Shown in pieces: positions 1-64,000 of a stretch of DNA of 64,000 nt. The stretch lies in contig CAMPDV010001060.1 in assembly GCA_946699065.1 (NCBI GenBank), forward strand, positions 1 to 64,000, in the 5' to 3' direction. Every line of letters begins with the position of its first letter. The stretch's first letter is position 1. This DNA comes from Loxodes magnus. Its lineage: Eukaryota; Ciliophora; Karyorelictea; Loxodida; Loxodidae. The position numbers and the translations under genes were made by a program. The notes beneath the pieces are model-generated. The model was not told the DNA's origin. It saw only the letters and a program-made list of their open reading frames with translations, and made no database searches.

Positions 1-2206
1 AAAAAAAATGGAAGATTATAAGGATAATAGATATGTGTTATCAAAGATAAGTAATCAGTTTAAAAGTAAGATGATAAGGAAAGGTAAACAAATTGAATAA
101 AAGAGGTTTTTGAATTGTAAGAGTTTGTTAAAAGTAAGAATAAATATATTACTTTTATAAGTATGAGAAATGGTTTTTAAAAAAGTAAAGATGTGATAAT
201 AAAGGTAGAAAAGGAGTAATAATGAAGATAAAAGGGTGAAGTATATGAAATTTAGAAATGATAATAAAATATTTTTAAAATAGTGAAAAAGAATAAAAAA
301 AAAATAAGATGAAAAAATAAAAAATAAAATTGAAAAATCGTAAAAAAGTTGGAAAAAAAATTTATGATGGAAAGAAAATAAATAAAGAAGAAAAAAAAAT
401 GGAAGATTATAAGGATAATAGATATGTGTTATCAAAGATAAGTAATCAGTTTAAAAGTAAGATGATAAGGAAAGGTAAACAAATTGAATAAAAGAGGTTT
501 TTGTAAGAGTTTGTTAAAAGTAAGAATAAATATATTACTTTTATAAGTATGAGAAATGGTTTTTAAAAAAGTAAAGATGTGATAATAAAGGTAGAAAAGG
601 AGTAATAATGAAGATAAAAGGGTGAAGTATATGAAATTTAGAAATGATAATAAAATATTTTTAAAATAGTGAAAAAGAATAAAAAAAAAATAAGATGAAA
701 AAATAAAAAATAAAATTGAAAAATCGTAAAAAAGTTGGAAAAAAAATTTATGATGGAAAGAAAATAAATAAAGAAGAAAAAAAAATGGAAGATTATAAGG
801 ATAATAGATATGTGTTATCAAAGATAAGTAATCAGTTTAAAAGTAAGATGATAAGGAAAGGTAAACAAATTGAATAAAAGAGGTTTTTGAATTGTAAGAG
901 TTTGTTAAAAGTAAGAATAAATATATTACTTTTATAAGTATGAGAAATGGTTTTTAAAAAAGTAAAGATGTGATAATAAAGGTAGAAAAGGAGTAATAAT
1001 GAAGATAAAAGGGTGAAGTATATGAAATTTAGAAATGATAATAAAATATTTTTAAAATAGTGAAAAAGAATAAAAAAAAAATAAGATGAAAAAATAAAAA
1101 ATAAAATTGAAAAATCGTAAAAAAGTTGGAAAAAAAATTTATGATGGAAAGAAAATAAATAAAGAAGAAAAAAAAATGGAAGATTATAAGGATAATAGAT
1201 ATGTGTTATCAAAGATAAGTAATCAGTTTAAAAGTAAGATGATAAGGAAAGGTAAACAAATTGAATAAAAGAGGTTTTTGAATTGTAAGAGTTTGTTAAA
1301 AGTAAGAATAAATATATTACTTTTATAAGTATGAGAAATGGTTTTTAAAAAAGTAAAGATGTGATAATAAAGGTAGAAAAGGAGTAATAATGAAGATAAA
1401 AGGGTGAAGTATATGAAATTTAGAAATGATAATAAAATATTTTTAAAATAGTGAAAAAGAATAAAAAAAAAATAAGATGAAAAAATAAAAAATAAAATTG
1501 AAAAATCGTAAAAAAGTTGGAAAAAAAATTTATGATGGAAAGAAAATAAATAAAGAAGAAAAAAAAATGGAAGATTATAAGGATAATAGATATGTGTTAT
1601 CAAAGATAAGTAATCAGTTTAAAAGTAAGATGATAAGGAAAGGTAAACAAATTGAATAAAAGAGGTTTTTGAATTGTAAGAGTTTGTTAAAAGTAAGAAT
1701 AAATATATTACTTTTATAAGTATGAGAAATGGTTTTTAAAAAAGTAAAGATGTGATAATAAAGGTAGAAAAGGAGTAATAATGAAGATAAAAGGGTGAAG
1801 TATATGAAATTTAGAAATGATAATAAAATATTTTTAAAATAGTGAAAAAGAATAAAAAAAAAATAAGATGAAAAAATAAAAAATAAAATTGAAAAATCGT
1901 AAAAAAGTTGGAAAAAAAATTTATGATGGAAAGAAAATAAATAAAGAAGAAAAAAAAATGGAAGATTATAAGGATAATAGATATGTGTTATCAAAGATAA
2001 GTAAGTATATGAAATTTAGAAATGATAATAAAATATTTTTAAAATAGTGAAAAAGAATAAAAAAAAAATAAGATGAAAAAATAAAAAATAAAATTGAAAA
2101 ATCGTAAAAAAGTTGGAAAAAAAATTTATGATGGAAAGAAAATAAATAAAGAAGAAAAAAAAATGGAAGATGATTGATAGAAGATATGTGTTATCAAAGA
2201 TAAGTC
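1..2206. repeat. Tandem array of a 391-bp unit
   Basis: Five consecutive units begin at 1, 392, 778, 1169 and 1560, and a sixth begins at 1951. The period is 391 bp except for the second unit, which lacks 5 bp near its position 110. The units are otherwise nearly identical. The sixth unit has lost roughly 190 internal bases near 2003, and a seventh start with extra changes appears around 2159. The plus strand of a unit holds about five C in 391 bases but many G, an extreme strand skew. The array touches the window edge, so its true length is unknown. Minus-strand frames that stay open across each unit encode a Phe/Leu/Tyr-rich string and are not convincing protein. Confidence 0.97.
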
Positions 2207-2214
2207 TTTACTTT

Positions 2215-2400
2215 CTGCTCAATATTACTCCTTTTCTACCTTAATAATCACATCTTTTCTATTTTCAAAAACCATTTCTCATTCTTATAAATGTAATATA
2301 TTTTTTCTTCCTTTTAACTAACTAATACCATTCAAAATCCTCTTAATCTTATTCAATATTTTTATATTTCCTTATCATCTTAAATATTTTTAAACTGAAG
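2215..2400 (-). repeat. Diverged inverted copy of the tandem unit
   Basis: Immediately after the array the sequence flips from purine-rich to pyrimidine-rich. It then matches the reverse complement of unit positions of about 35-220, with scattered substitutions and small indels. It is clearly older than the homogeneous array units and leaves a head-to-head junction near 2206. Confidence 0.85.
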
Positions 2401-3439
2401 ATAAAATTTTTTATTAAGTTTTTTAAAGGCTATTTTTAATTTGCGAGGAAAAAATCATAAATTTATTTAAATTACTTATTTCTGGGATATTAATTAAAAG
2501 ATTTCAGTATTTATAAAAAGATTCTAAACATTTTTTAATACAATAATTTTTTTGTAATTTTTTATTCAAAATTTAAAACATATTTTTTATTTTTTTCGAT
2601 TTTTTTTGTCATCAGTTCACAAGATAAACGGTTGTCTATTTAGGCGCTTTAATAAAATTGACCAAATTTACATTAAAGATTGAATTCCCTAGTTTCTTAA
2701 TTTAGCTATCATAAATCAAGACAAGTTGATATAATTTGTTCGAACTCTTTATTTTTATTTAAATATCTAATAAATAATATTTTATCAATTTAAATCAATC
2801 TCAACTAAAAATTATACTTATATTTTATAAAATTTCTTTTGCTCAAAGTATGTTGGAAAGTGAAAGCAGAAAAGATAAAGAAGATTTAGAAAACTTTAAG
2901 TTTTCCAAGATATCTTGAATAAAACTTGAGCTACTTTACGTTGATTTGAAATGGTTTCTTTTTTATTTTAATAAATAAACTCAAATTCAAAATCAAGATA
3001 TTGTAAAATGTTGAATACTACACAAAAATACAAAATTTTTTGATTATTTAAGTATTTTAATTTTTTTTAAAAGATAAATAGCACAATTACATTTTAAATT
3101 TTTATAATTAATTTTTAAAACTGAAAAATTATAAGTGTATTAAAGAACTTATTAATTTCAATTTTTGTAATTAATGTGAATAACTTGAATTTCCTGTCAA
3201 TCTAAATTTCAAAAAGAAAAACTATAATATTTTACAGAAAAAATCTCTTAAAGATGTGAATAAATTTTGAAGATTTTATTACATTATATGAAAATAAAGA
3301 TTTCTTTTCAGTTCTAGAAAATATAATCTAATTACAAATTTTTCTTACTTTTTTTCAAACTAATTTCATAAATATTCAAAGAAGAATAACTATTACTGCT
3401 TAATAAATAAAAGTTATTAGTTCTTGGGAAACAGTTTTT
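2401..3439. other. AT-rich stretch upstream of giant-gene copy 1
   Basis: An ATG at 2849 opens a short lysine/glutamate-rich frame (MLESESRKDKEDLENFKFSK), but I cannot align it to the SAM or B-box start of the intact paralogue. No other gene signal is visible. It may be a decayed 5' part of the neighbouring copy. Confidence 0.5.
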
Positions 3440-6400
3440 ATGAAAATAAATAAAAGAATTTTACTTAATATTTGATCAAAAATAATAGAAAATTGCATGG
3501 AGTCATCGAAAAAACTTATTAATTTAATGAGGGATTACAGAAAATTTAGAATAGCTTTCCAACTTTATTATAAGTTTATAGATCTTAATCCTAGTAGTAA
3601 ATAGTTTTTAAAGGATGAATTGCTTTTCATAAAGCTAGTTTCAAAAGAGATTCTAAGTTAAATATAAAACTTATTAGAAATTCTAAGTAACTAAATAAAT
3701 TAACTGAGCAATTACGAAAAGAGTCATAACTATAATCTAAGGAATTTTGTCAAATCATTTACCTCCAAGACTAAATACAATTTGAAGAGTTTAACTTGAA
3801 ATTTATCTCTAAAATCAGTGTTTATTCACAAATTGAAAACCTAGAAGCTGATTTAGTTTAAATTAAGAAAATACAAGGGGAATTTTACAAATTCCAAAGA
3901 CATTAAAAGAAAAACTCCAATTGCTTATTTTATGACTTCTTTTCCTGAATTAAAATTAGAAGAGATGGATAAAAATATCAGAAGGATATAAAAAAGCAAT
4001 TAATTTGAGATAAATCACTCTAAACTTTGCTTTTAGAATATAAAAAAAAGATTCTTAGTTTCTCTAAATAAATTAATACTCTTTAAAAAATAAATTCTCA
4101 AACCCCATTAAAAATAATATACTTATTCTAGCTTTTATTGAATAGTTTTACATTAGGAATTCTCTTGAATATCGCTTGCTCAATGTTGATGACTATTCCT
4201 TAATATTTTATAAATTTGAAAAAAATTAAAAGAAACAAAAAGTTTAACCTGAATTTTTCTATGTCTTTGAAAAATATAAAATCTGTCTTGACCTTTAAAT
4301 TTTAGAAAAATCCTATACAGGACCAATTGAATGTACAACATTAAAAAACTTTATTTTTAATAGAAATTTTGAGAAACATAACAAAAGATATACTTTTATG
4401 AAAGCATCGAAATATAGTTTAATTCTAACTTTGCTTCTCCTATGTGTATTCAAAAAACAGATGTTTATGGATTCTAATAAGTGGAAGTATTATAAAAATA
4501 ATACAGTCTATTTAATATAATTATCATTCATTTTAGATGATGAAGAAGATAAAACTCTTCTTCGAAACTAAATAAATAAGATTAAATAAATCAATAAAAA
4601 TACTTTGGTAATCGCTGTTTAGCATGCTTAAAACTTTAGTTAGAAAGACATTTAGCTTAAATAGGAAGAAAGTATTTACTATTTATATATTTGCGAGTTA
4701 GAAAAATGGAAGAACAAGAAAAAGTTAGCTAGGAACATAAAATTTATGCAGTAGTTAGTATTAAGCCTGAAAACTATTAGCAGTATATAAAAGATTATAG
4801 TTAATACTTAACTTCGATGAACAATTTCATTCAAAATATTTAAGCTTCTTATTAATAAGGCTATGAAATTAGCTTTAATCTAATAGAAAGATTCATGGGA
4901 TTAGTTTAGTATTCAATTTAAGATATTAGAAGATCTGAATTTCTTTCCTTGTAGTGTCATAATTAATAAGATTTGCAAAGTAGAATTTAAACTCTTTAAC
5001 TAGATAGAAATGGACTAATTTGAAAAATAGATAAAGCAAATTAAGCCAAAGAACTATTAGAACCAACTAAAGGTTTAACAATAGTCTGAGATTGTTAAAA
5101 TGTTTATGGGAGTCTTAAACTCTAAAAATTACATTGGAATCGCTCATATTATTTCTAAGCTACTAAAAAACCTACTAGATTAGCAACTTCAATCTTATTA
5201 CTAAAATAGAACTTAATTGGTAGATAAATTAAGGAATTTGAAGTTAACTACCTAATAAAAATAAGAAATGCAATAATAGATAAAGGATTTAATATCATAA
5301 CTCCAATAGAATGGATTTAGTCTGGAATTTGTAATAAGAGAATTGTATTATCTTGCACAAAACTAAATAAAAACTATTAAAATTAAGTAAACTTAGAGTA
5401 AGAATCTAAGTATTTCTATAATTAGTTAGCTAAGTTTATAGTTAATTAAGGGTTACCTTTAGAAATAAAAGATGGTAGCAACATATAATTTGTTTTCACA
5501 TATTCAAGATAATTTTTTAAAGCTGAACAAGATTATGCACTTATAGGGAGTATTATTAGACTTTAGTCTTCAGGTAAATCTTTTTTGCTTAAATTAATGT
5601 TCAGAACATAATTTCAATCAGTTGCAGAATATGGAAGTACTGGAAGTTATGCATCTACTGAGAATTAAAAGTAGTTCTAAATATAAGCAAATTTCACTTC
5701 AAGATACAGAAAGACTTTTATCTTCAAAGGGAAGAGGTTATAATATTGATAGAATAATAAGTTTTATATAATAAGTCTATCTAACGCAGTTCATATAAGC
5801 AACCAAGGAGAAAAAATGGCTGAATTAATAAAGCTTGTAATAGATTTAATTCCTGCATTAAAAGAAAGCATAATCTAATTGCTAATCATCAATATTTTTA
5901 CACACATGTAAATTACAAAAAATGAATAAGTTAAGGAGGAAAGTATTTAGAGATTTATGACAGCAATTGAAGAAATAAAGGAATTTGAAAATTAGTGAGA
6001 GTAAAAAAGCACTAAAATGAGTCTATTTTAAATTATAAAGAACATTGTTTTTATTTTATTCCGTTTGCTTTCGAAAGAGCTAGTGAGAAAAATTTACAGG
6101 TAAATAATCATCCATTTAATTTTTCTATATCGCTAGAGCCTTTTAAATAAAATATTTTATACCGGATTATAATCTTTGACGAAAAATAAGGAAATCACTT
6201 TACATTATCAGAATGATTTAAATTTGCTTCTAGTCATTGAGATTTCACCTTAGCCTTTAAAGGTATTACAGATACTTTTAGTCTAGAAAAGAAAATATAA
6301 AAACATAAACTTAATAAAAAGGAAAATAGTTACCTTGAGAGTATTTAGGGTCCAAACTAGAAAAGGGTAAAGAAAAAATTAGCTGATTAATCTAATAAGT

Positions 6401-9400
6401 GCTAAGTAAGAAAAAAAAACTAATTAGATAGAGAAAGAAGAATAATATAAGGAAATTAAATAGAAAACAAGTAAAAAGTTTAATAGGAACCGGCTTTTAA
6501 TTTTAGCTAGGCTTAATACTTTTTGCATCTATAATAATTCTTTTTTATCATTAAGAGATATTAAAAGAATTTAACTTATTGAGAAGATTCAGAGCTGAAA
6601 TTAGTAATTAACTTGGGTTGCTAATGAATAAATGCTAAAATTTGCTGATGAAAAGGTAAAAAGCATAGCAAATGGAAATCTTCTAGCCTTCATTGATAAA
6701 TTGAGATAAGAAAAAAGTAAATATGGAGATAGGAGGCAGAATAAATGTTAGATTACCTTGAAATTAATTAATATAAGAACTTAAAATAATGCTTAAACTG
6801 AAACTATCTTTGAAGAAGTAATTGAATAAGTTCATAGTTTGTATTAAGTAGACTTAATTGAAAATAAGGGCGGAGGTACTGAGAAAATGAAATAAATACT
6901 TGAATTATAAAGAATAAGGAAATAGATATTTAATATAGTAATTCAAGTCTTTTGAGAAAGCTTTCTTTGTCTTGTAGGAAACTAAATTAAGTCTAATATA
7001 ATGAATGTGCAGTGAATTTTATAAGCTTTATAAATAATACATTGAAGATAATACTTCAAATACTGTATAATAGACAATATAATACACTTAAGTTAATTGA
7101 ATTAAGCTTATATAAGAAGGATTCTACTTTGATAGATTAATTAAGAGAATAAGGAATTTCTTTTATAAGAAGACAAGCAAACTAAACATATTTTAACATA
7201 AATCAACCATGATTATAAAGTGAATTAATTGAAGAATATACTTAAGGAACTGAGATTTTTGAAATTAAATGTGATAAGTTAATAAAAATCATAATAACAT
7301 AGTACTATGCTTAAATTAAGTTAAACTAGCTTCATAAATATTAAGCATATAAAATGGTAGAAATATTGAGATAAAATAATAAATAGAAAATTAGTAAATG
7401 ATGTATGCAATAATGCTAATAAGCATTTTCAAGGTAAAAGCTAAAGATAAAAATTTAATATTAATTCTAGTAAAAAATTAAATTTTTCTAATTTAACTAT
7501 ATTAAATGGATTATAGTAGACTATTCCAGTTCAATCTAATATGAAAAAGTTAGAAATTCATAAACAATAAGATTATATAAGTATAAGCTTTAGATAGGAA
7601 AATACCAAAGAGGAACAAGATTTTGCTAGTTATAAAGTAAAATATAGCTTTAGATGGTAGTTTTTAGATTATTAAATTAGAATGTCCAAATTTACTTCAA
7701 GTTTATTGAATCCTCTAATTAAGTTTTAATTAGCAGCTTAGGAGAAGAAAAAAGGAATAAGTATATTTATTTCCAAAATATTTTAAAATGGAAAAGCTTA
7801 ATACATAGCATTTAAATTAGTGTTTTATAAAGTATTAAAACTGATGGACAGGTAAAACACAGAGAATATTGCTGAAAGGTGTGAGAAACTTAAAAATAGT
7901 GAAAGCTTGAATTATACCAACAATTTTGTTTAAATTACCTAATAAGTAACTAAAATATAGCTAAAAATATTAAGCTTTATAGTAAAATCTTAACTAAGAG
8001 TTAGAATCATTTAGCTTTTAAAATTAAGAATGAGAAATAGATTTGATTAACTAAATTGCTTAAACTTATACCATAATTTTGATTGAACAGGTAGAAATTA
8101 TAAAGGAAAAGCTTCCTTTAATAAATCTGATTTAATGAGAATAAACGCTAAAAATATGTTTGTAGATATTTTAAGGATTCATTTTGAAAAACTTGATTCA
8201 TATCTATCATAGCAGATTGTTCATAAATTATTTCAAGATATAAGTTAAAAATTTAAAGCAATTGCTAAATAAGAATTTATTAGTAGGATGAAATGAAAAG
8301 ATCAAGACGTTTCTTAAATTGAAGGATTTTATTATAACCGAGTAATATACTTTAACAAAAAGAGATTAAATAAGAATCAAGTTAAGATTCTGAAAACATA
8401 ATCATAGAAATTTCAGAAGAAGGTGTAGTTATATTCTATGTTAGACCTAAGAAATGTGCCTTTAATCATTTGAAAAAATATGGAAAGAAAATGAAGTTCC
8501 AATAGTTTGGGAAACATAAATTAAATTTAAGTAGGAAGTTATGAAAGAAGTATAAGTTCCTTAAACTTAATTTTAATAACTTAGATAAATTAGTTCGAAA
8601 TAATGTTAAAGGAGCTCTAAGGATATTTTTCATTCAAGTAAAATATAAAATTAAAAGTTATCTATTTGGTATTAATAAATTGAGAAGAATAAATTGTAAA
8701 CGCTTTGCCAAAAAGATAACTGCAATATAGTTTTAAAATTTTATTTGAGGAAAATGGTAAAAAGATAGCCAATAATCATTGATGAATTCCAAGTAGATTT
8801 AAACAAATAGTTTAGACTAGCTTTATCTACCGAAATTCCTGAAGCTTTAAAATATAATTAAAACACTTCTCAAATTATTGCTAATGAAATGCTAGGTAAA
8901 TTAATAAATAATCTCCACTATTTCTTAACTCAAATTTGCTAAACTATCTAAGATAAAAGTTACGCAAGGTAAAACCATGAAAGTTTAAGTTATGAGAAAT
9001 AGTTTAAGATAACCTCTAAGATTTAAAATTTTAAATAGCCGGTTGTGATGAGAATTGCCCACTTTGTAGAAAATATTGTGATGAGAGCATAAATAAAATG
9101 TATAATTAAGGTAAAAAAAGCATGATAGTATTAAAGGACACTAATTTTTAGCTATTGGTGGAAGCAAATATATGGATAATGGTTTTTCAATTAATTAAAG
9201 CAGCAATGTATTTATAGACAGTGACTAAGTTATTTAAAGTTTAATTTATGAAATGAATCTAATTTAAAGAAACAATTAGTAATTGGTAATTAGATATTCA
9301 TGATAAATTATAAGTAAATCAAATAAGAGAAAGTTGTGGTGATATGGGATAGAATAGGTCATTAAATTTGTGAATATTGATAAATACAAAAAATATTCGT

Positions 9401-9790
9401 TTTTACTTGAGCATTAAGAGAAGTCCCATTAAAGGATTTTAAAATTTGCATTATATTTTACTATTAGATAAAATGGCTCTATGCTGGGTTCATAAATATA
9501 AATTTTAGGAACAAATTGCTGCAGTAAAGATATTCCTTGATACTACTTAAAATAGTCAAAATTTTTTTTAAATAAAAGTATAAGAAAGTTCATATCAACA
9601 TAATTCCAAAATTACAATAATAAAACACGATCATAACGTTTAAAAAGTATTCATTGTCGAACCTCCTAATTCCAGATTAATAGAATAGCTTAGATTTTCA
9701 AGTGGTTGAACTGTTTTAACAAACCACTTTTAAAGCTATATTTAAATAGATTTATTACATTATCTAGTAAATTAAATTAGGCCGCAATTG
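3440..9790 (+). pseudogene. Giant GTPase copy 1 (diverged relic)
   Basis: Read with Q/Q/W recoding, this strand matches the intact 26.1-34.8 kb gene from its residue of about 660 to its C-terminus. Recognisable blocks are ESSKKLINLM, FASPMCIQKTDVYGFQQVEV (near 4430-4500), a P-loop remnant LQSSGKS near 5565-5583, SSHWDF near 6235, the cluster CPLCRKYCDE with GHQFLAIGG near 9055-9170, and an HYILLLD strand near 9450. The frame changes several times. The VWA metal site is lost because the DxSxS motif has become DKMAL. No SAM or B-box start is seen. It is the most diverged copy and is probably not functional. Confidence 0.8.
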
Positions 9791-9903
9791 ACGGTAATTA
9801 AGTAATAATTAAAACAGATTAAAAATTAACATAGCAATATGATGTATTAACTTTATTTATTATTATTTACTATAGAAATCCCTCATAATTATTCATTATA
9901 AAG
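9791..9903. other. Short AT-rich gap
   Basis: Nothing recognisable lies between the end of copy 1 and the next minus-strand frame. Confidence 0.5.
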
Positions 9904-10542
9904 TCAATGATATTTTTCTGATATTCTTTTACATTTCAAATTTTAGATTTTGACTTTTAATAACCAACATTGAGTCTGTAAAATCATTAAATCATTAAAA
10001 TAACTGTTCGCCTTCCGGCTTAATTCAAGTTTTAAATGTATAAAATCTCCTTTCCTGCATGTTCGTTCCTTGTGCTCTTTTTCCTGGACTTCTCTCTTTT
10101 TAATAGTCTGAGTTAAGAATTTGTTTTTTTTCCAGATTTTCCCATTTCCCGATGGGAAGAATTCCGTCGTTCGCCATTTCAGTTTCTAATAGTTAATATT
10201 ACTCCAAATATTCATTCTTATTCTTTTCTATTGGGGACATTTTCGCCATAGATGTCAAGTGCTGTTGCAAATGTAACATCTTTTCCATGCTCTAGGAAAT
10301 ATCTTTTCTTGTTTCTCTATTTCCATTGGAATTCCTTAAGTAGGCTTCTACAGGTTTTCTTTTATTAATTTAAGTCTGGAATCTAATTTTACTCAGTTTT
10401 TCTCGTCTTGCTCTTGCATTACTCAAATATCATTCTCTAAATTTTAAATTGACTCAAAGACTCCGACTTTAGCTCTTCGGTCTACCATATGGACTTCGTC
10501 ATCATCTTCATGGTTTATTAGATCCTGACTTATTGTAAACAT
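9904..10542 (-). CDS. Zinc-knuckle ORF1/gag-like protein, 212 aa
   Basis: The frame starts MFTISQDLINHEDDDEVHMV and ends at TGA. It contains a perfect CX2CX4HX4C zinc knuckle, CYICNSTWHLWRKC, in which the first Trp is TGA and the second TGG. The knuckle is flanked by basic, charged sequence. Knuckles of this type are typical of retrotransposon ORF1 or gag nucleic-acid-binding proteins. The sequence around it aligns with the 51.8-52.9 kb frame, so a dispersed family is present. The frame is open upstream (TDSEELNSQKEE) to a pyrimidine-rich TTTTACAG, which could be an acceptor splice site. I cannot tell a LINE ORF1 from an LTR-type gag. It looks whole as a frame. Confidence 0.65.
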
Positions 10543-11530
10543 TTCTTCCTTCTGGGAGTTTAATTCCTCTGAGTCTGTAAAATAGATCAAAATTTCATAA
10601 TAATATGATATTACTAATTACTATTAATAAATTAGATTGAACTTTAATTAAATGGAGTTTCATGATCTAAGAGTTTGTTCCCGTTGTATGCTATAAATTA
10701 CTTTCCTTTAAAGAAAGCATGGTTTCTATAACCTAAAAATTCATTTCGTTTATGCTATATGTCACGTAATCCTTCTACAAAATGGATAATACTCACTATA
10801 AACTGTTAGAAAAGATTTGGAATCTTAAAGGTGGCCTAAAAATTTTGTTTTTCATAATTAATCTCTCATATTTTCTTCAACGTAACTTTCAACTAAAAGT
10901 TAAACTAAAAACATTTGATAAATTTTAAAAAGACGATAAAAATTAGAGAAAAAATGGTCGAAACAAAGAAATTAAACTTTTTTATCACTATTTCAATTAA
11001 ATTGTATAGCATATGTAAAGAATTAATGTTTTAAATTTTAAAGAATACCATTAAAACTTATTTTTTCTTTCTTTTTTTCCAAGTTTTAACTATTTTTGAT
11101 AAATACATAAATCTAATCAAAGTTCTCTTATGATTCATTTATTTACTGTGGCCAATTTTTCAACTTTACTTATATACCTTTATCGATGGCTTCTGCCACA
11201 GACAAAGAGAAAATTCATTTTTAGTAATTTTTTATCTTTAGAAGAATCGTTTTTAGTTTTATTTCCTGATTACTTCCATTTTAGTTTTGTATTTAATTAA
11301 AATTTTAATATATTTAAAAATTACCCAATTTTATTTTATAATAACTTAATTTTTAACCTTTTTGAAATTTTTTAATTTTTTGCTAAGATTTAATTTTCAT
11401 AAAATTATATAAATTGTAGAACGTAAATTAATGCTAAAAAGAGGGAAAAATTTCGAGAATGTAATTAGAAATTATTTTATCATTTTAATAAATTAAGATT
11501 AATTTTTTTAAGCAAATTAAATATAATAAT
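10543..11530. other. AT-rich intergenic stretch
   Basis: Mostly A/T with one moderately GC-richer patch near 10630-10800. I see no supported gene, RNA or clear repeat. Confidence 0.5.
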
Positions 11531-11737
11531 TCACTTTCCTGTTTCTCTCTACGATATTACTTATATAATACTTTCCTTTCCTCAAGAAAGACTAGAAAGC
11601 ATGAATTAAGAAAGTTATAATTTCGCCTCAAAGCTGAAAACTTCCTAACAGTGTTGGTGTTTAGTTTTAGCTGAACATCTCTGTTTACTCAAGGTCGAAT
11701 TATCGAAGTCCACAATCAATTTCCAGCTGACCTCCAT
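11531..11737 (-). CDS. Small ORF of 68 codons, twin of 54.0 kb
   Basis: The frame starts MEVSWKL, contains Gln codons written TAA/TAG and one TGA read as Trp, and ends at TGA. A second copy at 54014-54220 has exactly the same length (207 bp), starts MKVSWKL and ends with the same VSQ-E pattern. The DNA match covers the whole frame. The middle parts read in locally shifted frames between the two copies, so conservation may be of the DNA or RNA (a short interspersed repeat) rather than of protein. No function is recognised. Confidence 0.4.
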
Positions 11738-11888
11738 ATTTTTTATAATTTTCATACATAATATATTACTTATCATTTACAATTTTAAATTCTCATTTTT
11801 TTTAATTTTCTCCACTGATACAAAATATATTACATCTAAAGCTAAATGCTTATACTGAATTCTCAGTGAAAATTGAAATAAAATTTTC

Positions 11889-12551
11889 TCAATATTTGTT
11901 ATTTATTTAAAATTTTTTTGCAGCCGATTTCACACCTGCAGCTTGAAATAAGCTTTTAAGTTTGATCTCTCCTTCATTTGCTTTAATCTTTGTTGTCTTC
12001 TTCATATAGGTCTTGTTAAAATTAGCCTCAATGTATCTTGATTCCATTTTTTCCTGTAAATTCGTCCTTCTCAATTGCAGAATAACATTTCTTTTTATTT
12101 TTTCCCTCGATTCAGTATTTTTTCTTGAATTAATAAAATTTTTTGCACTACTTGTATAAGTGACCTAGTTAGCAACAGAAATAGCATTTCTAAATCTAGT
12201 CTGCCTCGTTATTCTTACGTATATATTTTTTTCCTATTTCTTCAGTCTCTATTTTGCAGTTTTAGTTAAGTTCCTTTTCAGTTTGCTCGATTTATTGTTG
12301 CGTTGCAATTTAATTTCCAGCTATGCATTTTAGCTTTATAACTACTGTATCAAAGATATGGTTAAGCTGTTCTGCTCTTATTAATATTTTCATAGAGTGT
12401 CGATCTCCCTCTTCTAATTAACCATTCTGAGATCAAATGCATCTTAAAGTCCGTATTAGATTTACTCCTTCAGCTTAATATTTTCCTTTCGGAGTTTCTT
12501 AACCTAGTCCTGGAGGTTCAGCACCACCTTAATGAGCTGTTTCATGCTCAT
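11889..12551 (-). CDS. Coiled-coil protein, ORF1-like, 220 aa
   Basis: From the ATG at 12551 (MSMKQLIKVVLNLQDQVKKL) the frame runs through heptad-like Leu/Lys/Glu sequence and a basic region rich in Arg/Lys/Thr to TGA at 11889. About two dozen TAA/TAG codons read as Gln and one TGA as Trp. The block LIKVVLNLQDQVKK matches MIKLVLDLQEEVKK in the plus-strand frame at 56.5 kb, so this is a repeated family. The frame is open upstream to about 12.73 kb (NSYLGGETEQIDQVNL). An alternative ATG at 12652 in another frame (MAHDEITPTSEEKPSKQIKS) also looks protein-like and may be a first exon. Coiled coil plus basic tail fits an element ORF1 protein, but a host gene is possible. Confidence 0.6.
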
Positions 12552-12904
12552 CTTTCCAAAAGGATTGATTCCGTGACCTCCTGATGTAAGGTTGACTTAA
12601 TCTATTTGCTCGGTTTCTCCTCCGAGGTAGGAGTTATTTCATCATGGGCCATTTTCTGCAGTTTTTAGTCTCCCGTAAGTTTTGCTGAGTTCTGTGCTCC
12701 TTCATTGGAGCCGGAAAGAATCCTTTTCTCAATTTTGATATTTTTTTTTTATTTTCTCTCAATATTTGTGCAATAAATAAGATAATTATTAAAAAATGAA
12801 TATAGTAATGAAGGTAAAGATATTAAATTAGTTTACATATTATTAAGAATAATATTGCACGACAATAAATTAGAATAAAGTTGAGGACAAAGAAATATTT
12901 ATAA

Positions 12905-13384
12905 ATGATGGCAATAATAATTAAAAAGGGAAGAAAAACATTAATAGTGCACTTTGAGAATATAGAATATACGTAAAAGATATAGAAATAATGGAGTAAA
13001 ATATACCAACATTACAGTATAGAAAGATATTATTTGATAATTATGTAGTAGGAACACCCAACTATCTGAGATGCAATAAAAACAGAAAAGAAGAAATATG
13101 CTAAATATTTAGAATAAGATCGAGATGTAATGGGAGCTAGGGTTGCTTAAAAGAAATCACCTAATTGTGACAAACAATGCACTTACTGCAATGATGCAAG
13201 AGAAAATGAAAGGAATATCATAGAAAAATGTGTAGGATTCAAAGAAGGAAGATAAATATGTATAAGAAATCTAAGAGCAATAGGAGAGAGAGATAAGGAA
13301 TTGAACTATTTAATATAATATGAAGTACAGATAAATTCGAGAAATTTATTAGAACCTAAGAAGAGTTAAAAAAATTAAAGATGA
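12905..13384 (+). CDS. Possible RT C-terminal fragment, 159 aa
   Basis: The frame from ATG 12905 to TGA 13382-13384 is basic and carries a Cys cluster, CDKQCTYCNDARENERNIIE, followed by KC about 80 residues before the end. The spacing recalls the C..C...H..C finger behind reverse transcriptase in non-LTR retrotransposons, although the expected His is Asn. One TGA reads as Trp (PTIWDAIK). No RT catalytic motif is found next to it. It ends just below the 3' end of the oppositely oriented coiled-coil frame. It could be an unrelated zinc-binding protein. Confidence 0.45.
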
Positions 13385-13441
13385 CTTGATATTAAAATAT
13401 TATATCAAATGTATAATAATAATGAACTTAAAGTTAAAAAG

Positions 13442-14233
13442 TCTTGCAATACCTGGAATCTCAACCAGTTTCTTGCTGCCCTTTTTTTAACGTGGATGGA
13501 TACCACGACCAAGTTTTTTACGTGGGAGGTAACCACTAAAAATCTTCCGAGTTTCCAGCAAATATTTTTCTTTTATAGACTCCGGCTTCAGTAATTCATA
13601 GCCTATTAAGAGTCTTTCACGTTCTTAATTGTTCTTTTAATTATATTTATTTTCAGCCACCGCAATTTTTCAATAAATGTCATCTTGACTTGCAATACCA
13701 ACATTGTTTGGTTTATCTTTTCAAAGGTTTTTTCTAAAATACTTTTTTTCAAGCTGATTTATTCTTTTTATTAAATCTTATTCAATATTTTCATTTTTCT
13801 GTTTTTCTGCAACATCTTTTTAAATTAATTCCTTTTCAATGATCATGTCTTGATTTTGTTTAAGGTTCGTTTGAGACTATTAGTATAATTATTATTCCGT
13901 TACTAAATTATTCTGGATTAACTGACGTCTAATTATTAACAATTCATTATTTTGATCATCTATGAAGTTCATTAATTCTCTGATTTTTTCTCCTTGGTTG
14001 TAAATTATTTCTTGATACTCAGAAATTTTATTTTTCATTTAATCGAGATATAAAAAAAGTTCTGAATTCTCTCCAATCTTGCCTGGATTCTTCTGAGCTG
14101 CTCCTATCATAATTTTACCTTCTGATGAGGAGCTCGATTTCTCTTCTAGTTTTTGTTATTTAAGTAATTGTTTCGCCGCTTTCCTTTTTGCGCTTCTAGT
14201 TAAGTTTTTGGAAAGGCGAATAGATTGTTCCAT
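13442..14233 (-). CDS. Coiled-coil protein, ORF1-like, about 264 aa
   Basis: The frame starts MEQSIRLSKNLTRSAKRKAA, a basic N-terminus. It continues through a long Gln/Glu/Asn/Lys/Leu-rich coiled coil with many TAA/TAG Gln codons and two TGA Trp codons. It reaches YLPRKKLGRGIHPRQKKGSK near 13480, after which the sequence becomes hydrophobic and AT-rich. The true C-terminus is therefore uncertain. The composition matches the other coiled-coil frames of the window. No enzymatic motif is visible. Confidence 0.55.
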
Positions 14234-14414
14234 TTTTTTTAATATCAAATATATACTAGAAAAAAGGAAAAAAGGAAAAAAGAAAAAAAAAATGCATAGA
14301 GAAGATAATTTAATGAAAAAAATAAATTGGAAAATACTATAGAGCAGAAAATTTTTTTTTTTATGAACTTATAAAACTTGGTTAAGAAGAAAATAATTAG
14401 AAACGAAAATTAAC
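14234..14414. other. Short purine-rich gap
   Basis: The plus strand holds AAAAAGG-type runs around 14262-14292 and nothing else I can name. Confidence 0.4.
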
Positions 14415-14628
14415 ATGAAAAGTAAGAAAAAATAGAGGAAAATAGCAATAAAGATCTAATAAAGCGAAGATAGATAGAAGACAGAAGAACATGGATAATA
14501 TAAAGAAAAAAGACGAAGATATATGTAATTAATAAGAGAAGAATTTCTATTATCTGAAGGTTTACTTGAAGAAACGGACATATTGAAATATGGAAAGAGC
14601 TGCTTAACAACTAGGTACACTCTCTATA
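14415..14628 (+). CDS. Small basic ORF fragment
   Basis: The frame MKSKKKQRKIAIKIQQSEDR continues to KRRRYMQLIREEFLLSEGLL and KYGKSCLTTRYTLY. It then runs into the 3' flank of giant-gene copy 2 without a terminator. The composition is coding-like and of higher GC than the surroundings. The product is not recognised, and the 3' end seems cut by the boundary of the large inverted repeat. Confidence 0.3.
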
Positions 14629-14679
14629 ATAAAATTTATTTATTATTTATTATTTAAGATTAATTTAATTAGTTAATAG

Positions 14680-17600
14680 TTTTCAAGCATAAAGGTTTGA
14701 AATTATTCTCACAAATGCAGTTATCAAAGATTCTACTTCTTGACATTATATCACTTTACCTCCTAATTCGTTTGCTATATGTTCAAGTATATCAAATTTT
14801 TCATTTCCAAATCCAATAGCATAAAATTTCAACTTTTCCATTAAACTTATATTCTATTTAATAAAATTAATTTCTTTTCCTGGATACTCAGCTTGACCAT
14901 TTGACATTATACATAGTACATTTAAATCGAAATATTAAAAATGCTAATTTATTAAATCGTTTGCTTTCTAAAATGGTTTATTTAAATTAGTATCTCCTCC
15001 AGTAAATTTTATCAAATCTATTAAATTATTTTCTGGAACTTAGCAATTACAATAAATTTAAGCTTAATCGTTATATCCAATTATAGAAATTCTGGAAGTT
15101 ATTTTGAGACGTTTATCTTCTTAGAATTTATTTAAAAAATTTCTAACTGCTTTCTTTAAATTATACCATGGAGTATTTTAACTATTTTCATCTTTAAAAA
15201 ATTTAAGTCAGTAACCCAACATAGAACTACTAGTATCAAGCATTAGAATATAATGAACTTTAAGAAATCCTTCTAGTCTATTTTGATTAGCTTATAAAAA
15301 TTTAATTTAAATGTTTTTTTTAATTGAATATCATTAACAAACCTTTTAACCAAGATAATTTCAAATTTTAATATTTTTCTCTATTACCAAATTTTATTTT
15401 TCTTTAATTAAAGCATCAAATTTTCAATTTTTCAATTATTATTTATATTAAATCCATTTCATAATATTTCCATCAATACTAATTTCATTATGATCTTCTA
15501 TTTCATTGCAGCAAAGAGTAATAGCATTATTATTTCCAAATATTCTATTCCCTCCAAAAGCTTATATTTAATGACCGATTTGGCAAGCATGTATCCTATC
15601 AGGTAAAGACTAAGTTTAAGGATGATCAACATCACATTATCTTCTACAAAGTTTGCAAAATTCTAAGCAACCATTTAATTAAGTCTTAGAATCTTAAAGA
15701 TGCTCTCCAATGATTTCTTCTACTTTAATACTATTTTTCATTTCAACTTATACTTTTTCAATTAATTTGTTAAGTTCTTTTAAAAAGTAAACCAAATCAG
15801 TTATTCTCTAGTTTTCATCAAGAGAAAGTATAATATTTACAACATTAGCTGAAAGTCTCATATCTTCTCTGATATCTGAAGATAAAGTATAATTTTAATC
15901 TAAAATAAATTAGATATTGTTAATTGTGATAACTTCTTTTTGCAGTCACTTATTTTATATAAATTTTATGAAATATTAATAAGCTGCCTATTAACTATAT
16001 ATTTCCAGCTGAATTTAATCAACTTAGTATTTTTACTTTACTTCACTTTCTTATTACTCTGTTTTGAAAGTTTTACTTGAAGAAGTAATCTTTGCCTCTT
16101 CAACAAGTTCCTAAAATTTTTAAAAATAATCAGTCAGAGATTTAATATTTTGCTAAATCATATCCTCATAATCTTGTTAAGTCTTTTAAATCATGGAATC
16201 TACTAATTCTTTTCATAGTTTATCAAGCATATTGTTAAAAAAATTCTTAGGATCTACATAAAATTCTACTGCATCATCTTCTTTAATTTTAAATAATTCG
16301 GTTTATTCAATTTGCTAATGAGCAAATTAAGTTTCTTAAGATATATTTTCTTAAGCTTTTTATAATAAGAAATCTTCTATTTTTTAAATGATTAGAGATT
16401 TTTAAAATTAGTTTTATTTGATAGATAACATTTTTTAATTAAAATCTTAAATACATTTTTCTTTATTTTCTCTTACTAATTCTTTTTTTAATTTCTGTAC
16501 TATTTAATTTGCAAGAGAAGAATCTATTAGAGTATCGTTACAAGTAAGAAAAGCAATGAACTTTTCTTTTTGCAATTCCTTTTAATCATTTCAAATATAT
16601 AAAGGAGCTAACTCTTTGATAAGTTCTAATTACTCCGCTAAAGCAGTTAAATATGTTTGAGCAACAAGATGTAAGAAACGAGTTCCCTTTTCCGAAATTT
16701 CTAAACAGAATGGCTGTACTTCATCATTAATGTTTTATATCAGTGATTTTATACTAATTGCTATGCTTTAAGTAAGTTTTTAAGTTATCTCAACAAATTA
16801 ATTTTTATATTTATCTTTTTAATTTCCTTTTAATTTAGAAATTAAATCGGATATAGTTAAATTTTCTACGTTTTTACCAGTAATTAAATAAACTTATAAA
16901 ATACTCATTTCTATATCTTTTATTACTTTATCCCAAATTATTTTTTCATGAAAGTACGTAAGAGTACTCTTGCATTCTTATTATTTCTCTTATAATGGTG
17001 ATTTCTAAGGATCTTCAATGAATTTAAAGTATTTTTATTAGTTTTATTCTAATTATGATATGAAATGCTATTCGAATTCATAATTTATCCAATAATTTCT
17101 AAATAAACCTCCTTCATTTTAAACTTTTGTATTTGTAACTTTTTCTATATAATCTTAATATTAATAATTTCACATATATTACTTAAATTATATTTTTCTA
17201 TTTGTATTATTTTAATCTACCTAATTAGTATTCCTTAAATCAAAATAATTATATTCTTTATTAATATTAAAATTAAGGCTAGTAAGATCATTTTAACAAT
17301 TGAAATATTTATTAGTATTTTCATATATGTCATATACAAATAATGATATACTACTTATTATTTATTCATTAGGACTATCTTAAATAGAAGAATATTGTTT
17401 ATAAGTTTTATTTTAACATTAAGATTATTCACTTAGCTATTAATTAATAATTTTTAATAAAACTTATTCTATATTTTCTAATTAAGTAGTTAAATTTTTG
17501 CTATCTAGATAAAAATATTAGCAATCTGTTTGAATATATTAAGGCAGTTTTAATAATGCATCATAACCTTTTTATTTTAATTTCTAATAGGTTCATCATT

Positions 17601-20600
17601 TGTCTAAGAAAGCCTCTTATAAAGTTTTTATCAACTTATGGAACTAAAATCTCGATTGTATAAATTTTATTCATTAAAATTATTACTATATATTCTGTTA
17701 TCTAACAAAATTTTCAGAAAATCCTTAAAGATATTTTTTTTATTGGTTTTATCAAATAAAAACATTTTAAATTATAGGATAAATTTTATTTCCTGTAAAA
17801 TAGAAGAAACTTCCACTCCAATTTGGTTTTTTTTGTTCTTTTTAAAAGAAATCAACTCCTTATTTTTTAAATTCTTAAAGAAATTCTTTTTCTTCCTAAA
17901 TATTTTAAAATTAATTATCAATAATTTCAAGTTAATATTGATTATGTACTAACTAAAAAGTATCTTCATTAATAGTATCAGAGTTTCTTAACATTTAACT
18001 AATTTAACTTTGTATTTAATCCCATGCGTTTATGAATAACTACTTGGCTTCATTTTGTTCATAACTTTTTTTTTCTTGTAAAGCTTTTTTGATAAATGTT
18101 TATATTCTTAGATTACCTAACTATTAAGATTTTTAATCGGCATATTTTGCTATTTTTTCATTGGAATATGAATGTCATTGTTATTTTTAATGTTAAAACT
18201 ATCGATTAAGAATATTTTTTTTACTTTCTCTTAAATTATAATTTATATTTTCGTTGCTGCAAATGTTTTCATACTCCTCCAAAATTTTTTGCTAAAGCTA
18301 GTGAAATTTATCGTCAATTGATTATTTAATTTGATAACTAATATTTTCTATTTTAATTTAAACATTTCCTTAATATACAGCTTGTTATAATTCATTTTAG
18401 ATTATTATTTCCAAATCAAGTTTATGATCTTCAAACTTTTATTCTAAATGTTCTTAAACTAAATTTTTAATAGTTTCATTTAGTTTTAAGCTTTGTTTTT
18501 TTTCATCCAAAATAGTAAATTATGTTATTCCTGTAAATTTTTAAGTAAATGCTCAATGACTAGATGCAAACTCGAACCACTCATTTAAATTGTAATTACT
18601 TTTTTTTTCTGATTCATATTATTTAGCTCTCTATAATATCTTTTTTCTTAAATCCTCCAAATTTTTAGAAAATTCATTTGAAGGTTAATTAATTCTAAAA
18701 CCCTCTTTACCCGATCTATCAAACGCAAAAGGAAGTGTAATTACATTTTCTTAAGTAATTTTAAACAATTTTTAATAATTTTTATTATCTTAAGTACTAT
18801 TCTGGCTTAAGTTTAATTCAATTTCTTAAATAGCTTATTCTATTCCTTTTATACTTTTTTGCATTTCAGTTTCATTTATTTGAGCCTGCATATTCATAAT
18901 AATGTAAATACTTGGCTATTAAATAATGTTTTATTTAAAGTTGAAATTGCATTTATTGCAAGTTTTATTAATTCAGACATCTACTTATTCATTTCACCTT
19001 TGTTGCATATAAGAACTACATGAGATACACACATTATATAAAATACTATTCTTCTATCAAATTACTCACCTCTCCCTTCAACTGATTAAATACCCTCTGT
19101 ATCTAATAATAATATTTTGGACTATTTTAAACACAAACTATTATCAATTTAAACTTAAGAGGCATAAACTCCTTTAGTACATCTTCCAGCTGATGTCAGA
19201 AATTATGTGCCAAATAAATAATTAAGTAGAAGAGATTTTCCTGAAGATTGTGGACCTATAATACTTACTACTAATACTTAGTCCTAGCCTCATTAATGAA
19301 TTTAATCATAAATACCTGTTATGAATTGTAAATTATTTCCATCAATAATTTCGAATGGTTATCCTAATTCTACTTATTGTTATACTAACTCGAAATAAGA
19401 ATTCTTAGATAATTAGCCCTAATTTTAATTTTATACTTAACTATTGGCTTTAGAATATTATCCTAGGTAATATAATTCTCTAAATACATATTCTAAACTA
19501 ATTTATTTCTAATCAATTTTATTATTTATTTTATCTATCTCTATTAAAATCTATCTTTTTTTCTCATTCTTTAAATCTTCTTATTCTAATTATTATTTAT
19601 ATTTAAATATTTCTTAATTTAGAGGTTATATTTACTATTCTAAGAATCCTTTCAATAGTTTAGATAATATTTGAGAAATCCCAATAAAGTTTTAAGACTT
19701 TATAATATCATTAAGAATTTTAATTGTTTCAGTTTATTATTATTATGACAGTTAATTTTTACATTCTTCTATTTTATTAAGAAATTACTCTCTCTATTAT
19801 TAATTAATATCGTTTTTTTGTTAGATTTGAAGCTAACAATTACAAATATCTTCCATAATTCTATTGCATGGTCATAGTTAATTTTCACTTTATTCTTGAA
19901 CGGTTTTTTATATTTGGTTTAAAAATTTTTAAGCCAATTCTAAACATTTACTTATATCTTCGTTAGTTGAAATGTTTTATATAACAAACTGATAGAATAT
20001 TTGCATTGAATCCAATCTCATTTAGAAATTTCCAAAAAACTCCTTATAATTTTACGTTTTTTACATAATAGTTTCTTGAATTTTATCTTTTAAATTAATT
20101 TTACTTTACTCTTCAAGATTTTCATACAAGCAAATTTTATAATAATGCATATTATCTTCTTACTCTTAATAGTAGAAACTATTTTTAATATAGCTTTAGT
20201 TATGTTCTATTATTATAATTATGCTATCTTCTTTTATTTATTTTATGACTTTTATTTGCTCTTTAAGTAATTTTTAATCATTCTGATTGTTAAGGACGTG
20301 AATTATAAAAATATTGAAAATACGATAAAGTTTCTCCAATACTTCAATTTATTAAAATCCATGTGCATCAGCAACAGGAATTCCCATTGGCTAGACAAAG
20401 TTAAAATCAAATTATACTTCAATGCTTCCATAATTGGTTAATCTATTATTATGAATTTCAAAATCTCTATTTAGTAATGAATTAATGAGAGAAGTACATC
20501 CTTTAGGTCCTTTATTAGGATTACTTTGTAGCTTAAAAGTTAAAATTGATTAGTACTATTCAAAAATATAAAAGAGCTCAGGTCAAATTATTTCTTTCCT

Positions 20601-22031
20601 TTAGTCGTCTTAAAGGTCTATTTCGTAAGAAAATAGAGTAACAGGCATAAATTAAGCACAAGAAATGCACAGAAAAATTCTTAACTGTTCATTAGCATTT
20701 TTCATAAGAAATTAAAAAAGTTAAAGTTTTGTTAAAGGAGTTTAGCTTTTTTGCTTAGATAGAGTGGTTATTAACTAAGTAAAATTTTATTTCTTTTTAA
20801 TATAATCATTAAGCAAAACTTAGAGTTAATCGCAGGGAAGTTCATTTTTATTTAAATATTCTTAAGATATTCATTATTCTATCTTTTGAATATCAAATGA
20901 AGTTAAAACACACATAAAATCTGCAATGCTCATATATTTTTCGATTTTAAGGATTTTTTAAATTTCTTTTAAGCTATCTAAATTTTATTATTTACAATTT
21001 TTAGGTTTTTCAACTTATGAAAAAATAGGATGCTTTATAATGAACACTTCAAAAAGTTCATCATATAAATTTTCATCTTCCATTTATATCTATTAGCAAA
21101 TTTCTAAAAATTCTAATTTTATTAATTCCATTTAAGACTCTTCTAATTTGATAACTTATGGCTAAAGAATTTCGAAAATTTATTTAACTTAAGTTTTAAT
21201 TTCAGTAGGAGTTTTTAAAATAAAGATTTATTCTTACCTTAGAAATTATTCAAATTACTAATCTATTTCTATTAGTTTTTTATAAAGTTCTATACCCGCT
21301 TCGTAATATTATTAGTTTTACATTATTGAAATAAGTTTTTGAGATGATTTATCATATTCTCTTTAATCAAATAAAACAAATACTTCTTCAAATGATTTTT
21401 CCTTCGAACCATATTCATCTTTAAGAATCATTACTTTCATTTTATTGCTGAATTCAGGTTTTTCTACAAATATTAACTAAGAAATTTCATTATAAAATAT
21501 TTGATTTTTTTTTTTAATTATAACCAATTATTCTAAGACTTCATCGAAAATTTCTGATTAGAAAAATATGATTAATTCATCGAAATCTTCTTTACAGTTC
21601 GGTGGACATTTGTTTAAAAAGGCTGTCAGCTGTTTTTCTAAAGATACTTTTTTTTCTTCTTAATATAATGGTGGTTTGATATCTTAACAGTTTTAAAATA
21701 ATAGCAAGTATAAATAAACACTAAGAATAAAGCTTTTTTAATTAATATCTTTTAATATTTCGTTACATTTGTTAAAATTACTCTTTTTTAATAAAATATC
21801 TAATAACCTTTTGTTTTTTTTGAATTCTTCATTTTTATCAAAGTAATTATATTAAGTGCAATAGTTTTCAAATAAACTTTTTTCTCTTTTTTGAATTAAA
21901 TAAATTAAAACTTCTTCTTATTTGTATTTGTCTAAAGAGATAAATCATAAATGAAATTAATCCATGTTTTATAAAGTTAGATTCGTCTCATTTACTTATA
22001 ATAATTCTTAATCAATATTTTATTAATTTTT
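14680..22031 (-). repeat. Left arm of large inverted repeat
   Basis: The arm is the reverse complement of 27415-34766. Many 60-base blocks are identical or differ at one base, except for a more diverged block facing roughly 28.9-30.4 kb. Net length difference between the coding arms is one base. The right boundary lies where copy 2 and the intact gene diverge upstream of QNIDQELL, and the left boundary lies 3 bp beyond the stop codon. Confidence 0.92.
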
Positions 22032-22235
22032 AAATTGGGCATCACAAGCTTGAGGTTCATTTTGAATTATTTAAGATTAATTCGCTTCTAATGTTTCGAT
22101 TTTTTAATTTTTTTTTTGATTATTTTATTCATTTTTTTCTTCTTCTTTGTTCATTTAACATGTCTACTTTTTTTCCAACTCTTTTTTTTATATAGATTAA
22201 TTCTCAACAGAAAATGTATTTCTGGATTAATCCAT
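14683..22235 (-). pseudogene. Giant GTPase copy 2 (frameshifted, alternative N-terminus)
   Basis: This copy is near-identical to the intact gene over most of its length and reads in the same frame. It retains the P-loop GPQSSGKS (about 19236-19259), DTEG, the Cys cluster and the full VWA with DTSSS and TGGDTNF. It ends ...NLYA then TGA at 14683. One T is missing in a T run at 18934-18936 relative to both other alignable copies. This shifts the frame after the GTPase core, so the copy is broken unless it is a sequence error. Its start differs: MDQSRNTFSVENQSIQ at 22235 leads directly into the shared SQIIQNE/QNIDQELL region. SAM and B-box are absent. It has TGG at the VWA Trp (15166-15168) where copies 3 and 4 have TGA. 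Confidence 0.85.
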
Positions 22236-25200
22236 TATATTTAAAAAAAATTTGAGATAATTTGCTAAGAATAGCAAATTATCCTATAAATAATAATGAT
22301 TAAATAAATTTATTATTTAAAAATTAAAGTTTTATATATTAAATTTTAAATTTTAATGCACTAATGAATTCTTTGAAAAAAAATTTTCGACATAAAAAAT
22401 TATAAAATTATCTAATATCCTCTAATTATTTTAACAATATTTAATTGTATATAAAATCTATTTATTGGTAAAATTATTCTTAAAATATTTTTAATGATGT
22501 TTAAATGATTAATTTCAATACAATTCTAAATTAATTATAGTCATTTAATTATAAACTTATTAAAGCAATAAATTTTTAATAAATTATTTAAAATATTTCT
22601 ATTTTCTACTTTTTAGTTGATAAATTTTATTAACCAAATTTAAAGAATACAGTAAATGAAGTTTTTTAATATTTAACTAAAGTTTTAAACTTTATTTATT
22701 AGTACTCTTTAATTTAAAATAGCAAAAAATGAATTTGTAAATATATTAAACACTTTAATATTTTCAAATGCTATTAAAATAAAAAATTACCTAATTAAAA
22801 AATATTTTTAATAAATCCAATTTTTTTGAAAATAAGGTGAGTTTATTTAGTGATTAATTAAAAAAAGTATTTAGTTTAAGAATTAATTAAATTTAAACCT
22901 ATAAATATAATGTTTATTTTAAACTAAACTGTGAAAAACGAATTTTAAATTAAAAGTTTAAAATTTAAACTTTCCAGCTTTAAGTGCATCAATCTAATTT
23001 TTTAATATTTTTATGCAAAATAAATGTTGAAAATATTTTGAAGCATAAAAAATGTTATTTAAAAGTTTAACCATATTTTTGATTAGAAAATATAAAGTTA
23101 TATATTATAAATTAAGTTTTAGAAGACGAAAATTTAATTTTCTTTTTTATTTATACCATAGCTTAAAAAATCTTAATCAAAGGAATATAAAAATCTAAAT
23201 ATACTAAAAAAATTAATTAAAAATTTAAGTATTTAAATATGAAATATTTATTAAAATCTAGAATTATTTTTATTTAAAGAAAATCCTTGTAAAATTTTTA
23301 TAATAAAAAAACCTGATTAAAATTTAAATTTTTTTTCTTCCTATAAAAGTAATATAAAAATAAAATTACATCTATTTCAAAAACTTTAAATCTAGAATAA
23401 AAAAGAACAATAAAAGAAAAATTTATTAGATTAATAAAAAATCCTCAAGATAAACTCTTTTTTTGCATTATAAACAGAAAACTTCAAAAAATTTAAGTGA
23501 TAATTCAGTTTAGTATTTTATCATTTTGTAAATGTTGAATTGATAAATTCTGAAAGTTTTTTTATCATTTATGAATTTTTATAATGCAAAATCTTAGTGA
23601 TATAAAAAACAAAATTTTTATTGCCCTGATTTATCAAAAAAGTTTTTTGACATTTAAATTATATTTTTTAATATACTAATATTAGCCACAAAATAATAGA
23701 ATTTTATCAAGTTTTAATCAGTTATAAATATATAAGAGTTTAATATATTTAAAACTCATAATTTTTTATATTCCTTTATATTCAATCTAAACTAATTAAA
23801 AAAATTTATTTCCCTTAAATTTGAATTTATATTAAAAATTCAGAAAATTATTTATTTAAAAGTAAGTGGAAATTCTAGCATTTTACAATATTTCAGAAGA
23901 AAAAATTAAAATAGTTTGTAAATTTTATAGATGCATCAAATATTTCAAAATTATAACTTTTTATATAATATAATTTAAGTATAAAACTAATGGTCTAATC
24001 TTATTTTCAAAACATTTTTTTACATGAATTCGAATTTATATCCTAATTTTTTAATTTTATTTCAATTTTAATTTGAATAAATCATGATCACTATATTATC
24101 ATTTTTATTAGTATAATTTTTGAAAGTAATTCATAATAATTTAGTTATTAAACTTTAATATTTGATTTAATTTTCAATCTTATATTTAAATTGAAATTTA
24201 TAAGCACTAATTAGTCTTTTGAACTAAATAAAAATAAGTCTCGCTCATGAGTTATTATTAAAAATCTTCAAAATATTTAAGATTAATTATAAACTTTTTA
24301 TGCAAACATTTTTGTACTAACTTCTTATAGAATTTTTCATTATTTTATCAGGTTTAAGTTTTGCTTGGTAAAGTAAAATTTATAAAAAAGCATTATTTCA
24401 AATTTATTTAATAGTTTTAAATCTTAACAACTATCTAATTTTTCATTAGAATTACTTTTAATTTTTAGATAAGTATTTTATAAATGCATTGCAAAAGGAT
24501 TATTAAATCTAGAATTTACCAATTTAAATACTTTTTACCTTTAAATATTAAAAATAAACTAAAAGATATTCTGAAAGCACTTTCTAAAAATAAGTAATAC
24601 TTTATAAAAAATACCAGCAGGTTTATCTAATAATGCTCAATTTATTTAATTAAAGCTTAATCTATTTGATTTATTTTCTACTAGTACATGTAATATTTAT
24701 TTCTCTCTTTCTCTTAAATTTTAATTTTCTTCTTATTAATCAATAATTTATTAATTCTTATAATAGTAAAAGTAAATTAATAATAACTAATTGTAACTTG
24801 CTAGTCTATATTATATTATAGTCAATTTAAATAGAACAATTACTTAATTACTTTTATATTTAAGTTAATATATAAAAACTATTTACAATTGATATATCAA
24901 ATGTACCTTTTTTATATTATACTTACTGTATAAAAGTCGTAAGGTAAAGTGATATATTTTAATAAAATCGGATAATTATTTATTTAAGACTGAAAATAAA
25001 GCAATTGGAATATCTTGCATAAGCATTTACTACTCATATAATTTTGCAATCATTGCTAAATATGTTTTTAACAGTCATTTAGAAAAAAGCAAGTCGAACA
25101 GTTTATCTTATCTCATAATCATTATAGTAGTAGTCAAATAAAAATAGGAATTTGCTAGAGATGTTAAAAGCGATTTATTATTACAAAATAAATATCATTC

Positions 25201-26111
25201 TATAAGATAAAAAATAAAGCAAGCAATACTAGAGCTATTTATTTAGATGAATAGAAACGATTATCTATACAATTAATCTTACTAAAGATATAAATTTTAA
25301 CTATTTGTTTTTAAATATTACAATATCTCATAATCAGTGAAATCTTTAAATAGAAGCGAATTCATTTCTTTCAACTCTGATAAAGTCGCTGTTAGAAAAG
25401 AGTAATAAATTTAAATATTATAAAAACTGCAAAATAAATCTTAATATTTCAATTTACATTTATACTTGCAAATAAGTAATTTAGCGCAATGTAAAAACGA
25501 AATATTTTAGCCTTATAAACTTATTAAAAATATAAAGACGGTAATTTAAATTAAATACCATCATATTGCTTGTAAAAAGTAAACTTTATTAAGTTACCAG
25601 AAAAATTACCCTTAATCTAATTTTTTTTCCAAATTTACCAATCTTTTATTTAGCGATTTTTAATGAATAGTGGAGGATTTAATTTTTTAATATTATGATG
25701 AATCTAAAAATGCCTTATCATAAGGAGTTAAATTAAAAATAAGATAAAGTAATAAGATAGCATCTAATTTTTAAACTTTCTTTAGTGAAGCTTCTAATTA
25801 AAATTTTAAAAAGACTAATAAAGTAAGAATTCATTAATCTGTAAATAAAGAAGAGAAGTAAGCAAACAAAAGAAATGAATTCTTGAATAGTTTAACTAAA
25901 ATAAAACGATTTTAAAACTTAAGATTGATTATATATAAACACGAGTATACTATTTAAAGGAGCTTAATCTTTGAATATAATTACTAAATAAAATAAACTT
26001 GTTTTAAACTATTCATTTTATATTCTAAACCTACTTTTTATTTAAGGAAATAAAGTAAACATTTTAGTTTAATAACCGAAATTTAAATCTTTAATAAATA
26101 TTTTTTAATAA
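22236..26111. other. AT-rich spacer between inverted arms
   Basis: About 3.9 kb of nearly pure A/T with short homopolymer runs. I find no trace of a SAM or B-box upstream of copy 2 and no RNA gene. A Gln-rich open frame near 25.7-26.0 kb is what random sequence with one rare stop would give. Confidence 0.6.
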
Positions 26112-29100
26112 ATGGAAGTTGAAAATTTACAATCTTTCATTTTCAAGACTTTTAGTAGCAATCAATAAACAGCTTAATAAATTCTTGACTTATTACAGAA
26201 CTTTGGAGTCTTGAATATATAAGAACTAAATGAGGTGACTGATTAAGAAGCAGGGGATCTTGGAATTAAGCCCTTTTAGTGAAGAAAAATTAAAGAATCT
26301 TTGTAGAATGTACTAAAGCTATCTCATTAATAGCAAAATCAATTAAATAGTGAATAAAATTCCAGTTAGAAGCTATGCTAAGTTCATGAAAAGCAACTCT
26401 AATTTTACTGTCAAAATGATAGATAAAAAATTTGTACAGATTGCTCCAGTTCTGTACATAAAGATCACTAGTTTACAACTATCCAAGATGCTATAAATTA
26501 GTTGGTAAGCTAAATATAATAAGAAGAAACTTCTATCCTTTAGGAGTAAATTTAAAGAGATTAGAAGATTAAACAAATGTAGAAAAATCTAAATAAACAG
26601 TCTCACTAAATAAAAGAAATTTGTAATAAATCAATAAACAAATTTCAAAAGCAGTTAAGCAAAATATGCAAAGAATAATTAATAACTTAAATTTAAGAAA
26701 TCGATTAGTTAAAGTAAATAAAAAGCTAAGAATTATCTAAAGTAAAAAATATCAGTTATCAATTTTACTAAAATGAAGAAATGAAAGTTGAAAACATTGA
26801 AACATTATAATCAAAACTATTAGAAGTATAGCAGTGAAAATAATAATTTGAAAAATCTGAATAAGATTTAAATACTGAATAGATGGAATCAGTTAATATC
26901 AGTCAAGTTTTAGAAATGCTATATAAAAAAGTATTTAAAGAACTTTCTTAAACAATAGTTATGAAATAAGAAGCTTTATTTAAAGAATAGAATGAAGAAC
27001 TTTAAATACTTGGTAATGACTGGCTTAAAAATCTATAATGGAGTGATTAAATATGTCAAGCTATTTCTAATTAATTGAATAAAATAAACTAAAAAATATA
27101 ATAGAACAAATAGAATCTAATTATACTATAAGTATAAAAGTAAGAATAAGATGATAGAATAAATATCTAAGAGGTTAGTATTATAGAAGATAAATCTTAG
27201 ATTTTACATATAATAAATTAAAATAAACCTCAAGTTAATATATAAATTGATATGTAATAAAATAATCTAGAAATAGATCTTATTGAAGAAAGTTAAAATG
27301 ATGAATAAAGTAAATAAAAAAATATTTAAAATACCAATTAAACTATAGAAGTTTAAGAAATAGTTTAATCTCAAATTTTTTAAAATGAAACTCAAACAAG
27401 TTAAAGAAAAAATGAAAATTAATAAAATATTGATTAAGAATTATTATAAGTAAATGAGACGAATCTAACTTTATAAAACATGGATTAATTTCATTTATGA
27501 TTTATCTCTTTAGACAAATACAAATAAGAAGAAGTTTTAATTTATTTAATTCAAAAAAGAGAAAAAAGTTTATTTGAAAACTATTGCACTTAATATAATT
27601 ACTTTGATAAAAATGAAGAATTCAAAAAAAACAAAAGGTTATTAGATATTTTATTAAAAAAGAGTAATTTTAACAAATGTAACGAAATATTAAAAGATAT
27701 TAATTAAAAAAGCTTTATTCTTAGTGTTTATTTATACTTGCTATTATTTTAAAACTGTTAAGATATCAAACCACCATTATATTAAGAAGAAAAAAAAGTA
27801 TCTTTAGAAAAACAGCTGGAGGCCTTTTTAAACAAATGTCCACCGAACTGTAAAGAAGATTTCGATGAATTAATCATATTTTTCTAATCAGAAATTTTCG
27901 ATCAAGTCTTAGAATAATTGGTTATAATTAAAAAAAAAAATCAAATATTTTATAATGAAATTTCTTAGTTAATATTTGTAGAAAAACCTGAATTCAGCAA
28001 TAAAATGAAAGTAATGATTCTTAAAGATGAATATGGTTCGAAGGAAAAATCATTTGAAGAAGTATTTGTTTTATTTGATTAAAGAGAATATGATAAATCA
28101 TCTCAAAAACTTATTTCAATAATGTAAAACTAATAATATTACGAAGCGGGTATAGAACTTTATAAAAAACTAATAGAAATAGATTAGTAATTTGAATAAT
28201 TTCTAAGGTAAGAATAAATCTTTATTTTAAAAACTCCTACTGAAATTAAAACTTAAGTTAAATAAATTTTCGAAATTCTTTAGCCATAAGTTATCAAATT
28301 AGAAGAGTCTTAAATGGAATTAATAAAATTAGAATTTTTAGAAATTTGCTAATAGATATAAATGGAAGATGAAAATTTATATGATGAACTTTTTGAAGTG
28401 TTCATTATAAAGCATCCTATTTTTTCATAAGTTGAAAAACCTAAAAATTGTAAATAATAAAATTTAGATAGCTTAAAAGAAATTTAAAAAATCCTTAAAA
28501 TCGAAAAATATATGAGCATTGCAGATTTTATGTGTGTTTTAACTTCATTTGATATTCAAAAGATAGAATAACGAATATCTTAAGAATATTTAAATAAAAA
28601 TGAACTTCCCTGCGATTAACTCTAAGTTTTGCTTAATGATTATATTAAAAAGAAATAAAATTTTACTAAGTTAATAACCACTCTATCTAAGCAAAAAAGC
28701 TAAACTCCTTTAACAAAACTTTAACTTTTTTAATTTCTTATGAAAAATGCTAATGAACAGTTAAGAATTTTTCTGTGCATTTCTTGTGCTTAATTTATGC
28801 CTGTTACTCTACTTTCTTACGAAATAGACCTTTAAGACGACTAAAGGAAAGAAATAATTTGATCTGAGCTCTTTTATATTTTTGAATAGTACTAATCCGT
28901 TTTAACTTTTAAGTTACAAAGTAATCCTAATAAAGGACCTAAAGGATGTACTTCTCTCATTAATTCATTACTAAACAGAGATTTTGAAATTCATAATAAT
29001 AGATTAACCAATTATGGAAGCATTGAAGTATAATTTGATTTTAACTTTGTCTAGCCAATGGGAATTCCTGTTGCTGATGCTCATGGATTTTAATAAATTG

Positions 29101-32100
29101 AAGTATTGGAGAAACTTTATCGTCTTTTCAACATTTTTATAATTCACATCCTTAACAATCAAAATGATTAAAAATTACTTAAAGAGCAAATAAAAGTCAT
29201 AAAATAAATAAAAGAAGATAGCATAATTATAATAATAGAACATAACTAAAGCTATATTAAAAATAGTTTCTACTATTAAGAGTAAGAAGATAATATGCAT
29301 TATTATAAAATTTGCTTGTATGAAAATCTTGAAGAGTAAAGTAAAATTAATTTAAAAGATAAAATTCAAGAAACTATTATGTAAAAAACGTAAAATTATA
29401 AGGAGTTTTTTGGAAATTTCTAAATGAGATTGGATTCAATGAAAATGTTTCTTTAAATTTTTGCTTAAAAAGTATTAGAAGATTTGAATATCAGTAAATA
29501 GCTAGAATTAGTTTAGCAATTTTTAAACGAAATTTAGAAATTCAATCAAGAATAAAGTGAAAATATCCTGTTACCATGCAATAGAATTATGGAAGATATT
29601 TGTAGATTCCAGCTTCAAATCTATCAAGAAAACGATATTAATTAATAATAGAGAGAGTAATTTCTTTATAAAATGGAAAATTGTAAAAGTTAATTGTCAT
29701 AATAATAATAAACTGAAATAGTTAAAATTCTTATAGAAATTATAGATTCTTAAAACTTCATTGGAATTTCCCAGATTATTTCTAAGCTATTAAAAGGATT
29801 CCAAGATTAGGAGCTTTTACCTTTATATTTAAAAGCAAGTAACTATAATTCAAATTTACAATAAGAAGAATTATCCAATGAGAAAAAATGCTAAATTTAT
29901 ATTGAAATAGAGAAATTAACTTAAAAAATAAATTAGAAATAAATAAGTTAAGAATATGTTTATAGAGAATTATACTATCTAGGATAATACTCTTAAGTAA
30001 AAATAGAACAAAAAAATAGAAATATAGGTTAAGAATCTTAAAATTCTTATTTTAAGTTAGTAAAACAATAAATTAAATATGGATAACCATTTGAAATTAT
30101 AGATGGAAATAATTTACAGTTCATTTCAGGTATTTATGATAATTTATACTAAAATAATGAAGATTAAGTATTGGTAGTAAGTGTAATAGGTCCTTAATCC
30201 TCAGGAAAATCTCTTCTACTTAATTATCTATTTGGCACATAATTTCTGTCAGCAGCAGGAAGGTGCACTAAAGGAGTTTATGCCTCTTTAATTAAAATTT
30301 ATAAAAGTTAAGAATCAAAATATTAGAAAATATTATTATTAGATACAGAGGGTATTTAAGCAGTTGAAGGAAGAGATGAATAGTTTGATAGAAGAATAGT
30401 ATTTTATATAATGTGTGTCTCTCATGTAGTTCTTATATGCAACAAGGGTGAAGTTAATAAATAAATGTCTGAATTAATAAAACTTGCAATAAATGCAATT
30501 TCAACTTTAAAATAAAACATTATTTAATAGCCAAGTATTTACATTATTATGAATATGCAGGCTCAAATAAATGAAACTGAAATGCAAAAAAGTATAAAAG
30601 GAATAGAATAAGCTATTTAAGAAATTGAATTAAACTTAAGCCAGAATAGTACTTAAGATAATAAAAATTATTAAAAATTGTTTAAAATTACTTAAGAAAA
30701 TGTAATTACACTTCCTTTTGCGTTTGATAGATCGGGTAAAGAGGGTTTTAGAATTAATTAACCTTCAAATGAATTTTCTAAAAATTTGGAGGATTTAAGA
30801 AAAAAGATATTATAGAGAGCTAAATAATATGAATCAGAAAAAAAAAGTAATTACAATTTAAATGAGTGGTTCGAGTTTGCATCTAGTCATTGAGCATTTA
30901 CTTAAACATTTACAGGAATAACATAATTTACTAGTTTGGATGAAAAAAAAAAAAGCTTAAAACTAAATGAAACTATTAAAAATTTAGTTTAAGAACATTT
31001 AGAATAAAAGTTTGAAGATCATAAACTTGATTTGGAAATAATAATCTAAAATGAATTATAAAAAGCTGTATATTAAGGAAATGTTTAAATTAAAATAGAA
31101 AATATTAGTTATCAAATTAAATAATCAATTGACGATAAATTTCACTTGCTTTAGCAAAAAATTTTGGAGGAGTATGAAAACATTTGCAGCAACGAAAATA
31201 TAAATTATAATTTAAGAGAAAGTAAAAAAAATATTCTTAATCGATAGTTTTAACATTAAAAATAACAATGACATTCATATTCCTATGAAAAAATAGCAAA
31301 ATATGCCGATTAAAAATCTTAATAGTTAGGTAATCTAAGAATATAAACATTTATCTAAAAAGCTTTACAAGAAAAAAAAAGTTATGAACAAAATGAAGCC
31401 AAGTAGTTATTCATAAACGCATGGGATTAAATACAAAGTTAAATTAGTTAAATGTTAAGAAACTCTGATATTATTAATGAAGATACTTTTTAGTTAGTAC
31501 ATAATCAATATTAACTTGAAATTATTGATAATTAATTTTAAAATATTTAGGAAGAAAAAGAATTTCTTTAAGAATTTAAAAAATAAGGAGTTGATTTCTT
31601 TTAAAAAGAACTAAAAAAACCAAATTGGAGTGGAAGTTTCTTCTATTTTACAGGAAATAAAATTTATCCTATAATTTAAAATGTTTTTATTTGATAAAAC
31701 CAATAAAAAAAATATCTTTAAGGATTTTCTGAAAATTTTGTTAGATAACAGAATATATAGTAATAATTTTAATGAATAAGATTTATACAATCGAGATTTT
31801 AGTTCCATAAGTTGATAAAAACTTTATAAGAGGCTTTCTTAAGCAAATGATGAACCTTATAGTCATAAAAATAACCAGATTATGATGCATTATACAAACT
31901 GCTATAATATATTCAAACAGATTGTTAATTTTTTTATCTAGATAGCACAAATTTAACTACTTAATTAGAAAATATAGAATAAGTTTTATTGAAAATTATT
32001 AATTAATAGCTAAGTGAATAATCTTAATGTTAAAATAAAACTTATAAACAATATTCTTCTATTTAAGATAGTCCTAATGAATAAATAATAAGTAGTATAT

Positions 32101-34763
32101 CATTATTTGTATATGACATATATGAAAATACTAATAAATATTTCAATTGTTAAAATGATCTTACTAGCCTTTATTTTAATATTAACAAAGAATATAATTA
32201 TTTTGATTTAAGGAATACTAATTAGGTAGATTAAAATAATACAAATAGAAAAATATAATTTAAGTAAAATAGGTGAAATTATTATTATTAAGATTATATA
32301 GAAAATTTTACAAATACAAAAGTTTAAAATGAAGGAGGTTTATTTAGAAATTATTGAATAAATTATGAATTCGAATAGCATTTCATATCATAATTAGAAT
32401 AAAACTAATAAAAATACTTTAAATTCATTGAAGATCCTTAGAAATCACCATTATAAGAGAAATAATAAGAATGCAAGAGTACTCTTACGTACTTTTATGA
32501 AAAAATAATTTGGGATAAAGTAATAAAAGATATAGAAATGAGTATTTTATAAGTTTATTTAATTACTGGTAAAAACGTAGAAAATTTAACTATATCCGAT
32601 TTAATTTCTAAATTAAAAGGAAATGAAAAAGATAAATATAAAAATTAATTTGTTCAGATAACTTAAAAACTTACTTAAAGCATAGCAATTAGTATAAAAT
32701 CACTGATATAAAACATTAATGATGAAGTAAAGCCATTCTGTTTAGAAATTTCGGAAAAGGGAACTCGTTTCTTACATCTTGTTGCTCAAACATATTTAAC
32801 TGCTTTAGCGGAGTAATTAGAACTTATCAAAGAGTTAGCTCCTTTATATATTTGAAATGATTAAAAGGAATTGCAAAAAGAAAAGTTCATTGCTTTTCTT
32901 ACTTGTAACGATACTCTAATAGATTCTTCTCTTGCAAATTAAATAGTACAGAAATTAAAAAAAGAATTAGTAAGAGAAAATAAAGAAAAATGTATTTAAG
33001 ATTTTAATTAAAAAATGTTATCTATCAAATAAAACTAATTTTAAAAATCTCTAGTCATTTAAAAAATAGAAGATTTCTTATTATAAAAAGCTTAAGAAAA
33101 TATATCTTAAGAAACTTAATTTGCTCAATAGCAAATTGAATAAACCGAATTATTTAAAATTACAGAAGATGATGCAGTAGAATTTTATGTAGATCCTAAG
33201 AATTTTTTTAACAATATGCTTGATAAACTATGAAAAGAATTAGTAGATTCCATGATTTAAAAGACTTAACAAGATTATGAGGATATGATTTAGCAAAATA
33301 TTAAATCTCTGACTGATTATTTTTAAAAATTTTAGGAACTTGTTGAAGAGGCAAAGATTACTGCTTCATGTGAAACTTTCAAAACAGAGTAATAAGAAAG
33401 TGAAGTAAAGTAAAAATACTAAGTTGATCAAATTCAGCTGGAAATATATAGTTAATAGGCAGCTTATTAATATTTCATAAAATTTATATAAAATAAGTGA
33501 CTGCAAAAAGAAGTTATCACAATTAACAATATCTAATTTATTTTAGATTAAAATTATACTTTATCTTCAGATATTAGAGAAGATATGAGACTTTCAGCTA
33601 GTGTTGTAAATATTATACTTTCTCTTGATGAAAACTAGAGAATAACTGATTTGGTTTACTTTTTAAAAGAACTTAACAAATTAATTGAAAAAGTATAAGT
33701 TGAAATGAAAAATAGTATTAAAGTAGAAGAAATCATTGGAGAGCATCTTTAAGATTCTAAGACTTAATTAAATGGTTGCTTAGAATTTTGCAAACTTTGT
33801 AGAAGATAATGTGATGTTGATCATCCTTAAACTTAGTCTTTACCTGATAGGATACATGCTTGCCAAATCGGTCATTAAATATAAGCTTTTGGAGGGAATA
33901 GAATATTTGGAAATAATAATGCTATTACTCTTTGCTGCAATGAAATAGAAGATCATAATGAAATTAGTATTGATGGAAATATTATGAAATGGATTTAATA
34001 TAAATAATAATTGAAAAATTGAAAATTTGATGCTTTAATTAAAGAAAAATAAAATTTGGTAATAGAGAAAAATATTAAAATTTGAAATTATCTTGGTTAA
34101 AAGGTTTGTTAATGATATTCAATTAAAAAAAACATTTAAATGAAATTTTTATAAGCTAATCAAAATAGACTAGAAGGATTTCTTAAAGTTCATTATATTC
34201 TAATGCTTGATACTAGTAGTTCTATGTTGGGTTACTGACTTAAAATTTTTAAAAATGAAAATAGTTAAAGTACTCTATGAAATGATTTAAAGAAAGCAGT
34301 TAGAAATTTTTTAAATAAATTCTAAGAAGATAAACGTCTCAAAATAACTTCCAGAATTTCTATAATTGGATATAGTGATAATGCGTAAATTTATTGTAAT
34401 TGTGAAGTTCCAGAAAATAATTTAATAGATTTGATAAAATTTACCGGAGGAGATACTAATTTTAATGAACCATTTTAGAAAGCAAACGATTTAATAAATT
34501 AGCATTTTTAAGATTTCGATTTAAATGTACTTTGCATCATGACAGATGGCTATGCTGATTATCCATAAAAAGAAATTCAGATTATAAAATAGAATAAAAG
34601 TTTAATAGAGAAGTTGAAGTTTTTCGCTATTGGATATGGAAACAATAAATTTGATATACTTGAACGTATAGCAAACGAATTAGGAGGTAAAGTGATAAAA
34701 TGTCAAGAAGTAGAATCTTTGATAACTGCATTCGTGCAAATAATCCCAAACCTTTATGCTTGA
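26112..34763 (+). CDS. Giant SAM/B-box/VLIG-type GTPase/VWA protein, 2,883 aa (copy 3, intact)
   Basis: A single frame of 2,884 codons ends at TGA 34761-34763. Domains: SAM-like (about 8-60); B-box zinc finger (C89, H92, C100 to H119); Gln-rich coiled coil (about 125-450); a helical region; a large G domain with P-loop GPQSSGKS (1360-1367), the switch CTKGVYAS and DTEG (1411-1414), with no canonical base-specificity motif that I can place; long helical regions; a Cys/His cluster from C2556 with GHQIQAFGG; and a VWA domain with MIDAS residues D2700-S-S, T2782 and D2812. About 20 in-frame TGA codons fall at Trp positions, against about 7 TGG. The start is supported by copy 5, whose ATG lies at the same distance before SFIF-TFSSN. 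VLIG and guanylate-binding-type GTPases are large self-assembling GTPases, B-box/coiled coil is a TRIM-like module and VWA binds protein ligands through metal. A scaffold or defence-like role is inference. No membrane segment or signal peptide is evident. Confidence 0.88.
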
Positions 34764-34766
34764 AAA
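27415..34766 (+). repeat. Right arm of large inverted repeat
   Basis: Counterpart of 14680-22031. It carries the intact gene from codon about 435 to 3 bp past the stop. The arms are separated by about 5.4 kb. Confidence 0.92.
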
Positions 34767-35675
34767 ATTCTTTTTTACAATATTCTTAAAGTTATAAAAT
34801 ATTTTACTTTAATAAATTTAAATTTTCTGTTATAATTCTATTTAATTTTATTATTATTTACGTTTTTACTATTTATATAAAAACTGATCTATAGTATTTA
34901 ACTCAAAAAATGTTTAATTTAATTGATTATAATTTTTGATTGAATTTTATATAATTTTTTTATAAGTTTTACTTTATTTGTTCTTTAAATGCAATTTATT
35001 TAAACTTCAAATTTATATTTATTACGTGGGAAGATTGAATTTACTAAAATTGCCAGTTATTTTAGGCAATCAAATAAATTTAGTATTTTTTATCAAGAAT
35101 TGAAACTATTATGATAAATATTTACATATTACTTTTTATCTTTGTTTTTACTGTAAGATTACTGTTTAGCGAATCTATTAATGTATTAGCATATATTTTA
35201 TTCATCTTATTAAATGTTATAATATCAGATTAAAGTTATTAATTTATATTGCTTAATTCAAAACATTTAGAAATATTTTAATTAAAAGTAGAAATTTTTG
35301 TTTGACTATATTAATTATATAATAATATTTGAATGAATATATAAATTTAAAAGTTAAGAGAAAAATACTTTGAGCATTTATTTTAAGCAACTCTTCTAAT
35401 TAGATTTAAAAATAGATTTATTAAATTGGTTTAATTAAAAGATTAATTTTAAGCAAAATTAATATTTTATAAGAACTTTTGATTTTATTTATTTTAGCTT
35501 ACAAATTGATTATATTTCAATTTTATCTATCATAATAAATAGAAAAGGCACATACTATATTAGAAAAGGCTTTTTATCGCCTTCTAATAGTTTAAAAAAT
35601 TTGAAAGTTAATTCTCGTGCATACGTCTACTTTTCAATCTACTTACCTCTCCTAAAGTCCTTGAAATTTTTATAG
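34767..35675. other. AT-rich intergenic stretch
   Basis: Downstream flank of the intact gene. No gene, RNA or repeat is recognised. Confidence 0.55.
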
Positions 35676-36303
35676 ATGGAGTTAAGTAAGGAAAACATCC
35701 TCCAACTAAGTAATAAAGGGCTTAAACTAAAAGAATGAATAAAAACTTATCAAAAATATACTACAAGAACACAATCTTTCGAAGAAAATCGGATAAAGCA
35801 ACAGAAATTTTCATGAATCAGGAGCTGCAGACCTTCAACTTTGGAATTGAGCAAGTAAATAATCCTAAGCTAGCACTAAAAGTCATAACTTCTTACAAAA
35901 GCACAACTTGCTTAACCAGAAGCTCACAAAAAACTGGAAAAAAAATCAACAGTTTGCCTCTAAATTTGAAAATTTTGAAAGTCAGATCGATGCACTTTTC
36001 AATACACTCAATGACCGAAGTCGTGTCTCATTTAAATTGAATGAATGCTTTAATAGTATGAAAGGCTTCAGTATCTTAAGAAAACAAGAAGCTAACAAAA
36101 TAAGACTGGAATAGTGCAAATAGAAATTGAAGCAAAACAAGAATTACCTAAATTGAGAATAATTAAGCAGCGAAAGCGATGCTATTGATACAAATTCTCT
36201 TAATACCGTATTAAAATTTGTAAGAAATATATGAAGTGAAAATTGATTCAAGAAAAAGATATAATATTAAATGGTCATATTATATCATTAATATCGTAAG
36301 TGA
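35676..36303 (+). other. Coiled-coil ORF1-like coding relic
   Basis: A GC-richer island opens with MELSKENILQLSNKGLKLKE. It continues with protein-like coiled-coil sequence (QQFASKFENFESQIDALFNT, LNDRSRVSFKLNECFNSMKG) to a TGA at 36301. It does not read as one frame from end to end. Composition and length resemble the coiled-coil proteins at 11.9-14.2 and 56.5 kb, which suggests another element ORF1-like copy. No catalytic motif is seen. Confidence 0.45.
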
Positions 36304-38175
36304 TACAGGGAAAGAATAATATTTAAAAGGAAGACAGAACTAAGCGTAGAAAAGCAAGATTACATGAGTTCCAGAAATTGCAAAATTTTTACTTAGCACA
36401 GGGAACATGAACTTTTTTCTTCCGAACGTGATTGAAATACCCCAAAAAATAATAAATAAAATTTATTCTATCTTATATCATTATCTTATCTTATCAAATA
36501 AATCTATCAAATATTGGATTAAATAAGTAAATTTTTGAATTATAAATATAATTTTGGTTTATTTGAATATTTTGAATTGCTTATCTTATAAAAAAGGTTT
36601 TTAACTAAATTATATATTTTTATTTATTTAAGTTTTATTGTAAAGCTAAATGAAATTTTTAAATTATAGGTTTTATTTTTAAGTATCGTAATTTAATTTT
36701 TTTATTTATTAAATAAGTTAAATAGTCATTGAGCTAATAGCTATTTTTTAAACACTATTTTTATATTAAATATGAAATTTTTTTCTTTTTCCTTAAATCA
36801 GAATCACTTTAAATAAAAATCAGCATAGAGCAAGATTTTTTTTAATTAAAAATTCCAAAAATATTTTATTGCATTTTACATAATTAGTTTTTAATCTTCT
36901 TTATCTTGATCAATAAGATTAAATTTAATTGAAAATTTAAGTATGTTTGTATATAAATGAAATTATGATAATTTAGCTTAAATTTATTTGAAATATCATA
37001 CAAAAGTATTTATTACTTTAATTTCTTAGTAAGCCTGCGAAAATTCTCCAAAAATATGTTTTTCATCATTCTGAATTGGCTTTATTATTTATTAATTATA
37101 TTAATTAAAATTAATTATTATTTTTTCATTTTTCTTTTATTTTTACTTAAGCAGAATTTATATAAATCCAACTTATAAATATTTATTTTATTTATGTGTT
37201 AACGGTATATGGTTTTGATATTATTTCCTCTAATCTACAATTTACATTTTTAGTATAACTAAATTTTTCAAATTATAACTTTATTACATTTTTAGGTTTA
37301 ATTTAATAGTGAATAAGATAGCTTTTTATATAAATTAAAAATAGTTGAGCATTTTTTATTTGACGATATTTATTGACATAAATTATCAGTTTTTCTAATC
37401 TCTTTTGATTTATTTTCAATTTAGGAATAATTATTAAAGTTAAGTTTCAAAGAAATTCTTTCAAATGTTTATATTATATTAAGAAAATATTAAAATTCTT
37501 TTCAAATAATTTTAAACGCATTTTTATAGTTCTTCTTTTATTTCATCATGATTAACTGCTTTATCGTTTATAATCTCAGTTTAAATTATTAACTATAGTG
37601 AAAAGATAAATTTCTTATATTTTTGAGATTAATTCAGTTTCTATTTTTTAATTTAATTAATATATTTTATAAATTTTGTAACAATTTACAATTATCTATT
37701 CTTTGAAGCATAAAAGATTAAAATTAAACAAATTTCATAGTGTAAATATATTTCTTTTTATTTCGGCACTTTTTTAATTTTTTGAAAGAATATTTGAAAT
37801 TTTTTCTTAATTTTTATTTATATCCTGAAGGTTAGTAATTTATTAACTGTTTCTTCTTGTTAATTCGTACTTCCTTGCAACGGTTTTAGTTCTTCAAACA
37901 TCAATATATTATTTAGTGAGACTTTGAAATATTTTTTGTTACTTGTAGTTAAATGATTCTAATATATATTGCTTTACTAAAACTTTATCTTTTTGCGATA
38001 ATTTTAATTAAAAAATTGTAAATATGACTTTTTGGATGAATTTATATAACCTGTTTCTTGTACTATAATAAGTAAGAAGATACTAGACACTTATCAATTA
38101 TATGGAGAAGGTAGGATTAAGCTTCTTAGGTTCTAATTTGAGCCTAAATTCACTTTTAAAGTATTTTTTCAAAGA
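36304..38175. other. AT-rich intergenic stretch
   Basis: About 1.9 kb. The first 130 bases are mildly GC-richer, and the remainder is low-complexity A/T. No supported gene. Confidence 0.55.
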
Positions 38176-39118
38176 ATGGAACTTTCAAAATATTTATTAG
38201 ATTAACCCGATGAAGAACGGTAGATATTGAAAAAGTTACCAACTTAAAAATGATTTAATAATTATATGTGGAAAAGCAGAAATAAGAAAATAAATGAAGA
38301 TCAAAGAACAAGTAATTTACGAGTGTAAAATCAAAAGAGCTTGCAAAATTTAAAACAATTTAAATAACTGATCCAAAATCGGCACCATTAGTCCTTATAA
38401 AAAAAATGAGAAAAGGATAAAAATTATTACCTGATTTTTAAATAAACTTAAGCATTGAAGTTCTATTAAAGGCGGAATCATATTGACTTTTATTAATATT
38501 ATATAAATAAAAATATAGCTCCATAAAAGTAGTAACTTCCGCAAAAGCATCTAACAATTAACCAGACGTTTATAAACATTTTTTTAGCTACAATTAGACA
38601 ATTAAAAGCTAGCAAGAGAATTTTAATGTCTAAAACAAATAGCTTAATATCTTATGCTAACCATTAGCAAAATGATAAATAGGAAAACCCTTAACCAAGA
38701 ATATAACTAAAAGATTAATTTCTAAGTGATAGAAAGGTAAAATAATTTAATAAAATGGAATTTACGATAAAATTTTGACCAAAGGATCAATTAACTGGAG
38801 CATACGAAGATCATCAAATGATCGGATCCAGCGTCAAGAAAGAGTTTAGAATCTGTTCTTAAACTTCTCCTGTAAAAAAGAAAAGTCAGATGTTGATATT
38901 GCAAAAATATGGACATAAGGTAAATAAATGATAAAGGTTTTAAGGGAAAATAAATTTAACAATCAGAAAGAGGAATTTAAAACTTATTCAAAATTTATTG
39001 CTCACAAAGTGGAAGATGCTACAAGAAAAAAGATTCAAGCCATATAAAATCTACAAAAATTATGGATGTTCTGAGAATATTTGAGAAATGAAAGATAATA
39101 AGGAATTTTTTAGAAAAA
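38176..39118 (+). other. Unrecognised plus-strand coding-like stretch
   Basis: From ATG 38176 a Gln/Lys/Asn-rich frame runs for several hundred bases (MELSKYLLDQPDEERQILKK). Near 38760 a different frame looks most protein-like (KILTKGSINWSIRRSSNDRI). The stretch lies upstream of an RT motif on the same strand, so it may be the N-terminal part of a degraded LINE ORF2. No diagnostic motif supports that firmly. Confidence 0.3.
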
Positions 39119-39751
39119 ATTTCAATATTTATATATATTAAATCTTACAATTTCTAATTTTATCTTTTTATTTTTTCTTTTATTTACCAAATGGACATTG
39201 ACTTAGGAATAGATTCAATAATAATTGGAATATGATAAATTAGAATTTAATTTAAATAAATTTTCTGACATTTTTTAATTGCCAGAATGATTTCTTCCAA
39301 TTATAGACATTAATTTTGAAATGTCCATCATTTAATCTCTCTTCCCGAATGTTTCTATTCAGCATCTTTTTATTCAGCTTTTTCTAGCTCAAAACAGTAT
39401 AGTTTTCTATCAAATAAAATTTTGTGAAATAATTTTATTCGCAAATATGAAAGTTCTATTTTATTAGTTTGAAATTGGTTTATGCAAATTTTATTGTACA
39501 GTATTAGAAAATTTAAATAATAATTTTCAATCTTTTGCTTTAGTCTCTTTCTTATATCTAAATAGAAATTACAAATAAAAATATATTCAAAATTATGAAT
39601 TATTCAAAAATACAAAAAGATAGTAACGATCCTTGAGAATTATGTAAAAAGCATAAGGTTTCAAATTTTTATTTAAATTAGCAAATAATTTTTTTCTTAG
39701 TTTTTTATTGAAATCTGACATTTAGAAAGTAAATGAAATAGTGCTGGATTC

Positions 39752-39960
39752 AAATGTAATAACTTCAATAATAGCTTCACTTGCAGAGGATGGGCAGATG
39801 ATTTAATACCCCTTCCAAAATCTAAAAAGAACGTGTAAGCATTATTAGATGAAGCAAATAGAGTTTTTGATTGAACTTACCTTAAAAAAAATGCACTAAG
39901 TGTGAAGCAATTAAGTCTCTAAAAAAGCATAAAAGAAAAAAGGAAAACTTAAAATTGAAG
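39752..39960 (+). mobile_element. LINE-type reverse transcriptase fragment (A-D-D motif)
   Basis: The frame reads CRGWADDLIPL, then NVQALLDEANRVFDWTYLKK and NALSVKQ. The A-D-D (39794-39802), the downstream F-x-W about 28 residues later and the L--N--K-like segment are the order expected for RT motifs V to VI of non-LTR elements. The Trp after F-D is TGA, again read as Trp. Only this piece of the polymerase is recognisable. The DNA on both sides is AT-rich and degraded. Confidence 0.55.
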
Positions 39961-40139
39961 AATGGAAATCATGATATTACATAAAAATAGCAAATCTTAT
40001 ATTTAAATTTAAATTTAATAAAAATGTCTATACTATATTATTTATAGTAATAAAAAAGTTTGAATTTTGGAGTTCTCTCTCAACTTTTCTACTCTTATAT
40101 TAAATTTTATACTAACTCTTTTTTTTACAATTAATGTGT

Positions 40140-40934
40140 TGATTCAATTTCACTTTTTTAAATAGAATTTCTTTTTCAAACATATCTTTTAACTCAATGG
40201 TTTCTATTCTTCTTCTGAGCGGTTTTTTATGAAAAAATTGATTCCAAGGTCAATTTTCTTGAGCTAATGAATACTTGTAAAGTTCTCATTTAAATATTTT
40301 TGGTTATAGGTTAAGAACTTTAATAAATCATAATTTTTTAAGTCTTTAAATTCTTCAATTAACTCTTTCAAGAACTCACATGTTGGAATATGTTTAAAAG
40401 TTCAAGATCTCCTCAAGAACATGTTTCAGAGCTATAAATGTTAAAATACCTTTACAGCAAATCATATTAGAAGTTATAGAGAAATGTTCTAAGCTTATAA
40501 ATCGATACAATTTCTCTTACCATATGTTTGTAAAGATTAGAGTAAGTGTAAATTGGGAATTATGAGGTGTTATTGTCAATTTCATCTACATATAAACATT
40601 CTGTAGGCATTAGTTCATTCTTTCTTATTAAATCTTAATAAAATATTTCTCTTGTTTTATTTTAAATTAATCGTAGGAATTCTTTCCTTTCTTTAACATC
40701 CAAATAATCAATTTAAAATATGTCATCTTGACATTTTAAAGACTTTGTGTAGAATGTTCATGACCCTAAAACAGAATATGGTGGTGAACGAGTACATTGA
40801 TCTATCTAAAATGTAGATACTGAAATAAATTTGATAAAAGCATGAAATTGATAGCAAGAAAAGCCTTTTAGGCACCTGGAAATAATTTAAATGAGTCTTA
40901 CTATATAGATCTTAACTGAATGCCATTTAGGCAT
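40140..40934 (-). CDS. Unrecognised minus-strand gene piece
   Basis: From ATG 40934 the frame reads MPKWHSVKIYIVRLIQIISR, later TRSPPYSVLGSWTFYTKSLK and CQDDIFQIDYLDVKERKEFL, then ECLYVDEIDNNTSQFPIYTY, without interruption to about 40380. A neighbouring frame then continues in the same style (EFLKELIEEFKDLKNYDLLK) to about 40140. Balanced composition with Pro, Ser, Cys and Trp argues for real coding sequence. The change of frame could be a frameshift or a small intron. It lies opposite and between LINE-like fragments. I do not recognise the family. Confidence 0.45.
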
Positions 40935-41304
40935 ATTATGACTCTGAGATTTTTTAAAACTTTTTTACAAAATACGATAAGAAAGTACAAATTTTCCCTG
41001 ATCAATAATAGGATCCCTTTTTAAAAACAATTGATTAGAAGGATACTATCATAGAAATTAAGAAGCAAGACTATTTGAATATTATGAAATAGATATTAAT
41101 AGATAGGAATATAATAGTAGTATAAATATTTTTACAAAATATACTAAAAGTAAGATTCAGCATAAATTTTAAGAGATAATTACTTAAAGATTAAAAAGAT
41201 AACCCATAACAAATTTATTTATAGAATAATAAGAATAATTTCCGTAAATTACCCATCCAAAATTAAATAAATTTTATCAAAAAGATGTAATTAGTATATA
41301 AAAA

Positions 41305-41626
41305 TTCAGAATCTAAAGCTACAAATTTCGTAAGGACCTTTAAGACAGACATTATTTAATTGATAATCCCCATTGTATCTGTGGAAAATTTGATTTATTT
41401 GAGCATATTCTGGATTGCGATTGTTCGAATTGAAAAAAGATAAATGATAAGAAAGGTTTAGACTAAGTGTAAAGAAGGGAAAGAGCAAGAAAAGAATGAA
41501 GAGAATGCTAAAATGGAGAAGAAAAAGAAGAGCAAGAAGAGTAAGATGAGCAAAGTGGAAGATTAGAAGGAATAAATTTTTGAAGAAGAAGACCTGGCTG
41601 AGGACGATGAAGATGAAAGTGTCTGA
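41305..41626 (+). mobile_element. LINE-type RT C-terminal zinc-finger fragment
   Basis: The frame reads RKDLQDRHYLIDNPHCICGK, FDLFEHILDCD. The C-x-C-G...E-H-I-L-x-C arrangement (Cys at 41374 and 41380, His 41404, Cys 41416), preceded by a basic R-K---L segment, is the classic finger after the RT domain of non-LTR retrotransposons. Shortly downstream another frame ends in a lysine-rich then acidic tail (MEKKKKSKKSKMSKVEDQ to EEEDLAEDDEDESV) and TGA at 41624. The finger and the A-D-D fragment 1.5 kb upstream are in different frames, so this is a relic. Confidence 0.6.
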
Positions 41627-41767
41627 GCTTAAAAGTTTTTAAATAACATTATAATATCTTTAATTGAAGGAATCTATTCCAGCAATGAGAAGATATCCTA
41701 ATATTCTTTTAGTTAAATATAAATTTAATGTTAATAACTTTATAAATGTATTTTAAAATAAGTTTTT

Positions 41768-44700
41768 TCAGGCATAAAGGTTCGGAATTATTTTCACAAA
41801 TGCAGAAATCAAAGTATCTACTTCTTCACATCTTTTCATTTTACCTCCTAATTCTGTAGCCATTCGCTAAAGCTCACTAAATTTTCCTTTTCCATATCCT
41901 ATTGCATAAAAAGTCAACTTCTCTAGTATTTTTTCATTCTATTTAATAAATTCTAATTTCTTTTTTGGGATATAAAGCCTATCCATCTGACATCATACAA
42001 AGTACATTTAAATCAAATATTTGTTAAATGTTAATTGATAATTTCGATTGCTTTCTAAAATGGTAAGTTAAAGTTAGTATTTCCATTGATAAACTTTATC
42101 TTTTCAATAATTTGCTATCTGGTGGCTTACAATTACAAAAGATCTCTACCTTATCGCTATACCCAATAATAGAAATTTTTGAATTTTTTTTAAGTCGATT
42201 ATCTCTTTATAATTGATTTATAAGTTTTCTACAGCTTTTTTCAAATTATATCATGGAGTATTTTCACTATTTTCATGTTGTCCATAGTCTCGTCAATGCA
42301 AAACCCAACATAGAACTACTTGAATCAAGCATTAGAATATAGTGAACTCTATAAAATCCTTCTAATTGATCTTTATTTGCTTTAAAAAGTTTATTTAAAT
42401 TTTCTTTTTGCTTTAATATCATTAGCAAACCTTTTAACCAAGATAATTTCAAATTATAATATTTTTCTCTATTATTTTATTTGCTTTTTCTTTATCTTTA
42501 GTTTCAAAATTTCAATTTTTAAATTATTATTTAAAGTTGATTCATTTCATAATTTGTCCATTGTAATTTATTTCATTTGAGTCTGCTAGTTCATTGCAGC
42601 AAAGAGTTATCGCATTATTATTTCCAAGCATCCTATTCCCTCCAAATGCTTATATTTAATGACCATTTTAACAAGCATGTATCCTATTATGCAAAGGTTC
42701 ATTTTAAAGATGATCTACATCACATTACCTTCTACATAGCTAGCAATATTCAATGCAACCAGTTAATTAATTTTTTAAATCTTATAAATGTTCTCCTATA
42801 ATTTCTTCAATTTAAATACTATTTTTCATTTCATCCAAAGATTTTTTGCTCACTAATTTTTTTATTAAATTCGGCTAAGAAGTAAGTTAAATCAGTAATT
42901 CTTTAGTTTCCGTCAAAAGAAAGAATAATATTAATTATGTTCGCATTAAGGTTATCTTTTATTATTTAAGAAGATAATGGTAAAGTAATGGTCTCATTTA
43001 CTATAAATTAGATGTTGTCGATTGTGATAATTTCTTTTTTTTATCACTTATTTTATATAAATTTTAAAAAATATTAATAAGCTGCTTATTAAATGTATAT
43101 TTCCAACTATAATAGATCAATTTAGTACATTTTACATTATTTCAAATTCTTAAACTCTATTTTGAAAATTTCTCTTGAAGAAGTAACATTTTGCTGCTCA
43201 ATAAACTGGTAAAAAATTTAGGAAAATAATTCATCAGAGATTAAACATTTTTCTCAATAATTTACATATAACTGTACAAATTTTAAAATAATGGAAAGTT
43301 TACTCTTTGTTTTCAGTATTTATCAAACATCTTGTTAAATAGATTTTTAGGATCTACAAAAAATTATATTGCTTCTTCATCTGTTATCTCAAATTATTCT
43401 TACATCTAAAATTACTATAATTAATTTTTTATTTTTAAGATGGATTTTCTTTAGCTTGATTTAATAAAAACTCTTCTATTTTTTAAATGATTAGAGATTT
43501 TTAAAATTAATTTTATTTGATATATAGCATTTTTAAATTAAAATCTTAAATAATTTATGTTTTAGTTTCTTTAACTAAGTCTTCTTTCAACTTTAATACT
43601 ATTTGATTAGCAAGAGAAGAATCTATTAGTGTATCATTACAAGTTAAAAAAGCAATGAATTTTTCTTTTTAAATTTCCTTTGACGAATTTCAAATATAAT
43701 AAAGGAGTTTGTTCTTTTATAAGTTCTAATTATTCCGCTAAAGTTGTTAAATATGTTTGAGCCACAAGATGTAAAAAACGAGTTCCTTTTTCTGAGATTT
43801 CGATACATAATGGCTTCATTTCATCATTAAGGTTTAATATCAAGTATCTAATACTTTTTACTATATTTTAAATTAATATCTAAGTAATCTAAACAAACTA
43901 ATTCTTATAGTTTTCTTTTTCATTTCCTTATAATTTGGAAATCAAATCATTTATAGTCAAATTTTATCTGTTTTCTCCAATAGTTTAATAATTTTCTAAA
44001 ACTATTATTTCTATATCTTTTATTATCTTATTCCAACTTAATTATTGATGAAAATATTTGAGAGTACTCTTACATTCTTACGCTTCTTCTTGTAAAGGAT
44101 ATTTTTGAGGTTCTTAAATAAATTAAAAATATCTTTGCTAATTCCATTCTTATTCTGATGTGAAATTTTTATCAAACTCATAATTTGTCCAGCTATCTCG
44201 AAAAACACCTTCTTCATTTTCAACTTCCTAATTTGTAACTTTTTCTATATATTAAGAAGGTTCATAATTATATGGTTGTGATTGAAATTCTCTTTTGTTA
44301 TGTAATCAGTTTTAATCTACATAATAATATTTCTTTAAATCAAAATAATTATAAATTTTCTTTTTATTAAAATTAATAGTAGTTAAATTTGATTAGCATT
44401 TAAAATATTTTTAAATATTTTAATAGATCTCATCTACAAATAGTTATATATATATTTTTATTTCTTTTTTAGAATTTTATGTAATTTGTTAATATTTAAA
44501 TTCACTTTTGTTTCAATACTGTTTTTCTTAATTTTCTAATTATTCTTTAATCTACTACAATTAAGTTTCTATATCCTATAATTTATCGACCAATTTGGAA
44601 CAATCTAGATAAAAAATTATGCAATCGTTTTGGATATCTTTTATTAACTGTAAAATAATTTCATGTTTTATTTATTATCTTTTTTTTTATAATTTTTTAC

Positions 44701-47700
44701 TTATGAAAACTCATTCTATAGTTTCTTGCAACTTTTAAAATTAAAATCTCTGCTTAACAAAGCAGTCTCATATAAATTTCATTTGAGTCTTTTTTTCATT
44801 AACAATATTTTGGGGAAATTTATTAAAATACTTCTTTTATATCTTTTATCAATAAAATACATTTTCAATTATAGGATAAATTTTATTTCCAGTAAAAAAG
44901 AATACACTTCCACTTCAATTTTATTAATAAAGTTAATCTAAAAAGAATTAATCCCCTTATTTTTTAAATTCTTAAAGAAATCTCTTTTCTTCCTAAATAT
45001 TTTAATATTTATTTTCAATTATTTCATTTTAATATAGAGTGTGCATTAAATTAAAAGTTTCTTCCATAATAGTTTCTGGTTTTTTAAACATTTAAATAAT
45101 TTCATTTTCTATTTAAGTGCAGACATCTTTGAACTTTTATTCTGCTTCTTCTTTCTCATAACAAGTATTTTGTAATAAAGCATTTTTAATAAATGTTGCA
45201 ATTCTTATATTACCTAACAATTTAGATTTTTCATAGGCATATTCTGCTATTTTTTCATTGGTGAATGAATATCATTACTGATTTCAATACTGTATTTAAC
45301 GAATAAGCATATCTTTTTTGTTTTATTTTAATGATAAGTAAATTTTTTCACAGCTACAATATTTATCGTATTCATCCAAAAGATTTTATTACACTTGTCT
45401 AAATATATCATCAATGCATAATTTAATTTTCAAAACTAATATTTTCTATTTTAATTTAAGTAGATTCTTATTATAAAGCCTTTTACAATTCATTTTAAAT
45501 TATGTTGTGTATTTCAGATTTATGATCTTCAAACTTTAATTCTAAATTTATTTAAATTAAAGATTTCATTTTTTCGCTAAGTTTTTAATTTTATTTTTTC
45601 TCTTCCAAGCTAGTAAATTCAGTTATTCCTGTAAATGTTTAAGTAAATGCTCAATGGCTAGAAGCAAAGTTGAATCATTATTATAAAGTATAGTTACTTC
45701 TTTATATTTCATCTTTTTAAAATATTTTCTATAAAATCTTTGCTTTTAAAGATTCTAATTTATTAGAAAATTCATTTAATGGCTAATTAATTTGTAAATT
45801 TCCATCACCTGATTTAGCGAATGCAAAAGGAAGTATAAATACATTTTCTTCAGTTATTTTAAGTACTTTTTAAGATTTTTATTTTTCTTAAGTTGTATTC
45901 TAATTTTAGATTTACTCTATTTCTAAAATGGCTTATTGTATTCCTTTAATGCTTTCTTACATTGCCGTTTCATTTATTTAAGTTTGCATATTCATAATAA
46001 TATAAGTACTTGGCTAATAAATAATGTTTTATTTTAAAGTTGAAATAACATTTATTGCCAGTTTGATAATTTCAGACATTTATTTATTAACTTCACCCTT
46101 GTTGCATATAATAACTACATGAGATACACACATTATATAAAATACTATTCTTCTATCAAACTATTCATTTCTTCCTTCAACTGCTTAAATACCCTCTGTA
46201 TCTAATAATAATATTTTCTAATAATTTGATTCTTAACTTTTATAAATTTTAATTAAAGAGGCATAAACTCCTTTGGTGCACCTTCCTGCTGCTGACATAA
46301 ATTATGTACCAAAAAGATAATTAAGCAGAAGAGATTTTCCTGAGGATTATGGGCCTATAACACTTACTACCAATACTTAATCTTTATCGTTTTAGTATAA
46401 ATTATCATAAATACCTGAAATGAACTGTAAATTATTTCCATCAATAATTTCAAATGGTTATCCATATTTAATTTATTGTTTAAACTAACTTAAAATAAGA
46501 ATTTTAAGATTCTTAACCTATATTTCTATTTTTTTGTTCTATTTTTACTTAAGAGAATTATCCTAGATAGTATAATTCTCTAAATACAAATTCTTAACTT
46601 ATTTATTTCTAATTTATTTTTTAAGTTAATTTCTCTATTTCATTATAAATTTAGCATTTTTTTTCATTGGATAATTCTTCTTATTATAAATTTGAATTAC
46701 AGTTACTTGCTTTTAAATATAAAGGTAAAAGTTCCTAATCTAAAAAGCCTTTTATTAGCTTAGAAATTATTTGAGAAATTCCTATAAAATTTTAAGAATC
46801 TATAATTTCCGTAAGAATTTTAACTATTTCAGTTTATTATTGTTCCTATAATAAATTGTTACGATTTAATATATCACTGTAAAGATAATTTCTAGTTTAA
46901 TAATCAATATCACTTTCTTTATAAAGTTAAATCTGAAATTTACAGATATCCTCCATAATTTCGTTGCATGGTAATAAAGAATTTTCACTTTATTCTTAAA
47001 TGTATTTCTAAATTTCGTTCAAAAACTATTAAACTAATTCTAGTTGATTATAGACATTTAAATCTTTTATTATGTTTTAATCGAGAATTTGAGCAAATAA
47101 TTTCATTGAGTCCAATCTCTTTTAATAATTTCCAAAAAATTAATAATAATTTTATGTTTTTTAATTATATATATCTAGAATTTCATCTTTTAAATTTATT
47201 TTGCTTTATTCTTCAAGATTTTCATATAAACAAATTTTATAATAATGTATATTATCTTTTTGTTCTTCATAATCAAAACTAGATTAGCTGTAATTTTAGT
47301 TATGCTCTATTATTATAATTACACTTTTTTCTTTTATTTATTTTATGACTTTTATTTGCTCTTGAAGTAATTTTTAATCATTTTGATTATTAAGGATGTG
47401 AATTATAAAAATATTGAAAAGACGATAAAACTTCTCCAATATTTCAACTTATTAAAATCCATGAGAATCAGCTACTGGAATTCCCATTGGCTAAACAAAA
47501 TTAAAATCAAATTAAACTTCAATACTTCCTCAGTTGGTTAATCTATTATTATGAATTTCAAAATCTCTATTTAATAGTAAATTAATGAGAGAAGTACATC
47601 CTTTAGGTCCTTTATTAGGATTACTTTGTAACTTAAAAGTTAAAACGGATTAGTACTATTCAAAAATATAAAAGAGCTCGGGTCAAATTATTTCTTTCCT

Positions 47701-48450
47701 TTGTTCGTCTTGAAAATCTATTTCATAAGATAGCAAAGTAATAGGCATAAATTAAGCACAATAAATACACAAAAAAATTCTTAATTGTTAATTTGCAGTT
47801 TGCATAAGAAATTGAAATAGTTACAGTCTAGTTAAAGGAGTTTAATTTCTTTATTTAGAAAATATAGTTATTAGTCTAGTAAAACTTTATCTCTTTTTAA
47901 TATAATCGTAAAGTAAAATTTAAAGTCATCCGGAAGTAAATTCGTTTTCATTTAAATATTCTTAAGATATTCATTGTTCTTTATTTTGAATATTAAATGA
48001 AGTATGAGCACACATAAAATCTTCAATAGACAATTTTTTTTCTATCTTTAGGATTCTTTTAATTTCTTTTAAGCTATCTAAATTTTACGATTTGCGGTTT
48101 TTCAATTAATGAAAAAATAGTATGATTTTTAATAAATGTTTCAAAAAGTTCTTCATATAAATTTTCATCTTCTATTTAAATAACTTAACAAATTTCTTTA
48201 AATTACTATATTTTTTACTCCAATTAAAATTTTTATAATTTGCTAGTTTGAATTGAAAGAATTTCGAAAATTTATTTAACTTAAGTTTTAATTTCAGTAG
48301 GAGTTTTTAAAATAAAGATTTATTCTTACCTTAGAAATTATTAAAATTGCTAATCTATTTCTATTAGTTTTTTATAAAGTTCTATACCCGCTTCGTAATA
48401 TTATTAGTTTTACATTATTGAAATAAGTTTTTGAGATGATTTATCATATT
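41768..48450 (-). pseudogene. Giant GTPase copy 4 (5'-truncated, frameshifted)
   Basis: It aligns with the intact gene from codon about 659 to the stop (TGA at 41768-41770, ...NLYA). It keeps the P-loop segment, FGTQFMSAAGRCTKG and LLLDTEGI, the EWF/SSHW region, the Cys cluster and parts of VWA. The first part of the gene is missing: homology stops abruptly at 48450. Frame changes occur, for example inside the VWA domain near 42290 and again near 42110, so it is not functional. Several Trp codons are TGA where the intact gene has TGG (42542-42544, MKW). Its central region is the closest relative of the intact gene's central block. Confidence 0.85.
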
Positions 48451-50770
48451 CAAAAAATTATATACACATAAAAATAAATAAAAATTTGTTAAAAAAATGT
48501 TAATTGTAAACTAAATTACTGAAAATAGGTAACATAATAATTAGAAGCTGTTAAAAATTAAAATTTAAAAAAGGTCATTAATTATGCAAATAAGTAAAAG
48601 AGGAATACTTTAAATGCATTAAATAAAATTTTTGGACTAAAGATAATTAATTTTTAGATAAATTTCATAGAGTTAAAATTAAATAAATTACTTTAAATTT
48701 TAATAAAATTTGCTAAGAAAGAATTTCTTAATCGTAAGGACTAAATTATTGTTTTCTTTTCTAAGTAAGAATTATGAGTATTAAAATAATTGAGTATTTT
48801 CAATTTAAAAATCTAATCATATATCTGAATTTACTAATTACTTAATGAAATTAATTAGAAAAGTTTGGACGCTTAATTACATAAAAAAATTATAATAAAA
48901 TCAATGTAAAATAAAAACTTTTTTTATATAAATACAAATTAATTAAGCAAAATTGATATAGTAAAATATGTAATTTAGAGTAAAATGTGTAAAACGTAAT
49001 TTATTTATTTTTAAATCAATCTAAAAATTATAGTTCTTAAAAATAAGATAGAATCATAAAAATAAATTTATTAAATTATATTAAAAGTATTCTTTTTTAT
49101 TTGAATAATTTATTTTCTAAAATGAAATTATAGTGATTGATAAGTAAGTTTTGGAAATAAGGCATTTTAGAACTTTATTTTGGTTTTTTATTCAAATAAT
49201 TTTTATAATAAAATTTCATTTTTTCTTTTTGAAATAAATGATATGTTTTTTAGTTAAACGTTTGCGATGAGATTAGCTGAGTTTAATATTTTAAAGTAAA
49301 CTTTAGAAGTAAATAAATTTGTTTAAACCTTTTTTACATATTTAGTCAATTAACCATAATTAGAATATTTTAAATTTAGTAAAGCTGATTAATATTTGAA
49401 TGTTTATTAATATAAAAAAAGAAAATTTTTGATATTTTGTTTATTAAATTTTAAATTCCAATAATTAAGCGAATAATTCTTTTTTTTATAATTGCAAAAA
49501 TCAGGAGTGAATCAGATATAATTTGGGGCATCTGCGAACCAAGGATATTTTAAAATCTCTTTAATGGAAGAAAAAAACGTTAGAAATATTCTTTAATGAC
49601 ATTTATTATCATTAACTATAAAAAATAATTTTTTTAAAGGTGTAATAACTTAAATAAAAATCTTTGCTATTTTACAGCAGAACTAAAAGTAAAAAGTATT
49701 AAAAAATAATTTGAATTATTATAAAGGTAATCATTAAATATCTTTGTTAGTTAAATTAAATTTTTTTATTTAATATAAAAAATGAAGCATTAAATTATAA
49801 GAGCAAATTTAAAAAGATTAAATTTAAAAAGAAGTTATTAAAAATTAAAAATAACAAAATAATTTTTCATCGAATTTAAAATAAAAAACAAAATGCTAAA
49901 CATTTTTGAGTCAAAAATTTAAGAAAATGATGAAAAATTACTATAAAGACAAACTAAAATAAAGTAAAATATAAGTAAAATTTAATGATTGTAACGATTT
50001 AAAATCAAATAGTTATTAATTTGGAAGTGATCCTTTATATTAAGTTAGGAGTTGATAGAAAATCGTTATATGATACAAATTTCAAAACATAAAAAACATA
50101 TTTAAAGAATTTCATATATGATTGCTACAAAATAATAAAATATAATAAGGAATATAAATACGAATTATAAAAATTTGATGATTAGCAGATTAAGCTAATA
50201 AAATGAAAGGACAAACAAACTAAATTTTTTTAATAATATTTTGGACAAAAATTAAGCAAGTGAATAGAATGAGCATAATTTATATCCCCCAAAACTAGAA
50301 TACAAGAATAAATTATGAAAATATTTTAAAAAAAAGTTTATATTTTATGTAATAAATTTATTTTACCATGATTAAAAAATTTAGCCAAAAGTATAATATA
50401 TAGTTAAAATAAATTGAAATTAAATAAAAAAATTTTATCTTAAAAGTATTTAAAAAGTCAAGTATATTTAATTGAAAATTTTTTAATAAAAAATGGATAT
50501 ATATTAAAATAGGAATGAAAAATTACTTTGAAATAGTTTTAGCTAACTCAAGTTGGTCAATAATCTTTGAAAATATATAGAAACTATTATAAAATATAAT
50601 GCAATAGAAAAAATATAATTTTTTATAATTTTAGTTAATAAATTTTTAAATAATAAGACAAATAATGTGAGAAAGTCTTGAGCTCTGCAACTTTTCTAGA
50701 AAAGGCGAGTTTGATATAGCTACCTAAGAAGTTAAAAATGAAAAAAAAATATAGTAATATGCTTTGGACT
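48451..50770. other. AT-rich intergenic stretch
   Basis: About 2.3 kb of A/T-dominated sequence beginning exactly at the truncation point of copy 4. No gene or RNA is recognised. Confidence 0.6.
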
Positions 50771-50790
50771 TAATCTAAGCTATTAATTAA
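50771..50790 (-). repeat. 20-bp direct repeat, copy a
   Basis: TAATCTAAGCTATTAATTAA is identical to 51752-51771. Each copy lies just downstream (in the minus sense) of a zinc-knuckle frame, suggesting a shared 3' terminal sequence. Confidence 0.8.
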
Positions 50791-50823
50791 TTAATTAATT
50801 TTAACTATAAGGGTTAGGGTCAT

Positions 50824-50857
50824 CTTTAATTAGAGGAAATGTTTCCTCAAATTAAAG
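50824..50857. repeat. Hairpin, 16-base arms
   Basis: Arms CTTTAATTAGAGGAAA and TTTCCTCAAATTAAAG pair at 15 of 16 positions around a 2-base loop. It lies 27 bp past the stop of the minus-strand frame at 50884, in the 3' region before the 20-bp repeat. It could be an RNA-level 3' structure of the element. Confidence 0.75.
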
Positions 50858-50883
50858 ACAATAAAAGTTTTTATATTCAATAC

Positions 50884-51735
50884 TCAACTGTACATGTCTT
50901 CATCTGAATCAATTTCAAACTGAGATAATTCTTCTTTCTCTTCAATAAGCTTATAAAATTGTTCTTCCATCTTCTTTTAATTTTTCTCCAGCTTCTCTAA
51001 ACAAATTCTAAGGTCATTGTTGTCCTTTTAAAGCTATTTATTCTGTTACTATTAATTACCAAGATCCTGTTTGATTAGTGTCACACTTGAATCATCTAAT
51101 ATCAGCTTCTTTCTGTAAATACCTCCAAAATAGTTACAATATAGCCTCCTCGATGTTCTAAATTATTTACGGTGCTGTTCAAGCACTCTTCTTCACTTCG
51201 GACATTACCTCCAAAAATTTCCAGCCTTTTGACAACAATGGCAACGTTTTATTAAGGGCTTGAATTAAAATTTTTATTCTGTTTACATTTTTTCAATTTC
51301 CATCTTTTCTGATTGAAGTTAGTTTTTTTTGATTGGTAATCGAGTTTCTTCTTTAATTTTCTATTGATTTGCTTCTAGGTTTTTTTCTAATAGTTCAAAT
51401 TAGGAAGTTAAGGCTTCAATTTAAAACTAAACTTTACTTACCAAGTCTTGATCTTCCTTTTTTCTATCTTAAAAAAGAAGCCGAAGATTCAAGTTTTCCG
51501 CCTTCAGGATCTATATTTCGGTATTCATTTTCTCAATTAATGAATAAAGCTAAATAATGTCTTGCTCGTGGGGTTTCTCAAGCTTTTTCAGTTTGCTAGG
51601 AAATTCCGTATTTCCCAATCCTTAACAGGAGTAGATTTATCTTTTTTGAATTCTTGGTTCTTGTTAGTTAACTGAGACTTAAGATTGATCTTTATGGTTA
51701 AAGGTCAAGGTTTAGATTCCCGGGTTTTTTTCCAT
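50884..51735 (-). CDS. Coiled-coil plus zinc-knuckle ORF1/gag-like protein, 283 aa
   Basis: The frame starts MEKNPGIQTLTFNHKDQSQ and has a coiled coil in the first half (LIEKMNTEIQILKAENLNLR). In the middle is a zinc knuckle, RCHCCQKAGNFWRQCPK, with Asn where His is usual. A second coiled coil and an acidic end (FEIDSDEDMYS) precede TGA. Coiled coil followed by a CCHC-type knuckle is the layout of nucleic-acid-binding ORF1 or gag proteins of retroelements. It is followed by a hairpin and a 20-bp repeat shared with the next unit. It looks whole as a frame. Element class is unresolved. Confidence 0.7.
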
Positions 51736-51751
51736 TTTTTAAAATATATTT

Positions 51752-51771
51752 TAATCTAAGCTATTAATTAA
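51752..51771 (-). repeat. 20-bp direct repeat, copy b
   Basis: Identical to 50771-50790. It sits between the two zinc-knuckle frames, downstream of the 51782-52852 frame. Confidence 0.8.
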
Positions 51772-51781
51772 ATAAATAAAT

Positions 51782-52852
51782 TCATTAATAAATTAACGAG
51801 GTTTCATCCTTAATAGGTAAACTGCGAGTAAATAGTATACATTTTGAAAAATAGAGTCATGGCAGGTAGCATCCCTTACAACTACCAAAGTATTTTTCAC
51901 ATATCACCTCATTTTGATTACAGGTCTAACCAAAAGTTATTCCGTTCCATGTTTCTAGAATAAACTAAAGCAATTAAAAATATAGTCGATTATGGGTACT
52001 TAATTCTCCAACTTCTGATGATGCTATCCTTTTCTTCATCTCTTGATTGATGGCTTAAGTTCTTTTGGCGATTTCATCCATTAAAGCAAGCTAAATAAGC
52101 TAATGTTTGGGACTACCCATCTTCAAATTATATCAAATCAAATTTAAAGTTTTTATAGGAGAATAAAATATTTTTTTAAGAAGTTCTCTCCTACATGAGT
52201 AGCAATTAGATCCCAATTACCTATTTTAAAACCAGTTCAATTCCAGGTTTATGCTATGCTTATTAATAATGTTTCTTCTTCCATCCTTTGTTGGGTAAAA
52301 TCTAGTTAGGTATTTTCAAATCTTCTTGCGTACATTTTTTTACCTGCAGTTTCTCGAGAGATATCATGTGCTACTGCAGATATATTATTTCTTGAAAGTC
52401 TTTGTTCTGTTTAAACTCTTTCTATTTCCATTAGGATTGTTTATGTGATATTTTAGGGTTGCTATTATTTCATTTTATTTAAGATTATTTCTATTTTCTT
52501 CATTCTTGTTTTTTAGTGTTATGTTTTCTTTTCTTACATCATAAATATTTTCGCTTTGTTTTTGTATTATTCATAGATTAATCTAGTTTTTCACTTTAGC
52601 TTCGTACTTCTCCTTGGAATTAGTAAATAGAATGGGAAAATTTAAGTCTATAACGTAAAGTCGAAAACATGTTAAAGTTATTTCAACTCTTTTTTCAGTT
52701 CAAGATAATAATAATAAATTCAAAATCATTTTTGAAGTTTGCTTCTAATCAATTTCAAGGACTTATTCTTTAGTTAGCTCACTCCAGTTGTCCTTTAAGC
52801 AAATTTTCTTACTCTGGTTCCCTTCTATCGTTTTTTACTTTTTTGGAGGCAT
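51782..52852 (-). CDS. Zinc-knuckle ORF1/gag-like protein, 356 aa
   Basis: The frame starts MPPKKQKTIEGNQSKKICLK and ends TSLIYQ before TGA. A charged coiled-coil stretch (VRKENITLKNKNEENRNNLK) precedes YICSSTWYLSRNC, which aligns with the perfect knuckle of the 9.9-10.5 kb protein. The last 110 residues (MGSPKHQLIQLALMDEIAKR onward) are Cys/Trp-rich. It is in tandem with the preceding unit and shares its 20-bp 3' repeat. It is probably a related retroelement protein. Part of the reading may lie in a neighbouring frame, so exact boundaries are uncertain. Confidence 0.5.
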
Positions 52853-54013
52853 TTTTGATTAGGTAGTAGAAAAATGTTAGAGCTTGCCTGACTATCTTGG
52901 AGGAGAGGATGTAAGAAGTGGATTATTATTATTCTTTCTGATCTTCTTCTCTTCTTTTGATAGAAAAAATCTTTGGCAAGTCTCTCTATTTTATTTATAT
53001 GAAAACCTCCATTTTAATATTTTTATTAAAATAACCGAACATCCTTTTAATCAGAATGAGTTGAAAAAAGTTTTAAAGCATAACAGAAGAGCTTCTTTCA
53101 GGTTCTAAAGGAATTTTTTAAATAATTACATTCTATGAAATTTAAAATTTCTAGACAATTTATGAAAGAAAAGCAATTAATGTAGTCTTAAGTTATGATT
53201 GATCTACTTCATGTGTTTTTATAAAAATAGTTTCTGATCAATCATATCTAATTATTCTAGAAGATAATAACATAAGTTATTTATAATAAATAAAATAAAA
53301 GATCTTCTTTATTTAGAAATATTGTAACATAATTATACTCCTTATTACCTAAGCTATTAATATTAAAAAATGTTTATACAAGAGTTGTTTAGTAGTAATT
53401 CAACTATTTCTCTTTTTATTTAACATTAAATAATTTTATTTTTAATTTTATGCCTATTTATTTATTTTTTCTTAAGTCAGTTATATCTTTAAAGCAAAAA
53501 ATAAGTTCTTAAACATTTAAAATCGCTTCTTTCCCATATTGAAGCGAAATATTTTGATGCTTTTTAAATTTTTGGAATTTGATTTTTAGCTTAATTTTAC
53601 AAATATAAGTTTAGTTTTGTAGAATTAAATTTTTTTCATCCTTTTCTTTTAATTTTATAGAACTTTCAAAATCCTAAATAATATTTTCATAGTGATTGCA
53701 TCTAAAAATATGATCAAATTCATCAAAATTTTAGCCATAGATAAAGATATATTATATCTAACGTTAAAGTGTCGTATACTAAGTTCCTACTGAAAATTAT
53801 TTTAAAATTTTCTCAGTTGTTAATAAAATGACTTTATTAAATATTATGCTTATTATATTTGCCATAGGTAATTAAATGAAGCATGTTTTAATCATTTTCT
53901 ATTCAACCGATAATTTTTATGCAGTTGTCAGAAAGTATACTCCTTTAAAAGATATATTTTAAATTAAGATAAGATATATTCTCCTTTCATCTATATAGAA
54001 TCAACATGCGGAT
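52853..54013. other. AT-rich intergenic stretch
   Basis: A short GC-richer patch at 52860-52940, upstream of the minus-strand frame, is followed by A/T-dominated sequence. No supported gene. Confidence 0.5.
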
Positions 54014-54220
54014 TCAATTTCTTGCTTCACTCTACGATACTACCCATATAATATTACTTTTCCTCAAGAAAGACTAGAAAGGATGAGATAATAATGGAAT
54101 TATTTCGCTTTCAAGGATGAAAGCTTCCAAGGAGTTTTTGTGTTCAGTATTAACTTTACAGCACCGCTTGCTAAAATGCGAACTACAATAGTCCATGGTT
54201 AATTTCCAGCTGACCTTCAT
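54014..54220 (-). CDS. Small ORF of 68 codons, twin of 11.5 kb
   Basis: Starts MKVSWKLTMDY and ends at TGA with exactly the length of the 11531-11737 frame. The DNA match extends across the whole frame, including a long identical stretch near 54060-54085. It may be a conserved micro-protein, the 5' end of an element, or a short interspersed repeat whose frame is incidental. Confidence 0.4.
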
Positions 54221-54344
54221 TTTTTTCTTTTAAAGACTTTATTTAAAAAATTGATATTTAACTTTTTATTCCAAAAGTTTTCTAAATTATTAAAATTTTA
54301 GACCTCTTAAATTCCAAAATTTGTTAATTAATTATTAACATTTA

Positions 54345-54609
54345 GAGCCTGAGGACAACTAAGCTCTCACTATACAACAATCTCTAAACAGCCATCTTGA
54401 CTGATATAATGGGGATATTCTGTTGAAAGGTTTCTGCAAACAGGGACCACAATGTGTACTGAATTCATACTCCAAGATCATAGAATTCAAGCCCTTACCA
54501 TAGACAAATAATCTCCAAATAAATTCCTTAATGACTTTGGAGTCCATTTAGGAACCTTCCTAAAGATTGGAGATATAATCAGACAGAGTCAAAATCTTGC
54601 TCCCGCCAT
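54345..54609 (-). other. GC-richer island with coding-like frames
   Basis: Clearly less AT-rich than its surroundings. An ATG at 54609 opens MAGARFWLCLIISPIF. A neighbouring frame reads MDSKVIKEFIWRLFVYGKGL and FSTHCGPCLQKPFNRISPLY. Neither is recognised. A small RNA gene or element fragment is also possible. Confidence 0.3.
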
Positions 54610-55500
54610 TCTTTTAATTATTAAACATCAAAATTTATATATAAATGAAATTACTTACATATTTGAGCTAAGGCAAATAGTGTAAAAGGTATTTTTCTAA
54701 TAAAAAACTTATGTCAGAGTTAGGATTTTATTTACTATCGTTAATTAATTAGAATAGCATTAGATTTTAAGATATTATATGTTTAAATGGAAGTCAACTC
54801 AAATCAATAAATTACGACTAATTAACGTCTAATTCAATTGTCTAAAAGTTTATCTTGCAAAGAGCCTTAATATTTTGATCTATTTAGTTTATATTTCCTT
54901 TTAGTTCTGGAAAGGATTAAACATTTTAAGCACTTCAATATTCCTTTAATTAACAGATATTGCTACATTTATAGCTATCAATTTCTTACCTATAATGCGA
55001 AATAGATAATTTTAACATGATTAAAATTTTTTCGCAAAGTAAGTGAATAAGAATAAATATTTTATAAGCATTTGTATGAAATAAGGGAGAAAATTTTCAA
55101 ATTTTTTGAAGAAAACTAAATCAAATTTTAAAAGGAATAGGAAGAAACTGAATGACAACTATATGAAATATCTGTAAAATAAGATTTGAAAATGATAACA
55201 CATCGAAAATTTTTGCTTCTTATCAATGATTTAAAAAAATTAAAGATAAAAGAGGAATTTTTATTGTTTATTTGCTATTTTTTTTATTTTGTAGAAGTAT
55301 AAGTAAATATTATTTCAATTTCCAAATAAAATAAATCTAATTTCTTGTGTGTAGATCTTGTACGTTTTATATTAAATTTACCTTCCTTTTAAGCAAAACT
55401 ATTTTCTTGAATTAGTTCTAAAATGAAATAATTTATTCAGAATATAAAAAACTTTCTTCAATTTGAACGAAATAAACTAATTTTAATTAAATCATCTCAT
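54610..55500. other. AT-rich intergenic stretch
   Basis: No gene, RNA or repeat recognised. Confidence 0.5.
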
Positions 55501-56085
55501 TCATATTATTCTAAAGCTATTAAAAAATCTTACAAATGCAAAAAAACTTTACTTAAAGAAACCATATCTAAAAATTAGCAGGAAAAAACTATTAATTAAG
55601 AATCTCATGTTTTTTATCAAAGTAAATATAATGTGAGAAAATATTATTGCTTTGAAATGGGCTTTAAATAATAAATATGATTATAGAGCAGTTAGCACCT
55701 TGTTGACGCTCTGCTCTTTCAATATTAATATTAATATTAATATTAATATTAAAAAAAGTTTTTTATTGTTTCTTTTTATAATTCTATCCGTCCAATGAGT
55801 CATGTATTCTTCTCCAAATGAGAGTCTGCTTATTAAAGATTATTCTCGAATCTTGAACCAAATGCTCCAGTCTTCTTGAATAAGATCCAAATAAGAAATA
55901 GTAGTTAAGTTATTAGTAGACCTGTCAATCAAACTTTCATACTGCTAATGAGAACCTTCAAGCAAGTTAGGCTTGTCTCTTCCGAGCTTGTTCACTTCTC
56001 CCTATGGTGACATCTAGTGCGATTACTCACAATGCAATATACAATTCATCAGATTACTTACTAGTTCTCCGACCGCGGCAGACAT
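55501..56085 (-). CDS. Unrecognised ORF, 194 aa, conserved-looking N-terminal half
   Basis: The frame from ATG 56085 reads MSAAVGELVSNLMNCILHCE, later LLEGSHQQYESLIDRSTNN and YLDLIQEDWSIWFKIREQS, with balanced composition and only a few TAA/TAG Gln codons. From about 55755 it crosses an (ATTAAT)n run, which translates as Leu/Ile repeats, and then hydrophobic AT-rich sequence to TGA at 55501. Only the first 100 residues or so are convincing. The real gene may end or splice before the microsatellite. The family is unknown. Confidence 0.4.
55685..55717. repeat. Hairpin beside microsatellite
   Basis: AGAGCAG and CTGCTCT form a perfect 7-bp stem around a 19-base loop that is GC-richer than its flanks. 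Confidence 0.5.
55721..55754. repeat. (ATTAAT)n microsatellite
   Basis: About five and a half uninterrupted hexamer units. Confidence 0.9.
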
Positions 56086-56390
56086 CCATATTTTTTATAT
56101 TTTATAAATTAGAAATATTAACTTAATTTTGTAAATTTGAGATAGTAATTAATCTTAGCGAAAAACAAAATTAACTTTTGCCTGATCTAAGACTACTTAG
56201 AATAATAAAAATACAACTATTAATTATTATCAAATCATTTAGTCAAAAATTACTTCATTGTATATGTTAATTATTAAAAAACTGCTGAATTTTATTTAAA
56301 TTTATTAATCTTTAAATGATATTATAATCAAATATTAAATTAAAAAAATGTAGTATAAAATATTTTATAATTAATAGCCAAGAAAAAAAT
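56086..56390. other. AT-rich gap
   Basis: Nothing recognisable between the divergent frames on either side. Confidence 0.5.
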
Positions 56391-57200
56391 GTAAGGATTC
56401 AAGCCAGGATTCTTCGCGGCACCAAAGAAGCAGGAGTTAACGATATCCTAGAAATACTAGGACAAGAAAAGTATGCTAAAAAGGTCACCTATCAGAATGA
56501 GTCTCTCGCCTCTGAAGAAAAGCCTTGAAAAATAAATAAAGTTATAATGAACTCGGAAATCTCGAATCTCATCACATAGTAGTAAATAAGCAATAATTAG
56601 ATGATTAAATTGGTGTTGGATCTCCAGGAAGAGGTCAAAAAATAGAAGAAAAACAATAAGAAGTTTACGGAAAAACTTGAACTTGCAGAGGAAATAGAAT
56701 CTAAGCTTATGAACTAAGAAAGAGCCTTAACGCATTTTGAAGAATTTCACTAGACTTGAGAGTTAGTTTTAAAGTTAGTAATAGAAGCAGAAAGAACTGA
56801 TCAACAAGTTAGAAAAAATAGAAGGAAACCGTTACAGATTATAGCGTTTAATGAAATGAAAGGATAAAGGATAAAGGAATGATCCAATTAAATCTGAACG
56901 TGAAAAAACTCAAGATTTCAAACTAAACAAAAAGAAAAAGATTAATTATGTATCTCGCAAAAGTATCTGTGGAAAGCATCCTAGAAATTTCTCAATTTGA
57001 AGAAAAATATAAAAAATAATATAAGTAGCTGGAGAAAAAAAAGAAGAGTAAATAGTAACTATAACTATTACTTAGAAAAAAATTGAAAGAGAAAGATTAT
57101 ATTGTAACAGATTTGAGGTAAATTTATAAGAAAAAAATATCTAGAAAATAGGAGAAAGAAGAATTCAAGTTCAATATGCATGGCAATGAGAAAAGTTATA
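56391..57200 (+). CDS. Coiled-coil protein, ORF1-like (relative of 11.9-12.6 kb)
   Basis: From the ATG at 56547 (MNSEISNLITQQQISNNQ) the frame has a coiled coil, MIKLVLDLQEEVKKQKK, aligned with LIKVVLNLQDQVKKLRK at 12.5 kb. It continues Lys/Gln-rich to NMHGNEKSY near 57195. In-frame sequence upstream to about 56391 (GTKEAGVNDILEILGQEKYA, ESLASEEKPW with TGA as Trp) looks coding and may belong to the protein. The 3' end is uncertain because no TGA follows soon. It is a second member of the coiled-coil family in the opposite orientation. Confidence 0.5.
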
Positions 57201-57372
57201 TATTCATTTAATTTAACTATTTATTAATTAATTAATTTTACTTTTTTCTTTATTCATTTAGTTATTTATTTATTATTTAATTAATTAATTTATTAATTTA
57301 TTTATAAATTTACTTTTTTTAATTAATTAAATTTTTTTATAAATTATTTATATATTAAAATAATAGTTATTT
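57201..57372. repeat. Low-complexity TTAAT/TTTAT tract
   Basis: Simple A/T sequence with many TTAATTAA and TTTATTTA words, lying exactly where giant copy 5 loses its VWA domain. Confidence 0.7.
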
Positions 57373-60300
57373 TTGTTTACTGTCCTTTCACTACGAATTT
57401 TCACATAGTATTGTTATAACTTTTTAAGTTCTTTCTTCAACGTTTGCCTCGACAAATTTCATTTAAACTCCTTTCTTGCAATAATTATCGCAAATTTTTT
57501 ACCTAAATAATTTCATATTTATTTGTTTTTCTACTTTATTTATTAAAGTTTTTATTTTTGTAAAGATTTAAATTCTCATCATTTAAATCTTTTTAAAATT
57601 AAATTCATTCAATCTTAATGTTTTAATAAATAACTTCATCTTAGTCTTTTAACTCATCACAGCAAATAGTTATTGCATTATTTGTATAAATATGTCTATT
57701 TCCACCAAACGCTTAAATTTAATGCCCTTCATTACAAGCATGTTATCTGTCTGGCAATGGTTAGTCAACTTGGTGAATAACATCACATTATTTTCTGCAA
57801 AGAGGACAATGTTCATCACAACCTTATAAAGCATTCTTAAAATCTTAAAAATGTTCCCCAACTATTTCCTCTTTTTGGATGCAGCTTTACATTTACAACA
57901 AAAACTTTGATTCTTTCATTTTCTTAGTGAATTCTGTCAAAAAGTTATACAAATTCGTAATTCTTTAATCTTAAATATGGGCTACAATTATTTTGACAAT
58001 ATCAAGATCAAGATTAAGCAAACTACTTATATCCAAAGACAGAGGTAAGTTATGCCTCTAATTTTAAACAAATTTAAATTATTTTATATTGATGATTTCA
58101 TTTTATTTTCATTCATTTTATATGAATCTAACAAGATAAATAGCTGCTGCTTCTTAATGAAATTAAGAAAATTAGGTTTAACTTTTATATTCTGATGATT
58201 CTTAAATACTGGAGCTTTATTAAATTTCAAAAAGATCTAATGAAGGAACTTAGCATTTCAGCTTTATTTATAAGCATAATTCTTAAAAATAAGCAATAAG
58301 ATTGTTTACTTTTTTTTCAATTTCATTAATATAGTTATTCATAGTTTAATCTATTATTTCAGTTACAATACCTGCCCAGGATTTTTCAAAAAATTTTATC
58401 AAATAAAATTTTGGGATCAACATAAAATAAAATAACTTCGTCCTCCGTTATTTGTACTTTTTATGACTATACTTATTAATTTCTACCTTAACACTTAGCT
58501 AATATATAATCTTCTATCTCTTATATGGTTTTAGACTTTTAGAATGAATTTTATTTCACTACTTTCATATTGTCATTAAAAGCTTAAAGAATTGTTCTTT
58601 TAGCTTTTTTACCAGTTCATTTTTTAATTCAAGAGTTACTCTATGGGCAAGTGAAATGTCTATTTACTCGTCATTGCTTGTTAAAATTCCAACAAACTTT
58701 ACTTTTTGAACTTACTTTGAGTTATCTCATATGTCAAATGATGTTTATTCCCTTATCAATTCTTACTATTCAGTTAGACATATTAAAAATGTTTAAGCGA
58801 CCAAGTGGACAAAGTGAGCTCCTTCTTCACTAATTTCTAGGCAAAAAGGTTCCAAATCCTAATTAAGTTTTTATACTATTTATTTCATCCCTTTTACTAT
58901 GTTTTGTATTAGTGTCTAAGTAACTTTAAAGAATTTATTCATATACTATCTTTTTTAATTTCCTTTCAATTTTTATAATCACTATTCTACATTTTCGTTT
59001 TCATCAACCTGACCATCAGTTTTGTAATTTTATAAAACACTTACTTCGATATCACGAATTAATTTATTCCAATTTAAGCGTTAATGGAAATACTAAATAG
59101 CTTTTTCACATTCCTTTCCATTTCCACTTATCTTATATTAAGTAGGATCTTCTATAAATTTGAAATATTTTTGAAGATATTTATCACTAAATTAATCTAA
59201 AAATTATTGACTAAATTCATATTTTATTTTAGATACTCTTGTAGAGATTTGTTAAAATCCAACTTAACTATAAGTGTACTAGTTTAGTTAAAACTTTTAA
59301 ACCTTTTTAATAAAATAATTTCCTTTCTGTCTATCATACTAAATATCATTTACTTCTTCGAATTAGAAAAATTTAAATCTCATATTTTACTAAAAATTAG
59401 AAATTTGAAAATTAGGTGATTGAGTAAAATAAATCTTTACATTATAATAAATCTATTCAATTAAAATTTTTATTAAATCTCAAACTTCTTCTTTTGTTTC
59501 TAATTAGTTACTCTTATTTACTTGATTAAATCTTAATTCAGTAATGTATTTTCTATCTATTGTAACTATTGAATTAAAAGATTAGAATTCAATTGTAATT
59601 ATTAAGTTTCTTACTAAAGTTAGTTTACTAAATTATTTAATTTATTATTATTTATTTCTATCTTTTTGCTAAGTCATCCAAATGAAAAGATTTTTTATAT
59701 TTGTCTATTCAAATAATCAAAAGAAAATCTTTCCTATATAAACTTAGATAGATCAAATTACATAAATGTGTTTTGTTATTTCAAAATGCTTGTTTGAAAA
59801 TTTTACAGATACCATTTATTTTTTTATTCGAAATTAACTATTTTTTCAATATTAGGTTTTATATTAGTTCCGTTAAAGAAGAAAAACTTAGGAATATATT
59901 TTTATTATTCGGTAAAGAAATATTGAATACGATAGTTTTTATATCCTTAAACCCATTCTTTTTCTTCTTAAATATTTTAAAATTGTTTTTCATTTTTCTA
60001 TTTTATATTAATTATGAATTAGCTAAAATACTTCTTCGAAAATAGTTTAATTTTGCTCCAACTTTTATTTAATTTCTTTCTTTATTTAGTTCCATGCTTC
60101 TTCAAATTTTTGCTCTGCTTATTCTTCTGAAAATTATTTATTTTCCTTCATTGCCTGTTATATAAAGAATCCTAATCTTGTATCACCAATGACTTTTGAT
60201 TTCTTATCAGCAAATTCAGCTATTACCTCATTGGTAATTTAGATCCATTACTAATTTCAGTAATTAATTTATCTTAGATACAAAGTTTTTTTACTATCTC

Positions 60301-63300
60301 TTAATGATAAACTTATATTTTCATCATCACAATATTTCTAAAAATCTCTTAACATAATTTATTTTATTTAGTCAAATTTATCATTAGTCTACTGCTTCAT
60401 TTCTAAACTAATTATCTCTATTTTTATAAAAGGATCTTCTTTATATTTTTCTAATGCCTTTCAAATTAGATTTGTTATATCTTTCTTGTGTTGCCTTTCT
60501 TAGTTTATTAAATGTTCTTACATCAGCTAACTTATCTTTTCACTTATTTTTTTGCCTTTTTTTTTTTCATCCAAACTCGTAAATTCAGTTAAACCTTTAA
60601 ATGTTTAAGTAAATAACCAGTGATTAGATGAAAATTTAAATCATTCATGCAAAGTATAGTGACCCCATTACTTATTTTCAGTTTAAATTGCTCTTTATAA
60701 TATTTATTATCTAAGATGTTCTAATGATTTAGAAAACTCGAAAGATGGTTAATTAACTAATAAATTTCTTTAACCTAATCTATCAAACGCAAAAGGTAGA
60801 ATAAATACATTTTCTTTCGCTATTTTAAATACTTACTCCGGCTTTTCACTTTGATTCTACCTATTTTCCCTCCTATTTTTTTCTATTTCTAAGATAGCCT
60901 AACTAATGTCTTTAATGTTTTCTTCTATAGCAAACTAATTTATTAAAGCTTGCATATTAATTATAATATTTACACTAGGCTATTCTATAATACATTCTTT
61001 AAGAGTTGAAATTGCATCTATAGCTAGTTTTATTAATTCAGCCATTTGCTTATTCATTTCTTTCTTATTACATATAAGTATAACATGAGATACACACATT
61101 AAATAGAATATTATCATTCTATCAAACTAATAATCTCTTCCTTCTGCAGATAAAATTCCTTCAGTATCAAGTAATAATATTTTCTTATAAGGAGAGTTTT
61201 AATTATTACTTATTGTTAATAAAGAAGCATAAACTCCTCTTGTACGTCTTCCAGTAGTCATAAATTATGTACCAAAGAGGAAGTTAAGTAGAAGTGACTT
61301 TCCTGAGGACAGTGGACCTATAGCACTTACTACAAGAACTTAATCTTAATCATTTTAGTGTATTATATTATACACATCTGATATAAACTATAAATTATTG
61401 CCATCTATTATTTCAAATTGTTATCCTTAGCTTATTTATAGCTTCGCCAGTTCAAAGTAAGAATTTTTTGATTCCTCTCCTATATTAATCTAATTTGTAG
61501 AGACTTAAGAATATTATCCAAGATAGTAGAGTTCTCGTATAACAAACTCTAAACTGAAAAGTTTTTAATCAATCTTAACGGTTATTTCTTTCGTTTTTTA
61601 TGTGATTTATTATTTACTTTAATTGGATTAATTTTCTTATTACAAGTCAGTTCTATACCAAGTTCTTTCTTCATATAATGGTTAAAGGTCTTTATCTAAA
61701 ATTCCTTTTAATAGCTTAGATAGTATAGGAGCTATTCCAATAAAATTATCACTATCAATAATCTCCATCAGTATTTTTACTATTTCAGTTTGTTTCTGTA
61801 TCTTTAATAATTCGTTCGATTTTTCTAGATTTTCCAAAATTTAATCTCTAACTTCCTGTTCAATTTCACTTTCTTTCTATAACTACATTTCATATTTACA
61901 AATTTCATCCATTATATAGTTACAAGGTAGGAATGATTTGTCTTTTAGAATATTAATAGCTTTCGCTATTTCACTCATGAATTTGTAAATTAGCTCTAAG
62001 CTTTTTTAAATATCAGTACAATACAAGTTATTAGCTTTAATGGTATTATAAAAGGCCTCCATTGAATTAATTCTCGCACTATAGTCTCCTATAAACTATT
62101 AATAGTTTTATATTTTTTAAAGGATTAAATCATAAACCCTTTCTTTAAGGTTTATTTTAGCTTACTCTTCCAATTTTTAATATTAGCATATCTAGAATAA
62201 GTAAACATCTTGGTTTTAAACTAATGCTTTAATAACTTCTTAACTGAAGGCTTTATTATGTTCTATAACAATGATTAGAGAATCTTATTTTATTTACTTT
62301 ATTTTTCCTATTTAAGCTTATAGAAGAGCTTTATCTGCTTCATTGTTGAGAACATGGATAATGAAAATATCAAAGAGACTATAAAACTTTTCTAATATTT
62401 CTACTTATTAAAATCCATGTCCATCTGCTACTGGGATATGCATTGGAGATACAAAATTATAGTCAAACTAGATTTCGATGGTTCCATAGTTGGTTAATCT
62501 ATTATTATGCTTTTCGAAATTCCTATTAAAGATTTAGTTAATAAAAGAAGTACAACCAATAGGACCTTAGTTAGGATTTACTTGGAGCTTAAAAGTAAAA
62601 ATAGACTTATAATTCTCAAAAATATAAAACAGTTCAGTATGAATTTAATGTTTCATCTAGTTAGTTTATAAATCTACTTCGTATACTAGTAAAGGAATTG
62701 GCATAAACTGAGAGCATGCCATACACAACATAATACGTAACCATTTATCTGAATTTTTCATTAGAAATTGGAAAAATTAAAGTCTTGTGAAAGGAGTCTG
62801 ACTATTCTTTTTTGAAAAAGCAGTTACTAATTTTGAGAAACTTATCTTTCTTTTGATGTAATCAAAAAGCAAAATTTAAAGCTAATCAAGAGGAAAATCA
62901 TTTTCTCTTCCATATTTATCAATTATATCAGCTTCTAATTTATTCATTTCCAGACCAACATGAAAACTCGTAAAATCGCTAATTGTTAGTTTTTTATTTC
63001 CAATTTTCAAAGCTTTACACATTTCTATTAGATTTTCTAAATTTGTCTCTTAGCAATTTTTTGAATGCCCTATTTAAAATCCCAATTTACTACTTGAAAA
63101 CTGCTATAGTATCTACTATTATAGGTTTCCTAAAGACTACTTAAAATTATAATTTTATATTTATTCAATTTACAAACTTTACACTTCCTTCTGAAATAAT
63201 TACTTTCATTATAGAATTTCCTTTAACTTTTATTAACGTAGCTCAACATTATAAGTTTTAATGGTTTGGTTTTGTATAGATTTATATTTCATATTTTAGA

Positions 63301-63926
63301 TTTTTCTTATTTTTTAATTAGTTGCTTAGTTAAAATCTTTTAAGTCTTTTAGAAAAGGAATTGCCTCCTCTAAGCACACTTTTTTAGTATGTCTTTAAAT
63401 TTAGTTAGTAAAAGCACTACAATTTTATTTGAACTATTAAGAATCATTGATCAAAGCTTTTTAAGCTGCATCTATTTTCTAAAATATTTAAATTTGTTCT
63501 TTAATTATGTTACTTTCTTCTTGCTTTATCTAGTCATATAGTTCTTTCAAAATTTACTCGATTGGTATTTGTTAGTGGTTCTAGTGAGTAGTTCTGGAAC
63601 ACTCTATGCAGATTTTTGAATTTTCATTTCGGCAATAATATTTACAAATCTATTAATGGATTTTGCAAATTTCCTAGACACTCTATTGTTATACTTGATT
63701 CAAAAGCTAGGGATATTATGAGTAAATAGCGTTTAAATTTTCCATTATTTTCCTCCACTGAAAAGTCTTAATTCCTATATTATTTGCATCAATATCCGTA
63801 ATTTCTTTCAGATCTTGGATTTACGAAACTCCATAATTTCATAAATTTTGAAGTATTTCATTAGCAAGTTATTTATTGCTTGAGAAAGTTTAAAAAATGA
63901 AAGATTGTAAGCTAATTTAGCTCATT
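57373..63926 (-). pseudogene. Giant GTPase copy 5 (SAM/B-box present, VWA missing)
   Basis: The N-terminus keeps the SAM-like domain (GVSQIQDLKEITDIDANNIG) and B-box (CKIHQQICKYYC...CIECSRTTHQNH). The G domain reads GPLSSGKS, MTTGRRTRGVYAS, LLLDTEGI. The cluster HCPLCRKQCD...GHQIQAFGGNRHI follows, and homology ends at QMKFVEANVEERTQK, just before the VWA metal site. One extra T near 63900 puts the ATG at 63926 out of frame with the SAM domain. The frame from there to the P-loop is otherwise open. At least two further shifts lie between about 58.6 and 57.8 kb. TGG occurs here at three Trp columns that are TGA in the intact gene. Confidence 0.82.
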
Positions 63927-64000
63927 TTATTATTTAATTGAAGTTAATAAAATAAAAATAAAGTTTACAGTCAAGACTTAAACACTTCTAGAAGAAATTT
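63927..64000. other. 5' flank of copy 5
   Basis: AT-rich sequence at the window edge with no recognised promoter signal. Confidence 0.4.

Follow-up and report, generated by a model that had tools for sequence, protein, structure and literature searches.

The karyorelict ciliate Loxodes magnus encodes a 2,883-residue protein in which a URGCP/VLIG-type GTPase domain is preceded by a likely SAM-like start, a B-box and a probable coiled coil, and is followed by a Cys/His cluster and a VWA domain. Its gene belongs to a clustered, multicopy family whose members are, as judged from aligned paralogues, mosaics in which whole modules have been swapped. By analogy with animal defence GTPases, we propose, with a probability of roughly 0.45, that this giant GTPase, intracellular and of the URGCP/VLIG(GVIN)-GBP type, may act in cell-autonomous defence as a switch whose assembly is driven by nucleotide, probably coat-forming and equipped with exchangeable recognition parts. 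The window referred to below is the whole 64,000-nucleotide stretch of DNA that was analysed.

Reading frame and genetic code

The gene occupies positions 26112..34763 of the forward strand and requires no intron. Translated under the karyorelict code (table 27), it yields 2,883 residues in a single open frame followed by a TGA stop, exactly the coordinates, length and uninterrupted frame given in the preliminary description. The frame looks coding, as GC content at the three codon positions is 0.301/0.195/0.164 within the gene, whereas the flanks differ little between positions (0.14-0.22). Of the 20 TGA codons read as sense, nine align with tryptophan in every aligned paralogue and four in none. 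TGA, TAA and TAG are last used as sense codons at positions 2723, 2819 and 2827 of 2,884, respectively, and the final 50 codons before the stop contain none of the three; according to the accessible text of the genome paper, L. magnus avoids UGA and UAA over about the last 20 codons (PMC11441545). The same architecture recurs in one frame on a second contig (C996:34252-42681, a single unbroken match to residues 1-2882), and the gene is therefore not an assembly join, a concern that the preliminary description had itself raised. A further single unbroken match, to residues 1-2647, lies at C834:42667-34931.

A URGCP-type GTPase domain

The GTPase domain spans residues 1178-1500 (29643..30611, +), where the URGCP_GTPase profile (PF25683) matches with E 2.7e-27 (96 bits, cut-off 55) in a scan of the whole protein and with E 3.1e-28 (99 bits) when the G region is scanned by itself. 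The isolated region also matches RHD3_GTPase (E 2.4e-13) and, more weakly than URGCP_GTPase, GBP (PF02263; E 1.3e-7, 31.5 bits, cut-off 21.1), in keeping with the VLIG/GBP type first assigned to it. The P-loop GPQSSGKS (residues 1360-1367, 30189..30212, +) is kept as GP[QY]SSGKS in 11 of 11 aligned members, and the G3 motif DTEG (residues 1411-1414, 30342..30353, +) is likewise kept in all 11. No second URGCP-type GTPase was detected by profiles, which could miss a degenerate domain: the whole protein gives one matched stretch and the fragments on either side give none.

With animal GVIN/VLIG and URGCP GTPases, the Loxodes protein shares an above-cut-off URGCP_GTPase match, a very large single chain (more than about 1,500 residues) and clustered, multicopy genes. 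It differs from them in its ciliate host and in the added SAM-like, B-box and VWA modules, and from human GVIN1 in its length (2,883 against 1,808 residues) and in its single GTPase match, as against the two large GTPase domains modelled for GVIN1 in the accessible text of PMC11974893, a difference that counts against the defence reading. GBPs share the matched N-terminal domain and the DTEG motif, but at about 65 kDa, with a GTPase plus helical domain only, they are far smaller than the Loxodes protein and lack its further domains. GBP-type domains of the ordinary kind are encoded by separate genes in this genome, with 31 matches in total and the best of them on other contigs.

The closest solved relatives of the domain are of the Sey1/RHD3/atlastin type, with SEY1 (E 1e-11) as the nearest chain, followed by GBPs. 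SEY1 is an ER-fusion-type GTPase and not a defence GTPase, which is a second point against the defence reading. The family might instead comprise housekeeping membrane-remodelling GTPases, of the Sey1/atlastin or a trafficking type, whose expansion accompanied the large size and numerous vacuoles of the cell and whose mosaics would be the usual product of gene conversion among tandem copies. Both the SEY1 and RHD3_GTPase matches are better than the GBP match, as this explanation would have it; against it, the more specific URGCP family fits much better still, and we know of no member of the Sey1/RHD3/atlastin family with a B-box, Cys/His cluster or VWA domain.

Modules on either side of the GTPase

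Residues 1-66 (26112..26309, +) are likely, though not proven, to form the SAM-like domain claimed in the preliminary description. The N-terminus of this protein itself has zero matches in Pfam, and weak matches come from ten paralogous N-termini: SAM_TNK in five (best 0.0024), SAM_1 in one (0.0022), SAM_EPH in two (0.038) and SAM_2 in one (0.022), while a non-SAM family, Hikeshi-like_C, matches two of the ten with a score like those of the SAM families (0.002). The only SAM match of a profile built from the ten against the PDB is Caskin-1 (E 0.73), beside unrelated chains of similar E. A low-confidence model of residues 1-330 (mean pLDDT 49, from an input alignment of 2-3 rows) places helices at 6-13, 18-30, 36-41, 44-48 and 54-80; none of its 28 Foldseek matches reached E 0.001 and the top one is unrelated, with 12 carrying SAM in the title.

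The B-box at residues 86-124 (26367..26483, +) is well matched in the whole-protein scan (PF00643, E 3.7e-10, 40.2 bits, cut-off 24.1), with C89, H92, C100, D103, C108, C111, H116 and H119 as its presumed ligands. Long helices begin at residue 124 of the same low-confidence model and, with a TRIM28 match over residues 85-269 (E 0.0026), suggest a probable coiled coil at residues 125-330 (26484..27101, +). A B-box followed by a probable coiled coil fits the "TRIM-like" label, but the third TRIM element, the RING, has no Pfam match in residues 1-85 or elsewhere in the protein, and TRIM identity was rejected on this ground. Residues 1-88 contain no cysteine, a SAM-like domain stands in place of the RING, and a giant GTPase follows downstream. 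Moreover, among 24 family copies within the sequence stretches examined, only five have the B-box module; sister genes have a Gln-rich linker with the SAM-like part in place of the B-box/coiled-coil head. A Spore_Cse60 match on the whole protein (1.9e-4) is taken as spurious.

Toward the C-terminus, the Cys/His cluster at residues 2555-2609 (33774..33938, +) comprises C2556, C2560, C2563, C2567, H2571, H2582, C2584, H2588 and C2609, conserved in at least 90% of 15 aligned rows; it probably binds zinc. The VWA domain at residues 2697-2883 (34200..34760, +) was detected when the tail was scanned by itself (PF00092, E 4.7e-9, 37.1 bits, cut-off 23.8; PF13519, 1.9e-8), whereas the whole-protein Pfam scan gave no VWA score at E<=1. 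Its predicted metal site is complete, with D2700, S2702, S2704, T2782 and D2812 taken by us to be the MIDAS-type residues; across the family, D-x-S-x-S is kept in 14 of 15 tails, and the T and D positions in 12 and 13 of 14 readable tails. A model of residues 2431-2883 failed, with a mean pLDDT of 36 (input alignment of 2-3 rows). Cluster and VWA are both present as first described, but they are conserved across the family and are not oddities of this one gene. The D-x-S-x-S, T and D positions are those of other VWA (MIDAS) proteins, from which the Loxodes tail differs in its fusion to a giant GTPase. Vertebrate VLIGs carry a C-terminal Cys/His motif, and large fungal proteins join a similar motif to a VWA domain.

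A clustered family with broken copies

Four further paralogues lie in the window. An inverted copy of residues 397-2883 (14683..22145, -) is 97-98% identical over most of its length, its frame broken near residue 1467 by a 1-nt deletion that may be a sequencing error. A decayed copy in many frames lies at 3263..9733 (+), a broken one at 41771..48550 (-) consists of four matched pieces spanning residues 619-2883, and another at 58314..63913 (-) retains the SAM-like/B-box module (residues 5-281) and lacks about 282-772. Between and beside the copies, no Pfam match at E<=0.01 was found in six frames of 9700-14680, in the three minus frames of 35000-41760 and 48400-58400, or in one plus frame of 9000-11000, and the window holds no tRNA genes and no Rfam match at the gathering score. 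The multicopy character described earlier holds across the genome, where the protein has 17 matches and the URGCP_GTPase profile 40, with 28 over cut-off and 26 of those on six contigs, some being the same locus or alleles.

Decay affects part of the cluster: among 24 copies, only nine run without a break from residue 446 or earlier through 2882, and the other 15 are broken, truncated or cut at the edge of the stretch examined. This decay is a further point against the defence reading and raises the alternative of a neutral birth-and-death array with little present function. Such an array would also account for pooled pN/pS values near 1 in close pairs (0.97 in residues 2101-2640; 1.02 in the Cys/His part, from 16 changes only). 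These higher ratios stem from five gene pairs, one of them split into two pieces; the pairs may be alleles and include broken copies, and the post-G pool contains an out-of-frame stretch of C1060:91843-89528. Open over 2,883 codons, retaining its nucleotide-site and metal-site residues and, in diverged pairs, constrained in the GTPase domain and residues 2101-2640 (below), the gene argues against neutrality, which we consider improbable.

Module exchange and selection

Comparison of six close paralogues indicates that module identity between genes falls into two classes, about 92-100% and about 30-36%, and that all four combinations of N-module and C-half occur. GTPase domains 93-98% identical carry C-terminal halves only 36% identical behind them, breakpoints fall on both sides of the GTPase domain, and in a maximum chi-square test six of six tested pairs exceeded all 500 permutations. 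The exchangeable pre-G module covers about residues 1085-1205 (29364..29726, +), and the linker of C1060:94063-101925 is nearly identical to that of C1060:122662-114791.

Purifying selection acts on the GTPase domain, for which three diverged pairs give dN/dS of 0.26, 0.20 and 0.06; values are 0.15-0.32 in residues 2101-2640 and 0.45-0.52 in the most variable stretch, residues 1751-2100 (31362..32411, +). No segment of any diverged pair exceeds 1, again a point against the defence reading, and neither the VWA excess over core and G domain (p 0.15) nor the pre-G excess (p 0.19) is significant. The family had been called rapidly changing, which holds for module exchange between paralogues more than for site-by-site positive selection. 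Purifying selection on the GTPase, and the ease of gene conversion in tandem arrays, would also suit housekeeping GTPases, but the coexistence of such divergent C-terminal halves behind near-identical GTPase domains would not, and we regard a housekeeping role as rather unlikely.

A self-recognition family, for mating type or allorecognition, in which the variable modules mark identity, could likewise account for the modular mosaics and for the persistence of divergent sequence types in one cluster. Large haplotype differences are possible, as C996 and C1060/C834 are about 97-98% identical over 17-29 kb, against a genome heterozygosity of 0.6% in the accessible text of PMC11441545. Against this explanation, nothing links the locus to mating, and no signal peptide or membrane segment was noticed by eye, without a predictor. 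GTPase and B-box proteins are also typically cytosolic, and self-recognition appears highly improbable to us.

Discussion

A repertoire for defence against microbes is a plausible reading of the family, by analogy with human GVIN1, which builds a coat with antimicrobial action on a cytosolic bacterium, as GBP1 does too, according to the accessible text of PMC11974893. In the mechanism that we propose, the SAM-like domain, B-box and coiled coil (or, in sister genes, the SAM-like part and Gln-rich linker) would oligomerise the protein, and GTP would dimerise the GTPase domain, such that a coat assembles on a foreign surface, which might be that of a symbiont, of a vacuole or of a bacterium that has been ingested or lives inside the cell. 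Coat formation is carried over from GBPs as an analogy only. The rapidly diverging helical region and the VWA tail, which would depend on a metal, may confer binding specificity, and module exchange among clustered paralogues would renew it while the GTPase engine is retained.

A bolder form of this proposal, which we consider doubtful, is a combinatorial defence-GTPase repertoire, in which a constant VLIG-type engine would be combined with exchangeable parts: oligomerisation heads (B-box or Gln-rich), pre-G modules, and recognition halves with a metal-dependent VWA sensor at their end. Recombination within clusters of unstable structure would reshuffle these parts. If true, Loxodes would possess a protist equivalent of the immune-receptor clusters that diversify in plants and animals, one driven by a GTPase that forms coats.

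We found no report of such ciliate genes in literature on VLIG/URGCP-type GTPases, VWA/B-box combinations and ciliate immunity that took in few subscription journals, and the terms "GTPase" and "B-box" do not occur in the accessible part of the L. magnus genome paper (PMC11441545). Two short peptide patterns each from the C-terminal and G-domain alignments, which reach fairly close relatives only, confirmed no relatives in viral or prokaryotic contigs.

Little is known of how single-celled eukaryotes resist intracellular microbes. A ciliate URGCP/VLIG-type family with a metal-dependent, sensor-like tail and swapped modules would point to giant-GTPase defence outside animals as well, and the Loxodes family would provide a manageable set of genes with which to test it. 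Its mosaic structure predicts that module combinations differ among wild isolates far more than the GTPase domain does.

Domain composition of the giant GTPase

Translated with the karyorelict code (table 27), the gene at window positions 26112-34763 (+) encodes 2,883 residues followed by TGA, in agreement with the uninterrupted protein of the preliminary description. The sections of PMC11441545 used here report the Loxodes magnus macronuclear assembly as 706 Mbp, with the same code. GC content by codon position is 0.301/0.195/0.164 inside the gene, while the flanks (0.14-0.22) show no such gradient. All aligned paralogues carry Trp at 9 of the 20 sense TGA codons and none does at 4; the final 50 codons are free of sense TGA, TAA and TAG.

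The full-length protein matches Pfam URGCP_GTPase at E 2.7e-27, and its G region alone matches URGCP_GTPase (3.1e-28), RHD3_GTPase (2.4e-13) and GBP (1.3e-7), upholding the VLIG/GBP-type assignment made earlier. The nucleotide-site motifs, a GP[QY]SSGKS P-loop and DTEG, are each present in 11/11 aligned members. By profile, the protein groups with the URGCP/VLIG branch and, judged by this defining domain, is a member of an already known GTPase kind. Ordinary GBP-domain matches (best E 1.0e-68) lie apart from the giant-GTPase clusters, on contigs C73, C20, C42, C16, C46, C3 and others.

The B-box (Pfam E 3.7e-10, full-length protein) and the VWA tail (4.7e-9, tail scanned alone) were likewise recovered. 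D-x-S-x-S of the VWA is found in 14 of 15 aligned tails, the remaining one being out of frame at that point; within those 14 tails the T position is conserved in 12 and the D position in 13, and the tail lacking D is that of the window's inverted copy. Nine Cys/His positions within residues 2555-2609 are conserved in at least 90% of the 15 tails. The C-terminal structure model is poor (pLDDT 36), and both elements are described here at the level of sequence. Weak SAM_TNK matches in 5 of 10 paralogous N-termini (best 0.0024, with the non-SAM Hikeshi-like_C scoring alike in two) and a low-confidence model (pLDDT 49) point to a probable SAM-like start. The earlier TRIM-like label fits the B-box; identity as a TRIM protein was rejected, since no RING was matched in the protein and the B-box is optional in the family. 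A first look at the genome gave 1,261 B-box candidates, and all 150 scored passed the cut-off; B-boxes are thus common in this genome, and gaining one is no rare event here. Among these 150, many are packed on C248 and C105, a separate B-box expansion.

Copy number and genomic arrangement

The genome searched (705,730,643 bases, 7,843 contigs) yielded 17 matches to the protein and 40 to URGCP_GTPase, 28 of them above cut-off. Twenty-six of the latter fall on C1060, whose positions 1-64000 form the window (10), C996 (6), C834 (3), C2577 (3), C120 (3) and C155 (1), but are not 26 independent loci, because C1060 and C834 overlap and C996 parallels both. C834:1-14533 equals C1060:121497-136029 at 99.9% identity (overlapping contig ends). 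C996 is ~97-98% identical to C1060 and C834 in stretches reaching 17.6 and 29 kb, with rearranged order and inverted segments; it could represent either the alternative haplotype or a segmental duplicate. The region is unmerged and structurally complex; the parts of PMC11441545 consulted put heterozygosity at 0.6% and describe an assembly made with Falcon without the unzip step.

Using tblastn on the whole of C1060 and on portions of the remaining contigs except C2577, we found 24 family copies, confirming the multicopy cluster; nine are intact from residue 446 or earlier through 2882, and five contain the B-box module. The C155 match ends at residue 2683, with no VWA beyond. In B-box-less sister genes the SAM-like domain, a Gln-rich linker and the common part follow one another in frame. 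In the copy within C120:108656-118655, the linker that precedes the conserved part is a long series of almost identical repeats of Thr-Glu-Gln type, where neighbouring copies show different Gln-rich sequence.

Within the window, an inverted partner (14683-22145, -) is 97-98% identical to the gene over most of its length, with weaker stretches of 80% (19305-19957) and 89% (18929-19283). This divergence is mosaic, since dS alternates along the protein: 0-0.07 (residues 451-1050), 0.28-0.56 (1051-1500), 0-0.04 (1501-2700) and 0.20 (2701-2850). Residues 1-396 are missing from the partner, which also carries one 1-nt deletion near residue 1467 that either decay or a sequencing error may explain. 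The window's three other copies are broken. A 72% identical direct repeat (11628-11743/54111-54226) lies outside the GTPase copies, and no Pfam matches were found around it in the frames scanned. At 1-2205 there are 5.1 copies of a 391-bp tandem unit (99% matches; + strand very purine-rich, GC skew 0.865).

Module exchange between paralogues

Six close paralogues (C1060:94063-101925, C1060:122662-114791, C834:9778-17655, C834:42667-34931, C996:34252-42684 and C996:72044-79921) are 92-98% identical in the core and 92-99% in the G domain, whereas their pre-G modules are either 93-98% or 29-32% identical and their C-terminal halves, of two types termed alpha and beta, either 94-96% or 36%. All four combinations of head and C-half occur: Gln-rich/alpha (C1060:94063), B-box/alpha (C834:42667), Gln-rich/beta (C1060:122662) and B-box/beta (C996:34252). 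Adding pre-G types gives five distinct combinations among the six genes.

Maximum chi-square at third codon positions exceeded all 500 permutations in 6/6 tested pairs, with breakpoints above the 99th percentile near residues 495-529, 739, 958, 1078-1160, 1211-1337, 1475, 1708, 1836 and 2749. Two C120 paralogues (C120a and C120b) repeat this pattern, being 36-38% identical over residues 1901-2100, flanked by 64% and 85%; their dS ranges from 0.04 (1351-1500) to 0.79 (1951-2100). Assembly chimeras are an unlikely source of these mosaics, because the same module types recur on separate contigs, although C1060, C834 and C996 might represent one region, as alleles or as overlapping contigs.

Selection

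In three diverged pairs, dN/dS is 0.26, 0.20 and 0.06 for the GTPase domain, 0.45, 0.49 and 0.52 for residues 1751-2100, and 0.15, 0.23 and 0.32 for residues 2101-2640; the VWA gives 0.59 in the single pair with data. Five close gene pairs, among which there may be alleles and decaying copies, give pooled pN/pS values of 0.41 (G), 0.39 (core), 0.65 (N linker), 0.47 (pre-G), 0.77 (1751-2100), 0.97 (2101-2640), 1.02 (Cys/His) and 0.59 (VWA). Compared with core and G combined, the linker and residues 1751-2100 and 2101-2640 show a significant excess in these pairs (p < 0.001); the pre-G (p 0.19), Cys/His (p 0.12) and VWA (p 0.15) parts do not. The GTPase engine is therefore constrained and some other parts change faster, with positive selection unproven. 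The rapid change of the earlier characterization is a matter of modules swapped among paralogues more than of positive selection at individual sites.

Proposed function

According to the portions of PMC11974893 consulted, human GVIN1 coats a bacterium in the cytosol and blocks its actin tail, with GBP1 acting in parallel. Because GVIN1 and GBP1 form such antibacterial coats and the Loxodes GTPase falls by profile in the URGCP/VLIG branch, we propose, as its most likely role, that it forms a GTP-driven coat or scaffold assembling on foreign or damaged surfaces, in defence. The sequence data establish the domains, motifs, clustering and mosaic structure, while the coat, its target and the defensive role are inferred. 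The N-terminal heads would oligomerise the protein, and the variable C-terminal halves, ending in the metal-dependent VWA, would be the recognition part. The main rival is membrane remodelling of the Sey1/atlastin kind, compatible with the matches of the family G-domain profile to solved structures (SEY1, E 1e-11; GBPs, 4.5e-5 and weaker). Two points set the Loxodes protein apart from human GVIN1: a single GTPase domain can be detected in it, and it carries the SAM-like, B-box and VWA parts.

A Cys/His motif also occurs close to the C-terminus of vertebrate VLIGs, and some fungal proteins join a similar motif to a VWA; if these parallels hold, the GTPase-Cys/His-VWA order may be older than ciliates. 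We regard the combinatorial shuffling of modules as the most interesting aspect of this family.
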